In this document: one piece after another, positions 1 through 64,000 of the stretch | How positions within the stretch are numbered: position 1 is the first letter of the stretch | Layout: every line of letters begins with the position of its first letter | From: a virus | Virus record (IMG/VR): IMGVR_UViG_3300050343_000199 | Coordinates: 62,001 to 126,000 of that record | Reading direction: 5' to 3' (one strand) | DNA: 64,000 nt | Program-made: the position numbers and the translations under genes | Notes under the pieces: generated by a model | What the model was told of the DNA's origin: nothing | The model's database searches: none | The model's input: the letters and a program-made list of their open reading frames with translations, nothing else

Positions 1-3000
1 AAAACAATTCGGATCAAAATTAGACAAAGATAAAATATAATTAGACCTAAATGTTGACGTTAAAGTATTATCTCCATGGAAAGATCCACCTACGTTAATA
101 ACGTTAATATTTCTAGGGACTCCAATATCATCACTATTAATAAGACATTCAACACTAGACTCAGCAATTTTAACTTCTGGAGCTATAGAATATCCAAACC
201 CAGAATTTACAACTTCAACACCAGTGATTCTACCTTGGTCTATAATTGCTTTTAATTTTGCATTTCCTTCAACCGAAACAATAGGATTAACATATCCACT
301 TCCACCGGTTTTTACTGATACTCCAACAATTTTACCATTCTCTATAATAGATGTTGCAGTAGATTTATTGGTGGGCATAATACCCAAAACAGAAGGAACC
401 TTCTTGTAATCATTACCAATATTAATTACGGCAATAGTATTAATTTTTCCTATTGAAAATTTTGATTTACTAGTATATTCAATTGATCCACTTCCATCAT
501 TAGTAGCGAGTGTAGCAGTATCGTAAACAACTTTAGTTGGCGTGATATACAATGCAGACTTACTACCCTGCAATGGATCTGGAACTACTTTAATAAAAGA
601 TCCTTCAGATTGAACATTATTTAACTTATCAAAGTAAAAATATGTCCTAAAAGAAACTTCTGACTTTGTGCTATAGTTATTTGTAGCAATACGTGGACCA
701 AACCCAAACTTAACATCTAAGACATTGTTTCCTCTAATCGCTTCTAAAGTTTTTAGATTTAAATTTTTGCTAGGTGAAATATCAAATTCAACATCATTCA
801 TTGATGAGTGGGAAGTATCAAAAATATAACGATAGTCTTCTTTAATTTCAATTAATTGATTTCTCACAAACAAAGTATTATCTAAAGAAAATTCAAAACA
901 ACGAATCGGATCTTGTACAGAAATTATTCCTGCAAGTCTTTGTTCTTGATCAAAAAATACAGTACTTAGATCAATTGGAGTGATACTATTGACTGTTTGT
1001 CCATAATTGTATACAAACACAATTTTTTGTGTTCTAGAATCATATGAAAAAATACTAGCATCACCAACTGCAGTACCAGGAGAAATAACATAACCGGCAT
1101 TATAAGTTGACACAGTAGCACCATTAAAATGATTTAATGGTGTTGCTCCTCTAGCAACATTAATAGATTTTGTTGAATTGACTACTCGCGATAAAACTGT
1201 AATAACTTCATTTCCAATGCTTAATTTATCACCAGGATTAATTCCTACATTACTACTAAGATTTACAACTGTTTCTGATGAAGAAAGACCAATATGATCA
1301 ACATTAATTTGTACAGCAGGAGTATTAGTATTTGTTTTACTAAGAGCTGTATCTCCAACAGTTAAAACATCAAACAGTTCATAACCAGTACCTTTTTCGG
1401 TTATAGTAACAGATGTTACATTACCGGTAGAAGAAACAACAATATTTGCTTTTGCTCCCGATCCACTACCCCCTACTAATGCAAGGTCATTATATGTGTT
1501 AGTGGTGTAGTCTTCTCCCCCATTTAAGATACTAACTTTTCCAACACCATTGTCGTTTAAAACCCTAGTGATACCAGGGGTTTGTAGCGTTGCTTCTTGG
1601 TAAACTCTAGATCTTAAATAATATGTTGTTGTAGTGGATGCATCATCCGGATTGATGTCAATATCAATAATATCACTTTCAGCAATACCGTGTGCATCTG
1701 TTGTGGTTAAGATTGCTACATTATCTTTTAAATTGAAGATAATTAAATCATCACTCAGTAAATTAATTGTTATTATTTTAGAACCAGTAGTATTAATTAA
1801 ATCTGAACTTCTTAAAAATAAAGTATCAGATACAACAAAAGAACCAGTAAGAACTTTAATTTTTACGACGTTTTGTTTCGTGGTAGTTTCTAAAACCTCT
1901 CCCGATGCTACTGGAGCACTAAGACCATCAGTAAATTCTAATGTAGCTCCTTTAGTATAAGAAGAGTTTTTATCTAAAAATAGACTAATAACCTTTACAT
2001 TAGATGATAATACATCTGTACTATTAAAAGTACCACTTACATCACGTAGGGCAAATTTAGTTCCCGAAAATACATTTCCTACAATCTTACCAGTAGATCC
2101 AGTTACACTTTGAGTAATGATGTCCCCATCAAATAAGTATGCAATTGATTTTAATTCAACGAATAATGCTTTGGTGTCTTGAGATTCAATACTATCTACA
2201 GATCTTCCTTGTACAGAAGAAACCTCAGCACTTGCTCCAAATCCATCAGTATCTAAATTATCAATAATTAACTCAGATCCAACAGAAAAATTATTAGTAC
2301 TATCTAAAACAGAAACAGAACTAATACTACCTCGTTTTACATCAGTGATCTTTGCTAATGCAAATTCTCCATTCTTAGTAATATTAGATGTTCTAAGTCT
2401 TTTAGCAAATGTTGGAACATTATCTTGTGAAAGTTCAGAATTATAATTTGAATCAACTGGTAAAGAATAATAATTATCACCTAAAATATAAGGAAATACT
2501 GGATCACCTTGAGTATCAAGAGTTGCAAAGTATGCATAAGTTCCTTCTGGGTAATCTGGTGTTACACAGTATCTTCCATTATTTTGATCTAAACTACCAT
2601 ACTCAGCAATATACGTAAAATCATCAATGAATGTTCCAATAGGATATTGACTAACTAATGGACCATTAGATCTACTATTATTTCTAGTATAACTACTAGT
2701 CATTCTAGTAATCGTACTTTGAGAATCTAAAGGATCTTGATGTCCAAATGGACCATAGATTGGATTTCCGTCATAAGCAAAACCAATAATAGGTGAGTGA
2801 GTTACTCCAGTATCTCCAGACCTAATAGTAGATGGTGCTGCATAATAAGCATAACCAGAACCACGATTTATTACATAGTTATTGAAAAAATATCCATTTT
2901 CGGAATCTAAAGAAGATTGATTTTTGTAAAACTTATCTTTTCTCCATTGTCTGATAGATGCAGTTGCTTCAGATCCGGATCCTACTGCAATAATATCTAC

Positions 3001-4968
3001 TTGTACATTTTCTTGTGAATATAAACTACCACCATTAATTTTCTCAAATCTATCAATAGCACCTGCAGTGGTAACAACTGCACGATATACTGCAAATCTT
3101 CCTCTACCTGCAGAATCTGTAATTCTTACTTCAGGTGCAGAAGAATAATACTCACCAGCATTTTCAACTACAATACTAGTAATTTCACCATTAGTGATAA
3201 TTGCTCTTGCCTGAGCATTTCTACCTGATAATACTTCTACAGTAGGAATTGAATTATAATCTCCGGGAGTATCAACAATAACAGACTCAACTACTTGACC
3301 TGCTAATCTAGTTCTTGCTAAGTTAGAAACCCCGTCAATTAATATAAATGGTGGTTTAACGTATCCAGATCCTCGTGATGTAACTGCAATAGATTGAATA
3401 GCACCTGAATTGACTACTTCCTCATCTTTGTAACTTAGAAAAGGAATACCATTAATTGCAATACCAATATCTCTATATAATGTCTTATAAATTTCTGTAG
3501 TTTGTATTGGATTCTTTCTGATGATCTTTAGTAGTTTTTGATCTTGAGCATCCGAAGGTGGAGTTGGAATGCTATGCGAAGGAAATCCTGATGATGCAAT
3601 ATAATATCCGCTACCATCTTCAAAAATTGCAGATACATTTGAGTTAAGTCCTGCAACCGCAGCAGAACCTGCACTAAAAACCCATCTTAAATTATTTTGA
3701 GCATCATTAATTCTAATATCATTAGTTAAAAATCCAGACTCGGAAATTTCTACTGATTCTCCAGGATTTGAATATGGAGATTCAACAGAATTGTTTAGTC
3801 CATATAAAAGACCAAATACCTGTAGTTGAATATTACCAGAAGATACTTCTAGGTTATAACTAACAGTTGTTTCAGGTTGATAAGAACCATTACCGTTTCT
3901 TGTTTTAATTACAAATTGATTTACATTTTTTTCTTCAAATGTAAAAATTTCAGATCCTATTACAAAAGATCCTTTTGTCTCCCAACCCATTGTAGAAAAA
4001 ACATTTACCCTATCACCAACAGTTGTTGATGGAGATATAGGACTTGTTAATTGAGTCTTTAAAGATGAATTAAAATTTCCATTAACACTAGATTCGTTTA
4101 GAATAATATCATATAATTCTTCATTATCAAAAGTACCACTATATTTGACATTATCTACAACTGCAGATGCATAATTACCTTCTACATTTTGAGTAATCTG
4201 CTTTCCAATTAAGTCGTTTGGGTCTCCATTAAGAATTTTTACTCTTAATGCATATGATTGAATCCAGTTAGATTCCGATGACTTTAACGTAAAATCTCTT
4301 GGATATGCAACATCAGGATTCGGATCATCTTGAATTAAACATTTAAATAGAAACTTAATAGAACTATCAGTTCCTTTTGCTCTATAAAAATCGGTAATAT
4401 TTTTTAGTAAAGTTCTCTTGTCAACTCCTTCCTTCAGGTATGCTTCAGGGAAATCTGCAAGGTATTGTGCTTCAAAACTTTTAACTAAAGAATATAAAAA
4501 TAGATTACTAATATTTTGTACAGTAGACCCATTAACATGAGTATCTGCTTGTGTGGTTACAAAAGTACTACTATTATAAAGATCACCAATAGTAGTATTA
4601 CCACTGACACCACGACTTACTTCTAAAAATTGAGTATCTGTTCTTTCTGCATAAAAACAAATCTCATTATCAATTTTGATGTATCCACCAATCTTAGGAA
4701 ATGAAGTTGCATCAGCAACAGTAATTGTTGTGCTTAATTCACCTAAAGATCCAACAATGGTAGTTGACTCTTTAAGAATATTCGTTTCGTAAAAATCAAT
4801 ATCACGATACGATTGAAGATTCGCAATGATATCAACCGGTTGACCTTGTAATTCTAATTGCTCATAATATTTTTGTATGAACTTACTAAAAAGTTCATAC
4901 TCTTCATTAATAAAGTCCGGTAATTGTGACTCAACTAGATATGAGATTTTATTAGCAGTTTTGACCAT
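1..4968 (-). CDS. Large baseplate-associated structural protein with YHYH-type segment (3' end outside window)
   Basis: Reading frame begins at the ATG at 4968 and stays open to position 1, so at least 1656 residues are present and the C-terminus is cut by the window edge. It lies directly downstream of gp6 in the place T4 has gene 7, but I cannot show homology to gp7. Around residues 715-745 is a GFAYDGNPIYGP-type segment typical of the YHYH domain. Both before and after it are many short beta repeats of the form GxGYxxxPxVxI followed by small-residue stretches and GxIxxVxV. These same repeats occur in the gp5-like hub and in a tail fibre of this window. Inferred role: virion (baseplate wedge or peripheral) protein. 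Firm as structural, uncertain in detail. Confidence 0.75.
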   Translation of the reverse strand, partial: MVKTANKISYLVESQLPDFINEEYELFSKFIQKYYEQLELQGQPVDIIANLQSYRDIDFYETNILKESTTIVGSLGELSTTITVADATSFPKIGGYIKIDNEICFYAERTDTQFLEVSRGVSGNTTIGDLYNSSTFVTTQADTHVNGSTVQNISNLFLYSLVKSFEAQYLADFPEAYLKEGVDKRTLLKNITDFYRAKGTDSSIKFLFKCLIQDDPNPDVAYPRDFTLKSSESNWIQSYALRVKILNGDPNDLIGKQITQNVEGNYASAVVDNVKYSGTFDNEELYDIILNESSVNGNFNSSLKTQLTSPISPSTTVGDRVNVFSTMGWETKGSFVIGSEIFTFEEKNVNQFVIKTRNGNGSYQPETTVSYNLEVSSGNIQLQVFGLLYGLNNSVESPYSNPGESVEISESGFLTNDIRINDAQNNLRWVFSAGSAAVAGLNSNVSAIFEDGSGYYIASSGFPSHSIPTPPSDAQDQKLLKIIRKNPIQTTEIYKTLYRDIGIAINGIPFLSYKDEEVVNSGAIQSIAVTSRGSGYVKPPFILIDGVSNLARTRLAGQVVESVIVDTPGDYNSIPTVEVLSGRNAQARAIITNGEITSIVVENAGEYYSSAPEVRITDSAGRGRFAVYRAVVTTAGAIDRFEKINGGSLYSQENVQVDIIAVGSGSEATASIRQWRKDKFYKNQSSLDSENGYFFNNYVINRGSGYAYYAAPSTIRSGDTGVTHSPIIGFAYDGNPIYGPFGHQDPLDSQSTITRMTSSYTRNNSRSNGPLVSQYPIGTFIDDFTYIAEYGSLDQNNGRYCVTPDYPEGTYAYFATLDTQGDPVFPYILGDNYYSLPVDSNYNSELSQDNVPTFAKRLRTSNITKNGEFALAKITDVKRGSISSVSVLDSTNNFSVGSELIIDNLDTDGFGASAEVSSVQGRSVDSIESQDTKALFVELKSIAYLFDGDIITQSVTGSTGKIVGNVFSGTKFALRDVSGTFNSTDVLSSNVKVISLFLDKNSSYTKGATLEFTDGLSAPVASGEVLETTTKQNVVKIKVLTGSFVVSDTLFLRSSDLINTTGSKIITINLLSDDLIIFNLKDNVAILTTTDAHGIAESDIIDIDINPDDASTTTTYYLRSRVYQEATLQTPGITRVLNDNGVGKVSILNGGEDYTTNTYNDLALVGGSGSGAKANIVVSSTGNVTSVTITEKGTGYELFDVLTVGDTALSKTNTNTPAVQINVDHIGLSSSETVVNLSSNVGINPGDKLSIGNEVITVLSRVVNSTKSINVARGATPLNHFNGATVSTYNAGYVISPGTAVGDASIFSYDSRTQKIVFVYNYGQTVNSITPIDLSTVFFDQEQRLAGIISVQDPIRCFEFSLDNTLFVRNQLIEIKEDYRYIFDTSHSSMNDVEFDISPSKNLNLKTLEAIRGNNVLDVKFGFGPRIATNNYSTKSEVSFRTYFYFDKLNNVQSEGSFIKVVPDPLQGSKSALYITPTKVVYDTATLATNDGSGSIEYTSKSKFSIGKINTIAVINIGNDYKKVPSVLGIMPTNKSTATSIIENGKIVGVSVKTGGSGYVNPIVSVEGNAKLKAIIDQGRITGVEVVNSGFGYSIAPEVKIAESSVECLINSDDIGVPRNINVINVGGSFHGDNTLTSTFRSNYILSLSNFDPNCF

Positions 4969-4974
4969 CTACTA

Positions 4975-6777
4975 CTACTCTTTGTATGCTACAAATGTAC
5001 TCTTTGAGATATCTACGTCTAGATATACTTCACGTTTAACTTCAACATCATTACTGGATGGTTTTACTCTCAGTTCAATACGATTGTCTGAGAATGTTCC
5101 TTTCAGAATAGTGAAGTCATACAATTTAATCTCACCTTTGACATAATCAACATCACCAACAGAATCGTTTAGGAGAATTTTATCTCCAGTTAGTGAATCT
5201 AGTCTATATAGGACGATTTTGCCATCTCTATCTTCCAAATACGATGTGTAATTGGGATGTTCAAAAACAGTCATACCAGTAGATGTTACAACTGGATTAT
5301 CACAATCTTTTAAGAATTCATTTTGATAACAAATTTCGTAAAAAGAAGATGCATTGATTTGAGCATAAAAATCTTTTCTTAACGTAATTTCTGTAATGTT
5401 AGAATTGATTGAACGATCAGAACTATCAATTACACCTATGAATTTACTATATCTAAACTTACCATTAAATTTTTCGGTACTTGATGTTTTTAAGTACTCA
5501 TTAACTCCAGTTGAAACTTTTGCTGCAACTTCAGCTGGAAGAAGATTAGTTTTAGCACCATCAAAGTAAACCTTACTATTAATTTCAACAAAAAGAATAG
5601 ATGGGTCTAAAAACACAGGTTTTACAGAAGCAACTGTATAACTCCTTAACTTATCCGTTAGTTCTTTCTTAGTTACTGAAGATAAAGAATTTGCTACAGT
5701 TGGTTTCACAGCAATGAATACTTTACCATAATCAGGTGGTACTTGATCCTCACCACCAAATACAATGATATCACTCACTGCAGGATACAAATTTCTTACA
5801 ATAGCAGAATAATCATTTGATGTTACTGCTCTATTCTGAGAACCATAGAATTTTGGTGCATTGAATTTAATCTTTTCAATACTTTCAATTGCAGATCCAC
5901 CTTGTGCATTAGAAGTTGTTACAATATTATTAACAGCAAATGGTGATGATACTTTAATATCATTCTCATCTAAGAATACACCACTAAACGTAAATGACTT
6001 TGCACCATTAGATTGTGAACCTTTTGTTAAAATATAACTTATTTCAATTACATTTCCGTCAGTTAATTTTTTGCCGAGAATGCCATCCCCAAAAAATAAC
6101 TCATATTGCTCATCATCAATTTCATTGATGAAATATACTTTATCTTCACTTCCTACTTGAAGAATATTATCTGACTTCTTATATTCTTCATAGACACTAG
6201 AACCAGCAGACTCATACACTCTAACAATTAATGTATTTAAATCTGCTGCTGAATTCTGAATTTTAAATTTTTGATCTTTTAATGATCCATCATACGTAAA
6301 TGTACTCAATACATATGATCCTTCATTTAAAAGGACATTAGAGAACGTTGCAACGTTATTGACAACCGGAACTTTAATATCTTTTAGTGTAACATAACGA
6401 TAAAGAGTTTTATCGTAATTAGTTACAAATCCAGTTCCTGCTTTCAATTTAATTGAAGCGGGTCCTGAAACTGGAAATGTAACAGAAAATCCAAGTTCTG
6501 CACTTGGTGATGTAATTGATTTGGGAGTATACCCTAATTGCTTCGCTAACGATACTACGTTGTCTCTCAGCGTTGCTGAATCTAGGAATAGTTCATTGAC
6601 TACCATATTGGCATTAAATGCCGTGTAGTACGTATTGTATGCCAATACATCTAACAACTGACTTAATGCAGAACCTTCAAAATCATAATCGGTAAAATCC
6701 GATTGTGATCTCATGTAATCTTTGAGAGTACTCTTGATTTCGGTGAAATCTAGATTGTTTAATTGAGTATATGGCAT
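4975..6777 (-). CDS. 6: Baseplate wedge protein gp6
   Basis: 600 residues. The N-terminus (MPYTQLNNLDFTEIKSTLK followed by an SDFTDYDFEGS-like stretch and a DVLAYNTYYTAFNANM segment) is the characteristic opening of T4-like gp6 proteins. In T4, gp6 forms the inner wedge ring linking the baseplate wedges around the hub. The gene follows gp25 with a TAATG overlap and ends 7 nt before the next large structural gene, so all three are read as one late unit. Length is close to T4 gp6 (about 660). Confidence 0.93.
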   Translation of the reverse strand: MPYTQLNNLDFTEIKSTLKDYMRSQSDFTDYDFEGSALSQLLDVLAYNTYYTAFNANMVVNELFLDSATLRDNVVSLAKQLGYTPKSITSPSAELGFSVTFPVSGPASIKLKAGTGFVTNYDKTLYRYVTLKDIKVPVVNNVATFSNVLLNEGSYVLSTFTYDGSLKDQKFKIQNSAADLNTLIVRVYESAGSSVYEEYKKSDNILQVGSEDKVYFINEIDDEQYELFFGDGILGKKLTDGNVIEISYILTKGSQSNGAKSFTFSGVFLDENDIKVSSPFAVNNIVTTSNAQGGSAIESIEKIKFNAPKFYGSQNRAVTSNDYSAIVRNLYPAVSDIIVFGGEDQVPPDYGKVFIAVKPTVANSLSSVTKKELTDKLRSYTVASVKPVFLDPSILFVEINSKVYFDGAKTNLLPAEVAAKVSTGVNEYLKTSSTEKFNGKFRYSKFIGVIDSSDRSINSNITEITLRKDFYAQINASSFYEICYQNEFLKDCDNPVVTSTGMTVFEHPNYTSYLEDRDGKIVLYRLDSLTGDKILLNDSVGDVDYVKGEIKLYDFTILKGTFSDNRIELRVKPSSNDVEVKREVYLDVDISKSTFVAYKE

Positions 6778-7172
6778 TATCTCGTCCTAGACAGGAAGAA
6801 CTCTATTTGAACAGGTGGGACTTCTGTTCCTCTTATCTCATACGTCATTTCAACATCTAAACCGTTATCTTCAAAGTTGGGAATACAACTAATAGATGTT
6901 ACGGCGATTCTAGGTTCGTATTTTGCTAGAGACAATTGCATATTTCGTTTAATAATACCTGCAACTGCATAGTCCAAAGGTTCAAACAAAAATGATCTAA
7001 TGTCTGAACCATAATCAGGATTAAATAAACGCTCACCCTTATTTGTAAGTACTAAATTAACAATTGCTTGTTTAATTGCAGCATTATCTTTACTGACAAC
7101 TACATCGTCAGTAACAGGGTGTTTTTTGAAAGTAATATTGACATCTCTAAACGTGAGATTAGAAGTTGCCAT
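6777..7172 (-). CDS. 25: Baseplate wedge protein gp25
   Basis: 131 residues, the usual gp25 size. It contains the conserved AIKQAIVNLVLTNKGERLF segment followed by NPDYGSDIRSFLFEPLD, the hallmark of the gp25/GpW-like baseplate family with an EPR-like core. In T4 it helps anchor the sheath-side inner baseplate. It overlaps gp6 by one base (TAATG). A late-promoter-like CTAAATA lies about 24 nt upstream of its ATG, overlapping the stop of the preceding gene. Confidence 0.93.
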   Translation of the reverse strand: MATSNLTFRDVNITFKKHPVTDDVVVSKDNAAIKQAIVNLVLTNKGERLFNPDYGSDIRSFLFEPLDYAVAGIIKRNMQLSLAKYEPRIAVTSISCIPNFEDNGLDVEMTYEIRGTEVPPVQIEFFLSRTR

Positions 7173-7194
7173 TAAGAGTATACGGAGTCAATAG

Positions 7195-7839
7195 TTATTT
7201 AGCGATATCTTCCCATGGTGGAGCTGAATCTTTAGCGAGATCTTCCCAAATTATATTCCATGAAACACTAATCCTACACTCGTCTCCATTATGTGGAGTT
7301 ACGTAATGAGGTAACCAACTTTCAAAAACTAAACCTTCACCTTCACTTGCCTTAAAATTCAAAGTTGGCATTTCAAACGTACTACCCATAGCTCCTGCTC
7401 TTGTATCAGGGAATGCAATTGATCCGGATTTTTCATCGCAAGTACTCGGCACCTTTACATAGTAAACACCACTTAGACGGAAACCAGGATGACTATGGTA
7501 GTTTGAATAACCACCTTTAGCTAGTTTTATTGCCCAAGTTTCTAGAATATATTTTTCTTCAAATAGATCACGTCCTGCAAACGCACTACATGCTCCTATA
7601 ATCATAGCATGTAACTCTTTAGACCAATCATAATCTAAATTTGTTAAATTAATATCTGAGTGCCACCCATGTCCACCTAAAGAAAATGTTTTATTATCCG
7701 GATTTTTTTTACTTTGCTCAATAACATAGTTAGCAATTTTCTTATTCATCTTCTTAAAATTAAGATTATTACAAAATGCTAGAAGTTGAGTAGGAAAAAA
7801 CTGCTTCTTATTAATTAATAAACCTGAAGTACTTGTCAT
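7195..7839 (-). CDS. 2OG-Fe(II) oxygenase, TIGR02466-like
   Basis: 214 residues from the ATG at 7839, chosen because it overlaps the upstream stop as ATGA and has GGAG 3-4 nt before it. Candidate iron ligands are H115 and H117 in a YHSHPG motif and a distal histidine (H178 or H183) in LPHYVTPH, with an Arg at about 189 for 2-oxoglutarate. This layout matches the putative 2OG-Fe(II) oxygenase family common in marine cyanophages. The substrate is unknown; nucleic acid or protein hydroxylation is only a guess. It is read with the small genes upstream and lies just before gp25. Confidence 0.8.
   Translation of the reverse strand: MTSTSGLLINKKQFFPTQLLAFCNNLNFKKMNKKIANYVIEQSKKNPDNKTFSLGGHGWHSDINLTNLDYDWSKELHAMIIGACSAFAGRDLFEEKYILETWAIKLAKGGYSNYHSHPGFRLSGVYYVKVPSTCDEKSGSIAFPDTRAGAMGSTFEMPTLNFKASEGEGLVFESWLPHYVTPHNGDECRISVSWNIIWEDLAKDSAPPWEDIAK
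7196..7202 (-). promoter_or_regulatory. T4-type late promoter element CTAAATA upstream of gp25
   Basis: The minus strand reads CTAAATA here, overlapping the TAA stop of the upstream oxygenase gene and 24 nt before the gp25 ATG. The same element or ATAAATA recurs at the same distance before other structural operons of this window. Assignment is by motif and spacing only. Confidence 0.55.
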
Positions 7840-8024
7840 TGACTCCAACGTTCTACAAATTTACCCATCTCACTATCTGGGTTTGGATACAACTCTTCCT
7901 TACGCTTATTCCTATTTCGTTTTGCTGCCATGTCAAGATACTTATCACTATCAGTCTCAGTGATGAGAGTCATTCCTTCATCAATAAAACTTTGACCTTT
8001 ATCAACTTTATGATGATTACCCAT
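7836..8024 (-). CDS. Small charged protein, unknown function
   Basis: 62 residues from the ATG at 8024. This start has a strong GGAG five bases upstream and gives an 8-nt overlap with the preceding gene (ATGGGTAA). The in-frame ATG at 8087 has no ribosome-binding site and would create a 71-nt overlap. It contains a basic patch (KRNRNKRKEE) in the second half and is otherwise hydrophilic. No family recognised. It overlaps the downstream oxygenase by 4 nt. Confidence 0.7.
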   Translation of the reverse strand: MGNHHKVDKGQSFIDEGMTLITETDSDKYLDMAAKRNRNKRKEELYPNPDSEMGKFVERWSQ

Positions 8025-8550
8025 TGTAGCTCCAGTGTTTGTTTGGTTGTTCCCACCAGAAGTGTAAGTCTTCTGTGTTGTCGTCATAATATTCAGATAC
8101 TAATTCGCTTTTAAATTTACTATGAATGTTTTCACACAATGAAAGAGTATGATAATTCTTGTCTGAAAACTTCTCCATCGCTTCTGTGATCCAAGTATAG
8201 TTACCCCCACGGATAACTCCCGCTTCACATAGGATAAAGTTATCCCAGTCTAATACCCAATCCGCATAATTCAATATAAAGATGTCCTTATACGGATCTA
8301 CACCTTCATCAGGAAACGGAACGTTCACTGATTCAACATGAAAGCACTCTCTGTCCATGGATAATCCGTGACAAAGGTGCTGGGTTACAATACTAGAATA
8401 ATCAGGAGAAATACAAAGCAAACATGTCTTACTAGGATGAATATCCCAATCGGACATCTTCACCTTATATATCATTTCCTGAATTAATGCCATCTCCTTA
8501 TCTTGGGAGATAAACAATAAGTCTCGGCGCTTCGGCGTTTTGAGACTCAC
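8017..8550 (-). CDS. Conserved-looking hypothetical protein
   Basis: 177 residues with a GTG start overlapping the upstream stop (GTGA). The protein is globular, relatively rich in Cys and Trp, with a DIFILNYADWVLDWDNFIL stretch followed by CEAGVIRGGNYTWI. I do not recognise a family. It sits in a chain of overlapping genes between a small basic protein and the 2OG oxygenase, which suggests co-expression late in infection. Confidence 0.7.
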   Translation of the reverse strand: MSLKTPKRRDLLFISQDKEMALIQEMIYKVKMSDWDIHPSKTCLLCISPDYSSIVTQHLCHGLSMDRECFHVESVNVPFPDEGVDPYKDIFILNYADWVLDWDNFILCEAGVIRGGNYTWITEAMEKFSDKNYHTLSLCENIHSKFKSELVSEYYDDNTEDLHFWWEQPNKHWSYNG

Positions 8551-8693
8551 TTACCCTGACCGCGATAACGCTTCTTAGCGCCATTACGACTCGTAGATGC
8601 ATACTTCGTATGCTTTCCCATACCTTGACGACTCTTCTTCGGTTTTGCTTCAATCTCTAAAGTACCCGATAGTCCTGATTTTGCTTTTGCCAT
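8547..8693 (-). CDS. Small basic protein, UvsY.-2-like
   Basis: 48 residues, very rich in Lys and Arg, beginning MAKAKSGLSGTLEIEAKPKK and ending KKRYRGQGK. Small basic proteins of this kind lie near gp25 in T4-like phages (the uvsY.-2 position). That identification rests on size, charge and synteny and is tentative. The stop overlaps the GTG of the next gene. The strong charge suggests nucleic acid binding. Confidence 0.65.
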   Translation of the reverse strand: MAKAKSGLSGTLEIEAKPKKSRQGMGKHTKYASTSRNGAKKRYRGQGK

Positions 8694-8696
8694 GAA

Positions 8697-9161
8697 TTAA
8701 CTCTTAGTACCAATGATTATTGTAGGATAGATTGTTAAACCTGTCAAGGGTCTAGGATTAGGTATCCCGCCTACGGCTTGTACTGCATCGCCACTGACAG
8801 GGACTAACACCTTATCCATGTATACGCCACGTGCTGCTGGGTTCTGTACACCAGTTATACCTGTACGTACCAATGGTGGTGGTAATGGTGGAATTAGATT
8901 GTCCCACGTGCCCGGTACAGGTGCCGGAGGTAGTCCAGGGTTCACTATAATGACTGGGAGACCTGCAGGTACTTCCTTGGTGGCACCGGTACGTATTGTA
9001 GGAAGTGGTGTAGGGTAATTTGTAGCACCCTGAATAGGATATGGTGGATACTTTGAATTTGATTGCTCTGGTATAACAGAAGCTGAATCAATTGCAGATC
9101 CATCTACAATCATACCAGGTGTTATAAAATCTACGCCCGGTACTGGCGGTGTATCACTCAT
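8697..9161 (-). CDS. Proline-rich protein, possible virion component
   Basis: 154 residues, about one fifth proline, with PLPTIRTGATKEVPAGLP and PPLPPPLVRTG stretches. A PAAR tetrapeptide at residues 108-111 is not embedded in a recognisable PAAR-repeat fold. The last 40 residues (GIPNPRPLTGLTIYPTIIIG) look like an extended beta tail. It overlaps the upstream coiled-coil gene by 8 nt (ATGAGTGA). Function unknown; a structural or spike-tip role is possible but not shown. Confidence 0.65.
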   Translation of the reverse strand: MSDTPPVPGVDFITPGMIVDGSAIDSASVIPEQSNSKYPPYPIQGATNYPTPLPTIRTGATKEVPAGLPVIIVNPGLPPAPVPGTWDNLIPPLPPPLVRTGITGVQNPAARGVYMDKVLVPVSGDAVQAVGGIPNPRPLTGLTIYPTIIIGTKS

Positions 9162-9360
9162 TCCTTAATTCCTCCACTGCTTTGTACAAATCATTCAACG
9201 TCTCCGCCAAAGTCAGATAACTCTGGGATGACGGTGGCTTGTACATTAATTGGGGGTTCTCTAAGTTGGATACCCTCTGCTCCACCATCGTCAACCTCTT
9301 GAGCAGCTCTTGGAGTTGATCGTTGAACTTCTGCGTTGTTGATTGGTTCTCTTGAGTCAT
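9154..9360 (-). CDS. Small coiled-coil protein
   Basis: 68 residues with a leading heptad-patterned segment (KFNDQLQELLKRLTMVEQRV) and a second helix at the C-terminus (LAETLNDLYKAVEEL). The ATG has AGGA about 8 nt upstream, and the stop overlaps the next gene by 8 nt, which favours this frame over the overlapping one. Together with the 87-residue coiled-coil gene upstream it may form a small structural or assembly complex. Function unknown. Confidence 0.65.
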   Translation of the reverse strand: MTQENQSTTQKFNDQLQELLKRLTMVEQRVSNLENPQLMYKPPSSQSYLTLAETLNDLYKAVEELRNE

Positions 9361-9445
9361 TATCTAATCCTGAAAATCTTTTTGCTGCTGCTCCCTCAAA
9401 TTGATCGCAGAAGGCGTCAAAGTTGTTTAGAATCTCTTCATACAC
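9191..9445 (-). CDS. Overlapping small reading frame, acidic, uncertain
   Basis: 84 residues from a GTG at 9445 that has GGAG six bases upstream and follows immediately on the previous stop. The first 28 codons are not covered by any other gene, but the rest overlaps the coiled-coil gene at 9154-9360 in another frame for 170 nt. The N-terminus (YEEILNNFDAFCDQFEGAAA) looks protein-like; the C-terminal part is low complexity. It could be a real overlapping gene, a remnant, or the first half of a frameshifted product. Confidence 0.35.
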   Translation of the reverse strand: MYEEILNNFDAFCDQFEGAAAKRFSGLDNDSREPINNAEVQRSTPRAAQEVDDGGAEGIQLREPPINVQATVIPELSDFGGDVE

Positions 9446-9446
9446 A

Positions 9447-9710
9447 TTACGCTCCTGCAACGTTCAACCTCCCAGATACTTCAGGGTACTTGTCCAATGG
9501 ATTCTCCCCATCAGGGAATCTCATTAACCCTTCAAGTTCAATTACTTTCGCTTCCAATCCTACAAGACGCTCCGCCATCTCTTGGATTACATCTGCCATC
9601 TTATTGATCTGTTGCTGCTGCACTGCTAACTGAAACTGGGGGTCCTTCTTCAATGGATTATTCATATCATCTAGAACAGTCTCTTCAGTGATAACGAGGT
9701 TTTCGGTCAT
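9447..9710 (-). CDS. Coiled-coil hypothetical protein
   Basis: 87 residues. A long helical region with heptads covers residues 20-65 (QQQINKMADVIQEMAERLVG and onward to ELEGLM). First gene of the operon that runs down to gp25. A late-promoter-like GATAAATA lies about 60 nt upstream. No family recognised. Confidence 0.65.
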   Translation of the reverse strand: MTENLVITEETVLDDMNNPLKKDPQFQLAVQQQQINKMADVIQEMAERLVGLEAKVIELEGLMRFPDGENPLDKYPEVSGRLNVAGA

Positions 9711-9767
9711 TTTTTTGCTGGGAAATTTTTTTGGGTTTTGAGGTTTTTAAAAAACCATTTTCAAATA

Positions 9768-9775
9768 TATTTATC
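9768..9775 (-). promoter_or_regulatory. T4-type late promoter GATAAATA
   Basis: The minus strand reads GATAAATA 58 nt before the ATG at 9710, facing the run of genes toward gp25. It fits the late-promoter consensus of T4-like phages. The leader between it and the gene contains a self-complementary GGTTTTT/AAAAACC. Confidence 0.5.
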
Positions 9776-9832
9776 GGTCGCTGGGATACTTTTGTAGGTT
9801 AGGGACTTACCGGTTTTTGCTGGAAACGCCAA

Positions 9833-9852
9833 CCCCCTGCTCTTGCCGGGGG
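9833..9852 (-). terminator. Possible terminator hairpin after the GIY-YIG-type gene
   Basis: A five-pair C/G stem with a 10-nt loop that can add a GC/GC pair lies 18 nt past the stop of the gene at 9870. The T-tract after it is weak, so this could be a processing or attenuation hairpin rather than an intrinsic terminator. Confidence 0.4.
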
Positions 9853-9869
9853 CATTCTGTGGTATACTC

Positions 9870-10370
9870 TCAGACTCTGCCTGCCCTGTCTATCTTCTTT
9901 TCTCTTGCTGATCGCTTGGTCGTGTTGGTGTTTTGTCCCAAGCGTTGGAAGCATGTCACCTCATTCCATTTGGGTGCATCGTTGATGACCTTGATCAATT
10001 CAGGGCACTTGTCTGGATTGCTCAGGATGTCAGAGGGAACAGCGAACCACTCTGTGCCTTGCCCGATGTGTGCCCAGTCGTATGCCACCATGAGTGCATG
10101 AAGGTAACGCTCCATCTCATGAACGCCACCGATCGTGTCCTCTGGCATGGGGATGGTAGTCATGTCATCCACGGCGAAGTGTGCCATCATCTCTAGGTTG
10201 TCGGGGCAGGATGTCTTATGCTCAAGGGCACGTTCCATGGTGCCTTGCTTACCCTTGTATGCCAAACCGATCTTGATCTTGATCATGTCGGTTGCTGCCT
10301 CAAAGTGCTCACAGCGAGCGGCGATGATGTAGATGCCGCCGGGTTCGTTGACTCTCTTGTAACCTTGCAT
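9870..10370 (-). CDS. T5orf172 / MUG113-type GIY-YIG superfamily nuclease-like protein
   Basis: 166 residues. GIYII at residues 12-16, a KIKIGLA segment about 18 residues later, an ERALEHKTSCPDN helix, a MERYLHALM stretch and a final GTEWFAVP. This order matches the T5orf172 branch of the GIY-YIG fold (YI...KIG...R/K...E..lH...EWF). GIY-YIG proteins cut DNA; in phages they act as homing, restriction-like or repair nucleases. The position where family members usually have Arg is occupied by Arg/Lys-rich context, so activity is uncertain. It stands alone in a GC-richer block, with a TAGACT -10-like site upstream. Confidence 0.7.
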   Translation of the reverse strand: MQGYKRVNEPGGIYIIAARCEHFEAATDMIKIKIGLAYKGKQGTMERALEHKTSCPDNLEMMAHFAVDDMTTIPMPEDTIGGVHEMERYLHALMVAYDWAHIGQGTEWFAVPSDILSNPDKCPELIKVINDAPKWNEVTCFQRLGQNTNTTKRSAREKKIDRAGRV

Positions 10371-10417
10371 GTGATGAAGTGGTTTTGTTTCTTGAGTAAA
10401 GTCTACAGGGTCAGGGA

Positions 10418-10591
10418 CTAATGTCTGTCGCTGATGTTCCAGTTGGTAGATTGGACAGGTTGGATGCGTCCTGCTCTCACTGCCATGCGATACTCATGCT
10501 CTGCCTGATGCTGGCGTTGGATGTTCTCCATGACCTTCTGCATCAGAGGGGAGGGGTTCTCGTTGTGGATGAAGAAACCGGTTCGTTGCAT
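10418..10591 (-). CDS. Small hypothetical protein
   Basis: 57 residues from the third in-frame ATG at 10591. A TATACT -10 element at 10613-10618 would put earlier ATGs too close to or upstream of the transcript start, while this start gives the 21-nt leader seen across the island. The protein is hydrophilic, with QRQHQAEHEYRMAVRAGRI in the middle. No family recognised. Confidence 0.55.
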   Translation of the reverse strand: MQRTGFFIHNENPSPLMQKVMENIQRQHQAEHEYRMAVRAGRIQPVQSTNWNISDRH

Positions 10592-10612
10592 TGATTTGTT
10601 TTCCATGTCCCT

Positions 10613-10618
10613 AGTATA
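10613..10618 (-). promoter_or_regulatory. -10 element TATACT
   Basis: Sigma70-like -10 hexamer followed by a 21-nt A-rich leader without Shine-Dalgarno, then the ATG at 10591. Confidence 0.45.
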
Positions 10619-10623
10619 GGGGA

Positions 10624-10893
10624 TTAGTTCCACCCCGTCGCCTCTGATGGGACAGTTCCGAAATTGATTGCCATCCGACGCTTTGCAGGTCGTCTCGTGG
10701 TAACATAGTTAACCCACTGCCCCACGCTACGATCACCCGCCAACAGGAATGCAAGAATGGAGCGTCGGGAAATGTTCTCGTAGCGGTACGTCGTATCGGA
10801 GTTGAACCAAAGCACCCGAATCGTTCCGGTCAGTGGGTTGACGGTCATGGAGTCAACCGATGTGGATTCGGTGAGGGTGATAGGGAAACGCAT
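10624..10893 (-). CDS. KTSC-domain protein
   Basis: 89 residues. From residue 13 the sequence follows the KTSC pattern: SVDSMTVNPLTGTIRVLWF, then TTYRYENIS, a helix SILAFLLAGD and SVGQWVNYV. KTSC domains are small domains found in phage and bacterial proteins and sometimes linked to RNA-related enzymes; no activity is established. Its own TACAAT promoter is 22 nt upstream of the ATG. Confidence 0.65.
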   Translation of the reverse strand: MRFPITLTESTSVDSMTVNPLTGTIRVLWFNSDTTYRYENISRRSILAFLLAGDRSVGQWVNYVTTRRPAKRRMAINFGTVPSEATGWN

Positions 10894-10915
10894 GAAATGA
10901 TTTTGTGTTGTTGGT

Positions 10916-10945
10916 ATTGTAGCACGGGGAGGGGTGACCCCTCAA
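10916..10945 (-). promoter_or_regulatory. Sigma70-like promoter of the KTSC gene
   Basis: TACAAT at 10916-10921 with a TTGAGG -35-like hexamer 18 nt upstream. The 22-nt leader to the ATG is A/C-rich and has no Shine-Dalgarno. Confidence 0.5.
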
Positions 10946-11211
10946 TCTTCAACGAGTTCCAGCATCATCTCAACCATCTCATCCTCATCAATGGCGGGGT
11001 CATTCCACTTAACGCCGTCTGCTGTCTCACCGAGCATCCGACCGATCTGCCCATCTGTCATGCAGCGGACGAACTTGGTCCATGGGTTCTCGCTTCCTGC
11101 GAATCTGACACATGCCCTAGCGGTGTTGTACAGGAACTCATCGTTCTGCATCCAGAGGGATGCATTCCAGGTCTCGTAGTTTGCCCAACCGTTGTAGGTG
11201 GTGTCGGTCAT
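10942..11211 (-). CDS. Small YETWN-motif protein (DUF7249-like)
   Basis: 89 residues beginning with NGWANYETWNASLWMQND, a motif of a small family widespread in phages and cyanobacteria whose function is unknown. The C-terminus is acidic (DEDEMVEMMLELVED). It has its own extended -10 promoter (TGTATAAT) 25 nt upstream. Confidence 0.65.
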   Translation of the reverse strand: MTDTTYNGWANYETWNASLWMQNDEFLYNTARACVRFAGSENPWTKFVRCMTDGQIGRMLGETADGVKWNDPAIDEDEMVEMMLELVED

Positions 11212-11236
11212 GTGGTTCGTTTGCTTTGTTGTTTTA

Positions 11237-11242
11237 ATTATA
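11237..11242 (-). promoter_or_regulatory. Extended -10 element TGTATAAT
   Basis: A perfect TATAAT preceded by TG, with a 25-nt A/C-rich leader to the ATG at 11211. No convincing -35. Confidence 0.5.
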
Positions 11243-11261
11243 CAGCCCAGGGCGTCCCTGA

Positions 11262-11450
11262 CTACCCTGCTGATGACACTTGTTCATCTGTCACATACAT
11301 CCATTTCATCCACGCCTTGGTGCCTTCCTTCCATATGGTACAATCTTCTTTCCACTCCCTCGCGTATGCATAGGCGTCAGTCATGTTGGTTGCATAGTCA
11401 CACCCGTGAGGATCAAGGCGATCCCACGTCTTCGGTTGAATTGCGTACAT
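11262..11450 (-). CDS. Small hypothetical protein, Trp/Lys-rich
   Basis: 62 residues from ATG 11450; a GTG two codons earlier overlaps the upstream stop and is an alternative start. The sequence is rich in Trp and Tyr (CDYATNMTDAYAYAREWKED, then KAWMKWMYV). No family recognised. Read together with the gene at 11453. Confidence 0.6.
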   Translation of the reverse strand: MYAIQPKTWDRLDPHGCDYATNMTDAYAYAREWKEDCTIWKEGTKAWMKWMYVTDEQVSSAG

Positions 11451-11452
11451 GT

Positions 11453-11686
11453 TCACAGTCCGTTCAGGTAGTCAGCGAGTGCCTCATCGTACTCTGCCTT
11501 TGTGTCAAAGGTCCGACCGTAGATGGTGCGAGGATACGTGGCATCACGACCAGCAGCAGCGACCATCTCACAGTCTGCGCGATCGTATCCCATCTCAACC
11601 AGGTTTGCCACGTAGGGGTTGTGGATGTTCATGAGCACCTCATCGGTCTCAAGGGCAATGGTGCAGGGGTCTTTGAATTTGTTCAT
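11453..11686 (-). CDS. Small hypothetical protein
   Basis: 77 residues from the ATG at 11686. The open frame extends upstream, but that stretch holds the promoter. A GYDRADCEMVAAAGRDATYP segment and a C-terminal EYDEALADYLNGL helix are visible. No family recognised. The stop overlaps the next gene. Confidence 0.6.
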   Translation of the reverse strand: MNKFKDPCTIALETDEVLMNIHNPYVANLVEMGYDRADCEMVAAAGRDATYPRTIYGRTFDTKAEYDEALADYLNGL

Positions 11687-11692
11687 GTGTCT

Positions 11693-11733
11693 ACAATACA
11701 CGATCTGAGGTGCTGTGCCTGTTTTGTGTGCCA
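11693..11733 (-). promoter_or_regulatory. TGGCACA-type promoter
   Basis: -10 element TATTGT at 11693-11698, a GGCACAG copy 14 nt upstream and a second TGGCACA at 11727-11733, 27 nt from the -10. The same pair is seen at 13330-13370. The ATG is only 6 nt past the -10, so the start or the promoter call may need adjustment. Confidence 0.45.
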
Positions 11734-11773
11734 CTTAGTCAATTGGTCGGGTCAGCTGACTAGTTTGTGTTAC

Positions 11774-11917
11774 TTAGTTAAACTTGGCAGTAACACTAAC
11801 TACCTTAGCGTTAGGGTTACGTGCGATGGCAACTTGCTTCGCTTCTTGATAGTCACGGGCAACAACTTGTTCTTTAAATACAGTGCCTGCAACGAATAGT
11901 GTTACTTCGTGTTTCAT
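11774..11917 (-). CDS. Small hypothetical protein
   Basis: 47 residues, coupled to the preceding gene by TAATG. A beta hairpin then helix is suggested (HEVTLFVAGTVFKEQVVARD, QEAKQVAIARNP, AKVVSVTAKF). This resembles small phage proteins with a VARD-x-EEA-type motif, but no family name can be given. Confidence 0.6.
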   Translation of the reverse strand: MKHEVTLFVAGTVFKEQVVARDYQEAKQVAIARNPNAKVVSVTAKFN

Positions 11918-12036
11918 TAGTTGTTGATGTCGGTGAGGTCAACTCCTAGTTCTCCGTTCTCATCTTCAACGAGAACAGTTTCTATGTTTGGCACGTCAAA
12001 GATTTCACCTTGCATGTCTTGAATTTCGTCAAACAT
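11917..12036 (-). CDS. Very small acidic protein
   Basis: 39 residues from the ATG at 12036, chosen because it lies 25 nt downstream of a CATACT -10; upstream in-frame starts fall inside the promoter. Strongly acidic throughout (FDEIQDMQGEIFDVPNIE, DENGELGVDLTDIN). Function unknown. Confidence 0.5.
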   Translation of the reverse strand: MFDEIQDMQGEIFDVPNIETVLVEDENGELGVDLTDINN

Positions 12037-12061
12037 TGAATCAATTCGTGTTAACATACGT

Positions 12062-12104
12062 AGTATGACAGATGATTGATTGAAAATCAAGTGGTGCTGT
12101 GCCA
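12062..12104 (-). promoter_or_regulatory. Sigma70-like promoter with upstream TGGCACA
   Basis: CATACT at 12062-12067, TTGATT 17 nt upstream, and TGGCACAG at 12097-12104, 29 nt from the -10. Leader to the ATG is 25 nt. Confidence 0.5.
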
Positions 12105-12137
12105 GTTTACCTAGTGTCACAATTGATCTCCAATATA

Positions 12138-12254
12138 CTATGATTGTGTTGTATAATCAATGTCTGCATCAAACATACAACTATCATCGTAGTTTGTGTC
12201 ACTATCTTCCTCTAACTGATCGTTGAGTTCTTGATACATTTCTTCTACAGTCAT
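12138..12254 (-). CDS. Very small acidic protein
   Basis: 38 residues, 12 of them Asp or Glu (EEMYQELNDQLEEDSDTNYD). CATACT/TACTAT lies 15-18 nt upstream. No family recognised. Small acidic early proteins of T4-like phages often target host machinery, but nothing here shows that. Confidence 0.5.
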   Translation of the reverse strand: MTVEEMYQELNDQLEEDSDTNYDDSCMFDADIDYTTQS

Positions 12255-12414
12255 AGTAACACTTACTATAGTATGGTAATAGTTATACTAGTTTAATAGA
12301 TTTTATTACCTTTTTACCGACAATCCATAAAAACCATGGGAATAGTTCATCATTACAACTAGTCGGTATTAGTGGCATTTAATTAAATTGTTAAAAGTAC
12401 AAAATACGAAAAAC

Positions 12415-12445
12415 CTCGGAAACCGCAAAAGTTGCAATTCCCGAG
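12415..12445 (-). terminator. Rho-independent terminator after the 108-residue gene
   Basis: On the minus strand an eight-pair stem (CTCGGGAA with TTTCCGAG, one G-U) is followed by GTTTTTCG. It begins 10 nt past the stop at 12455. The stretch from 12255 to 12410 otherwise holds only the promoter of the small gene at 12138. Confidence 0.6.
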
Positions 12446-12454
12446 TTTTGTTAA

Positions 12455-12781
12455 TTATGCAAATTCAACAAACTCGTAACCGTTGGAGAAGTCGTGAGTT
12501 ACCTTATTGTCCCTGATGTACCATGCAAAGTCCTTCTGAAATACACCGTCAGTGTATGCGTTGCAGAACTCGTTGATGATAGCGTTGAGACGTGATTTGG
12601 TGGTATTAGACTGCCATCCACCGTCAAAGATACGCACGAATGCTTCACCTACCTCAGCAATCTTGTTACCATGCAAACGTACCGTAGACACACCGTCCTC
12701 AGTCACGACACTGGTATTAGCACGAGACCAATTAGAGTTGTTCTTGATAGCAGTGTTCATCAAGGATTCAATCTTACGCAT
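12455..12781 (-). CDS. Hypothetical protein
   Basis: 108 residues. It reads like a compact alpha/beta protein with VRLHGNKIAEVGEAFVRIFD, a serine/threonine-rich turn, SRLNAIINEFCNAY and KDFAWYIRDN. No family recognised. It is monocistronic, with a terminator after its stop and an A/C-rich leader before its ATG. Confidence 0.6.
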   Translation of the reverse strand: MRKIESLMNTAIKNNSNWSRANTSVVTEDGVSTVRLHGNKIAEVGEAFVRIFDGGWQSNTTKSRLNAIINEFCNAYTDGVFQKDFAWYIRDNKVTHDFSNGYEFVEFA

Positions 12782-12822
12782 GTGATGTTAGTTAGTGTGG
12801 TGAGTATGAAAGAAAGAGGAGA

Positions 12823-12981
12823 TCAACCGTTGGCAAACTCTAGGATGCTGCTGATCTGCTCAATAACTTTATCCGACAACTCAAGACCCTGTGACTCAAT
12901 GAAGTCGCAGCACATCTCAAGATCGGGTGACATTTCGTTGATGAATGCGTTGAGTGATGCAGCGTGAGCGAGAGTGAACAT
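12823..12981 (-). CDS. Small hypothetical protein
   Basis: 52 residues from the ATG at 12981. Longer in-frame versions would start inside the promoter at 13006-13034, whose -10 lies 24 nt upstream of this ATG. Two helices (HAASLNAFINEM; ELSDKVIEQISSILEFANG) flank MCCDFIESQG. No family recognised. Confidence 0.55.
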   Translation of the reverse strand: MFTLAHAASLNAFINEMSPDLEMCCDFIESQGLELSDKVIEQISSILEFANG

Positions 12982-13005
12982 GCTTGATTTGTTTGGTACT
13001 TTCAT

Positions 13006-13034
13006 AGTATGGCAGAGATGGGGTTGAAATGCAA
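13006..13034 (-). promoter_or_regulatory. Sigma70-like promoter TTGCAT-17-CATACT
   Basis: -35 TTGCAT at 13029-13034, 17-nt spacer, -10 CATACT at 13006-13011. The transcript would start near 13000, giving a 24-nt leader with no Shine-Dalgarno. Confidence 0.55.
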
Positions 13035-13052
13035 CCCCTAGTGGACGGTTCG

Positions 13053-13304
13053 TCAGGCGGCACGTAGTTCGCCTTTGACTACCACGTCTGCTGGCACCCG
13101 TGATACAGTGTAACGACGGATTTGCTGGGAGAATGGACGCCATGCCTCTACGGTCTCCATCACAATGCGATCATGCTGACGATCCATGCCCTTGTGAGTC
13201 GTACACTTGCCACACTTGCGAAAATAGATGATCGGATGCTGTGGGGACTCATGCGTATCAATCTCAATCTTATAGAATGAGTGCTTGACGACTTGGACTG
13301 TCAA
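13053..13304 (-). CDS. Hypothetical protein
   Basis: 83 residues from a TTG at 13304; AGGA lies 9-10 nt before it and a -10 25 nt upstream. Contains HPIIYFRKCGKCTTHKGMD, in which a CxxC and nearby His residues could bind zinc, then a basic tail (RPFSQQIRRYTVSRV). No family recognised. Confidence 0.5.
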   Translation of the reverse strand: MTVQVVKHSFYKIEIDTHESPQHPIIYFRKCGKCTTHKGMDRQHDRIVMETVEAWRPFSQQIRRYTVSRVPADVVVKGELRAA

Positions 13305-13329
13305 TTGCTGATTTCCTGACGACTCCTAT

Positions 13330-13370
13330 ACAATACACGATTTTGAGTCCTGTGCCGTCCTACTGTGCCA
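13330..13370 (-). promoter_or_regulatory. TGGCACA-type promoter
   Basis: -10 TATTGT at 13330-13335, GGCACAG 14 nt upstream and TGGCACAG at 13363-13369, 27 nt upstream. The distal copy directly follows the stop of the gene at 13373. Nearly identical to the site at 11693. Confidence 0.5.
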
Positions 13371-13372
13371 CT

Positions 13373-13531
13373 TTAATAACTGTCATCATAGTCATTGATT
13401 TCGCGTTTGAACTTTGCTACCTTCTTTTTAGCGGATCGTTTCACATTCTTGACATTGTATCCGAAGTCTTCAAACTCATCTCGCAATTCATCGCGATAAT
13501 CAGTATTACCGCGATAGTTCTTCTTACTCAT
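13373..13531 (-). CDS. Small charged hypothetical protein
   Basis: 52 residues with alternating acidic and basic stretches (YRDELRDEFEDFGY then KRSAKKKVAKFKRE) and an acidic C-terminus. No recognised family. Lies between the 78-residue gene and a TGGCACA-type promoter. Confidence 0.55.
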   Translation of the reverse strand: MSKKNYRGNTDYRDELRDEFEDFGYNVKNVKRSAKKKVAKFKREINDYDDSY

Positions 13532-13571
13532 CGTTCTAATTTAATCTTACTGAATAACAGTGGGTGAGTGA

Positions 13572-13808
13572 TTATTTAGATGGTACAATCAATCCTTCCT
13601 TTACACTGGAAGAGATGAATCTACCGACTGATTCTTTGTTTGTTAGTGTATTTGACAGTTTAGTATTGAATTCATCTGTATTATCACAGTTGAATGTATA
13701 TTCTTTGTCAGTATTACTATTATACACGATTTTAACTAGTTTTTCATCAATTTTAACACTACTTACCGCAGTTGATGCTAGTTCTGTGTAGATTTGCACG
13801 AGTTCCAT
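13572..13808 (-). CDS. Hypothetical protein
   Basis: 78 residues (ELASTAVSSVKIDEKLVKIV, then TDKEYTFNCDNTDEFNTKL). It resembles a small beta-rich protein with a KTSC-like YNSNTDKEYTF strand, but the match is too weak to name. Its transcript would start with the long hairpin described next. Confidence 0.55.
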   Translation of the reverse strand: MELVQIYTELASTAVSSVKIDEKLVKIVYNSNTDKEYTFNCDNTDEFNTKLSNTLTNKESVGRFISSSVKEGLIVPSK

Positions 13809-13822
13809 TAAAGATTAACGTT

Positions 13823-13917
13823 TAATAATTGGAAAAACACAAAAAACTGAGAAAATAGAAACTTTGAAAAACTCAAAAATCTCAAAAACTCAGTTTTCTC
13901 TGTTTCTCCAATTATTA
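13823..13917. repeat. Long imperfect inverted repeat (about 29-nt arms) in a 5' leader
   Basis: Arms at about 13823-13851 and 13889-13917 are complementary with three mismatches in the inner 25 positions. The 37-nt loop is almost pure A/T-A/G. A TATAAT immediately beyond the right arm on the minus strand means the RNA would fold at its very 5' end, before the gene at 13572. Could stabilise, attenuate or mask translation. Confidence 0.7.
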
Positions 13918-13955
13918 TAAGGCACCTAGGAGGGATTCTGAGGGTTTCTGTGCCA
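13914..13955 (-). promoter_or_regulatory. TGGCACA-type promoter before the hairpin leader
   Basis: Perfect TATAAT at 13914-13919 and TGGCACAG at 13949-13955, 28 nt apart. The region 13956-14113 upstream holds no gene I can support. Confidence 0.45.
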
Positions 13956-14113
13956 CTTTGAGGTCTGGCACATGTTTGCTGGACTTTCGGTAGGTAGCGT
14001 GCTAAGCCAGCGTCTACAGAGTACCTTCACAGCATCTTGACAGTAACTACCGAGCACCTACACTATATTAATTTAATGATTAATAAAGAGTTGGGTAGTA
14101 TCCATGAGTATCT

Positions 14114-14631
14114 TTAAGATCCCTGTTGTGGAGGGGTGCGGAGAGCATGATCAGACCATGGTTCAGATAGTCTAGGCATAATATCAGGTTGAAAGAATTC
14201 ACACCATCCTGTTACAATGTATTTGTGTCCTATGTTAGGTGTAACACCTTTATGTGGGTGTGTCCAAGATGCTGGCCATATGAGGAACCTTGTTCACAAT
14301 GTGGTGTAAAGTATCCTTGCTGATCAGTATAGTGTTGTATGTTGTAATCAGATGTTATTTGCCAGAGACCACAGTAATTAAGGAATTGGTATTCATCTTT
14401 AATTTGTTGTATTAATGTTTTAACTGCTGGTAGTATGAGTTTATTGTATGATTGATCTAATGGATCTAAGAGATTACAGTATAGATCTGTTGATATCTTA
14501 TCATATTGTGATTCAAGATTACCATCTACAGTTTCACCTGGTTTCTTTCTATTATCTTGTTTAAAATGATCAATTAATTGTGTGCAATCATCTTGTGATA
14601 GTAAGTCTTGACAAATAGTAATGAACGTCAT
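14114..14631 (-). pseudogene. Broken prolyl-4-hydroxylase-type 2OG oxygenase
   Basis: The open frame at 14230-14631 encodes the N-terminal part of a P4H-type oxygenase up to the metal site (YTDQQGYFTPHCEQGSSYG, H111 and E113 candidates). It then runs into frame-shifted residues and a stop. In another frame, from about 14271 down to 14114, the DNA still encodes the C-terminal part: PASWTHPHKGVTP then GHKYIVTGWCEFF, containing the distal His and the 2OG-binding Lys. About 50 residues between the two are missing. I infer a deletion with frame change. Confidence 0.8.
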
Positions 14632-14843
14632 TTAAATCCTTTAGATGACGGGATATCTATCACTTCAACATGAGATAAGAATTGCTTAGGAGTTTGAAAC
14701 CATTTAAGGTAAAGGTCTTGCCAATCAGTGTATTTGTGTTGTGTATTATCCTTGTAATGTAGGATGTAATGATGTCTATCGTATGGTTCTGTTGATGTAT
14801 GGGTAAAGTATTGTGGATCAGAGGGTTGGATCAATTGTGTCAT
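14628..14843 (-). CDS. Hypothetical protein
   Basis: 71 residues from ATG 14843 (an ATG five codons earlier is possible). Aromatic and His-rich: PQYFTHTSTEPYDRHHYILH then DWQDLYLKWFQTPKQFL. It overlaps the upstream gene and also the broken oxygenase by 4 nt, so it belongs to the 2OG/cupin operon. Function unknown. Confidence 0.55.
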   Translation of the reverse strand: MTQLIQPSDPQYFTHTSTEPYDRHHYILHYKDNTQHKYTDWQDLYLKWFQTPKQFLSHVEVIDIPSSKGFK

Positions 14844-15057
14844 CGTATTTGGTTGCACGTTTACCTAGGTATTGTACTTCATCATAGAATCTATTGTATA
14901 CTAATAGAAGTATATGATGTTTTTTATGTGGAGAACCTTGATTATCTTTCTTTGGTCGGATGCCAAGTTCTAATGTAAAGTATTCAGGGCAGATGAAGTA
15001 TACCCAACCTTCATGATCTTTCCATCTTATTCTATCATTAATTGTTGGTTGATACAT
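14818..15057 (-). CDS. Hypothetical protein with SH3-like beta pattern
   Basis: 79 residues. NDRIRWKDHEGWVYFICPEY, ELGIRPK and HHILLLVYN suggest a small beta barrel. No family recognised. Lies within the oxygenase array, read with its neighbours. Confidence 0.6.
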   Translation of the reverse strand: MYQPTINDRIRWKDHEGWVYFICPEYFTLELGIRPKKDNQGSPHKKHHILLLVYNRFYDEVQYLGKRATKYDDTIDPTL

Positions 15058-15063
15058 TACTTT

Positions 15064-15651
15064 TTACCAATGTTCAGGATTACTAAATGGATTAATCATA
15101 CCTTTATTCGGTATTAATGGGGGTTGTTTGATGTAATTAAAGTTAATCACAACACGACGATCTGTTGTAGTAAATGGTGTAGATGAATGTTCGTATGATG
15201 ATGGAAATTCAACCAATCTATTTGCGACTGTCTCCACCTCTAGTTCTTCATTATCAGGATCATTGAATATTGTACAACCATCACTATCATGTACATAGAA
15301 TATTGCAGTAGTACAATCAAATGTCGTATCAGTATGATATGCACGACGTTGTTGTGTACTAGTATACCAACTCAGATTAGCACGACAACGAATCATTGCA
15401 GCAATAGGTATTTGATTGATGATAGGGCGTATGTAATTATATCCTAGATTTAACATTGGTACATCAGGATATAGTTCTGGTCCTTTAGTATCAGACCAAA
15501 AGATATGCTGCATCAATGGATAGTTACCAGGTTGATTACTACCACATGTATACCATGCCATACGATTACTCATGATATACTCTTGCAATCGTTCAAACTG
15601 CTCCTGTGATAAGAAGTTATCAGTGATTACAATCTTACTTTCATCAATCAT
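15064..15651 (-). CDS. 2OG-Fe(II) oxygenase-like protein
   Basis: 195 residues. H106-x-D108 in RAYHTDTTFDCTT, a jelly-roll strand IFYVHDSDGCTIF, a distal H155 in FPSSYEHSSTPF and R165/R166 before VVINFNYI reproduce the 2OG-Fe(II) metal and cosubstrate sites. The substrate is unknown. It overlaps the next oxygenase gene by 4 nt. Complete, unlike the broken member downstream. Confidence 0.75.
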   Translation of the reverse strand: MIDESKIVITDNFLSQEQFERLQEYIMSNRMAWYTCGSNQPGNYPLMQHIFWSDTKGPELYPDVPMLNLGYNYIRPIINQIPIAAMIRCRANLSWYTSTQQRRAYHTDTTFDCTTAIFYVHDSDGCTIFNDPDNEELEVETVANRLVEFPSSYEHSSTPFTTTDRRVVINFNYIKQPPLIPNKGMINPFSNPEHW

Positions 15652-16199
15652 TTTTCAAAACCCTCGTAGTATCCATCCATATGTACTGTCATACCTGGAG
15701 GTGTAAGATAGAAATTACCTGCTAATATTAGTCTATCATCTACTGGACATTTGTCAACACCATGTATCACACCCATTGGTAATATAACTACGAGTCCTTC
15801 TTCTACTGGTATTTCTGTATTAGATGATGGGAGAAGGAGAGGTGAAGAGTTAGGTGGTGTTCTCACATAGTATACAAAAGAGTATTGTGTTGGGATGTGA
15901 TGATGTGGTACTGAGAAATCATCTTTTGAATACTTAGCAAACCATGTTGAGACAATAGTAAATGTATGATCTAATGTGTAATGTATGTTTTTAGAAGTAG
16001 TATGTACTACCCAATCAACAATGGTATCAATAGCAGGAGATTCTACCCACCATTCAGACATATGTTTAACACGTACTGTTGACACATTAGTTTTTTTCCA
16101 TCCAAGTGTATGTGCATCAGTATACAATTGTTTATTGATGGAAAGATCAGGGTATACAGCAGTGATTACATTGATATTTTCTTTATGTGGTATGATCAT
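15648..16199 (-). CDS. 2OG-Fe(II) oxygenase-like protein (paralogue A)
   Basis: 183 residues from ATG 16199, which overlaps the cupin stop (ATGA). Histidines 99-101 (VPHHHIPTQYSFVYYV), distal H146 (LPMGVIHGVD) and R156 (DRLILAGN) form the predicted iron and 2OG sites. Residues 8-60 and 85-160 align by eye with the paralogue at 16780-17274 (same AWFAKY...S...H.H....FSFVY layout), so the two arose by duplication. Confidence 0.7.
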   Translation of the reverse strand: MIIPHKENINVITAVYPDLSINKQLYTDAHTLGWKKTNVSTVRVKHMSEWWVESPAIDTIVDWVVHTTSKNIHYTLDHTFTIVSTWFAKYSKDDFSVPHHHIPTQYSFVYYVRTPPNSSPLLLPSSNTEIPVEEGLVVILPMGVIHGVDKCPVDDRLILAGNFYLTPPGMTVHMDGYYEGFEK

Positions 16200-16783
16200 C
16201 GTCTGTAATGCCAATTGTAAGAGAAAGTCACCCGAGGACCAAAGATTTTAGGTGCATGATATACTCCTCTTGGAATATAGATGGCATCACCTGGATGAAG
16301 TTGATGAATTGTATCATCTTCAAACTCATATTGAATCATACCCATACATTGTATGATGAAAAGAGAATGAGGATCACGATGAGATTTAAAGACATATGAT
16401 TCAGCAATGACATTACTGTAAATGTGTAAGTTTTCAAGTTTTAAATCAAATGCTTCTTGACATATGTTAACAGTGTTAGGATCAAGAAAGTCTTGAGTAT
16501 GTGTAACGATAGTTGGTAGAATAACCTGTCTATCACCACGTATTGCTAAATCAGGGTAATCAGTTTCACCTTCATAATCAATTTGATTTTCATGTACAAG
16601 TGTATCTGGTGGTATGAGACATCTTAAGTAATCATGATTACGTTCTTGTTGCCAGAGGGGGACAATATTATCCCAAGTAATTGTTGCATGTTGAGGAAAA
16701 CGACCGCGAAAGACTTTAACTTCATCACCCCATTCAATGGTAGGATCATAGGTTGTGGGAGTAATTTCAAATTCTGCTTTCAT
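16196..16783 (-). CDS. JmjC/cupin-like oxygenase
   Basis: 195 residues. The C-terminal half is a cupin: H135-x-D137 in FKSHRDPHSLFIIQ, QYEFEDDTIHQLHPGDAIYI, PRGVYH with H176 and a FSYNW ending. JmjC-like cupins hydroxylate proteins or nucleic-acid bases in a 2OG-dependent way. The N-terminal half (PQHATITWDNIVPLWQQ) resembles the region preceding JmjC domains. It is flanked on both sides by 2OG oxygenases with 4-nt overlaps, suggesting coordinated action. Confidence 0.7.
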   Translation of the reverse strand: MKAEFEITPTTYDPTIEWGDEVKVFRGRFPQHATITWDNIVPLWQQERNHDYLRCLIPPDTLVHENQIDYEGETDYPDLAIRGDRQVILPTIVTHTQDFLDPNTVNICQEAFDLKLENLHIYSNVIAESYVFKSHRDPHSLFIIQCMGMIQYEFEDDTIHQLHPGDAIYIPRGVYHAPKIFGPRVTFSYNWHYRR

Positions 16784-17274
16784 TTGATATTACCTGCGAG
16801 AACAACTCTATTTGTACATTGATTGATTGGTACATAATGTTCTACATTACCAGGGAAGATGACCACTTTACCTGGAGTGGGAGTGATTTCTTTATTAGAT
16901 GTAGGGAAATATAATGATGATGATCCTTCAGGTGAATGAATAAAGTAAACAAAAGAAAATGGTACAAACTTATGATCATGACATCGTGTACTATCACCAT
17001 CATTATACTTTGCAAACCATGCTTCATACAACTGATATAGATCTACAGGTAAATCCTGATGAGTGTTGTGTAGTAATGAGATGATCCATTCATAGATCGT
17101 GTTAACATTATCTGATTTCATTGTCCAATCAGACATCATAGCACCAACATTTGTCTTATAAGACATAGGCCAATCAATGTCTTCTAATTCCTGCATGAAT
17201 CTATCATTAATAGACAGATCATGATAGGTATCAGTGATGATTTGATGTCGTTCACGGATAAAGAATCTATTCAT
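16780..17274 (-). CDS. 2OG-Fe(II) oxygenase-like protein (paralogue B)
   Basis: 164 residues from ATG 17274, giving an 8-nt overlap with the upstream stop (ATGAATAG). H99/H101 (CHDHKFVPFSFVYFI), H146 (FPGNVEHYVP) and R156 (RVVLAGN) match paralogue A. It ends sooner after the last strand than paralogue A. Function unknown beyond likely 2OG-dependent oxidation. Confidence 0.7.
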   Translation of the reverse strand: MNRFFIRERHQIITDTYHDLSINDRFMQELEDIDWPMSYKTNVGAMMSDWTMKSDNVNTIYEWIISLLHNTHQDLPVDLYQLYEAWFAKYNDGDSTRCHDHKFVPFSFVYFIHSPEGSSSLYFPTSNKEITPTPGKVVIFPGNVEHYVPINQCTNRVVLAGNIK

Positions 17275-17503
17275 TTGTTTGTGCTTTTGATTTCGTATGA
17301 TCATCACGAGACCTATTTTTAATTACAATGAATGCATCCTTATTATACTTACGATGACCTTTAGGTGATGCCCATTTCTTATTATATCCTTCTGGTTGTT
17401 CAATACCAGAAACTACAGTACCACCAACCTCAAGTACAATATCATCATGTGTGACATCCCAACCAAGAGTATGCATCATATGCCATAGTTCATCTTGAGT
17501 CAT
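17267..17503 (-). CDS. Hypothetical protein
   Basis: 78 residues. GGTVVSGIEQPEGY followed by KKWASPKGHRKYNKDAFIVI and a hydrophilic tail. No family recognised. Coupled to both neighbours by 4-nt and 8-nt overlaps at the head of the oxygenase array. Confidence 0.6.
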   Translation of the reverse strand: MTQDELWHMMHTLGWDVTHDDIVLEVGGTVVSGIEQPEGYNKKWASPKGHRKYNKDAFIVIKNRSRDDHTKSKAQTNE

Positions 17504-17643
17504 TTGCCAACTCCATAATCAGGTGCTTGTTCTTCTAGTTTACGAATGCCATCATGTAATTTCTTCAATGCAGCACGAGTTTCAGGAGTTTCTTCATACT
17601 CCCAGATATCACCTTTCTTATTCACCATTTTCTTCTTAGTCAT
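17500..17643 (-). CDS. Small hypothetical protein
   Basis: 47 residues, helical and charged (EETPETRAALKKLHDGIRKL). Overlaps the upstream gene (TAATG) and the downstream gene (ATGA). No family recognised. Confidence 0.55.
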   Translation of the reverse strand: MTKKKMVNKKGDIWEYEETPETRAALKKLHDGIRKLEEQAPDYGVGK

Positions 17644-17798
17644 TAGTACTGTTCTCCATCTTTTGCTTTAGGGAAAGAATGCACAATCTCAACGATGGTT
17701 TGAACCATCTCACCTTGTGTTGCAGCAGGCATTGCAGTCACGTACAATAACCCGATGCCACATAATGTAGTTGTCAATAACCAAAAACGGTTGCTCAT
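17643..17798 (-). CDS. Small membrane or exported protein
   Basis: 51 residues with a hydrophobic N-terminal segment (RFWLLTTTLCGIGLLYVTAM) followed by a helical, soluble tail. It could be a single-pass membrane protein or carry a signal peptide ending near PAATQ. First gene of the operon leading into the oxygenases, 22 nt after a TATAAT. Confidence 0.6.
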   Translation of the reverse strand: MSNRFWLLTTTLCGIGLLYVTAMPAATQGEMVQTIVEIVHSFPKAKDGEQY

Positions 17799-17820
17799 GA
17801 TATAGGTTGGTTACTCTGTT

Positions 17821-17861
17821 ATTATAACACAGATCACCAGTGCTCAGGGTTGCTTGTGCCA
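17821..17861 (-). promoter_or_regulatory. TGGCACA-type promoter of the oxygenase operon
   Basis: TATAAT at 17821-17826 and TGGCACA at 17855-17861, 28 nt apart. The 22-nt leader (AACAGAGTAACCAACCTATA then TC) has no Shine-Dalgarno. Confidence 0.55.
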
Positions 17862-17878
17862 GTTGTAATAGTGGTCAT

Positions 17879-18025
17879 CTATTGGTTGTGGTTGTAGCAT
17901 AAGCACTTATAATCTTTAATTGGATAGAGGTTATACCTCGTGACATATTTAATCACATGATCTTCACATTGAAACCAGCACTTCTTATTGTCTTCCTTAC
18001 GATTTTCTAGAAACCATGGGAACAT
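17879..18025 (-). CDS. Small Cys-rich protein
   Basis: 48 residues from ATG 18025. The frame is open further upstream, but that part lies antiframe to the AbrB-like gene and looks like noise. Four cysteines (KKCWFQCEDH and YKCLCYNHNQ) with nearby His suggest a zinc site. No family recognised. Confidence 0.5.
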   Translation of the reverse strand: MFPWFLENRKEDNKKCWFQCEDHVIKYVTRYNLYPIKDYKCLCYNHNQ

Positions 18026-18068
18026 ATCCACGTAAGGAAATAGATTTAACTTACGTGAATTCTGATAC

Positions 18069-18353
18069 CTAAACTCTGTTGCTGGTGTACTCTTGCCCTT
18101 CGCTTTCGCTGTTGTACCAGAAGTCTTGGTAGTCTTCTTGCGTGGCGTCACTGATGTTAACGCTTTGATATTCTCCTCTAGTTTTCTTTGAGTAGTTCGT
18201 GAGGATGATTTGTTCGTTGACGACTGTCCAACAGATTTCATCTCCTTCTTGCCAGTTGAGTTCGTTGGTGATTTCTTCTGGGATTTCAATGTAGTAGTCC
18301 TCTGTGTCTTTGTACTGTTGTACTTTAGTGATGTACTTATTTGATGAATCCAT
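18069..18353 (-). CDS. AbrB/SpoVT-like swapped-hairpin protein
   Basis: 94 residues. DYYIEIPEEITNELNWQEGD followed by EICWTVVNEQIILTNY fits the AbrB/MazE-type pattern (x-V-x-IP-x-x-I...L-x-W-x-x-GD-x-I). Such domains bind DNA as dimers. An acidic C-terminal tail of about 40 residues follows. It overlaps the metalloprotease gene by 17 nt. Target unknown. Confidence 0.6.
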   Translation of the reverse strand: MDSSNKYITKVQQYKDTEDYYIEIPEEITNELNWQEGDEICWTVVNEQIILTNYSKKTRGEYQSVNISDATQEDYQDFWYNSESEGQEYTSNRV

Positions 18354-19035
18354 TGTTCTCTAACCATTCACGTGTCATAGGAGTTGGTTCATAATCTGAC
18401 CACATTGTTCCTGCTGCACAACTTTCAAGAGCACTCAATGTCATTCCTTCTGTCTTACCCGCCCATGTTGCTTCTTTCTCCCACGGAATTGCACCTGGTT
18501 GCAATACATATGAACGCTTCGCCATCTCTTGCCACAACATTGGTACGCTATCTTCAGGCATAATGATAGCAATCATACTATTATCAATCGTACCTGCCAT
18601 ACAATCCTGCGCTGCATGCCATCCTTCATGACGCATAACACTCATGAGTGTATTAGGACGACCCATAAATGCTTTGTTCAAGAAGAAGTTATTACTCACA
18701 GTATGATAGACACCACGATGTCCTACAGGGAAATACTTCTCATCCGCAAGATATACTCTGACACCGATTTGATTCAATGCTACAAGCATATGATTGAATT
18801 CATTGGCAACAGGATAGAAAGAATCTGTGTTGTCATACTGAGAGGAAACATCCAACAGAGAGAACACTTCAGTTACATCATCAGTACACTCCTGAAGAAG
18901 CATACATCCCATGGAATGGTTGGAATAGTAATCATCATCTGTAAGAGGATCTGCAATTGCAGGAGTGCCTACATTGGCAGCAAGTGCTACTACAGTACCA
19001 ACAACAGCATTAATCAGTTTAGTTTGAAAGGGCAT
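18337..19035 (-). CDS. Exported HEGWH zinc-metalloprotease-like protein
   Basis: 232 residues from ATG 19035. Residues 1-28 form a signal peptide (hydrophobic VVGTVVALAA, ending PAIA before D). An MRHEGWHAAQD segment with HEGWH at 136-140 is an HExxH-type zinc site in a helix, with an acidic follow-up region that could supply the third ligand. Several cysteines suit an oxidising compartment. Predicted to act in the periplasm; a role in envelope weakening or shielding is only inference. Confidence 0.65.
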   Translation of the reverse strand: MPFQTKLINAVVGTVVALAANVGTPAIADPLTDDDYYSNHSMGCMLLQECTDDVTEVFSLLDVSSQYDNTDSFYPVANEFNHMLVALNQIGVRVYLADEKYFPVGHRGVYHTVSNNFFLNKAFMGRPNTLMSVMRHEGWHAAQDCMAGTIDNSMIAIIMPEDSVPMLWQEMAKRSYVLQPGAIPWEKEATWAGKTEGMTLSALESCAAGTMWSDYEPTPMTREWLENNGFIK

Positions 19036-19205
19036 AACCATGTGTCATAATCAGTTTGTTCAATTCTACCATCATTATATAAAATGTCAAGGAACTTACT
19101 CCAATACTCTTGCTTTGCAGGTATGTTACCACGTAATTCGGGATGCCATACCTTAAGCATCTTTCGGCAGATCCATACTGCCTCCTTCTTTGTTAGGTAT
19201 TCCAT
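19014..19205 (-). CDS. Hypothetical protein, start uncertain
   Basis: 63 residues from ATG 19205, or 48 from ATG 19160, which gives the 8-nt overlap (ATGCTTAA) common here. TKKEAVWICRKMLKVWHPEL then YWSKFLDILYNDGRI look like two helices. No family recognised. Confidence 0.5.
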   Translation of the reverse strand: MEYLTKKEAVWICRKMLKVWHPELRGNIPAKQEYWSKFLDILYNDGRIEQTDYDTWLCPFKLN

Positions 19206-19350
19206 AGTTGTGAATAAAATAGAGAAAACTTTTGAGTGAACGTTTGATACTCAAACTCTTTTTAATCTCCAACCAATCTTGATACTCTTGTTCTAGAGTA
19301 TCAATCAGGGGAATCTTCGCTACAAAGGGCTTTGATTTTGTTGATGTCAT
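19153..19350 (-). CDS. Hypothetical protein
   Basis: 65 residues, basic in the middle (EIKKSLSIKRSLKSFLYF). It overlaps both neighbours, so its start may be later. No family recognised. Confidence 0.45.
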   Translation of the reverse strand: MTSTKSKPFVAKIPLIDTLEQEYQDWLEIKKSLSIKRSLKSFLYFIHNYGIPNKEGGSMDLPKDA

Positions 19351-19435
19351 ACAGAATCTTCTCTGCTAGCGCGTGATCTTTCTTGTTTTCCGCTTCCATG
19401 TACAATAGTATCAATTCCTTGATTTGTTCATCCAT
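19301..19435 (-). CDS. Small helical protein
   Basis: 44 residues, one long amphipathic helix (DEQIKELILLYMEAENKKD, HALAEKILYDINKIKAL). Begins inside the previous stop (ATGGATGA, 8-nt overlap). No family recognised. Confidence 0.55.
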   Translation of the reverse strand: MDEQIKELILLYMEAENKKDHALAEKILYDINKIKALCSEDSPD

Positions 19436-19655
19436 GTTGGAGCGATTTGTAGAGTTCTGCGAGCTCATCTTCGTTGTAAAACAAAGTTTGCTCGTTTATG
19501 TAGCCCTCTGGATCCATCCATTCAAACCACTCATCTGCAAAATGCAGTGCATCATCAACACGATCATCTGCAATTAGTTCACGAAAGCGAGTCATCATCC
19601 ATTCACAAATGTCATCGCGTTGTTCGGATATCCGAAGAGCATCAACGTTATTCAT
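19428..19655 (-). CDS. Small acidic protein
   Basis: 75 residues, highly acidic and aromatic (DDALHFADEWFEWMDPEGYI, NEDELAELYKSL). ATGA-coupled to the gene upstream. No family recognised. Confidence 0.6.
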   Translation of the reverse strand: MNNVDALRISEQRDDICEWMMTRFRELIADDRVDDALHFADEWFEWMDPEGYINEQTLFYNEDELAELYKSLQHG

Positions 19656-19945
19656 AGTTTGATAAGAGTCAGTTTGTTGTTGAGGTGATCGTAAGAGACA
19701 AATTTAACGTCTTTAGGCAAAGATTGCATCAATGCCTTGGTAAATTCTAGAGTGTAGTGACCATGATAACGCCAGAAGCGTCTGTATTCGTCTGTGAGGG
19801 GTTCTGCAGTGGTTGTGACAGGTACACTGTACTCACCTCTGCTATAATGCGTTGGAAGCGGTTTTAAGAGGGTCTTGATATCTGCTACAATTAATGGAGC
19901 AGCATGTTGGGGTTTCGTCTTAGTATATCGGGACAAGTAAATCAT
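19652..19945 (-). CDS. Hypothetical protein
   Basis: 97 residues. VADIKTLLKPLP, then RRFWRYHGHYTLEFTKALM and VKFVSYDHLNNKLTLIKL at the end. No family recognised. Middle gene of the operon driven by the promoter at 20195. Confidence 0.6.
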   Translation of the reverse strand: MIYLSRYTKTKPQHAAPLIVADIKTLLKPLPTHYSRGEYSVPVTTTAEPLTDEYRRFWRYHGHYTLEFTKALMQSLPKDVKFVSYDHLNNKLTLIKL

Positions 19946-20172
19946 TTGACGAAGACCTCCTGAAGTTGTTCTTGAGATAGTTGTTGTGCTTGTTTGAGTA
20001 GATTACACATGTGTGCAACATACTCAACATCCTCTTCATCTGGACTGAATTCATAAGAACCAGACCAATCCACACTGCCGTCATCATTAACAGCAGCACC
20101 AAACATATAACCGTCATCTTCAATGGCAAATGCATTACCATCAGCAACGAGATAGAACAGGGGAGCAGACAT
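19942..20172 (-). CDS. Hypothetical acidic protein
   Basis: 76 residues. FYLVADGNAFAIEDDGYMFG and GSVDWSGSYEFSPDEED suggest a beta domain, followed by a glutamine-rich helix (LLKQAQQLSQEQLQEVF). First gene after a strong sigma70-type promoter. Confidence 0.6.
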   Translation of the reverse strand: MSAPLFYLVADGNAFAIEDDGYMFGAAVNDDGSVDWSGSYEFSPDEEDVEYVAHMCNLLKQAQQLSQEQLQEVFVK

Positions 20173-20194
20173 GAGATAAGATCGGATGAACTAC

Positions 20195-20223
20195 AGTATA
20201 CTATGTATGAAGTGGGATGTCAA
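20195..20223 (-). promoter_or_regulatory. Strong sigma70-type promoter TTGACA-17-TATACT
   Basis: Perfect -35 TTGACA at 20218-20223, 17-nt spacer, -10 TATACT at 20195-20200, 22-nt leader. The -35 overlaps the end of the upstream gene. Confidence 0.7.
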
Positions 20224-20678
20224 CCGGTGTAACCAGCATTGCGATAGAGGTAACCACCGGCCCAGTCAGCGTTTTCAAGCATAAACTCACGCTCTTTGAT
20301 GATCAACATGTTGAAACGAACACCTTTGGCAGGTGCTTTAATTGATGCTGGTTTGTATACTTCACCAGTGGTCTTGTTCACGAAAGCATGAACACTACGA
20401 TTACCACCATCAGTAGTCATCATGACCTTGTGATACTTGCGTCCAGTGTCAACAGTAAACTGATACGTACCAATGTTACGCTTCAGGTCCGCAATCTTCT
20501 GCTCATGATACTCTCTGTTCACAGCAGATGCTAAGAAGAACTCTTGACGACGGATGCTTTCCTTCACAAAGTCCTGCTCAAGTGCTTGACAGAGTGCAAA
20601 TGTATGACCCAAGATCGCTTGTGCGATGTCGTTACGTGCCTCAGCAGATGCAGCGTAGTCAGCGAAGGTGGTGGTCAT
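20220..20678 (-). CDS. Hypothetical protein
   Basis: 152 residues. Helical N-terminal half (EARNDIAQAILGHTFALCQA), then a beta domain (TYQFTVDTGRKYHKVMMTT, GNRSVHAFVNKTTGEVYKPA, KGVRFNMLI). The second half resembles small phage proteins that end in a TGEVYKPAS motif, but I cannot name a family. TATACT lies 26 nt upstream. Confidence 0.6.
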   Translation of the reverse strand: MTTTFADYAASAEARNDIAQAILGHTFALCQALEQDFVKESIRRQEFFLASAVNREYHEQKIADLKRNIGTYQFTVDTGRKYHKVMMTTDGGNRSVHAFVNKTTGEVYKPASIKAPAKGVRFNMLIIKEREFMLENADWAGGYLYRNAGYTG

Positions 20679-20717
20679 TGGGTGGTTCCCTTTGGTATGA
20701 ATATAGTATAGGCTGGA

Positions 20718-20879
20718 TCAGAGCAGATCCAATGCCTCCTGTGACAGTTCTTCAGTCGCACACTTGCGCCAGTCTTGATTTTGTCTGGTATAGTCTGCAA
20801 AGTTGTTTACTGCATCATCATTGATCTCATCAATTTGCTCTAGAAGCCAACGATCAAGCATTACTTCAGAAATAGACAT
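20718..20879 (-). CDS. Small hypothetical protein
   Basis: 53 residues, helical and acidic (DRWLLEQIDEINDDAVNNF). Last gene of a four-gene operon of very small genes (21286 to 20718), linked by TAATG. Confidence 0.55.
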   Translation of the reverse strand: MSISEVMLDRWLLEQIDEINDDAVNNFADYTRQNQDWRKCATEELSQEALDLL

Positions 20880-21025
20880 TAGTTAAAATTAATAGTGATT
20901 TGTTCAAATTCAAGATGATCACAGCATGTGTCATCATCATGTAGATCAATCATGTCAGTGTCAACATGACTGAATAGTTTATCAAATAGGTCGTTAACGA
21001 ACTCTTGATTGGATTGTTGAGTCAT
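20879..21025 (-). CDS. Small acidic hypothetical protein
   Basis: 48 residues with a His/Asp/Cys-rich centre (DMIDLHDDDTCCDHLEFE) that might bind metal. Overlaps the membrane-protein gene upstream by 32 nt. No family recognised. Confidence 0.55.
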   Translation of the reverse strand: MTQQSNQEFVNDLFDKLFSHVDTDMIDLHDDDTCCDHLEFEQITINFN

Positions 21026-21128
21026 AGTAGTTCATCATTTTTGAATCACGCTCTGCTAAGAATAGCAGGTAGCATGTGAGAGCAACAACGGTAAAGATAC
21101 CGCCTAGGAGATACTGAGTTACTTTCAT
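20994..21128 (-). CDS. Small single-pass membrane protein
   Basis: 44 residues. YLLGGIFTVVALTCYLLFLA forms one transmembrane helix, followed by a short polar tail. Starts inside the preceding stop (TAATG) and ends inside the next gene. Confidence 0.6.
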   Translation of the reverse strand: MKVTQYLLGGIFTVVALTCYLLFLAERDSKMMNYYDSTIQSRVR

Positions 21129-21286
21129 TAGTTGTCTTCACCAAACATTTCGTTGAATAAGTTGCGACCATCGTAGTCTGTGTTACGCTCACGATTGGCA
21201 TATGCTTCCATGCGTTGGCGAGCAGTGTACTCATCAACGTTGTAGGGCAGGTAAAGCATGGTGCCGTTGGGGAGTTGCTTGAGCAT
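21128..21286 (-). CDS. Small hypothetical protein
   Basis: 52 residues (LPNGTMLYLPYNVDEYTARQ, then an Arg/Asn-rich helix). First gene of the small-gene operon, 22 nt after TATAAT. No family recognised. Confidence 0.6.
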   Translation of the reverse strand: MLKQLPNGTMLYLPYNVDEYTARQRMEAYANRERNTDYDGRNLFNEMFGEDN

Positions 21287-21308
21287 GGTGTTGGTTGCTT
21301 ATGTGCTT

Positions 21309-21350
21309 ATTATAGGGTCATTCCTCCACCTGAAGCGCGTACCTGTGCCA
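21309..21350 (-). promoter_or_regulatory. TGGCACA-type promoter of the small-gene operon
   Basis: TATAAT at 21309-21314 and TGGCACAG at 21343-21350, 28 nt apart. Here the TGGCACAG lies inside the last codons of the upstream gene. The leader is 22 nt. Confidence 0.5.
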
Positions 21351-21482
21351 CTTCTCTAAGTGGTCATACAGAAACGCATCATCAACATGCTTATGGTATA
21401 CATGGTCTTTAGGATACTTCATCATCATATCCATTACAAATTTCATTTGTTCCGCAGTGAACGGAACTCTTACAATATTCAT
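21318..21482 (-). CDS. Small hypothetical protein
   Basis: 54 residues. FTAEQMKFVMDMMMKYPKD and DDAFLYDHLEKWHRYALQVE form two helices. ATGA-coupled to the upstream gene. Its C-terminal codons contain the TGGCACAG element of the next operon. Confidence 0.6.
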   Translation of the reverse strand: MNIVRVPFTAEQMKFVMDMMMKYPKDHVYHKHVDDAFLYDHLEKWHRYALQVEE

Positions 21483-21640
21483 TCTCCTAATACGGGGATA
21501 ACATCTACAGTACTCACATTAGGATCTTCTTGAATGTTTTTTACTAAATGCAATACATCAGCATCATTGAACAATACAACAGATTGTCTACTACGATATC
21601 CTTTTTGCTTGCTTCTCCACCATTCAACACGGTATTTCAC
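21479..21640 (-). CDS. Small hypothetical protein, GTG start
   Basis: 53 residues from a GTG that overlaps the upstream stop (GTGA). KYRVEWWRSKQKGYRSRQSV, FNDADVLHLVKNI, STVDVIPV give a beta-alpha-beta pattern. No family recognised. Confidence 0.55.
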   Translation of the reverse strand: MKYRVEWWRSKQKGYRSRQSVVLFNDADVLHLVKNIQEDPNVSTVDVIPVLGE

Positions 21641-21975
21641 AATGAAGATCCTCGCTGGAATTTAGTAACGTCACCAAGGGTAATATGAGCAGCATAACCA
21701 TATGATGTACTACCATCATCGTTGTATACAGGATCCTCTTGCTTGATATCTTTTCTATAGTATGCATCAGTATTAAAATCTTGATCAAGTGACATCAAGC
21801 ATCTCAACTCTTCTGCACGATTTGCTACTCTACCATGTAGATCAATCACATCCTGGATACAAGATATAATCTCTTCATACGCTTGTCGTGCTGATACTTT
21901 ATCATCGTGGAGATAATCATCAATCGCATCTTGCATACGAAATTTGCGTTGGTGCTCATAAGATCCTTCTTGCAT
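21637..21975 (-). CDS. Hypothetical protein
   Basis: 112 residues from ATG 21975 (TAATG overlap with the previous gene; longer in-frame starts are inside it). Helical (SARQAYEEIISCIQDVIDLH, ANRAEELRCLMSLD), then a beta end. No family recognised. Confidence 0.6.
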   Translation of the reverse strand: MQEGSYEHQRKFRMQDAIDDYLHDDKVSARQAYEEIISCIQDVIDLHGRVANRAEELRCLMSLDQDFNTDAYYRKDIKQEDPVYNDDGSTSYGYAAHITLGDVTKFQRGSSL

Positions 21976-22166
21976 TAGTTGAACTCCTGTTGACGACGTT
22001 GTTGTAGGTATTGAAGAATGTCTTGTCTCCACTCCATTAATTCATTGAAACATTCTTGATTGTGAGCACATGACCGAAGTCTATTGTCAGGCTTCAATAC
22101 ACTCTCGTAAAACAAACCGAATGCATCCTTACGCTTTTGCTGCTTCAAATCATAATACTCAGACAT
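21975..22166 (-). CDS. Small hypothetical protein
   Basis: 63 residues, helical and Gln/Arg-rich at the end (MEWRQDILQYLQQRRQQEF). A TATAAT lies 21 nt before the ATG. First of four coupled genes down to 21318. Confidence 0.6.
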   Translation of the reverse strand: MSEYYDLKQQKRKDAFGLFYESVLKPDNRLRSCAHNQECFNELMEWRQDILQYLQQRRQQEFN

Positions 22167-22187
22167 AGTGCCCCTAGAACTGGTGTA

Positions 22188-22193
22188 ATTATA
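22188..22193 (-). promoter_or_regulatory. -10 element TATAAT
   Basis: Perfect -10 with a 21-nt leader to ATG 22166. A TTAACTT/AAGTTAA inverted repeat just upstream overlaps the stop of the previous gene. Confidence 0.5.
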
Positions 22194-22200
22194 GCATACT

Positions 22201-22518
22201 TTAACTTAAAAAGTTAAGTATTGATGGTCTAAATGGTTTGAGTATCTGCATAGCAGTATAAACTCTGGTATCATTTATATCTACTTCCGCACCTATTTTA
22301 TTACAGTTGATGGGGGCATGGTAAGTGTGCGTAGTGCTTCTCTTCGTTCGCTTGAACTTGATGAATCCCCAGATGGTACGAATAGGACTATCAGTAGTAT
22401 AAGCATAACTTTGAGTGTTACAAAGCCATATAGCAACCACATTACGTTTGAAATCCTGACAATCATAGTAACAGTGCTCGGGTGCTTTATGTGGAAAATC
22501 TGAGGGTAGTTCTATCAT
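22201..22518 (-). CDS. Hypothetical protein
   Basis: 105 residues from ATG 22518 (TGATG overlap). HCYYDCQDFKRNVVAIWLC and a KFKRTKRSTTHTYHAP basic stretch. YDCQDFKRNVVAIWL with a later IKFKR suggests a small beta protein. No family recognised. Confidence 0.6.
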   Translation of the reverse strand: MIELPSDFPHKAPEHCYYDCQDFKRNVVAIWLCNTQSYAYTTDSPIRTIWGFIKFKRTKRSTTHTYHAPINCNKIGAEVDINDTRVYTAMQILKPFRPSILNFLS

Positions 22519-22763
22519 CAACCCACTGCCATCGGAGCATACTCAGAGCGTGGCATCTGCTCTACGTTGTAGTTAGTTACCTCAGCACCGTTAGCGATAC
22601 GCTCTGCCCACTCATTACGTGCTGTGAGCATGGTGACAGTGCTGTAGGACTTGAGACCGTTAGCATTCCAGGTGACACGCTTCTGGAAACGCTTGACGCC
22701 CTCGTCAGCGATGAATGCTTCAGGGAAGAAGTCAACTGTGGTGACGAGTGTAGTGAGTTGCAT
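22518..22763 (-). CDS. Hypothetical protein
   Basis: 81 residues, beta-rich (TTVDFFPEAFIADEGVKRF, LKSYSTVTMLTARNEWAERI). No family recognised. Its leader is unusually long for this island (about 70 nt) and can form two hairpins, GTGGA/TCCAC and GCTAGTC/GACTAGC. Confidence 0.6.
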   Translation of the reverse strand: MQLTTLVTTVDFFPEAFIADEGVKRFQKRVTWNANGLKSYSTVTMLTARNEWAERIANGAEVTNYNVEQMPRSEYAPMAVG

Positions 22764-22836
22764 GTTAAGGAAAGAAAGGTTTGCTAGTCCCTAGGAGACT
22801 AGCGCGTGACGTGGAAGGTCTCCCCTCCACTCATCT

Positions 22837-22866
22837 AATATACACGGTTATGGGATGCTGTGCTGG
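22837..22866 (-). promoter_or_regulatory. Promoter with CAGCACAG element and long structured leader
   Basis: TATATT at 22837-22842 with AGCACAG 15 nt upstream, similar to the proximal copy at 11713 and 13351. The leader to 22763 carries a perfect 7-bp hairpin. Confidence 0.4.
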
Positions 22867-22891
22867 TTTGGTGGACAGTTCAGCAACTGGT

Positions 22892-23086
22892 TCATTCAAA
22901 AACTGGTATGATTCGTTCACGCATCTCTTTCAACTGCTGTGGATCATTACCATACTCACCCATATGCATGAAAACACAATCAATGTATCGTAAATTATTA
23001 CGTTCAGCATCAAGGACAAAGGAATCACAATACCTTAAGATATCTGGAGGTACTTCTAAATTCTGATAGTCGTAATCAATAGTCAT
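22892..23086 (-). CDS. Hypothetical protein
   Basis: 64 residues from ATG 23086, overlapping the upstream stop by 11 nt. PPDILRYCDSFVLDAERNNL and PQQLKEMRERIIPVF helices. No family recognised. Confidence 0.55.
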   Translation of the reverse strand: MTIDYDYQNLEVPPDILRYCDSFVLDAERNNLRYIDCVFMHMGEYGNDPQQLKEMRERIIPVFE

Positions 23087-23678
23087 AGTTAATAAGTTTT
23101 TTGTAAAATGGATCACATATTTTGTATTGACCTTTAATGTGACTCTTACCAATAAGATCTTTATTGATATAGTGTACAGTCAATGATGGATGATCAATCC
23201 AGTCTTTATATGTCCATGATGCAGATCGTACATATTGATTGCCTCCCTCTTCACATTTCTTTCGTATTTGTGAATCAAGTTTGTGTGCTACTGCATCAAT
23301 AGTAAACTCTACAACGTAATGTAGTATGCCATGAACAAACAAACCATGAATAATAGGAAGATTGACATCAGTATCCTTGTCATATCTTGCTCTAGTATAA
23401 TCATTGAAGCACCCGCTACCATTAGTAGTCTTATTAGTGTAGTTCTTTGGTTTAATCTCTTTCTCTATGTTAGTCCCGATTTGGATTGCATCTCTGCCAA
23501 GCTTACCAGGAAGAGGGTTACATCCAGCAACACGAGCAACAATATGCTCACGCAAAGTGGAACTATTAGAGTCGTTGATGTAGACTTCATACAATTCCTC
23601 AAAAAGATCACATTCTGTTTGTGTGGGATGACCTAGTGCTCGGTCAGTTGCAAGTGAAATTAATTGCTCGGAGAACAT
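23076..23678 (-). CDS. Hypothetical protein
   Basis: 200 residues from ATG 23678, 22 nt after a CATACT -10; the earlier in-frame GTG lies in the promoter. Contains HIVARVAGCNPLPGKLGRDA, a glycine/asparagine linker (TNKTTNGSGCFNDYTRARYD), NLPIIHGLFVHGILHYVVEF and a C-terminal WTYKDWIDHPS. No family recognised, but the His-rich hydrophobic stretch and conserved-looking Arg/Asp suggest an enzyme or structural protein. Confidence 0.6.
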   Translation of the reverse strand: MFSEQLISLATDRALGHPTQTECDLFEELYEVYINDSNSSTLREHIVARVAGCNPLPGKLGRDAIQIGTNIEKEIKPKNYTNKTTNGSGCFNDYTRARYDKDTDVNLPIIHGLFVHGILHYVVEFTIDAVAHKLDSQIRKKCEEGGNQYVRSASWTYKDWIDHPSLTVHYINKDLIGKSHIKGQYKICDPFYKKLINYDY

Positions 23679-23700
23679 TGGATTGATGGACAACTCACAT

Positions 23701-23729
23701 AGTATGGCACATATGTTTGAGTATGTCAA
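23701..23729 (-). promoter_or_regulatory. Sigma70-type promoter TTGACA-17-CATACT
   Basis: -35 TTGACA at 23724-23729, 17-nt spacer, -10 CATACT at 23701-23706, 22-nt leader to ATG 23678. Confidence 0.65.
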
Positions 23730-23746
23730 GGTCACTGTGACAGTTA

Positions 23747-23974
23747 TTAATCGTCCACTGCATCAACCGACTCAATATCGCACACCGGCACTTCATGCTC
23801 ACCACCAATCATGTACCAGTGCATTAACTGTCCATGATATTCGGGATGTGCAACGTATTGTGTAGTATACTCACGTTCACCACAATACAACAACTCACTC
23901 TCAGGAATACAATGCTCTTTCAACATTGCTTGCAGTTGCATATGCTGCAATTCTACTTTTGATGGTACTTTCAT
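23747..23974 (-). CDS. Hypothetical protein
   Basis: 75 residues. VELQHMQLQAMLKEHCIPES, GEREYTTQYVAHPEYHGQLM and an acidic end. No family recognised. Overlaps the 3' end of the chaperone gene by 74 nt. Confidence 0.5.
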   Translation of the reverse strand: MKVPSKVELQHMQLQAMLKEHCIPESELLYCGEREYTTQYVAHPEYHGQLMHWYMIGGEHEVPVCDIESVDAVDD

Positions 23975-24731
23975 AATAATTAGTCTCAGTAAGAGATTTA
24001 ATTGTAAGATAGTTTGCTATTTTGTCTCTGAATAACTTAAGATAATGTCTAGTAGTAGGCATGAACTGATTATCTGTTGTAAGATATTCTACATCAGGAA
24101 AATCTACTGAGTATACTTTACTATAAAACTCAGGTGAGATTGGAAATTTAACAATATCTGCATTTGTAGAGAACTCAGTCTGATCTGTTATATCTCTCAA
24201 TTTTTGTCTATATGTAATATATTTTGCTTTATCAGCATCATTTAATTGAGAGTCTGGTGCTAGTGCCCAATCAGTCTCACTTAATAGAAAATTGCGGGCA
24301 AGTCTAATAGTGAGAGGTGATACTGAAGATGTTTTAGCATACATTCTAGCGAGTTCTTGATTGAACTCTTGATCTTCTAATGAATCAATCAGATAATATG
24401 ATTCAACTAATTTATCTTTTACTGCTTTACCTTCATCAGTTGAAAGTTGCTCCATTTCATAGTCAACCCATTCAAATTTAGAGGTAGAAAAATTCTTTCT
24501 ATATCTTCTACGTTTAGCATAATATGTGTCATTGGTAAACCAATTAAACAAGATCAACTTATCCTTATCACTATCCCATAAAGGATAAAGAAAAGGAAGC
24601 AGGGTATCTTTCCAATAACTCTCAGGAATTACCTTTGCCGTACCATTGTATGTAATTTCCTGATTTACCGTGTCAAGTTGTACTTGTAACACTGGTATGT
24701 CAGCCGAGTTCTGCGTTGACATGTTGTTCAA
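23901..24731 (-). CDS. Tail-fibre assembly chaperone-like protein
   Basis: 276 residues from TTG 24731, which has GGAG at 7-nt spacing; ATG 24722 is the alternative but is too far from it. Around residues 150-200, LSETDWALAPDSQLNDADKA followed by YITYRQKLRDITDQ is the signature of phage tail-assembly chaperones (W..lpD..l.....W..YRq.LR). Such proteins help fibres fold or trimerise. Its place right after the last fibre gene supports this. The C-terminal part overlaps the next gene. Confidence 0.65.
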   Translation of the reverse strand: MNNMSTQNSADIPVLQVQLDTVNQEITYNGTAKVIPESYWKDTLLPFLYPLWDSDKDKLILFNWFTNDTYYAKRRRYRKNFSTSKFEWVDYEMEQLSTDEGKAVKDKLVESYYLIDSLEDQEFNQELARMYAKTSSVSPLTIRLARNFLLSETDWALAPDSQLNDADKAKYITYRQKLRDITDQTEFSTNADIVKFPISPEFYSKVYSVDFPDVEYLTTDNQFMPTTRHYLKLFRDKIANYLTIKSLTETNYYESTIKSRIAAYATASNVERALYS

Positions 24732-24746
24732 TTATAGTCTCCAATA

Positions 24747-24753
24747 TATTTAG
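24747..24753 (-). promoter_or_regulatory. T4-type late promoter CTAAATA
   Basis: CTAAATA overlaps the stop of the glycine-rich fibre gene, 16 nt upstream of the TTG start with GGAG in between. Confidence 0.5.
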
Positions 24754-27700
24754 AAAGCTTTGATAAGGTACTTACATAATCTGTACGGTACAAGCAGAGG
24801 AATATTAAAATCTGGATCTAATGATACGATTGGTTCAACTTTAGTAGTTGACTTCATCGTAAGTTTAGCATCACTAGCATTTAATCCAGAACTATATGTA
24901 ATTCCAGGTCCAGTTTGACCTTGTACTGTATATGTAAGACTATCAACAGCAGGTTTTGAGATAGCACCAGCAGTTGGTACAAAAATTAATTCGGTTACTT
25001 TCTCTTTCCAATAAATTACCTCAGAAATACCATAATGGTCAGTGTTATCTGCATTATCATTAGCACTATTAGCATTTGCTCGTTGCTGTTCAAATTTAAT
25101 CTTAACACCATCTTGTTTTGCTGATGCTGGTAATGCAACACTATAAGTATACCATTTTGTATTTCCTCCAGTACCATCCCACGTACTATTAATTGATGGA
25201 ACAGTTCCAATTAAAGGATCCGTTCTACTGGCGTTTGGATTGATAATAGTATCAATCAAATTCCATGTTTCAGATCCATTCAATTGATAGTAAACTTTCA
25301 GTGTTTCTTCTGGTTTATTACCACCATTTGAATCGTTTCCTCTTGCTGCTTTTATGGAAATATAATTTACTTGAGTGCAATCTGTTGGTTTAACTACAGC
25401 AAATCTCGTTTTACTAGTCTTTCCATTTACTCCACCAAATTTCAAGAATGACTCAATTTGACTAGAACTATTTGGAATTAAAGTTAAATCTGAAACTATT
25501 CCAGCATTTTGATCTACTTGTGCAGCTATAATAGTTCCAGCAGAACTACCATTTAAGACATATGCATATGGTTGTTCAGTATATCCACTACCTCCACTAG
25601 TTAGAGAAACATTATTTACTGTGCCATTTGCAGAAGTGGTACATGTAGCAGTTGCACCTGTTCCACCACCGCCTATGATCTTAACAATTGGTGTTTCAGT
25701 TGGTTTCTTGAAGTTTCCAGTAACACCACTACCATCACCGAAATCATAAACATTTACATCCCAATCATCTGCATCTGCAGATCCAGATTCAAATACATCA
25801 CCAATACTAACAGTTGTTGTTCCACCTTCCCATCCGGTAACAACTCCTAATCCAACTTTAACATATCCTGTGCCACCATTAGCAACACCACCACCAGGTG
25901 ATGATCCTCCAGATCCAACAGTGATTGCAGCAGATGCAGGATTACCTAATGCATCCCATCCAGTAACACCATTCCATACTCCAGCACCACCGCCACCACC
26001 GCCACCAGGTGTCCAATAATCATTATTATATGTTATGTTTAAAGATGCATAACCATTTCCACTAGATCCTTGAGATTGTTGAGCAGCAGTAAAATAATCG
26101 TTTCTAAGAGAACTTGTTCCTGTCATTCCTCCGCCACCACCTTGGTGACCACCGTTACCACCAGGAGCACCGCCCGGACCACCAGGAGCACCACCACCAC
26201 TACCACCAGGAGTAGTAAATCCATTACGGGCAGCACCGCCACCGCCGCCGCCTCCACCGCCGCCAACGCAACCGTAATTACCACCTTTACCACCTGATCC
26301 AGGTCCTAGTGCTTGAGATCCTTGCTGCAATCCCACAGGAGATAATCCATTCTGTCCCGGTCCACCATCGTTACCGTCAGCACCAGCACCGCCACCGCCG
26401 CCAGCACCAATTACTAACTGAGATCCTCGGTATAACAATGTGGCACCGCCGCCGCCTGCTCCACCTTTGTTACCATCACCTGTACCACCCTGCTTTCCAC
26501 TAGCACCATTAGAATTACTACCACCACTACCAGGACTATTACCACCGTTGCTACCTTTACTGCCAATACTTACTGACCAACCCTGTTGAGTAAAATTACT
26601 AAGTCCATTAGATTTTATTTCTGCATTTATTAGAACTCCTCTATGACCAGATCTGCTATTATTAGCATTACCTCCTGCACCACCAGAAAGACTAAATCTA
26701 GCTGTCAGAATACCAGCAATTCCATTTAAACCACTAAATGAACCATTACTAGTCTTAGTTTGACTATATGTGCCACTTTGTCCTGTTACTTCTTTGTTTA
26801 CACCATTAGTTCCCACACCATATGGTGTAAATCCTAATAATCCACCAATACCGCCACCATTTGGGTTATTTGGATAATCTACTTTAGGAAATCCATTATT
26901 TGCTACTCCATTTTGTCCATCAGTTCCATCTAGACCATTAAACTTACCGCCGCCTTTAAGTCCTAATTTCTGAGTTCCACCTTTATCTCCACCAGAACCA
27001 CCAGACTGTCCAGATGCTGCTCCACCCTTTTCGCCACCGTCAGCAACTAAATGTACTCCACTACCATCACCAATTTTAAGACTACTAGCAGTTCCGTTGT
27101 TTCCTGCTGAAGTTCCATTAGCACCAGAACCACCACCACCAACTACAAGATATTGTAAAGATTCTGGAGATCCTGTAACTGTACTAAAATCAATAGAATA
27201 ACTACCAGGATTAGTAAATTCCCATACATTGGTATAATTAATAATTGGAGTTCCACCAGTAACGATATTTCTACCGCCAACTACAGAATTGGATGATAAT
27301 GTGTATGATATTGGATTAGGAATAAAAGTTTGAAACTCCCAAGATCCTGCACCTTGAGCACCAGATGCTAGATATGCTTGGTCTGGACCAGCAGCAGTAT
27401 CATCTTTTAAAGTACCTGCTCCACCTGCTCCACCATATGCATCAAACGCATCATAAGTTGCAACTGTGTTATCATCGTTTGGTCTTCTAAGTAATCCATG
27501 TTTATGAGTAAAGACTTGACCAGTTGTAGGATACCATCTTTGAACTCTACCCCTACCTTCTTTATAATCTTGTAAATATCTATCTCCACTCCCCTCTCTC
27601 ACCCATTGTGTTTGACCAGGAACACTATGAAAAACACTATGACTATGCTGAAAAACTCCAGGTAATTTAGAATCCTTCATTGTAACAGTTACATCTTGAC

Positions 27701-28538
27701 TACCAATAATAGTACATCCAGTAGTCTCAACAACTGCATCATATCCGCTAGTAGTAATTCTACCCAAGGAAAAGTATTCATCTTGAGATTCTTTTGCAAA
27801 ATACCACTGACCACCAGTAATACCTACACCAAGAGACGAATTTCCAATATTTGGAGAATTATTACCAAATACTGAGTTATTACCTACAATTTTTCTTGCT
27901 TTAGTATCAGGAACTGCAAATGTACCTAAATTAGTAACTCCCCACCAATCTAAAACGTTTGCAGTAGTAATCCTAGAAATACCTCCAGTATCAGAATCAA
28001 TTCTAACTTCTGCTGTAGCACCAGATCCACCGCCACCACTTATAGTTACCGTTGGAGGATTATAAGGATCATATCCTTCACCTGCAATTAGAGTAGTAAT
28101 AGTAGTTATTTTACCTGTGTTATCGTATTGTGCAGATGCTGTTGCTTGTATTCCACCAGCAGCAGGTGCTCCTATAGTAACAGTAGGAGTACTGGTATAT
28201 CCAGCACCAAAATTTATAAGATCAATTCCTTGACTAGATCTTCCACCATATTGATTTCCAATAATAGAATACAATACAGGATAATCAGAAATCTGATACT
28301 CAGATCCATCACAATATAGATATCCTTCGTGAGTATATGCCGGATCATCTCCTGTTATATAAGCATTACCGGTTTTTTCACTTAAATTGCCATAATTTAT
28401 ATCTCCAGATTTAACATAATTATGATCAAAACTATTAGCAGTGCTTTTTAAATTAGGCACAATAGATCCGATTGGTGTAGTATCCACCAACATATCGGTC
28501 AGGAATCCCTGTCTTGCGTTTCTATAACTTTGTGACAT
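24750..28538 (-). CDS. Glycine-rich tail fibre / adhesin with collar domain
   Basis: 1262 residues. The N-terminal 110 residues hold a phage tail-collar motif (GYLYCDGSEYQISDYPVLYS). Next are GxGYxxxPxVxI beta repeats, a His-rich segment that resembles the metal-binding collar region (FQHSHSVFHSVPG, FTHKHGLLRRP), then a glycine-rich block of about 430 residues (roughly 470-900) with polyglycine runs up to eight, and a C-terminal beta domain. Glycine-rich loops form the receptor-binding tips of T4-like fibres (gp38-type). Inferred host-range determinant. Confidence 0.8.
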   Translation of the reverse strand: MSQSYRNARQGFLTDMLVDTTPIGSIVPNLKSTANSFDHNYVKSGDINYGNLSEKTGNAYITGDDPAYTHEGYLYCDGSEYQISDYPVLYSIIGNQYGGRSSQGIDLINFGAGYTSTPTVTIGAPAAGGIQATASAQYDNTGKITTITTLIAGEGYDPYNPPTVTISGGGGSGATAEVRIDSDTGGISRITTANVLDWWGVTNLGTFAVPDTKARKIVGNNSVFGNNSPNIGNSSLGVGITGGQWYFAKESQDEYFSLGRITTSGYDAVVETTGCTIIGSQDVTVTMKDSKLPGVFQHSHSVFHSVPGQTQWVREGSGDRYLQDYKEGRGRVQRWYPTTGQVFTHKHGLLRRPNDDNTVATYDAFDAYGGAGGAGTLKDDTAAGPDQAYLASGAQGAGSWEFQTFIPNPISYTLSSNSVVGGRNIVTGGTPIINYTNVWEFTNPGSYSIDFSTVTGSPESLQYLVVGGGGSGANGTSAGNNGTASSLKIGDGSGVHLVADGGEKGGAASGQSGGSGGDKGGTQKLGLKGGGKFNGLDGTDGQNGVANNGFPKVDYPNNPNGGGIGGLLGFTPYGVGTNGVNKEVTGQSGTYSQTKTSNGSFSGLNGIAGILTARFSLSGGAGGNANNSRSGHRGVLINAEIKSNGLSNFTQQGWSVSIGSKGSNGGNSPGSGGSNSNGASGKQGGTGDGNKGGAGGGGATLLYRGSQLVIGAGGGGGAGADGNDGGPGQNGLSPVGLQQGSQALGPGSGGKGGNYGCVGGGGGGGGGGAARNGFTTPGGSGGGAPGGPGGAPGGNGGHQGGGGGMTGTSSLRNDYFTAAQQSQGSSGNGYASLNITYNNDYWTPGGGGGGGAGVWNGVTGWDALGNPASAAITVGSGGSSPGGGVANGGTGYVKVGLGVVTGWEGGTTTVSIGDVFESGSADADDWDVNVYDFGDGSGVTGNFKKPTETPIVKIIGGGGTGATATCTTSANGTVNNVSLTSGGSGYTEQPYAYVLNGSSAGTIIAAQVDQNAGIVSDLTLIPNSSSQIESFLKFGGVNGKTSKTRFAVVKPTDCTQVNYISIKAARGNDSNGGNKPEETLKVYYQLNGSETWNLIDTIINPNASRTDPLIGTVPSINSTWDGTGGNTKWYTYSVALPASAKQDGVKIKFEQQRANANSANDNADNTDHYGISEVIYWKEKVTELIFVPTAGAISKPAVDSLTYTVQGQTGPGITYSSGLNASDAKLTMKSTTKVEPIVSLDPDFNIPLLVPYRLCKYLIKAF

Positions 28539-28543
28539 TACTA

Positions 28544-29914
28544 TTAAATCTTAATTAAATATTCCATAACAATATATGGTGATGTAGCAGCATCAATAGA
28601 AACTGAGTTATCAGTTCCTATATCCATACGTGTCACCAAATTTTCAGGTGGCACTTCAATTGCATTTGTTTTAACTTTATAACTATGGTCGCCTTTATCC
28701 AAATAAATGCGATGATTATGTCTAGTTGGATCTTCTCCAGCTGTAATTGCTAAGTCAATAGTATCTAGAGTTTCATTATCAACATCGGTAATAGCAAATT
28801 GAGATTTATGTTCTTGATTAGATTGCATTGGAACAACATCATGCAAACTAACATCATTAAAATCTAATGGGACTCCAGGATATCCAGATTCATATGTAAC
28901 CGGAATGTCATTATCAAAATCATCTGCTTCATCACCACCACCACGGTATACACATATACCAAGAAGTTCCGTAAAGTTAGCATATTCTGCAGTATCATTT
29001 CCGTTAGGTGATCCTTCTGCTTTCCAACCATCAAGAGTAAATTCTTCGTTATTCAAACATCCATAAGTATATTCAGTCTGACCATATCCAAAAATACAAT
29101 ATCCATAATAAAGAGTTTCTTGTACTCCCTGATCAGTAATAGCGGAATCTTTCCACTTATCAATTGCCTTACAAACATTCTGACCACTTCCAGGTGGTTG
29201 ACCAGAATCATTATTATATCTAGTTGCATCTAACCAATCTTGAATAGGTATAGTTGATGCATTTCTACGACCAGTAGTACCACCATTTGGATTAGGTTCG
29301 TCTCCTGAAGGTTCGTTTGTTTGTAAATTTCTTGCTCGCACAGCACTATGAAAGTGCATATGTCCGGCAACTGCATTCTCTTCAACACCTTCAATCTCGG
29401 TATAATGTGTATCTCCAGCATATTCCCAAGATGGTCTTCCTCTAAGAGGAATTTCTTGACTTGGTACTGTTATAGTACCAGAATATGTAATGGTTACCGT
29501 ATCACCGATTGCAGATGTTACTTCAATTCCAATACCAGATCTACTTACTAAGTTACCCAAAGCATTTGGTAATCTAATATTATTATAGGATCCAGCATTG
29601 GCACCTGATGTTGGTTCTGGATATTTTGAACCAAGATCAGGGACCATAAATTGTGTATCAGATAAGACATCAAATACTGTCCCGTCAGGATTTCTCCTAA
29701 GATATTTACACGAATCACCTGTTCCTAAAATTGCTGCTAATGCAGGATAATCAGAGGCAAAATATTTTGTTCCATCACATTTAAGATATCCAGCAGGCAA
29801 CCTAGATTTATTAAGTGCAGTACTGGGATCACCTTGATATTCTAACGGCCAAATAATAACTTGACCTGATAAATTACCATATTTAGATCTTTCTTTGGCG
29901 TAAAATGCAGGCAT
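28544..29914 (-). CDS. Tail fibre protein with collar domain
   Basis: 456 residues. The collar motif GYLKCDGTKYFASDYPALAAIL is at about residue 42, followed by FMVPDLGSKYPEP and a His-containing stretch AVAGHMHFHSAVR. The C-terminal end (RMDIGTDNSVSIDAATSPYI, then VMEYLIKI) is shared in style with the two flanking fibre genes. Structural, probably a short or distal fibre subunit. Overlaps the 562-residue fibre gene by 1 nt. Confidence 0.75.
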   Translation of the reverse strand: MPAFYAKERSKYGNLSGQVIIWPLEYQGDPSTALNKSRLPAGYLKCDGTKYFASDYPALAAILGTGDSCKYLRRNPDGTVFDVLSDTQFMVPDLGSKYPEPTSGANAGSYNNIRLPNALGNLVSRSGIGIEVTSAIGDTVTITYSGTITVPSQEIPLRGRPSWEYAGDTHYTEIEGVEENAVAGHMHFHSAVRARNLQTNEPSGDEPNPNGGTTGRRNASTIPIQDWLDATRYNNDSGQPPGSGQNVCKAIDKWKDSAITDQGVQETLYYGYCIFGYGQTEYTYGCLNNEEFTLDGWKAEGSPNGNDTAEYANFTELLGICVYRGGGDEADDFDNDIPVTYESGYPGVPLDFNDVSLHDVVPMQSNQEHKSQFAITDVDNETLDTIDLAITAGEDPTRHNHRIYLDKGDHSYKVKTNAIEVPPENLVTRMDIGTDNSVSIDAATSPYIVMEYLIKI

Positions 29915-31602
29915 CAGTATGCTTTGATTATAAACGTCATTGTTACATTAGGTTGAGTGGTATCAACCGTAATATTTAGGGCATCTTCTAAACTATCAGC
30001 AGTTAAAGAAGATCCATCTGCATCATTTGCAGTATGAGAAGGAGGACTAGCGATAGATCCTATACCCTGAGCAATTTCAAAACTACCGTGATTATGTGCT
30101 CGGTATATTTGTTCTTTAGGATCTTTAGCAGTATTAGTTGTATTTAATGTAGTAGGATATGTGGCATATTTAAATGCTATATCAATAGTTCCACCAGATT
30201 TTGCCGGTTGACTCATAGTAATTTCATAAATTGGTGCTGCAGCAGTACCTATATTCTCAACAATTTGGACCATTGTTCCTTCACGGAAGTAATAATATTT
30301 ACTATCAACTAGAACAGGTGTCATGTACATTAAAGGAGTAATTTTATCATATTGATACCAACTTTCACCTCCAGAACTATATGAACTTTTGATATTTGTA
30401 CTAGGAGGTAGTGTAATTTTATTAGAATCTTGAGTAAGAGTTACTCCAGAGACTGTAAATACAGGAGAAGTTTCGGGGTTATCTTCTAGTCCATCACCTC
30501 TAATAGGAGCACCAGTATCATATCCAAAGAAATTTGACCTTCCTCTTAGACTCATTGGGGGTGGAAACATCCCAGTATGGCAAGGTGTTTTATGTTCATC
30601 AGTAGGAACGTAACTAAAGGTATCAGTATATCCTCGTTCAAATACAACTTGATCATATGCTAAGGCTTCATGTCCTGTTCCACCACCGTCTTGATTACGA
30701 TCAGTAGTTGCCCATTCATCTTCACCAGCAGGAATATAACCCCAATAATCTTTTCCTGAACTATCTTTTACAAATTCTTGATATCCTTCACAACGTGGAA
30801 GTGTATTTTCATGTGTTTGATCACCATAGTATGTTATATTAGTAGCACCATTGTTCCACTGAGTTGGTTCTGCTTCTTTAAGAGCACAGTTAATAGGACC
30901 TCTAGTTTCACTACACTGATTAGATGTAATGTCACCGGTCATATCAATACCCCTATCAGTACGAAATACCATAGGACCAGAAGCATTTGGGTTTACTGAT
31001 GGTATATTTTCACTATGTGAATGTGATGGTGTATGATTAATTCCTAATTTTCTATTCAATGTATGTACTGTCTCCAAAAAGTCAGGAGATCCCATAGTAA
31101 TATTATCAAATTTAAAATATAAATTTCCGGATAAATTTAACGTAAAATCAATGTCAGTTGTTGCTTGATATGTAGTGTTTATCAACGCATTTTCACCATA
31201 AGAATCAATTAGATCACCTAATTTATCTCCTTGTGTATTATATACAGAATTTAATGGGTCAGTTTGACCCATCTTATATTTGTCAAGTGTGAGATAATCT
31301 TTTTCAACATCTATCAAAACTTTAGCAGATAGATTTGGAAGTCTAAAAGTTGCATCTGTACCATAATATGGAAATTCTGGATGATTTCCCGACACATCTG
31401 TCATATCACCACCATAAGAATCACCTAAAGATGAAGCTAATAATGGATAATCAGAAGCAGTTAATGTTTGACCATTGCAAGTAATCCACCCTTTGGGGAT
31501 ATTAGATTCTAAAAATCCACTACCCCCGTCTCCTCCCCAAGGCATGATAGTGCCAACTTTGGCAGCTCTCATAGTTTTAATTGAATCGTATCTTACTGTC
31601 AT
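29914..31602 (-). CDS. Tail fibre protein with collar domain
   Basis: 562 residues. Begins with GTIMPWGGDGGSGFLESNIP, then the collar motif GWITCNGQTLTASDYPLLAS and FRLPNLSAKVLID. His clusters (NHTPSHSHSENIPS; YRAHNHGSFEI) recall the metal-coordinating regions of fibre tips. Ends VTMTFIIKAY, parallel to the ends of the other two collar fibres, which suggests paralogous origin. Confidence 0.75.
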   Translation of the reverse strand: MTVRYDSIKTMRAAKVGTIMPWGGDGGSGFLESNIPKGWITCNGQTLTASDYPLLASSLGDSYGGDMTDVSGNHPEFPYYGTDATFRLPNLSAKVLIDVEKDYLTLDKYKMGQTDPLNSVYNTQGDKLGDLIDSYGENALINTTYQATTDIDFTLNLSGNLYFKFDNITMGSPDFLETVHTLNRKLGINHTPSHSHSENIPSVNPNASGPMVFRTDRGIDMTGDITSNQCSETRGPINCALKEAEPTQWNNGATNITYYGDQTHENTLPRCEGYQEFVKDSSGKDYWGYIPAGEDEWATTDRNQDGGGTGHEALAYDQVVFERGYTDTFSYVPTDEHKTPCHTGMFPPPMSLRGRSNFFGYDTGAPIRGDGLEDNPETSPVFTVSGVTLTQDSNKITLPPSTNIKSSYSSGGESWYQYDKITPLMYMTPVLVDSKYYYFREGTMVQIVENIGTAAAPIYEITMSQPAKSGGTIDIAFKYATYPTTLNTTNTAKDPKEQIYRAHNHGSFEIAQGIGSIASPPSHTANDADGSSLTADSLEDALNITVDTTQPNVTMTFIIKAY

Positions 31603-31612
31603 TGTTTTTAGA

Positions 31613-32968
31613 TCAGAGTTCCATCAACCACCAACCACGAAGAGAAGGTGGAATTGTTCTGGCATTAGAGGATCCTTCAATGTCAACAGGACCAGCATAA
31701 ACTAAACCAAAAGCAGCATTTCTAGATTGAACTACAAGTTCTCCAGAATCCCATGCCGTTGATAGTGTTTGACCAGCACCAGCACCAACTCTAGATCCAG
31801 TAGTATCACCTTGAATTGCTGTTTGAACTGCTCCATCTTTCAATGCTCTAATAATTAAACTTGTGTTATAAGTTAGATTTCCGCTAAGTTCCGTAAATCT
31901 AATCATATCGCCAGTTTGAGCATCATTTGGTAAGTACAAGACCATATTACTACCACTAGAAGTATTAACCAAGTAGTTATTATTAACTTCAAGTGGATTA
32001 TCTTGCTGTTGACCAATACCAGTGGTAGGATCAAAATCAAGATATGTATGTCTTCTACCACCATTACCTGTCCAATATTTCTCAATACCAAACGAATCAA
32101 TAGCGTTGTTTTGATAAATCTTGAAGTCTTTCGGACCATCACTACCACCAATACCTGCAGAACCCATATTATCAATATGGAATACTACATCAGATGCATT
32201 TTCAGTAATCAGTAATCTACCAGCTTGATAGAATGTTTCACCCATCTGAAGACTGCCAGTTCTTCCCTGTACACTAAATGAAGGTACAGATGAACAAATA
32301 CCGTTCATCTGGCAATCATCCCAGTAAACTCTAAAATCACCGAAGATATTAGCAGAACCCTTCAGGGTCATGCCATTAGTCTTATTGATAGGATCTTCAA
32401 TAGATCCATCTCCAGAGTGACCATCGTCATTTGCAATTGACAATACTAGAGTTTTACTATCAGAACCATACATTCTAAATGCACCACCATAGATGGTAGT
32501 ATCATCATAGACACTAAGTTCGCCACCATTATATAAGTCATAATATGGTGTTGTTGCAGTATTTGGTTCTCTAATACTCTTAGACATCTTGACTGCATAA
32601 ACTGCATCAAGAGAACCATCAACACTATCAGGAACAAAGAATTCACTACCAATCCTGACATAAGTTGGATAATCTAGTTTAGGTGAAATTAGATCTCCAT
32701 TACGAAGTCTAATCTCTAATCTAACATCGCTAGTATTCGGACTACGAGCCTTAAGGGCAGTTGCACGAGCAGATTGAGTTGCAGGAATGTCATCTAATAG
32801 AACTGTTGTTCTAGGAGCACCAACTAATTTGACAACATTTACACCTGCTTGGAATGCCTGAGCTGTCGTTCCTTCACGTCCTCTACCACCAGAATTATAA
32901 GTAGAATTACTTGATGTTGGTAGAATTAATCCACCAGTATTTGTATCTGTGCGTGGTGTATCAGTTAT
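31613..32968 (-). CDS. C-terminal part of the giant tail-fibre protein, no ATG start (frame split)
   Basis: Continuous coding sequence of 451 codons with no ATG, GTG or TTG until codon 128. It begins at the stop of the 3330-residue gene, where ATA overlaps that stop (ATAA). The reading (TDTPRTDTNTGGLILPTSSN and onward, then MSKSIREPN) is clearly protein and structural in style (SFSVQGRTGSLQMGETFYQA). Either it starts at the ATA, or it is made by -1 frameshifting from the upstream gene, or a one-base deletion has split one original gene of about 3780 codons. Confidence 0.7.
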   Translation of the reverse strand: MTDTPRTDTNTGGLILPTSSNSTYNSGGRGREGTTAQAFQAGVNVVKLVGAPRTTVLLDDIPATQSARATALKARSPNTSDVRLEIRLRNGDLISPKLDYPTYVRIGSEFFVPDSVDGSLDAVYAVKMSKSIREPNTATTPYYDLYNGGELSVYDDTTIYGGAFRMYGSDSKTLVLSIANDDGHSGDGSIEDPINKTNGMTLKGSANIFGDFRVYWDDCQMNGICSSVPSFSVQGRTGSLQMGETFYQAGRLLITENASDVVFHIDNMGSAGIGGSDGPKDFKIYQNNAIDSFGIEKYWTGNGGRRHTYLDFDPTTGIGQQQDNPLEVNNNYLVNTSSGSNMVLYLPNDAQTGDMIRFTELSGNLTYNTSLIIRALKDGAVQTAIQGDTTGSRVGAGAGQTLSTAWDSGELVVQSRNAAFGLVYAGPVDIEGSSNARTIPPSLRGWWLMEL

Positions 32969-35900
32969 CTGAATCCGTTAATAGTGGTTTTATTAGAATC
33001 AATGAATACATTACCAGTTACAGAATTAATTTCAAATACGGTTGATTCTGTAGAAGTATCACATCCATTCTTAACTCTAAATGATTTGGCAACTTGATCA
33101 AGTAAGGTCTTAACTTTAAATATTTCACCTGTATCATCAACACCATCACCAGAAGGAGTGCCATCATCGCGAGAAATAATAACATAGTCTCCAATACTGA
33201 TGTCTCCACCAAATTGTGCTAGGTAAATATCTTCTTCAGTTCCAGAGTTGTCAAGATTGGTGGTAATCCAAGTAGATTCAAACTGAACAGTACATTTGTA
33301 GATTGCAGCAGTATCGTTATGATCAGATCTAATTTCAGTAAATGTTCCAAATGGAAGTCTCTCAACTATAAGATAATATGGAGCAACGTTGATTCTTGGT
33401 AAAGAAACGATTTTAACAAATTCGGGATGTTTATTACCTGTAATAGCAGTATCAACTAGAAGAATATCATTCTCGGTAAAATACTGAGCATCTTCAGCAT
33501 CAACTGGTTTATTCTTAATTGGTAAGTAATACTGATTACCACTCAATGCAGAAAGAACTTGAGGTTCAACATTTGGAGTACCACCAATTGTAGTAATTTC
33601 ATTCTGGAATACTGTACCACCCCAATCACCACTACCAGAAGTATCTACAGCATTGTATCTCGCATCGGATACAGCAACTCTAGCAACTGTAATAAGATCA
33701 ACATTAGACTTGAATAGATTATTTCCGAGAATACCGCTGGTATGAGTAATCTTACTAGAACCAATTTGTCCTCTATCTGCTGTGAAAGAGTAAGATGCAA
33801 ATCCACCACACAGGGTCATATCAGAATTAAATCTAGCAGTAGAATCAACAATTAAATTGTTTCTAATTCTAGTACTTCCACCCTGACCACCGACTGTAAT
33901 ATCAGAAGCATTAGTTGCAAAATCAAGTTTTGACGTGCTAGAATTACCAGAGAAAAATTCTACAGTGCCTGCAGTAGAAGAAAGTTTAACCGTATCATCA
34001 AGACCTCTTCTTGTACCTAGTTGAATATCACCAGAAACTTTAAGAGCCTTTGTGTCAATTTGAGTAAACGATAAAGATTCGTTGTTGTTATAAGCACCAC
34101 CGATAGTAATCTTAGAAATATTGCTATTAAGATCTGGTGTATTACCAATCCAAATGTTGCTATGCAGAGATTTATTACCAACATAAACATATTGATCTTG
34201 TGTTGTGGTGTTGAGTAGATTTAAAGTTTTTACAGAATTACCAACGTTAAGTGTGCCAGTAAAAGCAGTATCAGTGACTAGATTAAATGTACCACTTGTC
34301 TGAGATGTTCTGATCTCAGCAGTTGTACCGTCGTTGCCATTGACTTCAATGTCATGCTCAAAACGAGCATCATCAGTAAATCTAGATGTACCATCAACAA
34401 CCAGTGCTCTGTCTAGTTCAGCATTAGTTACATTAATACCAACACGACCATTATTTGTAGTTGCAACTCTAAGTGTTGCTTCATTTGCTGGTGTTGCACT
34501 GTCGCCACCAACTAGAAGTGCATAATCAGAAGTTGTTTCAGTTCTATTAGCGAACGCAGGATTACTTAGATAATCAGAAATTATCTTACCACTGATAAAT
34601 GCATTACCAACAACATCAAGGTTTGCACGAGGAGCAGTATCAACATCAACAAATGCAGTCATATATGCATCATGTGCAGATCTTGCGACTGTGTTAATAC
34701 CAAGTTTGTATTGACCAATGTCACTGGTATCAGTTCTAATTGTTTCAGAACCAATAACTCCAAATTCTTTCCAAGAAGAATTAGAGAACTCTAATCTTAC
34801 ATCATTTCCAAGTGCTACCTCACTAGACCAAAGTCTTGGATTGTCATTTGCAACGTTAGATCTGTTTTCAATAATAGCAATTTGACAAGTATTAGCACTG
34901 GCAGTAAATCCATTACCAATGATTTGCCAGAGACCATTAAATCCAGGGTCACTATAGTTAGAAATTCTGATCTGGGATCCGCTGGTAACACCAACTTGAT
35001 CATTAGATAAGTTGTTACCCCAAGTAATGGTGATAACAGTGCTTCCATTCATCTGGAAGTTAAGGAGATTTGCATTAACAACTCGCGCAAAGAAGTTTGC
35101 GTAAATCCATCCAAGAGACCCAGTACCACCAACTTCAGATCCTTTGAGAAGAATATCTCCAGATAATGGAACTTCAGACCCGTACAATACATTTTGGGTA
35201 GTATTAATTGCAGTTCCAAGACCTGTGCTATACACGGGACTTTGATTAGGTGTAATATTTGACCCAATGCTTCCAACTACATGATTTTGAATTTTATAAC
35301 CTTGTGCAGCACCATTTGAACCACGTGGATTAAACTGGAATATTGAGGCAGCAACTCGGTTTCTTGCAATTACAATGTCACCATTTGTATCTTGATTGAG
35401 GAATTGATTAGTCTTATCAAGTGTTGCATCATCACCATCACTAGGTGATACGTTAGAAACTACAGTAAATGCATAATCTCTAACTCTACCCAGAACATTA
35501 ATAGTAACAGGAGAGTTAAATGTACTCATGCGATCTTGAGCATCACCACCATTAACAGTGATGTACTCGTTAAATGTTACAGGAGTATCAAAAGTAGTAA
35601 CAAGACTACCGATATCTTCAGTGTCATCATCAGAATCAACTAATGCAGCAGATTCCAAGAATACTTCTTCACCAGTAATAGCATCAATCTTACGGTTACC
35701 AATGTATAGGTCACCGTTAGAGTTTAGACCAGTGTAGAATACTAAACCACCATTTTGCTTCTTAGACTGTGCATAGAAGTCTTGGGTTGGGGTTAGAACG
35801 ATCTCCTGACGGGCAGGAAGACCGGTTGAATAGTTACCAGGACCGAATCCAAGGTACTCAAAGGTATGGTTACCTGCACGAGCAATAGAGGGTCTTCTAA

Positions 35901-38900
35901 GTTCAACATATAGTCTCTGATCAGACATTACAGTGCTGTCACCAGCAATAGGAATGCGACGATCTTCAGATCCAGATGCAGCATTACCCTTCTGCGCTCT
36001 TAATCTATTATCAATGCTAGAATTAACTTGAGTATAAGTATTCTGCAACAGTGCTTGCTGAGTCGTAAAGTCAAGCATTGCTTCACGAGTCATTGAACCC
36101 TTAAAGTCGTTAACTCTAACAAGACCGTGAGTATAGTTATCTGCAGCAGAATATGTTGCAGGAACATCAAGTTGGGTGTTATCTAACTGCTTGAACCAAA
36201 GAGGATCGTTCTTATAGTTCAGTGGATATAGTTTGCTGATTGGTTGAGAGAACTTAAAGTTACGGAAGTTACCCTGATTACCAGCACCAGTTGGGAATGG
36301 AGAGATGTTACCACGAACAGCAGTTAGATAGTAGATACCATCTTGCTGACCGTAAATACGGCGTTGAACCTCTTCAACATCAAAGATGTAGAAGGTATCA
36401 TCAAGTTCCCCAGTATCAGTTACAGACTCTACGTAGAACTGAACGTTTGCATCGTCAGTAATGATATCACCAGGAGTGATAGTATAAACTTTGGATCCAA
36501 GTTGTCTGTAGTAATATTCTGGATAGTTCTTACGAATAAGATCCTTAATGTATAGTGACTTACCGAAGTCTTCATCAGTCAGTAGGTCAGCAAATACTGC
36601 ACCTTGAGCAAATCGGATATTTTCAAAGACTGAATAATCAATCTTACCAGAAATACCCTTGAGAATCAAATACCAGTCACTTGTATTTGGAACATTGAGT
36701 GCTGCATGTATGAATGCATAACCCGAAGAATTGCCATACCAATCAACTCTGTTTGCAGAATTTGATTGAGTCTTGTTAGCAACGAAAGAACCACCCTGAG
36801 GTGCAGTAACCTTAACTGTAGTAAACGTTTCATTCAACAATCCAACGTTTGTAATACCTAGGTCAAATACAGTTACTTCTAATAGTTCGTCACCACTTTG
36901 TGCATCATTAAAGTATCTACCAGACTGAATAGTCATTGAGACATAATTAGAAGTCTCAATACTCTTAGCGTACTGAGTTGTGCCTACAACGTCTCTCTTA
37001 TATGGATCATATGCAGTCTCTTCATTTAGATTATTACTAAGGAAATCTGCCTTAGTGAAACCAATAACTTCATTTGCTTGTACTGGGTTGAAGAACCTTG
37101 CTTTTGTTACAGAACCAGATACTGGTTTAAGTACAAGTTTTTGTGGCAGAAGTTTTCTAGTTTCATCCTTACGAACTTTAATGGTAAATCCATTAATAGG
37201 ATCACGAACCGCTTGTAAGTACTCAGGAATAACATAACGAAGACGATAGATACGATCATCTTTATCTCTTTCATCCTTGATCCTTTCAAACCAAGCATCG
37301 TTAGTCTTATCTTGACCAGAGATATCGCTATAAGTATTCTCATGCAATCTAGTTAAGATGCTTTCATCATACCTAGGATCATTAACATTAGAAGAATGAT
37401 CCTCAACCTGCATATACCACTTACCATAAATTGCTGGTGTAGTATTTGGATTTAAATATGACGGATCATATTTTACAGGTGATTCACGCTTATCCGCAAA
37501 TGTTGAGAAGTCATAAGAACCAGTCTGGAATGTAATTGCATTAATATCAGCAATTGCATCTGACTTTGTTGCGTGAATAGTGAAAGTTTTTTCAGTTTGA
37601 TATCTTGCCCAGAAGAATTTATCTCCACGAATTCTACCATTACTATCAGAGATAGAACTATCTCCAGCATAGTTAGAACCTACAAGAGGAACACTTCCAC
37701 CCTCATTTGCTCTAAAGAATACCTGATGACCAGAAATATCTGCAAAAGGAACATCAAAGATGTGTGGTACATCAGTACGAATACTAGAGTTAGTATTTGC
37801 CTCTAGGATACAAGAGTATTGATGCAAATCATAATTATCATCTAATACAAATTGATATACATCAATTTCAATATCAGGATCAATAGACTCTACTTCAGCA
37901 GAGTGAATATAGATACCTGCTGCAGCATTTTCTTTGCTGTTTGCAAGCATAATCTTTGTTTGATCTGTTCCGTCAAAGACTGAAGTTCCTTCATAAGGTT
38001 CTGGTTTTGTCTTTCTTGCAGGAGCAATTACATAATACTCTTCGTTGGTTTCAAAACCATTTGGGAGTCTAATCTTTCTCTTGTCAACATCAACATAAGA
38101 GTTGGTTACACTATCATAACGAGGACGTGGAACCAATCTAATTGGTGTACCAGTTTCTAGGTTATGTGGGTTGGCACCAGCACCTGTTCTAAGAGTCCAA
38201 GTTGTTGCTCTAGAAGCAAGTTGTGTGGTAAGTTGAGAAGGTTCTACTCTAGGAATAGTATTCAGACCAGTCTGAATAATCGTTGAGATATTAGTAAAGA
38301 ACTGACGAATAGCAGAAGCTTGATCAGCACACTCTGGATAAGAGGTATGTTGAGTAATAGTATCGTCAACAGTTGGTGAGAACTCAGATGTATATACACC
38401 TGAAGTTAAAGTGAAGTACAGGTAAGAGTTTGTGGTGGTTGCGTTTGCATTTACCGATGGACCAAATGCAAGTCCGAGTGGAGACTCAACTCTATCAACT
38501 GACTGTAAGTATCCAGGATTTGCAATTGTATTATTAACAATCTGGAACAGAGTAGTAACAGCAGATGCTACATTCTGACAAGATCCGTTAGATACAGTTC
38601 TAAGAACAGATGAAAGTGATGTTGGGGTTGATACTGCACTAGAAATAATATTAAAGAGTGTAGTAATAGTTGTTCTTGCATCTTCACACGATCCAACAGA
38701 TAAAGTTCTTGCAACATTAGCAAGAGAAGATGGTGTGTTGATAGCAACAGTAACTAGATCAGTGAAAGTTGTCAGAGATGATTTAACATCATTACACGAT
38801 GCATTAGATAAAGTACGTGTAACACCATATAGTAGATTACTAGAAGTAATGGTATTAGTAAGTATTTGAATCAACGTGGTGATCGTAGCTGCCTGTGAAG

Positions 38901-41900
38901 CACAAACAGGGGATCCATCAGCAGTAATTGTTAGGTCTTTAGATTGAGTTAGAGTTGTATGACCACCAACAGTTACATTTTCATTTCTCATGACCTCAAT
39001 CATGAGAGCACGTGCTTCAGTAAACGCGAAAATTGTTTCTGTTTCTTCACCAGCGACATGTGCCCCAGTAGCATAGAAGTTAGCAGCATCCCATACTCTG
39101 TCATTACCGCCATATGCTAAGTTATGAGCAACAACATCTACAACGTCCTTGATGTCATCAAGACAATCATTACTGTTTCCAGTTGGAACTGTAAATGTAG
39201 GGAAGTTTGCTAACATTCTACCCAAAGCAATCTCAGAAATAAAGTCTTTGTTTGCTAGAATTAAGTTTCTTGCATCTGCAGACTTATTATCTACAGGTGT
39301 AGGAGCATCAACTGTAATAGTTGTGTCTTTTGTCTGAGTTAAACCATGACTACCGACAAGGAGCATGGTTTCATTTCTCATTGCTTGGACCATTAGGTCT
39401 CTAGCATATTCAAGAGCTTGTGTAGTCTGTACTTCTTCACCGGCAACATGAGCACCCTGAACATACAGGTTTGCCATGTCCCAGACTCTATCATTTCCAC
39501 CAAATGCTAAGTTATAAGAAACTTCCTGAACGAAATCATCAATGTCATCAATACAATCTTGAGCGTTGCCAGTTGGAGGAACAAACCCAGGATTCTCAGC
39601 GATCATTCTTTCGTATGCTTCAGCAGCAATCACTGCTTTATTGGAAAGAATTAAGTTGCGAGCATCACCATTACGATCAATTACTGGATCTGGTGTATTA
39701 TATGTAATTGATGTATCATAGGTTTGAGTTAAACCATGAGACCCTACCGAAAGGACCTTTTGGTTTCTCATAACTTGAGCAGCCATTTCTTTTGCTTGCT
39801 CAAAAATATGAAGAGTTTGTGCTTCTTCACCTGCTACATGAGCACCTTTAACATAAGAATAGGCAGCATCCCAAGATTTATCGTTACCACCGTATGCTAA
39901 GTTATCAGCAACTGCTTCTAGAATATCAATAACATCATCAATACAATCCTGTGGATTACCTGTAGGAGTAGTAAATGAAGGGTATACTGTAAGCATTCTT
40001 GCATATGCTTCAGTTGCGATCAAAGTTTTGTTAGCAAGAATTAGATTACGAGCATCACCATAACGATCTTTGACTAGTTCAGGAGCAACATAGGTGATAG
40101 TAGTATCTTTCTGTTGTGATAAACCATGAGATCCAAAGATGAATACATCTTCATTACGCATGACTTGGATGCACATATCTCTAGCATATGTAAATGCTTT
40201 GATAGTCTCATCTTCTTCGCCAGCAACATGAGCGCCGGTTTCATACAAGTATGCTGCATCATAAGTATCAGCATTACCACCAAAAGCAGTATTTTCTGCA
40301 ACTGCTTCAATTACATCAACAATATCATCCTTACAATCCTGTGGATTACCTGTAGGAGTAACAAATCCAGGGAAGTCAAGGACCATGCGATCATATGCTT
40401 CAGCAGCAATGAATGCTTTATTGAGAAGGATTAAATCTTTTGCGTCTCCGTAACGATCAGATACCAGTTTCTTCTCACTGTATACTGCTTTTTGACCCAA
40501 CTCAATTGTAGTTGCATCAATAACACGCTTAACATAAGTGTTATCTGGGATGGCAGGAGAATTAGGACGTGAAGCTCCAGCATTTAACTTACCATCAGTA
40601 AACTCAGAAGGATCGTAATCTGCAACGATCATACCCTGAGAAATACCAGAAGTATCGCCAATGTTTACAATAGAAGATGCTGCTGTAGTAGAAACACCTT
40701 GACGCAGATACGAGAAATTACGCATCGCTGCGATTGCTAAATCTCTCGCGTAATTATATCCTTCTAAAGTTTCTGATAGTTCTCCAGTGATATAAGAGAG
40801 ATTATTTCCAACATAATAAGACTCTGCTGCCTGGATAGTATTAATATTACCACCAAGACGAAGATCTTGTACTGTAGCATCAATCAGATATCCAATATCG
40901 CGACGACATTTCTCAATGCTGATGCCAGATTTAACTACAAGATTTGGATACTTTCCAGTGATAAATCCATATGCTTCAGCAGCAATGAAGCTCTTATTTT
41001 CTTCAATTCTATCTGCTGCATCAAGATCCTTATTATTAAGTACAAGATTGCTAGGATTAAGAATAGATGCAGTTGCAGTAAATTTCTTAAATCCATTTGG
41101 TGATAGAGTAGCATCAAAAATGTTACTAGCACCAGCACTTCTTGGAGTTAGTTTTACATATAGTTTTTCATCACTTCTTGCACCAATTCTGAATCCATCA
41201 ATTGATGCTGCAGGTCTCTTGGCAGGATCATATGCTTCATCATCACCAAAGAAAATTTTACTGTGATTATTAGGATCATTAGATGCTTTTACATCAATAG
41301 TATAGTAAGCATTCTTCTTAGTATTTCCTTGTGTTTCAGGGATAGTTTTTGGAGGAACAATATCCGTGATGTAACCACCCTTATCTTGATTAAAGGCAAA
41401 TCCTTTAAAACCAATAGCATGAAGTGATGTGTTACCGAAGTTAGAGTTAGAGTTGGTGATAGACATATCACCACCACTTTCCATTAGGAAGTGATCAGCA
41501 AAACCAACAGCGAAGATAGAAACGTTCTGAATAAATGCGTCATCTGATGCACGAACGTGGAAGTTTCTCCAGTCATCCTTCCAATATGCATCACCTTTAG
41601 TGTGATATGGAACAGTCGCAAATGCATCAGTTAATGATGCCTGATTAAACGTGTTAGAATACTCATCATAACGAATGAATGCTCTGTCATCTTTCTGCAA
41701 TGAAACGCCCGTATACTGAGCGATAACCATGGATTTAAATCCAGTTGCCTTCAGTCCATTTGCCCAGATTCCGCAAATACCCCAGGTAGAGCGAATAGAG
41801 CAGTTAAAGACATACGGAGACGCGGATTCAACGGAATCAACTTCCGCTTTAACTACCGCATTTGCACTTAATCCACTTTGAGCTGTATATGATGTTCCGC

Positions 41901-42957
41901 TAACTAAACTTACACTGGTTCCAAGAGCTGCAACAGTTCCAGGAATTTTATAAGTAAACTTCCTACCATCTACTAGATCAATATCTTCTACGGGGAAGGT
42001 GCCGTTTAATTGATCATCTAACCCATTGTTTTCAATAGAAACAAACTGGTTCTTGAAATAACCATGATTTACTTTAGTGGTAATATTGACACTGATTGTT
42101 CCTGCAGGAGAGGAATCTACACACTCAATACTTTCAATAGAGCGAATGTCTGATAGAGGACCAACAATTCTAGTTTCTTGGATTCTTTCAGTAAATTCAC
42201 CGGGATCGTCAATTGTTGGTTGATACTGAGAAAATGCCTTAGCAATCTTCTGATAGTATAGACCTAATTCTTCTTTGTCTGCATATTCAAATACAGTTAG
42301 TTTATGGTGAGAATAGTTAGGAATTGCTAACTGATCCCAGTATCCATTCTGATAATATACCTTACCTACACCTTCGTTCTTATTGTAGAGAGGAGAAGAA
42401 GGTTCTAGATCACCATCTTTGATCGTAAACTGCCAGAAATAACATGCACCAGTTACATTAAAGATAGCAGAACGCTTCTCTAACCTGTCTGCAGGATCTG
42501 GGACATATAAAGGACGGACAACAGTCCTACGAAGATCATAACCTACAAGAGATGAACCTCTAGGTAGAATTGCACCACCTTCAGTGTTATTGAATCTATA
42601 AAGGATATTATTTGGATCTGAGATATCAAGATTAGAGTTATCTTCCCACTCATTTAATGCTTGATTGAATGCAAATGCATCAATACCCGTAGTTCCAACA
42701 ATGCCAGGACGGTTATCAATATAATGATTACCAGGCATCAACATGATCGTGAACTGGTCAAAACGATCATTATCGGGACCAGGAAGGTATGAATACCTTG
42801 CAATCTCTAAGAATGCTCTTTGAATAGACTTAAATGGTCTAATTGGGGAATTTCCCCTGTTGTTCAACTCATCCGAAGCATTGAAATCATCGGGGGAGAC
42901 ATACAAATACTTACCAGTTTTACTACTAATAAGATTGTCAAGTCTAGTCAAAGCCAT
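32965..42957 (-). CDS. Giant tail-fibre / structural protein with tandem repeats
   Basis: 3330 residues from ATG 42957. The N-terminus (MALTRLDNLISSKTGKYLYV) resembles the adsorption-fibre start of cyanomyovirus structural giants. A beta-helix-like region follows. Residues about 655-1345 hold five copies of a roughly 130-residue helical module (consensus AEAY-R-M, P-GNPQDC-DDI, GGND--WDAA--Y--GAHVAGEE-E-, MRNE). Then come four to five copies of a 36-residue module (C---A-TTLF-I---I--P--L--V-RT-S-GS). The rest is beta-rich. Late promoter and tRNA-Asn precede it. Inferred long fibre or neck appendage. Confidence 0.8.
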   Translation of the reverse strand: MALTRLDNLISSKTGKYLYVSPDDFNASDELNNRGNSPIRPFKSIQRAFLEIARYSYLPGPDNDRFDQFTIMLMPGNHYIDNRPGIVGTTGIDAFAFNQALNEWEDNSNLDISDPNNILYRFNNTEGGAILPRGSSLVGYDLRRTVVRPLYVPDPADRLEKRSAIFNVTGACYFWQFTIKDGDLEPSSPLYNKNEGVGKVYYQNGYWDQLAIPNYSHHKLTVFEYADKEELGLYYQKIAKAFSQYQPTIDDPGEFTERIQETRIVGPLSDIRSIESIECVDSSPAGTISVNITTKVNHGYFKNQFVSIENNGLDDQLNGTFPVEDIDLVDGRKFTYKIPGTVAALGTSVSLVSGTSYTAQSGLSANAVVKAEVDSVESASPYVFNCSIRSTWGICGIWANGLKATGFKSMVIAQYTGVSLQKDDRAFIRYDEYSNTFNQASLTDAFATVPYHTKGDAYWKDDWRNFHVRASDDAFIQNVSIFAVGFADHFLMESGGDMSITNSNSNFGNTSLHAIGFKGFAFNQDKGGYITDIVPPKTIPETQGNTKKNAYYTIDVKASNDPNNHSKIFFGDDEAYDPAKRPAASIDGFRIGARSDEKLYVKLTPRSAGASNIFDATLSPNGFKKFTATASILNPSNLVLNNKDLDAADRIEENKSFIAAEAYGFITGKYPNLVVKSGISIEKCRRDIGYLIDATVQDLRLGGNINTIQAAESYYVGNNLSYITGELSETLEGYNYARDLAIAAMRNFSYLRQGVSTTAASSIVNIGDTSGISQGMIVADYDPSEFTDGKLNAGASRPNSPAIPDNTYVKRVIDATTIELGQKAVYSEKKLVSDRYGDAKDLILLNKAFIAAEAYDRMVLDFPGFVTPTGNPQDCKDDIVDVIEAVAENTAFGGNADTYDAAYLYETGAHVAGEEDETIKAFTYARDMCIQVMRNEDVFIFGSHGLSQQKDTTITYVAPELVKDRYGDARNLILANKTLIATEAYARMLTVYPSFTTPTGNPQDCIDDVIDILEAVADNLAYGGNDKSWDAAYSYVKGAHVAGEEAQTLHIFEQAKEMAAQVMRNQKVLSVGSHGLTQTYDTSITYNTPDPVIDRNGDARNLILSNKAVIAAEAYERMIAENPGFVPPTGNAQDCIDDIDDFVQEVSYNLAFGGNDRVWDMANLYVQGAHVAGEEVQTTQALEYARDLMVQAMRNETMLLVGSHGLTQTKDTTITVDAPTPVDNKSADARNLILANKDFISEIALGRMLANFPTFTVPTGNSNDCLDDIKDVVDVVAHNLAYGGNDRVWDAANFYATGAHVAGEETETIFAFTEARALMIEVMRNENVTVGGHTTLTQSKDLTITADGSPVCASQAATITTLIQILTNTITSSNLLYGVTRTLSNASCNDVKSSLTTFTDLVTVAINTPSSLANVARTLSVGSCEDARTTITTLFNIISSAVSTPTSLSSVLRTVSNGSCQNVASAVTTLFQIVNNTIANPGYLQSVDRVESPLGLAFGPSVNANATTTNSYLYFTLTSGVYTSEFSPTVDDTITQHTSYPECADQASAIRQFFTNISTIIQTGLNTIPRVEPSQLTTQLASRATTWTLRTGAGANPHNLETGTPIRLVPRPRYDSVTNSYVDVDKRKIRLPNGFETNEEYYVIAPARKTKPEPYEGTSVFDGTDQTKIMLANSKENAAAGIYIHSAEVESIDPDIEIDVYQFVLDDNYDLHQYSCILEANTNSSIRTDVPHIFDVPFADISGHQVFFRANEGGSVPLVGSNYAGDSSISDSNGRIRGDKFFWARYQTEKTFTIHATKSDAIADINAITFQTGSYDFSTFADKRESPVKYDPSYLNPNTTPAIYGKWYMQVEDHSSNVNDPRYDESILTRLHENTYSDISGQDKTNDAWFERIKDERDKDDRIYRLRYVIPEYLQAVRDPINGFTIKVRKDETRKLLPQKLVLKPVSGSVTKARFFNPVQANEVIGFTKADFLSNNLNEETAYDPYKRDVVGTTQYAKSIETSNYVSMTIQSGRYFNDAQSGDELLEVTVFDLGITNVGLLNETFTTVKVTAPQGGSFVANKTQSNSANRVDWYGNSSGYAFIHAALNVPNTSDWYLILKGISGKIDYSVFENIRFAQGAVFADLLTDEDFGKSLYIKDLIRKNYPEYYYRQLGSKVYTITPGDIITDDANVQFYVESVTDTGELDDTFYIFDVEEVQRRIYGQQDGIYYLTAVRGNISPFPTGAGNQGNFRNFKFSQPISKLYPLNYKNDPLWFKQLDNTQLDVPATYSAADNYTHGLVRVNDFKGSMTREAMLDFTTQQALLQNTYTQVNSSIDNRLRAQKGNAASGSEDRRIPIAGDSTVMSDQRLYVELRRPSIARAGNHTFEYLGFGPGNYSTGLPARQEIVLTPTQDFYAQSKKQNGGLVFYTGLNSNGDLYIGNRKIDAITGEEVFLESAALVDSDDDTEDIGSLVTTFDTPVTFNEYITVNGGDAQDRMSTFNSPVTINVLGRVRDYAFTVVSNVSPSDGDDATLDKTNQFLNQDTNGDIVIARNRVAASIFQFNPRGSNGAAQGYKIQNHVVGSIGSNITPNQSPVYSTGLGTAINTTQNVLYGSEVPLSGDILLKGSEVGGTGSLGWIYANFFARVVNANLLNFQMNGSTVITITWGNNLSNDQVGVTSGSQIRISNYSDPGFNGLWQIIGNGFTASANTCQIAIIENRSNVANDNPRLWSSEVALGNDVRLEFSNSSWKEFGVIGSETIRTDTSDIGQYKLGINTVARSAHDAYMTAFVDVDTAPRANLDVVGNAFISGKIISDYLSNPAFANRTETTSDYALLVGGDSATPANEATLRVATTNNGRVGINVTNAELDRALVVDGTSRFTDDARFEHDIEVNGNDGTTAEIRTSQTSGTFNLVTDTAFTGTLNVGNSVKTLNLLNTTTQDQYVYVGNKSLHSNIWIGNTPDLNSNISKITIGGAYNNNESLSFTQIDTKALKVSGDIQLGTRRGLDDTVKLSSTAGTVEFFSGNSSTSKLDFATNASDITVGGQGGSTRIRNNLIVDSTARFNSDMTLCGGFASYSFTADRGQIGSSKITHTSGILGNNLFKSNVDLITVARVAVSDARYNAVDTSGSGDWGGTVFQNEITTIGGTPNVEPQVLSALSGNQYYLPIKNKPVDAEDAQYFTENDILLVDTAITGNKHPEFVKIVSLPRINVAPYYLIVERLPFGTFTEIRSDHNDTAAIYKCTVQFESTWITTNLDNSGTEEDIYLAQFGGDISIGDYVIISRDDGTPSGDGVDDTGEIFKVKTLLDQVAKSFRVKNGCDTSTESTVFEINSVTGNVFIDSNKTTINGFR
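38280..38920 (-). repeat. Tandem coding repeat, about 36 residues per unit
   Basis: Four to five successive units in the giant fibre protein, each starting with a conserved Cys (CASQAATITTLIQI, CNDVKSSLTTFTDL, CEDARTTITTLFNI, CQNVASAVTTLFQI, CADQASAIRQFFTN) and ending VxRTxSxGS or similar. Confidence 0.75.
38930..41010 (-). repeat. Tandem coding repeat, about 130 residues per unit
   Basis: Five units, beginning near 40990, 40440, 40055, 39665 and 39265. Each holds NK-FIAAEAY-RM, GNPQDC-DDI, GAHVAGEE and a final MRN. The first unit is the most diverged and is separated from the next by a short insert. Confidence 0.75.
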
Positions 42958-42997
42958 ATTACTCAACCGCTGCGGTTACTAAGATCTGATCTCAGAT

Positions 42998-43005
42998 TAT
43001 TTATA
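42998..43005 (-). promoter_or_regulatory. T4-type late promoter TATAAATA
   Basis: Perfect T4 late-promoter octamer 40 nt upstream of the ATG at 42957, just after the 3' end of tRNA-Asn. Confidence 0.7.
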
Positions 43006-43008
43006 CAA

Positions 43009-43080
43009 CTCCCGAGGCAGGATTTGAACCTGCGACCGAGTGATTAACAGTCACCAGCTCTGCCGCTGAGCTACTCGGGA
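43009..43080 (-). tRNA. tRNA-Asn(GTT)
   Basis: 72 nt. The acceptor stem TCCCGAG/CTCGGGA is fully paired and the discriminator is G. The D arm is AGCTCAGCGGCAGAGCT, the anticodon loop CTGTTAA, and the T arm carries GGTTCAAATCC. CCA is not encoded. Confidence 0.93.
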
Positions 43081-43106
43081 TTAAAGAGGTATCTCACCTC
43101 TAGGAT

Positions 43107-43718
43107 TTAGTTTGTAACTAAAGAATGCAACCACCCTGTAGCAATATATTTAATTTCGCTTTTGGGTGGGTATCCACGATGAAAAAAAGTCCAACATGCC
43201 GGAAAAATGATCATTCTTCCAGTCTTGGGTTGAATTTTTGTACCATCAATAAATTCTGTGTAACCATCTTCTACGATATCATTAAGATACCATATAAACG
43301 TTAACAGGCGAACACCACTATTTTCAATTTCAGACTTAATTGTATTAAAGTCACTATGCCAAGTATATCCAGAATTAGGATTAGTTCTTTGTATTTGATA
43401 CCCAGAATCTTTCATTTCATTTAGCAAGATTTCAATAGTATCTTTATTAGTGCGTTCTTTAATGATCTCACTATTTACATAATTTCTTAAATGCTCAGTA
43501 AGAGTTTTACAAAATACATCATCTTCATATTTCCAATCGGAAAGAGAAGAAATTTGTAGATCGGTAGAATCTTTTACTTCTTTGTTAATATAACCATGAC
43601 CAATATGACCTTCAAATTTACGCTCGTCTGCTTCAAATTTTTCAATACATGTTTTACAGAAATGCTCACTTAAGGCATTATCTGCACAGTATATAAATTC
43701 TGAATACTGAAAAGACAT
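43107..43718 (-). CDS. Prolyl-4-hydroxylase-type 2OG-Fe(II) oxygenase
   Basis: 203 residues, full length. H121-x-D123 in SGYTWHSDFNTIKSE, LLTFIWYLNDIVEDGYTEF, distal H180 in FPACWTFFHRGYPP and K190 before YIATGWLH complete the P4H metal and 2OG sites. This intact copy shows what the broken gene at 14114-14631 has lost. Lies between the tmRNA coding piece and tRNA-Asn. Confidence 0.85.
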   Translation of the reverse strand: MSFQYSEFIYCADNALSEHFCKTCIEKFEADERKFEGHIGHGYINKEVKDSTDLQISSLSDWKYEDDVFCKTLTEHLRNYVNSEIIKERTNKDTIEILLNEMKDSGYQIQRTNPNSGYTWHSDFNTIKSEIENSGVRLLTFIWYLNDIVEDGYTEFIDGTKIQPKTGRMIIFPACWTFFHRGYPPKSEIKYIATGWLHSLVTN

Positions 43719-43736
43719 AATACGAAGACATAAGGA

Positions 43737-43940
43737 AGGGGCATCTCACCCCTCAGAACTACTTGGTTAACAAGGCTAGTTTAACCCCGATCTCCCATTC
43801 AGGCAGTCGCGAGTTCGCGAGTGCGGGAGAATGCAACGATATTATTCGCTGCGGTGTCAGATGTTTTTGCATCTATGGTTTGCTTATCCAAGCAGGTTTC
43901 AGTAACACTCCTTATACCCCGTCTAAACCATGGCACCCCC
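43737..43940 (-). ncRNA. ssrA: Permuted tmRNA, coding piece (5' half of the mature molecule with tag)
   Basis: Starts GGGGGTG, which pairs with the CACCTCC of the acceptor piece, followed by ATGGTTTAGACGGGG, matching the tmRNA 5' core (TGGTTTCGACGGG). Codons 43849-43802 encode the tag ANNIVAFSRTRELATA and then TGA. Marine picocyanobacterial tags begin ANNIV or ANKIV and continue FSR. TCTCCC/GGGAGA pairs around the tag end, and a GGTTAA/TTAACC stem with AACTA/TAGTT forms a pseudoknot. GTGTTACT at 43901-43908 can pair with GGTGACAC in the acceptor piece (helix P2). The 3' end is approximate. Confidence 0.88.
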
Positions 43941-43945
43941 AGGAG

Positions 43946-44027
43946 TGGGCAGAGTTGGATTTGAACCAACGTAGGCAGAGCCAGAAGATTTACAGTCTTC
44001 CTCCTTTAACCACTCGGACATCTACCC
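43946..44027 (-). tRNA. tRNA-Tyr(GTA), inside the tmRNA intervening segment
   Basis: 82 nt. Acceptor GGGTAGA/TCTGCCC (one G-U), discriminator A, anticodon stem-loop GAAGA-CTGTAAA-TCTTC, long variable arm as expected for bacterial Tyr, and T arm with GGTTCAAATCC. It begins 2 nt after the tmRNA acceptor piece and ends 5 nt before the tmRNA coding piece. Confidence 0.93.
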
Positions 44028-44029
44028 AA

Positions 44030-44096
44030 TGGAGGTGAGGGGAATTGAACCCCTGTCCGAAATACCGGTGGTGTCACCTATTCCACAAAAGTGGAA
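44030..44096 (-). ncRNA. ssrA: Permuted tmRNA, acceptor piece (3' half of the mature molecule)
   Basis: Reads GGTATTTCGGACAGGGG then TTCAATTCCCCTCACCTCC plus A. This is the tmRNA 3' core (AATTTCGGAC...GGGTTCAA.TCCC...) with T arm and 3' acceptor strand. CACCTCC pairs with GGGGGTG at the start of the coding piece. A TTCCAC/GTGGAA hairpin opens the piece, directly after tRNA-Thr. CCA is not encoded. Gene order acceptor-then-coding is the permuted two-piece arrangement known from marine cyanobacteria. Confidence 0.88.
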
Positions 44097-44169
44097 AGCC
44101 AAACACAGGACTTGAACCTGCGACCTGATCTTTACAAAAGACCTGCTCTACCAGCTGAGCTAGTTTGGC
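44097..44169 (-). tRNA. tRNA-Thr(TGT)
   Basis: 73 nt. Acceptor GCCAAAC/GTTTGGC fully paired, D arm AGCTCAGCTGGTAGAGC, anticodon loop TTTGTAA, T arm GGTTCAAGTCC. Its first 38 nt overlap the 3' end of the CpeT-like gene. Confidence 0.92.
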
Positions 44170-44617
44170 GTTTAAACTCTAAATGTCCCCATTGAGATCC
44201 CCAGAGTTTTTTTCCAGTCTCAGGATTAATTCCTGAATCCATGACCTTGTAGTCATTATAACCTAAAATTATGCTGTTTGTCAAGTAAGTTTTAATTCCT
44301 TTCCAAAACACCCAGCAAGTACATTCAGTATTACTACCGTGATATTTGCTTCCAATCAATTCAAATAATGTATCGCATCCTTCTTTATATACACCTTTTA
44401 GGTCATAATTTTTGACGCGAATTTTTTCCCCTTCTGGGAAAATACGAATTAGAAATTTCCTATAGGGTTCTCTTTTATGAAAAGATTGGGTGCCCTCAAA
44501 CCAATCACCACCAATCCACCTATGCTTGATAATAATTCTAGCATATCTAGTAGGATATTTTAATGCCTGTTCTTTATTGTCAAAAGTACCTTCAATATAA
44601 TCATGAAAACGTGTCAT
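44132..44617 (-). CDS. cpeT: CpeT/CpcT-like protein, 3' end overlapping tRNA-Thr
   Basis: 161 residues. DYIEGTFDNKEQALKYPTRY, an FEGTQSFH...PYRKF stretch, RVKNYDLKG, TECTCWVFWKG and NPETGKKLWGSQWGHLEF follow the CpeT family in order. In cyanobacteria CpeT/CpcT attach bilins to phycobiliproteins; cyanophage copies are common. The last 13 codons, including the stop, are formed by the tRNA-Thr gene, so the C-terminus may have been replaced. A second CpeT-like gene lies 2 kb away. Confidence 0.75.
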   Translation of the reverse strand: MTRFHDYIEGTFDNKEQALKYPTRYARIIIKHRWIGGDWFEGTQSFHKREPYRKFLIRIFPEGEKIRVKNYDLKGVYKEGCDTLFELIGSKYHGSNTECTCWVFWKGIKTYLTNSIILGYNDYKVMDSGINPETGKKLWGSQWGHLEFKRQTSSAGRAGLL

Positions 44618-44897
44618 CTGGCATTAACTCTGGATTAGTCATTTCAACTGGATATAAACATGGATGTAATTCTTCAGCAATAAGATAGTCGGAATATTGA
44701 TCTACCTGCTCCATTGTAAACTCTGGATTTAATGCTGCTTCTGCTCTTATCCAAACATCTTCAAGTTCTTCCCTTTCTACTTTATCATATGTAAAAGGCA
44801 TTCCCTCAATGAAATACATTTTCACAATAACTGTGTAATTTACTGGAAATGTGCAAAAGACGTATTTTGATGTTAAATTGTATGGATGAAACGACAT
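44601..44897 (-). CDS. Hypothetical protein
   Basis: 98 residues (86 or fewer if a later Met is used). Hydrophobic beginning (KYVFCTFPVNYTVIVKMYFI), then EREELEDVWIRAEAALNPEF and YLIAEELHP. No family recognised. Overlaps the CpeT-like gene by 17 nt. Confidence 0.55.
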   Translation of the reverse strand: MSFHPYNLTSKYVFCTFPVNYTVIVKMYFIEGMPFTYDKVEREELEDVWIRAEAALNPEFTMEQVDQYSDYLIAEELHPCLYPVEMTNPELMPDDTFS

Positions 44898-44942
44898 CGT
44901 ATTGCTTCTGCTTGTCGTATTTATGGTGATATCAACTCATTT

Positions 44943-45131
44943 TCATTCTCCATATTCTTTTTTGAGTTTGAAATACAGTTTGTAATAGGGTTTTTTCATT
45001 TGATCAATAGTATTCATGTCTTCTTCAAACCCCATCCATTTACAGAGTTGATATGATCCTTCTAATTCACTAATCAACCTTAAAATATTAGCAGGATGCT
45101 TCTCAAGTCCACCAAAATCATACTTAGACAT
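44943..45131 (-). CDS. Small hypothetical protein
   Basis: 62 residues, helical (NILRLISELEGSYQLCKWMG, then KKPYYKLYFKLKKEYGE). No family recognised. Lies between tRNA-Leu and the CpeT-like operon. Confidence 0.6.
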   Translation of the reverse strand: MSKYDFGGLEKHPANILRLISELEGSYQLCKWMGFEEDMNTIDQMKKPYYKLYFKLKKEYGE

Positions 45132-45147
45132 AGTTTATTATTAATAA

Positions 45148-45232
45148 TAGGAGTAGGGAGACTTGAACTCCCACGAGCATAATGCTCAACAGATTTTAAG
45201 TCTGGTGTGTCTACCGATTCCACCATACTCCC
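45148..45232 (-). tRNA. tRNA-Leu(TAA)
   Basis: 85 nt, with the long variable arm of Leu tRNAs (GAGCATTATGCTC). Acceptor GGGAGTA/TACTCCT with a terminal G-U. Anticodon loop CTTAAAA, with one mismatch at the base of the anticodon stem. T arm GAGTTCAAGTCTC. Confidence 0.9.
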
Positions 45233-45235
45233 GAA

Positions 45236-45308
45236 TGCAGGTTGTGGGAGTTGAACCCACTTTAGCCGCTTTATGAGAACGGTGCATTTACCAAATTGCT
45301 AAACCTGC
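45236..45308 (-). tRNA. tRNA with CAT anticodon (Met, possibly Ile)
   Basis: 73 nt. Acceptor GCAGGTT/AACCTGC, discriminator A, anticodon stem-loop CCGTT-CTCATAA-AGCGG, T arm GGGTTCAACTCCC. Elongator Met is likeliest; lysidine-modified Ile cannot be excluded from sequence alone. Confidence 0.9.
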
Positions 45309-45313
45309 TATAG

Positions 45314-45601
45314 TCACAGATCAATCTCAAGTTGTAGTTTACGTTCTTCCTCTATCCTATTATGCTCTGCCCACATCTCAGCAACCATATCTACAGGTTC
45401 TGGTGTCTGATAAGGTGGTGATGGTTGTGATTGCCACTCATCAATCGTTTCTTGTGTAGGGACAGTAATTCGGAAAGGAATATCTTCCTCCACAAACTCA
45501 TTATTCATATCAATATATGTCTGAGGAGTAATCTTAACCTGTTTAGGTTTATGCATCTTCTGATATTGATTAGCACCCAAGTTGTCTAGAAAATCATTCA
45601 T
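45314..45601 (-). CDS. Hypothetical protein
   Basis: 95 residues. QMHKPKQVKITPQTYIDMN-like start, EDIPFRITVPTQETIDEWQS, proline-rich turn, C-terminal helix (EMWAEHNRIEEERKLQL). No family recognised. ATGA-coupled to the gene upstream; ends just before tRNA-Met. Confidence 0.6.
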   Translation of the reverse strand: MNDFLDNLGANQYQKMHKPKQVKITPQTYIDMNNEFVEEDIPFRITVPTQETIDEWQSQPSPPYQTPEPVDMVAEMWAEHNRIEEERKLQLEIDL

Positions 45602-45897
45602 AATGTTCGTTCTAATCTATTTGTTGCTTGATCTGGGAAGTCTCTAGGTCTACTATCAGTAGCATTGTCAGTCTTAGGAGAACCTTCGTTCGCCTTCATA
45701 GTATGCTGATAGTTTGGTCGTGGGTATCTCATATAGAATGGATCAGGCATCCAGTATGTTACCTGCCATTCTTGTTCGGGACATAGTTCAAGATGCTTCT
45801 CTACACTATGAGAAAAACTACCGAGTTGAATATAACCATCATGAGTGATGCATCTGCCATTGCCAGCATCAACCAGGAACATCATCTTGCTACTCAT
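45598..45897 (-). CDS. Hypothetical protein
   Basis: 99 residues. MMFLVDAGNGRCITHDGYIQ, CPEQEWQVTYWMPDPFY, then a disordered tail rich in Asn, Arg and Asp. No family recognised. Coupled by ATGA to the small gene upstream. Confidence 0.6.
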   Translation of the reverse strand: MSSKMMFLVDAGNGRCITHDGYIQLGSFSHSVEKHLELCPEQEWQVTYWMPDPFYMRYPRPNYQHTMKANEGSPKTDNATDSRPRDFPDQATNRLERTL

Positions 45898-46025
45898 AGC
45901 ATTTCTTGCTCTGGGTTAAGATTTTTCACAAATTGCACAGGATCCTTTTCGGACTTATGTACCCAATGATAGCGCATCATCTCAAAAATGGGATCCCATG
46001 TGGCGACACAGACATAATCCTTCAT
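45894..46025 (-). CDS. Small hypothetical protein
   Basis: 43 residues (KDYVCVATWDPIFEMMRYHW then SEKDPVQFVKNLNPEQEML). Overlaps both neighbours by 4 nt. No family recognised. Confidence 0.6.
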   Translation of the reverse strand: MKDYVCVATWDPIFEMMRYHWVHKSEKDPVQFVKNLNPEQEML

Positions 46026-46126
46026 GTATACCTCGCTGCAAGCTCTTTAAGTTCTTTCACTGTCAGTTTATTTAACTGCTCAGTAAAATGATCTAATAGC
46101 AATTGCTTATATTGTTTCTTAGTCAT
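46022..46126 (-). CDS. Very small helical protein
   Basis: 34 residues, basic amphipathic helix (KKQYKQLLLDHFTEQLNKL). Follows the second CpeT-like gene without a gap. No family recognised. Confidence 0.5.
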   Translation of the reverse strand: MTKKQYKQLLLDHFTEQLNKLTVKELKELAARYT

Positions 46127-46600
46127 TTAAACACAGATAGGTCCTTCGGATTTTTGAAATTCGTAAATTACATTACTACCCCATATGACTTTATCGTTCT
46201 TCCATCCTTGATCTCTACTCTTGTAAACTTCACCATTAAATTCTACCACACTTTTGAGTTCTCCGCCATTAATTATGCATTTATTTGTAGCAACAGAACC
46301 TTTATAGAATATACCATTAGGTTTAAATATCATATCACAACATTTATTGCGCTCTTTCCAATCAGGAGACCAGTTTTCAACTACAATTTGATCCGAATCA
46401 TCTTGAATACGATGCCATCTCTGTCGGTAAGGATTTTCTTCCCCCAGATACTGATACCACTGCTTTGATTTAAATTCAAGTTCTCCTATACGTTCCCAAG
46501 TAAGTTTGATGTGTGCATACTTTGCCGGGTTACCAGCAGCTTGATACCAATTATCATAGAACCCCTCCAATTTATCACAAAAATCTTCAATGTTTATCAT
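46127..46600 (-). CDS. cpeT: CpeT/CpcT-like protein (second copy)
   Basis: 157 residues from ATG 46600. KLEGFYDNWYQAAGNPAKYA, WYQYLGEENPYRQRWHRI, CDMIFKPNGIFYKGSVATNK, GWKNDKVIWGSNVIYEF correspond segment by segment to the CpeT pattern, but the protein is diverged from the copy at 44132. Start overlaps the glutaredoxin-like gene by 14 nt. Inferred role in phycobilisome or bilin handling during infection. Confidence 0.7.
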   Translation of the reverse strand: MINIEDFCDKLEGFYDNWYQAAGNPAKYAHIKLTWERIGELEFKSKQWYQYLGEENPYRQRWHRIQDDSDQIVVENWSPDWKERNKCCDMIFKPNGIFYKGSVATNKCIINGGELKSVVEFNGEVYKSRDQGWKNDKVIWGSNVIYEFQKSEGPICV

Positions 46601-46829
46601 AACCAATACTACCAAGATAATGTAATGTGTCTTTCATGCTACCAATATGTTTATTACCGATAGCAACCTGAGGATATGTTGCATCAGATCCAAATTCCAT
46701 TTGAAATTGTTGCTGAGTAAAATGATTCCCTAGTACGTATTCATGGAATTCAGTACTAACAGATCTTAAGAGCATTCCTATACGTTCGCATTCTTGATTA
46801 CTATTACTGTAAATTACTGCTGTTGTCAT
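46587..46829 (-). CDS. Glutaredoxin-like protein lacking the first active-site Cys
   Basis: 80 residues. AVIYSNSNQECERIGMLLRS replaces the usual active-site strand and helix. The C-P-Y-C motif is N11-Q-E-C14, so only the resolving position keeps Cys. ATYPQVAIGNKHIGSMKDTL is the canonical cis-Pro and GG/GS glutathione-binding end of glutaredoxins. Dithiol activity is unlikely; glutathione binding or ribonucleotide reductase interaction may remain. Confidence 0.7.
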   Translation of the reverse strand: MTTAVIYSNSNQECERIGMLLRSVSTEFHEYVLGNHFTQQQFQMEFGSDATYPQVAIGNKHIGSMKDTLHYLGSIGYDKH

Positions 46830-47001
46830 AGTTAATTACAATTTGTCGTGAAACTTCTCCCTTGCTATTTACCAAGAGTTTTTTTTCTAATGTTCCATTT
46901 AGAATATTGCGAACATTTTCCAATTGATGTTCAATTATAAAGTTTTTAAACCCATCATCCATCCAAGATTTATTAGATCCTGGTGTATTGAAATCTTCCA
47001 T
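46804..47001 (-). CDS. Small hypothetical protein
   Basis: 65 residues. NFIIEHQLENVRNILNGTLE helix and a beta end (SRQIVINYD). No family recognised. Overlaps the glutaredoxin-like gene by 26 nt. Confidence 0.55.
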   Translation of the reverse strand: MEDFNTPGSNKSWMDDGFKNFIIEHQLENVRNILNGTLEKKLLVNSKGEVSRQIVINYDNSSNLQ

Positions 47002-47002
47002 G

Positions 47003-47530
47003 TTAAATCCAATCAGGTTTGCGGTCTGGGATACGAAGATAGTTATCTTTTACCCATGGTTTAGATGAAATATACATCTTATACTTATCGTAAATATCAA
47101 TACCTTCATCGTATTTAAACTCATCAGGTCCTGCAAATACAAAAGGTTTAGGACCCTTCCCACTGCGACCTTGTGGGTCTGCTGTAGGAAGTATCTCCTT
47201 TGCTGCTAGAAGCGTCTTCTGGCAGGTGTGAACTTTACCATAGCGAGCAGTATACTCATCACACATAGCAAGACCATGTGCGAGTAACCACTGCCAGTTG
47301 GTTACAAACTCATTCGCCCAAATAGTACAAGGGTGATTACGAAAAGCACCCTTCTCAGTAGCATAAGGAGTACCGTCTGCTTTAGGAAGAGTACCGAAGT
47401 TATGTCCCCATTTGTCTGAGCATACAATAGCAAGCATCTGGCAAGTCTCTAGGGGCATCTTGACAATGTGCTTGTCAGGGAGAACCACAGCAGACTTATA
47501 TGGACTAGGATCAGTTACAAAGATATTCAT
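47003..47530 (-). CDS. Conserved phage protein of unknown function
   Basis: 175 residues. The opening (MNIFVTDPSPYKSAVVLPDK, then HIVKMPLETCQML) is a signature I recognise from many T4-like and other marine phages, where it is annotated as hypothetical. Conserved His, Lys and Trp (HPCTIWANEFVTNWQWLLAH) could form an active site. Function not assigned. Overlaps the membrane-protein gene by 4 nt. Confidence 0.7.
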   Translation of the reverse strand: MNIFVTDPSPYKSAVVLPDKHIVKMPLETCQMLAIVCSDKWGHNFGTLPKADGTPYATEKGAFRNHPCTIWANEFVTNWQWLLAHGLAMCDEYTARYGKVHTCQKTLLAAKEILPTADPQGRSGKGPKPFVFAGPDEFKYDEGIDIYDKYKMYISSKPWVKDNYLRIPDRKPDWI

Positions 47531-47733
47531 ATCAATTTAGATAGCGAGATGCATAACAAGAATACTAACATTATAACTACGTCCCAAGATCTTGTCTTTA
47601 TAAAGTAAGGAACTGAAATAAGATCTGCAACGAAGTGTGCGCCCACACCAATTAATACATTTACATGAAGGACAATGAAGTAGGCAACAATAACAAGAGC
47701 ACTACCTATGATCCTTAAACGAACTACATTCAT
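47527..47733 (-). CDS. Small membrane protein, two transmembrane helices
   Basis: 68 residues from ATG 47733. Hydrophobic spans IIGSALVIVAYFIVLHVNVL and VVIMLVFLLCISLSKLI separated by a short loop. No family recognised. Confidence 0.6.
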   Translation of the reverse strand: MNVVRLRIIGSALVIVAYFIVLHVNVLIGVGAHFVADLISVPYFIKTRSWDVVIMLVFLLCISLSKLI

Positions 47734-47751
47734 AATATTAGTATAACTCAA

Positions 47752-48066
47752 TTAGTCACGCTGACGCCAATCATCAGGTTTATCTTGCTGAAACCATTCT
47801 AGCATATCATCAGCACTTGTAAACCCCTTCTTATGTTTGGATGGGTCGGGATCTCCTAGTCCCATCCTATTCAGAAAATCGTCTGTGCTACCGTCTTCAA
47901 TTTCCTGAGAAGATTGTCTTCGTGCTTGCTGTAACCAATCACGAGCAGTAGTATGACTCTTTGCCAATTTCTCTGCCCAAATCATATCATCTAATTTTAC
48001 CTCTTCACCATTCGCAATACATTTACAAATAAACTCCATTCGCAGTCGGTATTTTGTAGACAGCAT
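47752..48066 (-). CDS. Hypothetical protein
   Basis: 104 residues. Helical start (KYRLRMEFICKCIANGEEV, DDMIWAEKLAKSHTTARDWL) and an acidic, likely disordered end. No family recognised; resembles small cyanophage proteins with an AEKLA-S---AR-wL helix. Confidence 0.6.
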   Translation of the reverse strand: MLSTKYRLRMEFICKCIANGEEVKLDDMIWAEKLAKSHTTARDWLQQARRQSSQEIEDGSTDDFLNRMGLGDPDPSKHKKGFTSADDMLEWFQQDKPDDWRQRD

Positions 48067-48101
48067 AAAACCTAGATCACACCTGGTTTATTTAGAAGCA
48101 T

Positions 48102-48127
48102 AAAAAAAGAGGACCCGAAGGTCCTCT
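48102..48127 (-). terminator. Rho-independent terminator after the beta-barrel gene
   Basis: AGAGGACC-TTCG-GGTCCTCT stem with a stable UUCG tetraloop followed by seven T on the minus strand, 17 nt past the stop at 48144. Confidence 0.9.
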
Positions 48128-48143
48128 CAGTTATGTCAGGAGA

Positions 48144-48515
48144 TCAGAAGGAATACTTCAATCCCAATTTTGTTCCATAACCGCGATCAACGTCGCTATC
48201 ACCTGAACCAACGAACGAGACTTCGCCATATGCACCCAGAGCATCGCTCAAGGAGATACCAACGCCTGCCTTACCTGAAGGAACGGTGTCGCTCTCAGCA
48301 CCGTCAGGAGCAACTACGCTAGCGCCGCCTTGGACATAGTATGATGCAGAGTCACCTAGTGCGCCTTCGTAACCTACGTGAAGGTCTGTGGCAGTTCCGG
48401 AGTAGTCGGATCCAGTCCATCCTGAGTTGGCTTCTACGTTAACGTAGGGTCCGGCGAATGCAGCACCAGCAGAGACGGACAGGGCAGCGGTTGCTGCAAA
48501 TACAGATTTGATCAT
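48144..48515 (-). CDS. Secreted small beta-barrel (porin-like) protein
   Basis: 123 residues. A signal peptide (SVFAATAALSVSAGAAFA before GPYVN) precedes alternating beta strands (TATDLHVGYEGALGDSASYY, GKAGVGISLSDALGAYGEVS) and a C-terminal aromatic residue (KLGLKYSF) typical of outer-membrane proteins. It carries its own sigma70-type promoter and a perfect terminator, unlike its neighbours. Probably expressed early and inserted in the host envelope; receptor masking or permeability change is inference. Confidence 0.7.
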   Translation of the reverse strand: MIKSVFAATAALSVSAGAAFAGPYVNVEANSGWTGSDYSGTATDLHVGYEGALGDSASYYVQGGASVVAPDGAESDTVPSGKAGVGISLSDALGAYGEVSFVGSGDSDVDRGYGTKLGLKYSF

Positions 48516-48595
48516 TTTGTTTAATTACCTTTTAGTTTACTTGTGGAGTGATTACCCACAGATGTTGGATTGAGTTGTCCCAATCGCTTGTACAG

Positions 48596-48624
48596 ATTGT
48601 AGCACATGTTGCGATGCGCGTCAA
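48596..48624 (-). promoter_or_regulatory. Strong sigma70 promoter TTGACG-17-TACAAT
   Basis: -35 TTGACG at 48619-48624, 17-nt spacer, -10 TACAAT at 48596-48601. It drives the beta-barrel gene through a leader of about 75 nt. Confidence 0.75.
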
Positions 48625-48683
48625 GTGGTATGTGCGATTAATTGAGGCACTTCCCTGATTTGCTACAAGAGTAATTTAGCATG

Positions 48684-48707
48684 AAAAAGGGGAGTTTCAA
48701 CCCCCCC
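48684..48707 (-). terminator. Rho-independent terminator after the spike operon
   Basis: GGGGGG/CTCCCC stem (one G-U) and TTTTT on the minus strand, about 50 nt past the stop at 48759. A TGGCACA lies just before it at 48709-48715. Confidence 0.7.
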
Positions 48708-48758
48708 TTGTGCCAGTTGGCGATACGGATATCCGATGAATGTGATAACTTTAACTTA

Positions 48759-49832
48759 TCAATTCAGGTATATCAACAGTCCTTTAACATTAACGTTACC
48801 TTTCATTGCTGTGATATCAACATTTCCTGTACCTGTCAGGATACTCGCACCAGTGCCGGAAATCATTGTTAAAAGAGTTGTAGAAGTGATAGTAGCAGCA
48901 TTACTTGCTTGTGTAAGTGGTCCTACTGCAGTAATATTAGTAAATGCTGCGCTCGTAAGAGTTAATCCACCAGCAACAGTTTTCATACCAATAGTACTCA
49001 CCGGATCTTTAATTAATCCAAGAGGTTGTTTAACTCCCAGAGCAATCATTTCTATTGCTCCACCGGCACCCAGAGAGATATCTCCAGCCGCCTTAATATT
49101 CATATGTCCAGGTGATATGACATTAACTGATGCACGAGGATCATACTGAAGACTCACTTCTTCACTAATAATATCTGATTTTTGTCCTGCGACTAAACCG
49201 ACTCTAGTACCACAGGTTTCCGTAATTTGCCCAGCATTGATACGAAGTTCTCCACCACCATTAGGACCTGCTTGAATAAGAACAGAAGATTTACCAATCA
49301 AAGATAAAACATCTGCTGCTTCTAAAACTATATTAGTTCCTTTAATTCTTACTTCACCATGGACTTCTGTAATACAATCGCCATAACATATTTCAGATTT
49401 TGCTGTTTCATTTTTACCTGCTGTAGAAGATTCCTTAGATCCTCCACCTTCTGTTGAAGAATTGGAATTTCCAGTGTATTGAGCAACTAAGGAACCACTT
49501 TTAATTAGTTGACCACCCTTGGAATTGACAATAAATCTGCCACCACATGCTTTACCATTTCCACCAGAACCACTAAGCATCATGATATCTCCATTCTCTT
49601 GAATAGAGATTCCCATACCATTTAACTTATTGCGAATTTCAAGGTCTCCACCATCATCCGTCAATGTATAACGTTTACCCGCAACTAGTACAGTAATTTC
49701 AGTTGAAACAGGTCCTTGATCTTCATTAGGAGTTGATGGTTCTACAGGTGTTTTTCCATCATAAGATCGTTGAGTTGGAGCTCCAGGTGCCCTCAAGTCA
49801 TCACCAAGTTTTTGATCAAATGTTTTTGCCAT
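48759..49832 (-). CDS. Baseplate central spike / gp5 C-terminal-like beta-helix protein
   Basis: 357 residues from ATG 49832. After a proline-rich linker, short beta repeats dominate from residue 60 on (VRIKGTNIVLEAADVLSLIG, GELRINAGQITETCG, HMNIKAAGDISLGAG, GNVDITAMKGNVNVKG), as in the triple-stranded beta-helix of T4 gp5 and phage spike proteins. It follows the gp5-like hub gene directly. Inferred membrane-piercing needle, expressed as a separate polypeptide. Confidence 0.65.
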   Translation of the reverse strand: MAKTFDQKLGDDLRAPGAPTQRSYDGKTPVEPSTPNEDQGPVSTEITVLVAGKRYTLTDDGGDLEIRNKLNGMGISIQENGDIMMLSGSGGNGKACGGRFIVNSKGGQLIKSGSLVAQYTGNSNSSTEGGGSKESSTAGKNETAKSEICYGDCITEVHGEVRIKGTNIVLEAADVLSLIGKSSVLIQAGPNGGGELRINAGQITETCGTRVGLVAGQKSDIISEEVSLQYDPRASVNVISPGHMNIKAAGDISLGAGGAIEMIALGVKQPLGLIKDPVSTIGMKTVAGGLTLTSAAFTNITAVGPLTQASNAATITSTTLLTMISGTGASILTGTGNVDITAMKGNVNVKGLLIYLN

Positions 49833-49840
49833 AATTACTC

Positions 49841-52693
49841 CTAAGGACAATCAATATATTTACCTGTCCCGATCTTGGCAGATCCAACAGTAACTCTAAC
49901 ATCTCTATCAAGACAAGAGAATGATGGAATGAATTTAGCACCATATCCACCACCGCCGATGATAAGAACTTTAGGATAGCTATCAAAAACAATAGACCTG
50001 TTTTTAATTCTAACACTAATGACTTTACCATTTTCAACTACCGCATCAGCAATGGTATTATCACCGTTGATGTATACTTGAGGTGAAGAAGTATACTCTC
50101 TACCAGGATTTAACACAGTGAAAGAATCAATGATACATTCTTTGTCTGATGTTTGGGGAGTATTAATTTTATATCCAAATCCAGGATCGGTAATTCTTAA
50201 CTCAGTAATTCTACCAGTAGAATCTAATAATGGCAATGCAGATGCGCGGAATCCTTCTCCTGGAATAATAACCACTGGAAGTTCTGTATATGGATCTCCA
50301 GGTTCATCAATAGGAATATCAATAATTCCACCACCAGGATCAGTAATGATCTTTCCGGGATCTACAGTAGGATTTCTAGGTGGATCAGTTCTTGAATTTG
50401 TATTAGAAGATGAATCTTCACTGGCATCTAATTCTTCAGGACTAAACCCAGAAGCATCAGAGAGAATAATAACATTGGTACTAGCAGTTGTTCCTGCAAT
50501 ACCAAATGTCAGTAATTCTTCATCTTCTAGTTCAGAATCTACATTTATACCAATAATAACAGTTGCTGTATTATTTTCTATAGTAAATGATCCCGATAAT
50601 GAATTACTTACAATATCATTTGGGGTAATTCCAGTTCCAAATAGACGATAGAATAATGTTCTGCCAGTCTCAACATTTGTAGTAGTTATAGTATATTTGA
50701 TAAATTGCCCTTCCTTTACACTAGACCTATCAGATACTACTTTATAGGTTGGCGTTGTATCAGTAGGATCAACAGTAGGATTAGGATCTACATCTCTAGC
50801 ATCAACAATATCAGAAATAATTGTGTCAGGTGATTCAGTAGGTGCAGATGGAGGAGATGGTGGGGGATCTCCTGGTGCTGGTGACGGTAGACCTGGTGTC
50901 CTAATAGTACTTTCAGTTATCACACACTTAGCAACAGTTTTTTTAGCAAATGCTGGAATTGTTCCAGGAGAATCTTTTTTGATTGTCACAAAGAAATCCT
51001 CATCTCCCTCAGATTCCGTATCAGTAAGAGTTCTCACAAAAATTTTCTTTTCCGATTCTCCAGGAGCAAATCCTAAAATACCACTAGATTTTAAATAGTC
51101 AGTTCCTTCCGTAGCACTACCGTTTCTAGTAGTATACTTGACACTTGATGATACATCAAGATATCCAACTCTAGTAACAACAAAAGTTGCTTCATCTCCT
51201 TCTTCAACTTTAATATCAGAGATATCATATTGAATAGAATTTGGAACTGGGGGATTTTGAACCCCACCAACAAATATTACTTTTGTTGGTTGAAGAACAT
51301 TTCCTTCATATGCCTCATCACAAGTATACCTAGACCAATCTTCTCCCGTAACTGGGAATAGATCGTCAGTAATATTATTCAATAGATCATCTAAGAAATT
51401 ACTCCGATCATCAGAATCGCAATTAGTACAAGCTACGGTAGTTTTAGAACATGACTTTCCAGGACCGTTGCATTGGATTCCAAGTAAATCTAAAACATAG
51501 TTAATTGCATCACCGATAATATTAATAGCAGATGCTGCAGCACCTAAAAGGTCCTGAAGAGGACCTAAAACAGATTCAAGTAATTCATTCATTAAAGATT
51601 GTATTTTACTTAAAACACCTTCAACAAAATTATCAACTAAACATGCTGCTGCTTTGTATACATCAAACAAATATCCAAAAATAAGATCTTCCAAGAAAGA
51701 AGCCAAACGATCTCCAAGATCTGCCATCTGGCAACCAATATTAGCTAAAAGGTCGTTAAAGAATTTTGTAAGCGGTGTTAATGAATTACCAGTATCCGAT
51801 GGATACAATAGCATGTTAATTAAATCTTTAATACCTGCTTTTATTTTTTCAAGAATAAATCCCTTCACAGACGCGACAAAAGTTCTTACAACAGAGATCG
51901 CCTGATTTACATATTTTCTCCCTATGCCAACTGCATCATGCAATTCACCACTTAATGGTGCAATAAGGTATGTTCCTAATTTGCCGTCATTGTTTTGAAC
52001 TTCGGCAAGCATTTCCGAGAATAATCTAGTAAAAGTTTTTTTAAGATCAGTTTCTTTACCACACTTATCTGCTTTCTCTACACAAAAATTAATCCCTCCA
52101 GGATTTAAATCTGTATTTTTAGAATATTTCGCTACTTGAAAATTTGTTGGACCACTAATTATTTTCTCATCACCAGTCTCCCCTAGTATGCCACTAGGAG
52201 CTACTCCTGCCTCTGTAGCAGTTATCGCAGCCTTTTCGCCAACGGCAGGGTTAGGTTGATCAAACGCTAGTTTAGCATCTTCCGGAATATAGGTAGTAAA
52301 TGATTTACAGTTTTCACCTGGTGTAGGATCATCAGCAGTCTTTTCAGATGTTGAATTAGCAACTCTACCAACAGAACCCATAATAATAGGTTGTTGTTGA
52401 AGATTATCCAGATAAAATCCAATAACCCATACTCCCTTACCCAATTGATCAGAGACTGATGTTGCTCCTCCTGGTGTATGAGGATTCGTTACGGGCATCA
52501 TAGTAATTGCCCATGGAAGATCATCCCATGAAACTGCCTCACAAGACTTAGGATGAGCACCAACGATCCTTACTTTATAACGACCAGAAAGTTTTTCATC
52601 ATCCGCCTTCTCAGATTCAACTTGCCCAACCCACCATGAGAATCCATCGGATCCGATTTGGTTTATTGGATATAACCCGTTTAATGAATCCAT
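49841..52693 (-). CDS. 5: Baseplate hub protein gp5-like, with Calx-beta domains, no lysozyme
   Basis: 950 residues from ATG 52693. Residues about 15-120 are the gp5/VgrG OB-fold (FSWWVGQVESEKADDEKLSG, RYKVRIVGAHPKSC, KGVWVIGFYLDN, PIIMGSVGR). An amphipathic helical region covers about 210-420. A Calx-beta domain lies near 500-600 (ISDIKVEEGDEATFVVTR, TEGTDYLKSSGILGFAPGES, DTESEGDEDFFVTI) and a second similar one at about 660-760. GxGY beta repeats end the protein. T4 gp5 has a lysozyme domain here; none is visible. Confidence 0.75.
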   Translation of the reverse strand: MDSLNGLYPINQIGSDGFSWWVGQVESEKADDEKLSGRYKVRIVGAHPKSCEAVSWDDLPWAITMMPVTNPHTPGGATSVSDQLGKGVWVIGFYLDNLQQQPIIMGSVGRVANSTSEKTADDPTPGENCKSFTTYIPEDAKLAFDQPNPAVGEKAAITATEAGVAPSGILGETGDEKIISGPTNFQVAKYSKNTDLNPGGINFCVEKADKCGKETDLKKTFTRLFSEMLAEVQNNDGKLGTYLIAPLSGELHDAVGIGRKYVNQAISVVRTFVASVKGFILEKIKAGIKDLINMLLYPSDTGNSLTPLTKFFNDLLANIGCQMADLGDRLASFLEDLIFGYLFDVYKAAACLVDNFVEGVLSKIQSLMNELLESVLGPLQDLLGAAASAINIIGDAINYVLDLLGIQCNGPGKSCSKTTVACTNCDSDDRSNFLDDLLNNITDDLFPVTGEDWSRYTCDEAYEGNVLQPTKVIFVGGVQNPPVPNSIQYDISDIKVEEGDEATFVVTRVGYLDVSSSVKYTTRNGSATEGTDYLKSSGILGFAPGESEKKIFVRTLTDTESEGDEDFFVTIKKDSPGTIPAFAKKTVAKCVITESTIRTPGLPSPAPGDPPPSPPSAPTESPDTIISDIVDARDVDPNPTVDPTDTTPTYKVVSDRSSVKEGQFIKYTITTTNVETGRTLFYRLFGTGITPNDIVSNSLSGSFTIENNTATVIIGINVDSELEDEELLTFGIAGTTASTNVIILSDASGFSPEELDASEDSSSNTNSRTDPPRNPTVDPGKIITDPGGGIIDIPIDEPGDPYTELPVVIIPGEGFRASALPLLDSTGRITELRITDPGFGYKINTPQTSDKECIIDSFTVLNPGREYTSSPQVYINGDNTIADAVVENGKVISVRIKNRSIVFDSYPKVLIIGGGGYGAKFIPSFSCLDRDVRVTVGSAKIGTGKYIDCP

Positions 52694-52698
52694 ATTAA

Positions 52699-52926
52699 TC
52701 AATCTTCATATACTAAGCATTCAGGTTCTGAAGGATTTTGATCACAGAAAAGTTCTAGGTAAGTAGGATCATGATGATCTCCTGCCTCAATCTCTTTCTT
52801 ATGATGCTCCACATACTCTTCCAATTCATGCAATTCTCCCTCAATGTGACGACGTTGATTGGGAGAAGTCATAGGATTGTCAAGAATCTCTTTATCCTTT
52901 TCAATATGATCTTCAATTGATTTCAT
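52699..52926 (-). CDS. cp12: CP12-like Calvin-cycle inhibitor
   Basis: 75 residues, the usual CP12 length. The C-terminus ELFCDQNPSEPECLVYED matches the conserved CP12 end (YC..NP...ECR.Y.D), with C61 and C70 as the redox pair that binds GAPDH. The N-terminal Cys pair is absent and the AWD-VEEL core is replaced by GELHELEEY. In cyanobacteria CP12 holds GAPDH and PRK in an inactive complex; phage CP12 is thought to divert carbon to NADPH and nucleotides. SD AGGAG, late promoter ATAAATA upstream, in the midst of baseplate genes. Confidence 0.75.
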   Translation of the reverse strand: MKSIEDHIEKDKEILDNPMTSPNQRRHIEGELHELEEYVEHHKKEIEAGDHHDPTYLELFCDQNPSEPECLVYED

Positions 52927-52943
52927 TTGTACTCCTAATAATT

Positions 52944-54371
52944 TTATTTATTTGTATATTCTTTAATTCCGCAAGAATCACGGATTAACTCAAGTACAGT
53001 ATAAGCGTTTTGTTCCTTAACGTCAATCTGATGATTGACAGATTTAATCAAATATGTGCCACTATATGTTGGATCCCAAACTTCATCTTTCCTCTCTGCG
53101 TCAGAAACTTGATTGGGAATCCTAATATCTATTGTATCTCCGGCATTAAGATCAAAATTCGCAGTTAGTGATATGGTCAATTCGTAATTGAACATAACTC
53201 CTAGTCTAGAAATACTCTGCGGTAAATATTGTTTAACATAATCAGGAAAAGAATTATCGGGAGATTGATCCCCGAGATCAGCATCTTCATTAGATGCAAC
53301 ATTTTTACCCATATACCAATTTTCGTGATTTACAATAGTTGACATCACTCTACTTGGATACTGTGATAATATAGTTTGACCTACAGGAAGTTCAGTTTTT
53401 GTCCCTAAGTGAGACATATCATTCCAAGTATTTGCTAGGGAATAAACTTGCTCTTCGTACTTGCCAGTATTTATGTCGTAGTAGCACACTAAAGAAGAAT
53501 ATGCTCCTTCCCTCATTTTTTGCATAGTATCAATTTCACTTCCGAATCTAATCTCTTGGATCTTAAACATACTCTCTTCAGATGTCTTTCCAGGAGAATA
53601 AGAAAAAATATTAGTCTTTGGTTTTTGTTCTGATAAAGAATCAATTGACTTAAAGACGAATTGAGATTTCTCTTCTTTCCTTGTAACCTGAAAAAATAAA
53701 TATCCTGCTGTTCCAGATGCATCATCTGCAGTATTAGGATCAGCATCAGAAACAGTACCGAATGGTATTACTTCTAACGGAATTACTCCTGATCTTGATT
53801 TTAATGTAGTAGATTCTTTTTGAGCAATTGTTTTAGACTGTAAGGATCTAATTAATGCAAATGGAGTCTTTTTAGCAGGTAAATGTGCAATGCTAGTAAC
53901 AGAATCTTCAATGTCAATCCTATTACCAACAACATTCAAATATTCTAATAGTAGTTTTCTCACTACATTAGAGGTAGATCCAGAAATTAGTTTATTGACC
54001 CGAATACTCTCATTTAATAATCCCTCGGTAGAAATTAATGCTAATGTATAAATCTGGGTTCTATCTGCATTAACTCTGTTACTTACTTTAAACACACGAA
54101 ACTCATAAAAATAAGTATCTTCTTTAGCATCAACTACTTCAAAAACAACCCTTTCAAATCCTTGAATAGGAATAGATGAAATTAAATTTTGTGCATTATC
54201 AAGTACAACCATGGTTGCACCATAAGCAGGCCACAGAATATTTTCATGATATTGGATAAACAATACCATATCCAAGAGGTTTGCTTCCGCCTTCTCCCCA
54301 TCTGGTTTATATAAAGCAATCTGTCTGATTTCACAACTAGATGCATATGGTTTTCTATTAAATTCTGCCAT
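52944..54371 (-). CDS. Baseplate hub subunit, gp27-like
   Basis: 475 residues. The beta-rich N-terminal half (DMVLFIQYHENILWPAYGAT, FERVVFEVVDAKEDTYFYEF, RVFKVSNRVNADRTQIYTLA) and the ending (ADFDLNAGDTIDIRIP-like, GTYLIKSVNHQID) fit the gp27/GpD-type hub fold, which forms a torus on which gp5 sits. Location immediately upstream of gp5 agrees. No direct recognition of T4 gp27 sequence, so the name stays tentative. Confidence 0.6.
   Translation of the reverse strand: MAEFNRKPYASSCEIRQIALYKPDGEKAEANLLDMVLFIQYHENILWPAYGATMVVLDNAQNLISSIPIQGFERVVFEVVDAKEDTYFYEFRVFKVSNRVNADRTQIYTLALISTEGLLNESIRVNKLISGSTSNVVRKLLLEYLNVVGNRIDIEDSVTSIAHLPAKKTPFALIRSLQSKTIAQKESTTLKSRSGVIPLEVIPFGTVSDADPNTADDASGTAGYLFFQVTRKEEKSQFVFKSIDSLSEQKPKTNIFSYSPGKTSEESMFKIQEIRFGSEIDTMQKMREGAYSSLVCYYDINTGKYEEQVYSLANTWNDMSHLGTKTELPVGQTILSQYPSRVMSTIVNHENWYMGKNVASNEDADLGDQSPDNSFPDYVKQYLPQSISRLGVMFNYELTISLTANFDLNAGDTIDIRIPNQVSDAERKDEVWDPTYSGTYLIKSVNHQIDVKEQNAYTVLELIRDSCGIKEYTNK
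52945..52951 (-). promoter_or_regulatory. T4-type late promoter ATAAATA before cp12
   Basis: ATAAATA overlaps the stop of the gp27-like gene, 18 nt upstream of the cp12 ATG. Confidence 0.5.
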
Positions 54372-54373
54372 AG

Positions 54374-56689
54374 TTAACTATACAAAGACGGGTAGAGTTC
54401 GGAAAATCCTATATCACCCTTTGTACTTATATAAGAAGGAGGAGTATCATCAGCAGTATCATCTATTTGACTGTTATTACTGATGAGTATTGGTTCCAAA
54501 GTTTTGTTTTTGGTTTCCATTTTACGTAAAGAATTTTGCTGTGATTGCATATTCACAACCGTAGATATAGCACCACGAGATGCAGGAGAATTAATACTAG
54601 ATTGGTCTCCCATAGGTTTACCATACATATTCATACTTTCATCAGCACCAGACATACCTGCATCACGCATATACTGTCTTAAGATATCATTTCGCCTTTG
54701 GGTTTTCTCAGCGATTGTCGCAGTTTGATCCATCAACCCACGAGTGCCTGTCATATCTCCAATATCTTGAGCGTTGCGGATTGCACCATCTAATCTTCTG
54801 TTACCTGTTGTTGTAGATTGTGGAGTAACCTGTGGTTGCACACTACGAGTTTTATATGCAGGATCACTTATATTAATATTATATTCCTGACGCATTCTTT
54901 CTGCAAGATCTTTCCTACTTGGATGAGGAACTGCATCATATGTCTGCATTTGAGTTCCAGAATCCTGACTGTTATATCTTTGAACATCTTCGGGAGTATA
55001 TCCACTCCTCCTAGCAGAAAATGGCACTTCCATTCCAAGGAATTTTTGTACCGTTCTACCATCTTGCATATAACTACCGTTGTCGCCAGCTGATGGAGTC
55101 ATAACTCTACCAGTTCCAGGTAAGAATCCAAAAGGTCCACCTGTACCACCTTGGCGACTACCATATTGCATAGATGACCCACCAGTGCCACCTGTAGGTC
55201 TACTATAAATGGTTTTAGAACTATCACCACCTATACCACCACGACCAGTGAAGACCCCAAGAGGATCCCACCATGCTCTTTCGCTTTTAGATGATGATGC
55301 ACTACCAGAAGCAAACATCTGTTTTTGTCTATCTTCCTGATCTTTTTTATGGGAAGTATCTTTAATAACTTTATCTGCAATCGTATTCGGAACTCCAAAT
55401 GCAGATGCAATTGGGTTAGCAATTTGCTTAAGTTCGGAAGTAATAGGAGCTGCTAATGTTCCCATACCAGAGACTGCCTTCTCAAGCATAGATAATGTCA
55501 TGACTCCTGACGCTCTAAGCGGCAGTTCCATAGCTTTCTGTAGATCTTTATTCTTTTTGTCTATTTTTGCAGGAACAGCAGAGTCCTGCATAGAAATCAT
55601 AGCATTAAGAATATTAGGAGAAAATGAAGGATCGGATGCCTCGTCAGATCCTTGTTCATACATTGATACACCACCAGTTTTAGGAACTCGGGATGAAGGA
55701 ATTGCAGATGTTTGAGGTTTAGGTCTTACTTTCCCATCAACAGCACTAGGTTCACCTTGAGTAAAATTATTATCAAGTGGCACGATCATTTCATTGCCAT
55801 GTAACTTGGCAAGATAACCACTATCAGGACCGGACATAATGCCGCCCTCTTCAAGTTCAGGTATTGGAAGACTTAATTGCTGATCTTGAGTCTCAGGAGT
55901 CTTTCCAATCTCTTGTTCATCTTGTAATAAATTTAATTGTATTGCTTCTTGTTTTGATTGCCCTATGTCTTGTAATCGTAGCGTACCAGATTGATCAGTT
56001 TCTTTACCTTGTTCTGCAGCTTTAGCTCTGACTTGTTCTATATCTGTTTGTTTCTTAGCAGTATCATTCTGATCTCGTAAGGCATCTATAATAGCATCTA
56101 ACTTAGTTTCTAGCAAATCAGAATTTTGCTCTAATTGCTTAATAGTACCAAAGATACCTTCTTTAGCTTGAATTACTTCTGATTGTGCATCATCTAAACT
56201 ATCACTTAAGGTAGAAAAATTCTGATTGATTGCTTCTACTGCAGCAGATAAAAATTTACCAAGTTTTTTATCCTGAACCTTTACTGGTTTATCGTTAGAT
56301 GGTACTGTTCCCGTTAATTTACTACTATTTTCCTTAAACTTTTTTTCGGCAGGATTTGCAAGTTGCTGATATTCCGGAAGATTTCTTACATGGGCAGGTG
56401 TTCCCATTAAAGGGTCACTACTTGATTGCCCTCTTGCAAGAATATCATTAACACTAGTTTTAGGTACAAATCTCTTACCTAAAGTTTTTTCAATAATATA
56501 ATTTCTTCCCTCTCTTGCAGTAAACTCTCCAGGTGTAAATTTAGGGTCAACCTTATATTTTGCAGCTGCAAGAGTTGCGGCAGTTTTAGCAGTCTTTCCT
56601 CGTGATCTAGCAGTAGATATAATATCTACTAGTTGCCCTGCAATACTAGATGTCAGATCTCCACTATAAGTTGCCTGCAAACTCGCCAT
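54374..56689 (-). CDS. Large baseplate hub-associated protein, paralogue of the next gene
   Basis: 771 residues. The N-terminus (SLQATYSGDLTSSIAGQLVD) is paralogous to that of the 933-residue gene (NLQQTYSGDLTSALAGTIAK). Residues 140-230 form a coiled coil (NFSTLSDSLDDAQSEVIQAK, KQLEQNSDLLETKLDAIIDA). The rest is Gln/Ser/Gly-rich and probably extended, with a YLAKLHGNEMIVPLD segment like those of phage tape-measure proteins. Possible tape-measure or hub scaffold. No enzymatic motif. Confidence 0.65.
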   Translation of the reverse strand: MASLQATYSGDLTSSIAGQLVDIISTARSRGKTAKTAATLAAAKYKVDPKFTPGEFTAREGRNYIIEKTLGKRFVPKTSVNDILARGQSSSDPLMGTPAHVRNLPEYQQLANPAEKKFKENSSKLTGTVPSNDKPVKVQDKKLGKFLSAAVEAINQNFSTLSDSLDDAQSEVIQAKEGIFGTIKQLEQNSDLLETKLDAIIDALRDQNDTAKKQTDIEQVRAKAAEQGKETDQSGTLRLQDIGQSKQEAIQLNLLQDEQEIGKTPETQDQQLSLPIPELEEGGIMSGPDSGYLAKLHGNEMIVPLDNNFTQGEPSAVDGKVRPKPQTSAIPSSRVPKTGGVSMYEQGSDEASDPSFSPNILNAMISMQDSAVPAKIDKKNKDLQKAMELPLRASGVMTLSMLEKAVSGMGTLAAPITSELKQIANPIASAFGVPNTIADKVIKDTSHKKDQEDRQKQMFASGSASSSKSERAWWDPLGVFTGRGGIGGDSSKTIYSRPTGGTGGSSMQYGSRQGGTGGPFGFLPGTGRVMTPSAGDNGSYMQDGRTVQKFLGMEVPFSARRSGYTPEDVQRYNSQDSGTQMQTYDAVPHPSRKDLAERMRQEYNINISDPAYKTRSVQPQVTPQSTTTGNRRLDGAIRNAQDIGDMTGTRGLMDQTATIAEKTQRRNDILRQYMRDAGMSGADESMNMYGKPMGDQSSINSPASRGAISTVVNMQSQQNSLRKMETKNKTLEPILISNNSQIDDTADDTPPSYISTKGDIGFSELYPSLYS

Positions 56690-56690
56690 C

Positions 56691-59492
56691 CTATGCTCCT
56701 AATACCGCTAACTGATAACTTTTCACTGGATTAACTTTAGATGTATTACTACTTATACGAGTATTGTTCTGATTTTTAATGATAGTATTAGTCACTACTA
56801 CTGTTTGAACTGGGATCCCATCTTCCATGTCCTCCATACTAGAACTAATTCTTTCAATTTCATTTAATTTAGATTGATTATCAAATGGATTTAAGAAATT
56901 TATTGGTTTCATATAAAGACCAGAGAATCCCTCTTCATCAGTCAATGATTTAATGAGTCCTTTAGGACCTGCAGGTCCTGATACTTTATCAGCAAAGATT
57001 GTTTGATTTGTAGGACTAACATCATTCGCGGTCGGGTTTGATTGCCCTGGTACGATACCATACTCTTCCATAACAGCATTAATTTTTCCTGGATATATGG
57101 CGTGTGGATTATATCCAGCAGATGCAATATTAGCGATTGCTTCAGATGGAGTTTTAGCATCTCCGTAATATTGTTTCCATATTCTAACTCGGTATCTTAC
57201 AGATTCTTCAAAAGAATCAAATTTAATTGCTGTATGTTTTCCTTCTACTGGATCAATATAAACATATTTTTTAGATGGTGGATAATCTGGTGGGGCATCT
57301 TGACCAAATAAATTATTTGCCTCTACTGCTAATGTAGATCTTCCAAAATCACTTTCTTCTACAGCTTGTGCGGCAACTACTTCTGGAAATGGATCTCCTG
57401 CTGCTTTTGCTGCTTTATAAATTCTTGCGTAAAATTGACCGTACATATCTTTAGGTTTCTCATAATTAGGATATCCGATAACTGGACTTTTATATTTTAA
57501 CCCAACACCATAACTATCAGAACCACCAATACCTCCTCCTCCGTTTATAACTGGACCTTGATGATTTGATGATGGCAACACGCTAGCAGACTGTTTTATT
57601 GGTGGGGTATATCCAGTTGGAACTTTACCCTCCATTTGTATAACTAGATTAGTTAATGCTGATGCATCTGGATGCCAACCACCTCCATCAGAAGAATAAA
57701 AATCTAAACTTGTGTGGGGTCCTGACATATTACCCGCTCCATTACCTTGCATTGCAGCACCTCCACCAGGACCCCTTACACCATTCCACCCAACTTTTCC
57801 TAAGTAATCTCCAACTTTTACCTTATCACCTACCCTTACTGCCATTCCATTATCAGGAAAATGTGCATAAAGTGATTCAAATGTATCATTTGGATTTAAA
57901 GGGTTTATACTTCTAACTTGAACTGCATTTCCATATCCAGGATATCCCGGAACTTTTCCGGCACTAATAACTTCTCCAGCAAATATAGCATAATTGTTGT
58001 TATAATCATTGAAACTAAAATCAACTCCATGCTCACCACTTGCATCTGCACCTTGTCCTTTAAAAAAAGTAACTGAGCGTTTGTTTTGTTTTGGATATGA
58101 TAATGGTCCATTTGAGCTATATCCAGCCCTAGGTCCTAGTGGAGTATTAGTAGGAGTAGTTGTGGTAGTAGTAGTTGTGGTAGTAGTATCATTTGAATCA
58201 GTAGGATCATCCGGATCAGAAGTATTATTAACCGCTTTAACAATATTTTTATCTCTACGATTTAAATCCTTTAATAATGCTTCAGTAGGTTGTTTAACAG
58301 TTGCTGCTTGCTGAATATTTCCCACATCAGATGCAAAAGGAATATTTGTAAATTTATAGTCTAATCCAGATTTTTTAATTATTGAAGATATTTCTCTTCC
58401 AGTTCCTGTTCTATTTGCTAAAGATTGCACTGAACTAGCAAAATAAGAAATCTGATTATCTTGATTTAGCATCATGGTATCAGAAAAATTAGAACTATCT
58501 TTCTTTGTAACAAGTGCCTCCATACCATGCAACACACTGTATCCCTTTTTGGCAAATCCAGTTCCTCTTTCATATTGAGGTGTGCTCATATCTCTAGCAG
58601 CAAGTCCTGCATCAATTGCTATAGACCCAGCTGTTCCTATTCCAGGGACAAATGCTGCAGCACCAGAAGCAAGTTCTAGTGCAGCTCCAGCAGGATCTGG
58701 TGGATTTTGAAATAATCTTTGAGCTGCAAATACACTAGAAATTGCAAGACCTATGCCAAATGGCAATTTCTTTGCAGCAATTTTAGCACCACCTTTTGAA
58801 AGTCCTTTAACACCAAGATTTAAACCAAATTTAGATGCTCCCTTTGCAGCATATTTCTTTAGTGCGACTTTCGCTGATGCTTTTGGTTTTAAAATACTTT
58901 TAAGTGGTTTTAATCTACTCTTTATACCTTTAAATTTTCCTCTGCTAAGTCTACCTAAAATTTTAGATAAGACTCTATTAGTAATATTACCGCCACCACC
59001 ACCACTAGATGATTCATTTTTGCCATCAGATAATTTTAGAGTATCTGATAGGTCATTACTTTTTTCTAACTCTAACTCTTTCCTCTTTACCTTATTATCT
59101 TCGGAAATTTCTTCTTGTAATTCACGATTAGCAGTAAAGTGATCTAGTAGTTGATCAAATTTAGCGCCAAGCATTAAATTTTGATCATATATTAACTGAT
59201 GAGATTGCACTAAGTTTGAATTTAATGCACTTACTTCATTTTTAAGTTGTTTTACGGAAAACTCAACTACGTTAAGTTTTTGCTCAACAGTAGATCCTAA
59301 AATTTTACCTGCAAGTTCTCTTGTTTTTATATCCTTTACTGGAAAACTATCATCAGGTTCTTCCATTTCAGCCTGTGCTTTCGCTACAGGTCCCTTTTTT
59401 TCTTTTCTAGCAGCATCCAGCACCTTCTTAGCAATAGTCCCTGCAAGGGCACTAGTAAGATCACCACTGTATGTTTGCTGCAAATTTGCCAT
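56691..59492 (-). CDS. Baseplate hub / tail lysin with M23 peptidase and glucosaminidase domains
   Basis: 933 residues. N-terminal coiled coil (about 80-150), basic linker (180-240), hydrophobic helices (240-290), a Thr run (about 440), then an M23/LytM-like domain at about 480-600 (GEHGVDFSF, FESLYAHFPDNG, GPHTSLDFY metal-binding positions). A glucosaminidase domain lies at about 675-810 (FYARIYKAAKAAGDPFPEVV, AAQAVEESDFGRSTLAVEAN, NLFG, FDSFEESVRYRVRIW). Together these can cut peptide and glycan bonds of peptidoglycan and would supply the activity missing from gp5. Confidence 0.8.
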   Translation of the reverse strand: MANLQQTYSGDLTSALAGTIAKKVLDAARKEKKGPVAKAQAEMEEPDDSFPVKDIKTRELAGKILGSTVEQKLNVVEFSVKQLKNEVSALNSNLVQSHQLIYDQNLMLGAKFDQLLDHFTANRELQEEISEDNKVKRKELELEKSNDLSDTLKLSDGKNESSSGGGGGNITNRVLSKILGRLSRGKFKGIKSRLKPLKSILKPKASAKVALKKYAAKGASKFGLNLGVKGLSKGGAKIAAKKLPFGIGLAISSVFAAQRLFQNPPDPAGAALELASGAAAFVPGIGTAGSIAIDAGLAARDMSTPQYERGTGFAKKGYSVLHGMEALVTKKDSSNFSDTMMLNQDNQISYFASSVQSLANRTGTGREISSIIKKSGLDYKFTNIPFASDVGNIQQAATVKQPTEALLKDLNRRDKNIVKAVNNTSDPDDPTDSNDTTTTTTTTTTTPTNTPLGPRAGYSSNGPLSYPKQNKRSVTFFKGQGADASGEHGVDFSFNDYNNNYAIFAGEVISAGKVPGYPGYGNAVQVRSINPLNPNDTFESLYAHFPDNGMAVRVGDKVKVGDYLGKVGWNGVRGPGGGAAMQGNGAGNMSGPHTSLDFYSSDGGGWHPDASALTNLVIQMEGKVPTGYTPPIKQSASVLPSSNHQGPVINGGGGIGGSDSYGVGLKYKSPVIGYPNYEKPKDMYGQFYARIYKAAKAAGDPFPEVVAAQAVEESDFGRSTLAVEANNLFGQDAPPDYPPSKKYVYIDPVEGKHTAIKFDSFEESVRYRVRIWKQYYGDAKTPSEAIANIASAGYNPHAIYPGKINAVMEEYGIVPGQSNPTANDVSPTNQTIFADKVSGPAGPKGLIKSLTDEEGFSGLYMKPINFLNPFDNQSKLNEIERISSSMEDMEDGIPVQTVVVTNTIIKNQNNTRISSNTSKVNPVKSYQLAVLGA
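58157..58188. repeat. Trinucleotide repeat encoding polythreonine
   Basis: A run of GTA/GTG-type triplets on the plus strand (ACT/ACC on the minus) encoding eleven consecutive Thr. Such runs are slippage-prone and form flexible linkers. Confidence 0.7.
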
Positions 59493-59638
59493 TACCTGTT
59501 AGCTGCTGCTTCTTGTTTTTGCTTAACTTCATCAAGGTATTGCATTAGAAAGGTAGTGTAAACTTCCCTCTCCCAAGGCATCATATTTTCAATCTCAGTC
59601 AAAGAGTATTTATGATACTGCATCAAAGCAAAGTTCAT
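59492..59638 (-). CDS. 51: gp51-like baseplate hub assembly protein
   Basis: 48 residues from ATG 59638, which has GGAGGGG about 8 nt upstream. Codons upstream are also open and look coding (ALFQNNLEGYYR before MNFALMQYHK), reaching an ATA at 59677 that overlaps the gp26 stop (ATAG). With that start the product has 61 residues. HKYSLTEIENMMPWEREVY is the recognisable core of the short proteins encoded between gp26 and the hub genes (gp51 position in T4). TAATG links it to the next gene. Confidence 0.65.
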   Translation of the reverse strand: MNFALMQYHKYSLTEIENMMPWEREVYTTFLMQYLDEVKQKQEAAANR

Positions 59639-59673
59639 TCTATAATACCCCTCCAGATTATTCTGAAAGAGTG

Positions 59674-60387
59674 CTATGCGAAAAAATTGGATAATCCCTC
59701 AATTGTAAACGTGGACTCAATACCAGTATTAGGATTAGTCACTGTAAAAGTATGACTTAACTTAGGCGCAGTTGCATAGAATTCTTGAATCTTTTCAAAT
59801 TGCTTTGTAGTCAAATTATCAACAAATTCACGAAACTCTTTTTTTGATGTAGTAGAAGAATCATACACATCTTCACCTTGAAAAATTTGATCAATTGAAT
59901 TAGCAATAAAATCATAAACTTCTTGAGTTTGCATTTCTTTGCGTAAAAATTCGCGATCAACGAATTCTTTCATACTAGGGTAGTTCATAATAATACCCGA
60001 ATCTTCGTCAAACATGATTTTCTTATCATGTCCTTCGGGTTTAATAACTTCAACTTCATCAATATTGATTTCCGTTTCTACAGTAGTTTCGTTATCATCT
60101 TGACACGTTACCGTAAGAGTTAGAGATTCTCCGATAGAAGCTGCTCTAATTTTTAAAAATAAGTATTCAAGGTCAAAACTAGGAAGTAAATCAACCTTAA
60201 TACGTGAAATAACGCAATTTTTGATTAAATCCTTAACTGCGCTAGTAATTTGCTTTTCGTCTTGTGACTCCATTGCAAGTAAAAGTACTTTTTCTTCTTT
60301 TACTAAAAATGGACGATATTTTACAGATTTTCCCGTAGAAGGCAGTGCCGTCTCATAAGTAGGATAACCAAGTTTTGGCAATGCCAT
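59674..60387 (-). CDS. 26: Baseplate hub protein gp26
   Basis: 237 residues. MALPKLGYPTYETALPSTGK and VKYRPFLVKEEKVLLLAMES are the signature of the gp26 / T4 baseplate family (T4 gp26 208 residues). The protein takes part in hub assembly. SD GAGG 8 nt upstream and a late promoter 25 nt upstream. Confidence 0.9.
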   Translation of the reverse strand: MALPKLGYPTYETALPSTGKSVKYRPFLVKEEKVLLLAMESQDEKQITSAVKDLIKNCVISRIKVDLLPSFDLEYLFLKIRAASIGESLTLTVTCQDDNETTVETEINIDEVEVIKPEGHDKKIMFDEDSGIIMNYPSMKEFVDREFLRKEMQTQEVYDFIANSIDQIFQGEDVYDSSTTSKKEFREFVDNLTTKQFEKIQEFYATAPKLSHTFTVTNPNTGIESTFTIEGLSNFFA

Positions 60388-60411
60388 AATATTTACCTCA
60401 GATCATATGTA

Positions 60412-60418
60412 TATTTAT
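60412..60418 (-). promoter_or_regulatory. T4-type late promoter ATAAATA before gp26
   Basis: ATAAATA 25 nt upstream of the gp26 ATG, in the 93-nt gap after the tail-tube-family gene. Confidence 0.55.
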
Positions 60419-60480
60419 TGCGACTTTTTTAATCAAAAATTAGCGGAGAAATTTTTCCGACTTTTACAGAATTAAAATAG

Positions 60481-61110
60481 TTATTTTCCGTATGCTACTG
60501 TATGTCTTGAATAATAGAAATTACATGTAAGTCTTGAAATTTGCGACGATCCATATGCTAGAGGAACTGTATCAATAGAATATGGATAACATTTTTCTAA
60601 AAGATATGTTACCGGAACTCTACCCCTTTCCGAATTACTATTAGGTTCCGTTTTCATAATTCTAAGTGTAGCAGAATATTGATCCAGATATTTAAGTCTG
60701 TTTACACGGTTCTCAGGCAATGGGTTAACGGTTGTTGCACCTTCAAGTCCAGTATACTCTACATTATCTTCATTAAAAATATAATTATACCAGCTGTTCA
60801 TAAATTTCAGTGCTGTCAAATCAGCATCCAATAAAAAACCTAAACTAATATCAGTAAAAATTCTAGTGTGGGGATAAGATACCGGACCCTCGCCAAGATT
60901 TCTACCAGATCTTTGTGACACAGCAGATTGCACATTCGGTAGTTGTGCTTCATCACACAACATTTGAATTACATTTTTATTTTCTCCCTTAAAATCATAA
61001 AATATCGGAGAATCTTTAAAAGAAAACTCAACATCAAAATTGGTGGAGTAGGACATTCCGCCCTTAGCACCAATTTTGGTCATGAATTGATTTAAACCAT
61101 TTACTGCCAC
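60481..61110 (-). CDS. Tail-tube-family protein, possible gp54 (tube initiator)
   Basis: 209 residues. LCDEAQLPNVQSAVSQRSG, SYPHTRIFTDISLGFLLDAD, LKFMNSWYNYIFNED and RVPVTYLLEKCYPYSID follow the tail-tube fold (gp19/gp54-like), including a D-L---F-W segment and a P-Y motif near the end. Since gp19 lies elsewhere in these genomes and gp48 is close by, the baseplate-tube junction protein gp54 is a plausible match. Promoter ATAAATA 27 nt upstream. Confidence 0.6.
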   Translation of the reverse strand: MAVNGLNQFMTKIGAKGGMSYSTNFDVEFSFKDSPIFYDFKGENKNVIQMLCDEAQLPNVQSAVSQRSGRNLGEGPVSYPHTRIFTDISLGFLLDADLTALKFMNSWYNYIFNEDNVEYTGLEGATTVNPLPENRVNRLKYLDQYSATLRIMKTEPNSNSERGRVPVTYLLEKCYPYSIDTVPLAYGSSQISRLTCNFYYSRHTVAYGK

Positions 61111-61112
61111 TG

Positions 61113-61119
61113 CTAAATA
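61113..61119 (+). promoter_or_regulatory. T4-type late promoter CTAAATA facing gp4
   Basis: CTAAATA 23 nt before the gp4 ATG on the plus strand. Interleaved with an oppositely oriented ATAAATA at 61138-61144. Confidence 0.6.
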
Positions 61120-61137
61120 TAATCGTGGGATCTTATA

Positions 61138-61144
61138 TATTTAT
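61138..61144 (-). promoter_or_regulatory. T4-type late promoter ATAAATA facing the tail-tube-family gene
   Basis: ATAAATA 27 nt before the ATG at 61110 and overlapping the gp4 start codon on the other strand. Confidence 0.6.
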
Positions 61145-61574
61145 GGCATACTCGGGACTGTATAAACCAGTCAATCCAAAAAAGTATCGCGGAAATCCTA
61201 CTCGTATTATTTACAGATCATCATGGGAACGAAAGTTTATGATATTCTGTGATAAAAATCCCTCTATTTTAGAGTGGGGTAGTGAAGAAGTCATTATTCC
61301 ATATCGTTGTCCAACTGACGGACGAGTGCATAGATATTTTCCAGATTTTTATATTAAAGTTCGCGAACAAACAGGAAAAATCACGAAGTATATTATTGAA
61401 GTAAAACCCAAAAAACAAACATCACCACCGAATGACAAAAACAAAAGGACTGCTGCCTATAGACGGGCTGCCCTGACGTTCATGAAGAACCGTGCCAAAT
61501 GGGACGCTGCTCAGGACTTCTGTGAAGATAGGCAGATGAATTTTTTAATTCTTACAGAAGATCACTTATTCTAG
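61143..61574 (+). CDS. 4: Head completion protein gp4
   Basis: 143 residues from ATG 61143. MAYSGLYKPVNPKKYRGNPT, YRSSWERKFMIFCDKNPSIL, WGSEEVIIPY, RYFPDFYIK and IIEVKPKK match T4 gp4 in order. Its nuclease-like core (E-WGSE, D in PDF, E-K in EVKPK) agrees with the family, which completes packaged heads before tail joining. First gene of the plus-strand operon. Confidence 0.93.
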   Translation: MAYSGLYKPVNPKKYRGNPTRIIYRSSWERKFMIFCDKNPSILEWGSEEVIIPYRCPTDGRVHRYFPDFYIKVREQTGKITKYIIEVKPKKQTSPPNDKNKRTAAYRRAALTFMKNRAKWDAAQDFCEDRQMNFLILTEDHLF

Positions 61575-61584
61575 GTAAAGAGCA

Positions 61585-62277
61585 ATGGCACAAGGATTTG
61601 CAACTATACAACGTAATACTACTAACGAAACTACAGGATATACAACTCTATTTGAAAAAATAACTGAATTAACAGGCGGACAGAAGCAAAGTTTTAATTG
61701 GTATAGAAATGCTGTAAAAAAATCGGCAATGGATTATAAAAAAGATCCATCAAAGATTATAAGAGATGAACGAATAGATGATAGAGGTAAGGAAGAAGAA
61801 ACGGATGAAAATATCCTTAGAGCATATGCAGTCTCTGGTCACTTTTATATGTTTGAATACAAAGCAAAAACAAAATGGTTGCCATATTATGACACGTTTC
61901 CGTTAGTTTATGTGATGAAAGCATCACCCGATGAATTTTGGGGTGTCAACTTACATTACATGGCACCAAAGAAACGTATAATGGTTATTAAAAAGTTAAT
62001 GGAAGGAAGAATTGATGTTCCTAAGCGATGCTTTCATAAATACTTAACCAGTCAAGTAGATGGTATGATGCTTGACCTTGCTTCTAAAGAATGGGATACT
62101 GCAATACTACTTCCTATTGAAAACTTTGTTCGTAATGTAAAAGGTAGTGCTGGTAGATTTCCATACACCAAGGAACTTGTATGGGAAGAAACAGATGATA
62201 AGTACTACGATCGCATCAGAGGAAGGAGAATCATCCGTGGATATGGCAACCGTAAAGACACCGAGATGGTAAAATAA
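61585..62277 (+). CDS. Conserved structural-region protein of unknown function
   Basis: 230 residues between gp4 and gp48. LFEKITELTGGQKQSFNWYR start; GHFYMFEYKAKTKWLPYYDT then FPLVYVMKASPDEFWGVNLH, YMAPKKRIMVIKKL. This motif (P-fPlV-v-----D-F-G-NlHY--P--R) recurs in proteins of several large phages but I cannot name the family. SD-like AAAGAG precedes the ATG. Role in neck or baseplate is inferred from position. Confidence 0.65.
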   Translation: MAQGFATIQRNTTNETTGYTTLFEKITELTGGQKQSFNWYRNAVKKSAMDYKKDPSKIIRDERIDDRGKEEETDENILRAYAVSGHFYMFEYKAKTKWLPYYDTFPLVYVMKASPDEFWGVNLHYMAPKKRIMVIKKLMEGRIDVPKRCFHKYLTSQVDGMMLDLASKEWDTAILLPIENFVRNVKGSAGRFPYTKELVWEETDDKYYDRIRGRRIIRGYGNRKDTEMVK

Positions 62278-63408
62278 ATGGCAGTACCAACAAATACAAA
62301 TTTTCCTCTCGGATCTAGAACAATAGACCCGGATACTAATAAAGTATACATGCTAACCGGAAGGAAAGATTCAAAAAGATGGACTCTAACTGATGTAAAC
62401 GCTAGAAGTGCTAAAAATCATTCAATTAATTGGTATAGAACATTTAACTCTGCTGCAGAATTAGATACCGCAACATCTGGTAGTCTATCTGTTGATCCAA
62501 AAAGTAAATATGTACGATATCCGTATAGTTCAGACCTCTTTGCAGAAAATAAAATAAATTACAATACGGATTATGTGTTATTCCAATTCATGGAATACAG
62601 TCCTCCATTTAAAAATAGTGGAGATGGAGGTAATATCCTCGGAGATTATAATCAATCAATAAATGATTTAGAAGCGGTAGAAGTTCAATTAAGAAGTGGT
62701 GGTGTAGCAGGAGTTATACTACCCATGCCTCAAGATTTGAGTACTGAGCAAAAACAAAATTGGAATGGTAAAAAATTTACTAGACTAGGTGCTAGTGCTA
62801 TTAGAGCAGCAGGAGGAGATCTTAGTAAACTAGGAGATAATCTGGATGATGGAGGACTTAAATCAGCACTTGATGCATTAAAAACTTCTGCATTAAATCG
62901 TATTCCGGGTGTTGGTGGTAATTTAAGTATAAATGATATTGCAGGTTCAACTAGAGGTGTAGTTTTAAACCCTAATGCAGAACTACTATACGATTCTCCA
63001 GATTTAAGAGAAATTGGTATGGTATTTAAAATGGTTCCTCAATCAGAAACGGAAGCAAAACAAATTAAAATGATTTGTGATACATTCCGAACCGCTTCAT
63101 TACCAGAGTATGGATCTAAACCAGGAAAGGTTGTACGATTTGAAGCAGAAGGGGCATCGGTTGCATTGGGTTCTTCTAATTGGATTAGAGTTCCAAATCT
63201 ATGTAAGTTTACTTTTATGACAGGATCAGGTGCAAATACTAATATTGCACAATACAAACCATGTGCAATCACCGGAGTACAAGTAAACTACACACCAGAT
63301 GGAACATATGCTACATATGGCGACGGTTCTCCAGTTGCAACAGAAATTACCCTTAAATTTGTAGAAACAAAACTCATATTCAGTAGCGAAATTCAAGCAG
63401 GATTCTAA
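62278..63408 (+). CDS. 48: Baseplate tail-tube cap gp48
   Basis: 376 residues (T4 gp48 364). AVPTNTNFPLGSRTIDPDTN, INYNTDYVLFQFMEYSPPF, AELLYDSPDLREIGMVFKMV, PQSETEAKQIKMICDTFRTA are characteristic of gp48, which caps the baseplate and starts tail-tube growth together with gp54. It starts directly after the previous stop and overlaps gp53 by one base (TAATG). Confidence 0.88.
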   Translation: MAVPTNTNFPLGSRTIDPDTNKVYMLTGRKDSKRWTLTDVNARSAKNHSINWYRTFNSAAELDTATSGSLSVDPKSKYVRYPYSSDLFAENKINYNTDYVLFQFMEYSPPFKNSGDGGNILGDYNQSINDLEAVEVQLRSGGVAGVILPMPQDLSTEQKQNWNGKKFTRLGASAIRAAGGDLSKLGDNLDDGGLKSALDALKTSALNRIPGVGGNLSINDIAGSTRGVVLNPNAELLYDSPDLREIGMVFKMVPQSETEAKQIKMICDTFRTASLPEYGSKPGKVVRFEAEGASVALGSSNWIRVPNLCKFTFMTGSGANTNIAQYKPCAITGVQVNYTPDGTYATYGDGSPVATEITLKFVETKLIFSSEIQAGF

Positions 63409-64000
63409 TGTATTTTTCTCTTATTCCCGATATTAAATACGATATAAAACCAATCAGTTATCCGTTTACGGAATCTGATTACATTACTGCAAAGAATTTC
63501 TTTCGTAGATTTAAAGTCAACAAAGATCTATTTGATTATAGTACATATTATACAAAGTATACAATAACAGACAGTGATAGATTAGATACTATATCCAATG
63601 ATTTTTATGGTGATACTAGTTATGATTGGGTAATTGTATTAACAAATAATTTAATCAATCCATTATTTTCCACCCCTGTATCAACTACTGTTCTACAAAA
63701 ATATACTGAAGATAAGTATGGAGATGAGGCATACTCAGGTACTCATCACTATGTGACATTTGAAGTTGCATCAGGTCAAGTAATTGATGGGATTGCAGTT
63801 AATGCACTAGAAGAGGGAATTGTTGTTGATAAAACGTTTTACGATGCCCCATTTGAATATTGGAATGGATCTCAGTTAGTAACTATTCCAGGAAGTACTG
63901 TTTGTAGAGAAGTATCTAACTACGAATATGAAACTGATGAAAATGAAAAGAAAAGAGAAATTTTTATGCTAAGACCAGCATACTTTACCAGATTTGTAGA
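63408..64000 (+). CDS. 53: Baseplate wedge protein gp53 (3' end outside window)
   Basis: At least 197 residues. YFSLIPDIKYDIKPISYPFT, RFKVNKDLFDYSTYYTKYTI, then DSDRLDTISNDFYGDTSYDW followed by VIVLTNNLINPLFSTP is the conserved gp53 core, in which a LysM-like segment (I-NDFYGD--YDWVI) follows. gp53 joins the wedge to the hub in T4. The open frame runs to the end of the window. Confidence 0.85.
   Translation, partial: MYFSLIPDIKYDIKPISYPFTESDYITAKNFFRRFKVNKDLFDYSTYYTKYTITDSDRLDTISNDFYGDTSYDWVIVLTNNLINPLFSTPVSTTVLQKYTEDKYGDEAYSGTHHYVTFEVASGQVIDGIAVNALEEGIVVDKTFYDAPFEYWNGSQLVTIPGSTVCREVSNYEYETDENEKKREIFMLRPAYFTRFV

Follow-up and report, generated by a model that had tools for sequence, protein, structure and literature searches.

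How can the gene for a giant cyanophage tail fibre end at a stop codon when the reading frame that lies directly behind it goes on to encode more of the same protein, seemingly without a codon at which its translation could begin? This question is posed by bases 62001-126000 of the IMG/VR virus record IMGVR_UViG_3300050343_000199 (192,818 bases in total), a stretch of 64,000 nucleotides that we refer to as the window. Re-reading of its open reading frames bore out the layout described in an earlier note on this DNA. The upstream frame runs from an ATG at 42957, with a TTG in the same frame at 42966, to a TAA at 32967-32965; behind it, a second frame, open from past the stop at 32980, extends to 31613, and its first ATG, GTG or TTG is the ATG at 32587, which leaves about 129 open codons without a standard start. 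The text of the junction, ATTAACGGATTCAGATAACTG, likewise agrees with that given in the earlier note. The downstream piece is coding: it shares 51% of its amino acids with the end of gp224 of Synechococcus phage S-WAM2 over 453 residues, and 98.7% with the viral contig L002, where it forms the end of one open frame.

The protein profile phrog_4527 (3730 positions) connects the two pieces. The upstream ORF finds its best stretch at profile positions 1414-3284, in a match that extends over most of the length of the ORF, and the downstream ORF matches the C-terminal end of the profile, positions 3492-3730, with 158 bits. Judged by these matches, both pieces can be assigned to a single protein family, whose one continuous frame is broken in the window at 32974. 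As a separate observation, residues 1099-1157 of the giant fibre (window 39487-39663) gave a Pfam match to PF00502 (Phycobilisome), with a value of 2e-12 for the whole protein and no single stretch that is significant by itself; this region consists of degenerate repeats of about 130 amino acids (..DARNLILANKxFIAxEAY..), and the match possibly reflects just a common helical pattern.

A comparison with homologues, as had been proposed in the earlier note, gave a uniform picture. The downstream piece is encoded in 41 viral contigs, 37 of which were examined for continuity of the frame, and in all 37 the downstream frame runs open upstream through the junction as far as the stored sequence reaches. 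In several of them this open frame exceeds 3300 codons, while a few start near the junction and are therefore little informative (L021 covers just 2 codons upstream). None of the 37 relatives has a second gene with a start of its own. The closest annotated relative that we found for the fibre end, the isolate S-WAM2 (Kyanoviridae), carries its homologue gp224 as a single CDS of 4759 codons that passes through the junction region.

The two sides of the junction match different, independent contigs, each of which is intact beyond it, and these contigs represent two versions of the gene that we designate types A and B. A search with the left arm returned the type-A contigs L044, L045 and L046, with identities of 98.8-99.9% overall and essentially 100% beside the join; exact identity ending at 32974 extends over 2811 nt for L044 and over 711 nt for each of the other two. 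Between 36.5 kb and 32974, the window differs from L045 and L046 by 0-2.8% per 250 nt, and the last ~3.5 kb of the upstream ORF is 99.8-100% identical to them. Past 32974, the frame of all three type-A contigs leads on into a fibre tip that is intact and differs from that in the window (ACTCTTAGTTTAAATGG). The right arm matches type B, most closely L002 (98.1%) and more distantly L003. Identity to L002 amounts to ~99.6% at 42.6-38.7 kb, drops to ~80% immediately ahead of the join and returns to ~99% directly behind it. L002 aligns on both sides of the join with 394 extra bases in between, so that the right arm starts at L002:10001; L003 has the same 394 extra bases, and L005 has 393 with a one-base overlap. 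Since the left arm matches type A and the right arm type B, the join connects the left portion of an A gene to the right portion of one of type B and does so out of register, and the fibre frame is broken there because 394 equals 3x131+1, that is, 131 codons plus one nucleotide. Further upstream, a B-like part (42.6-38.7 kb) is followed by a mixed one (38.7-36.5 kb), after which the window is of type A; this mixture of B and A over positions 42580-36500 may stem either from homologous recombination between strains or from strain switching during assembly.

These alignments bear directly on the explanations that had been offered for the split. One added T does make the frame continuous, as would be expected if a single gene had lost one base by mutation or sequencing error, but the relatives of the left arm and those of the right arm have no sequence register in common at this point: in the B copy, a further 394 nt separate the two sides, and the A copy leads into a tip of its own. 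The frame restored by the added T, reading NGFQITDTP, is present in no relative, and the comparison with L002, L003 and L044-L046 refutes a single-base loss, to which we consequently assign next to no probability. The suggestion that one gene had been broken by an assembly error was thus right in kind, in view of the continuous gene in the relatives and in S-WAM2, but not with respect to the lost base, as two strains have been joined and about 394 nt of type B, or what corresponds to them in type A, are absent. A deletion by way of repeats within the gene was also considered and is ruled out, as the left arm belongs to another strain and the ends of the missing piece are homologous to each other over one base only.

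Programmed -1 frameshifting, or a start at the ATA overlapping the stop, would yield a fusion or a second protein, and the adjacency of the frames together with the coding nature of the downstream one would fit such a scheme. However, the site ATTAACGGATTCAGATAA has no slippery heptamer (X XXY YYZ), and the junction is conserved in no relative, each of which has one open frame, nor did it occur in any other related contig searched. Were such a mechanism conserved, its site should be conserved as well, and we therefore regard both proposals, a -1 shift and the otherwise unsupported ATA start, as exceedingly improbable.

A second join, at 23974, had been missed in the earlier note (Table 1). It coincides exactly with the start codon of the gene that follows, the point from which types A and B are alike. 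Comparison with L002, L003, G003 and S-WAM2 revealed that the tail assembly chaperone gene is truncated at this position and that the small gene following it, which encodes 116 amino acids in type B and 118 in type A and corresponds to gp219 in S-WAM2, is missing from the window. With type-A flanks at both ends of the type-B segment, the window is an A-B-A mosaic. The segment measures ~9.0 kb in the window, as compared with 9.9 kb in an intact B contig and 10.6 kb in type A, and the missing pieces were not found elsewhere in the 192,818-base record. Widespread indel errors of the type known from raw long reads were not seen; the fibre gene apart, a scan for frame breaks flagged just short L003 ORFs near 22.5-22.9 kb. 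There, at window positions 22521-22929, these ORFs match in two different frames, which points to a small indel or to some other local anomaly in the vicinity of the right join.

Table 1. Positions of the joins, segments and genes in the window
Feature	Position	Strand	Remarks
Resumed type-A flank	14788..23974	-	8 mismatches with G003 in 9196 nt (99.8%); type B 98.4%
S-WAM2 gp220 homologue (tail assembly chaperone)	23901..24731	-	Truncated by right join, ends out of frame
Right join	23974..23975	-	Change from type B (last letters ...GACTAATTA(TT)) back to type A (from ATGAAAGTACC on); ~500 nt of type B missing
Type-B segment	23974..32974	-	~9.0 kb between type-A flanks; 98.1% identity with L002/G007 (9004 nt)
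Virion structural protein, 1262 aa	24750..28538	-	Position of S-WAM2 gp221; A/B pair 37% aa over C-terminal third; in type-B segment
Virion structural protein, 456 aa	28544..29914	-	Position of S-WAM2 gp222; A/B pair 41.5% aa; in type-B segment
Short tail fibre gene, 562 aa	29914..31602	-	PF07484 collar domain; phrog_4591 short tail fibre; in type-B segment
Type-B giant fibre C-terminal part	31613..32974	-	453 codons, joined out of frame, without own start codon
Upstream giant tail-fibre ORF	32965..42957	-	3330 codons; C-terminus truncated by left join; phrog_4527 E=0, 3833 bits
Left join	32974..32975	-	Change from type A (last letters ...TATTAACGGA) to type B (from ATTCAG... on), 1 nt in common; L002:9607-10000 (394 nt of type B) missing

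Changes between types A and B also occur among the relatives. Contig L003, with a B tip, and contig L047, with an A tip, are ~99-100% identical over ~6 kb of the fibre gene up to about L003:8400 and then diverge. Within the stretches L003:8400-11359 and L047:6000-8964, this natural switch from one fibre tip to the other keeps the register, both frames remaining open, and it starts ~1.3 kb upstream of the position of the join in the window. The proteins of the cassette are 37-48% identical between A and B at the amino acid level, and the next gene is 99.6% identical. In nature, types A and B do exchange this adsorption cassette of ~10 kb.

Taken together, we consider it very probable that the split arose as an artefact when the metagenome was assembled, through a chimera of two closely related, co-existing strains of marine cyanophage. 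The strains A and B would have near-identical backbones and different versions of the ~10 kb adsorption cassette, comprising the tip of the giant fibre, the short tail fibre, two structural proteins, the tail assembly chaperone and the small gene. The assembler would have set a contig of the B cassette, shortened by 394 nt on one side and by about 500 nt on the other, end-to-end between A flanks, and through the left join the remainder of the fibre gene would have lost its frame. In the viruses themselves, a single gene would encode the fibre, with a length here of ~3900 codons. We infer that the joining took place in silico and not in a virus, because both joins are blunt and do not keep the register, the B piece is trimmed at both ends, a conserved gene is broken each time, and no related copy of either junction sequence was found in 2.9 million viral contigs, a set that may lack records near-identical to the genome of the window and with them an independent copy of the junction. 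The sole 18-mer match to a junction, in L148, is an unrelated chance match.

One aspect of the joins counts against an assembly artefact. As a rule, a shared k-mer is required before a De Bruijn assembler connects two sequences; the joins in the window share just 0-2 nt, and a scaffolding, gap-closing, consensus or chimeric-read step consequently has to be assumed. A real recombinant DNA molecule, in which illegitimate recombination in a co-infected cell, or the formation of a chimeric molecule during amplification, put the trimmed B cassette into an A genome and left a truncated-fibre or defective virus, would be in keeping with the mosaic structure itself, with the natural occurrence of cassette exchange between such phages, and with the location of the right join, which coincides exactly with the start codon from which A and B are homologous again. 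It would, however, require two independent out-of-register joins, both of which destroy conserved structural genes, whereas the natural exchange observed here is in register and neither join occurs in any other contig searched. We hence deem a recombinant molecule unlikely, and still less likely a circulating cyanophage with a trimmed B cassette non-homologously joined into an A genome, whose giant fibre would either lack its C-terminal tip or be made as two polypeptides.

As far as the evidence goes, neither the split of the gene and its missing start nor a -1 shift or an ATA start are biological features of this phage; most likely, an ordinary giant-fibre gene of a cyanophage has been rendered chimeric by assembly. 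This calls for caution in the interpretation of uncultivated virus genomes: start-less or frameshifted giant genes should not be taken for new translation mechanisms, and a virus record of near-complete size may conceal joins between strains. The real part of the finding is that cyanophage backbones with ~99% identity bear whole alternative adsorption cassettes of ~10 kb, and the region of these cassettes is also where cyanophage assemblies can break.

The window can be set against several known systems. Homology to gp224 of Synechococcus phage S-WAM2 (YP_009324190.1; annotated as "short tail fiber protein"; 4759 codons; Kyanoviridae) extends along the gene, and the downstream neighbours are the same, namely a short tail fibre, two virion structural proteins and a tail assembly chaperone; in contrast to the window, gp224 is uninterrupted and possesses the region that is missing at the junction. 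Both pieces match the family phrog_4527 (short tail fiber protein), from which the window departs in that its pieces lie in different frames and most of the intervening stretch is gone. The A and B cassettes, with 37-48% amino acid identity beside a flank of 99% identity, resemble the variable host-interaction genes of T4-like phages in their sequence divergence; a role of the cassette in host range is putative. Finally, inter-strain chimeric contigs of viral metagenome assemblies (PMC11443906) contain blocks of two close strains within one contig, just as the window does; the joins described here differ in being blunt and without the k-mer overlap of a simple graph error, which suggests that they arose in a scaffold, gap-closing or consensus step.
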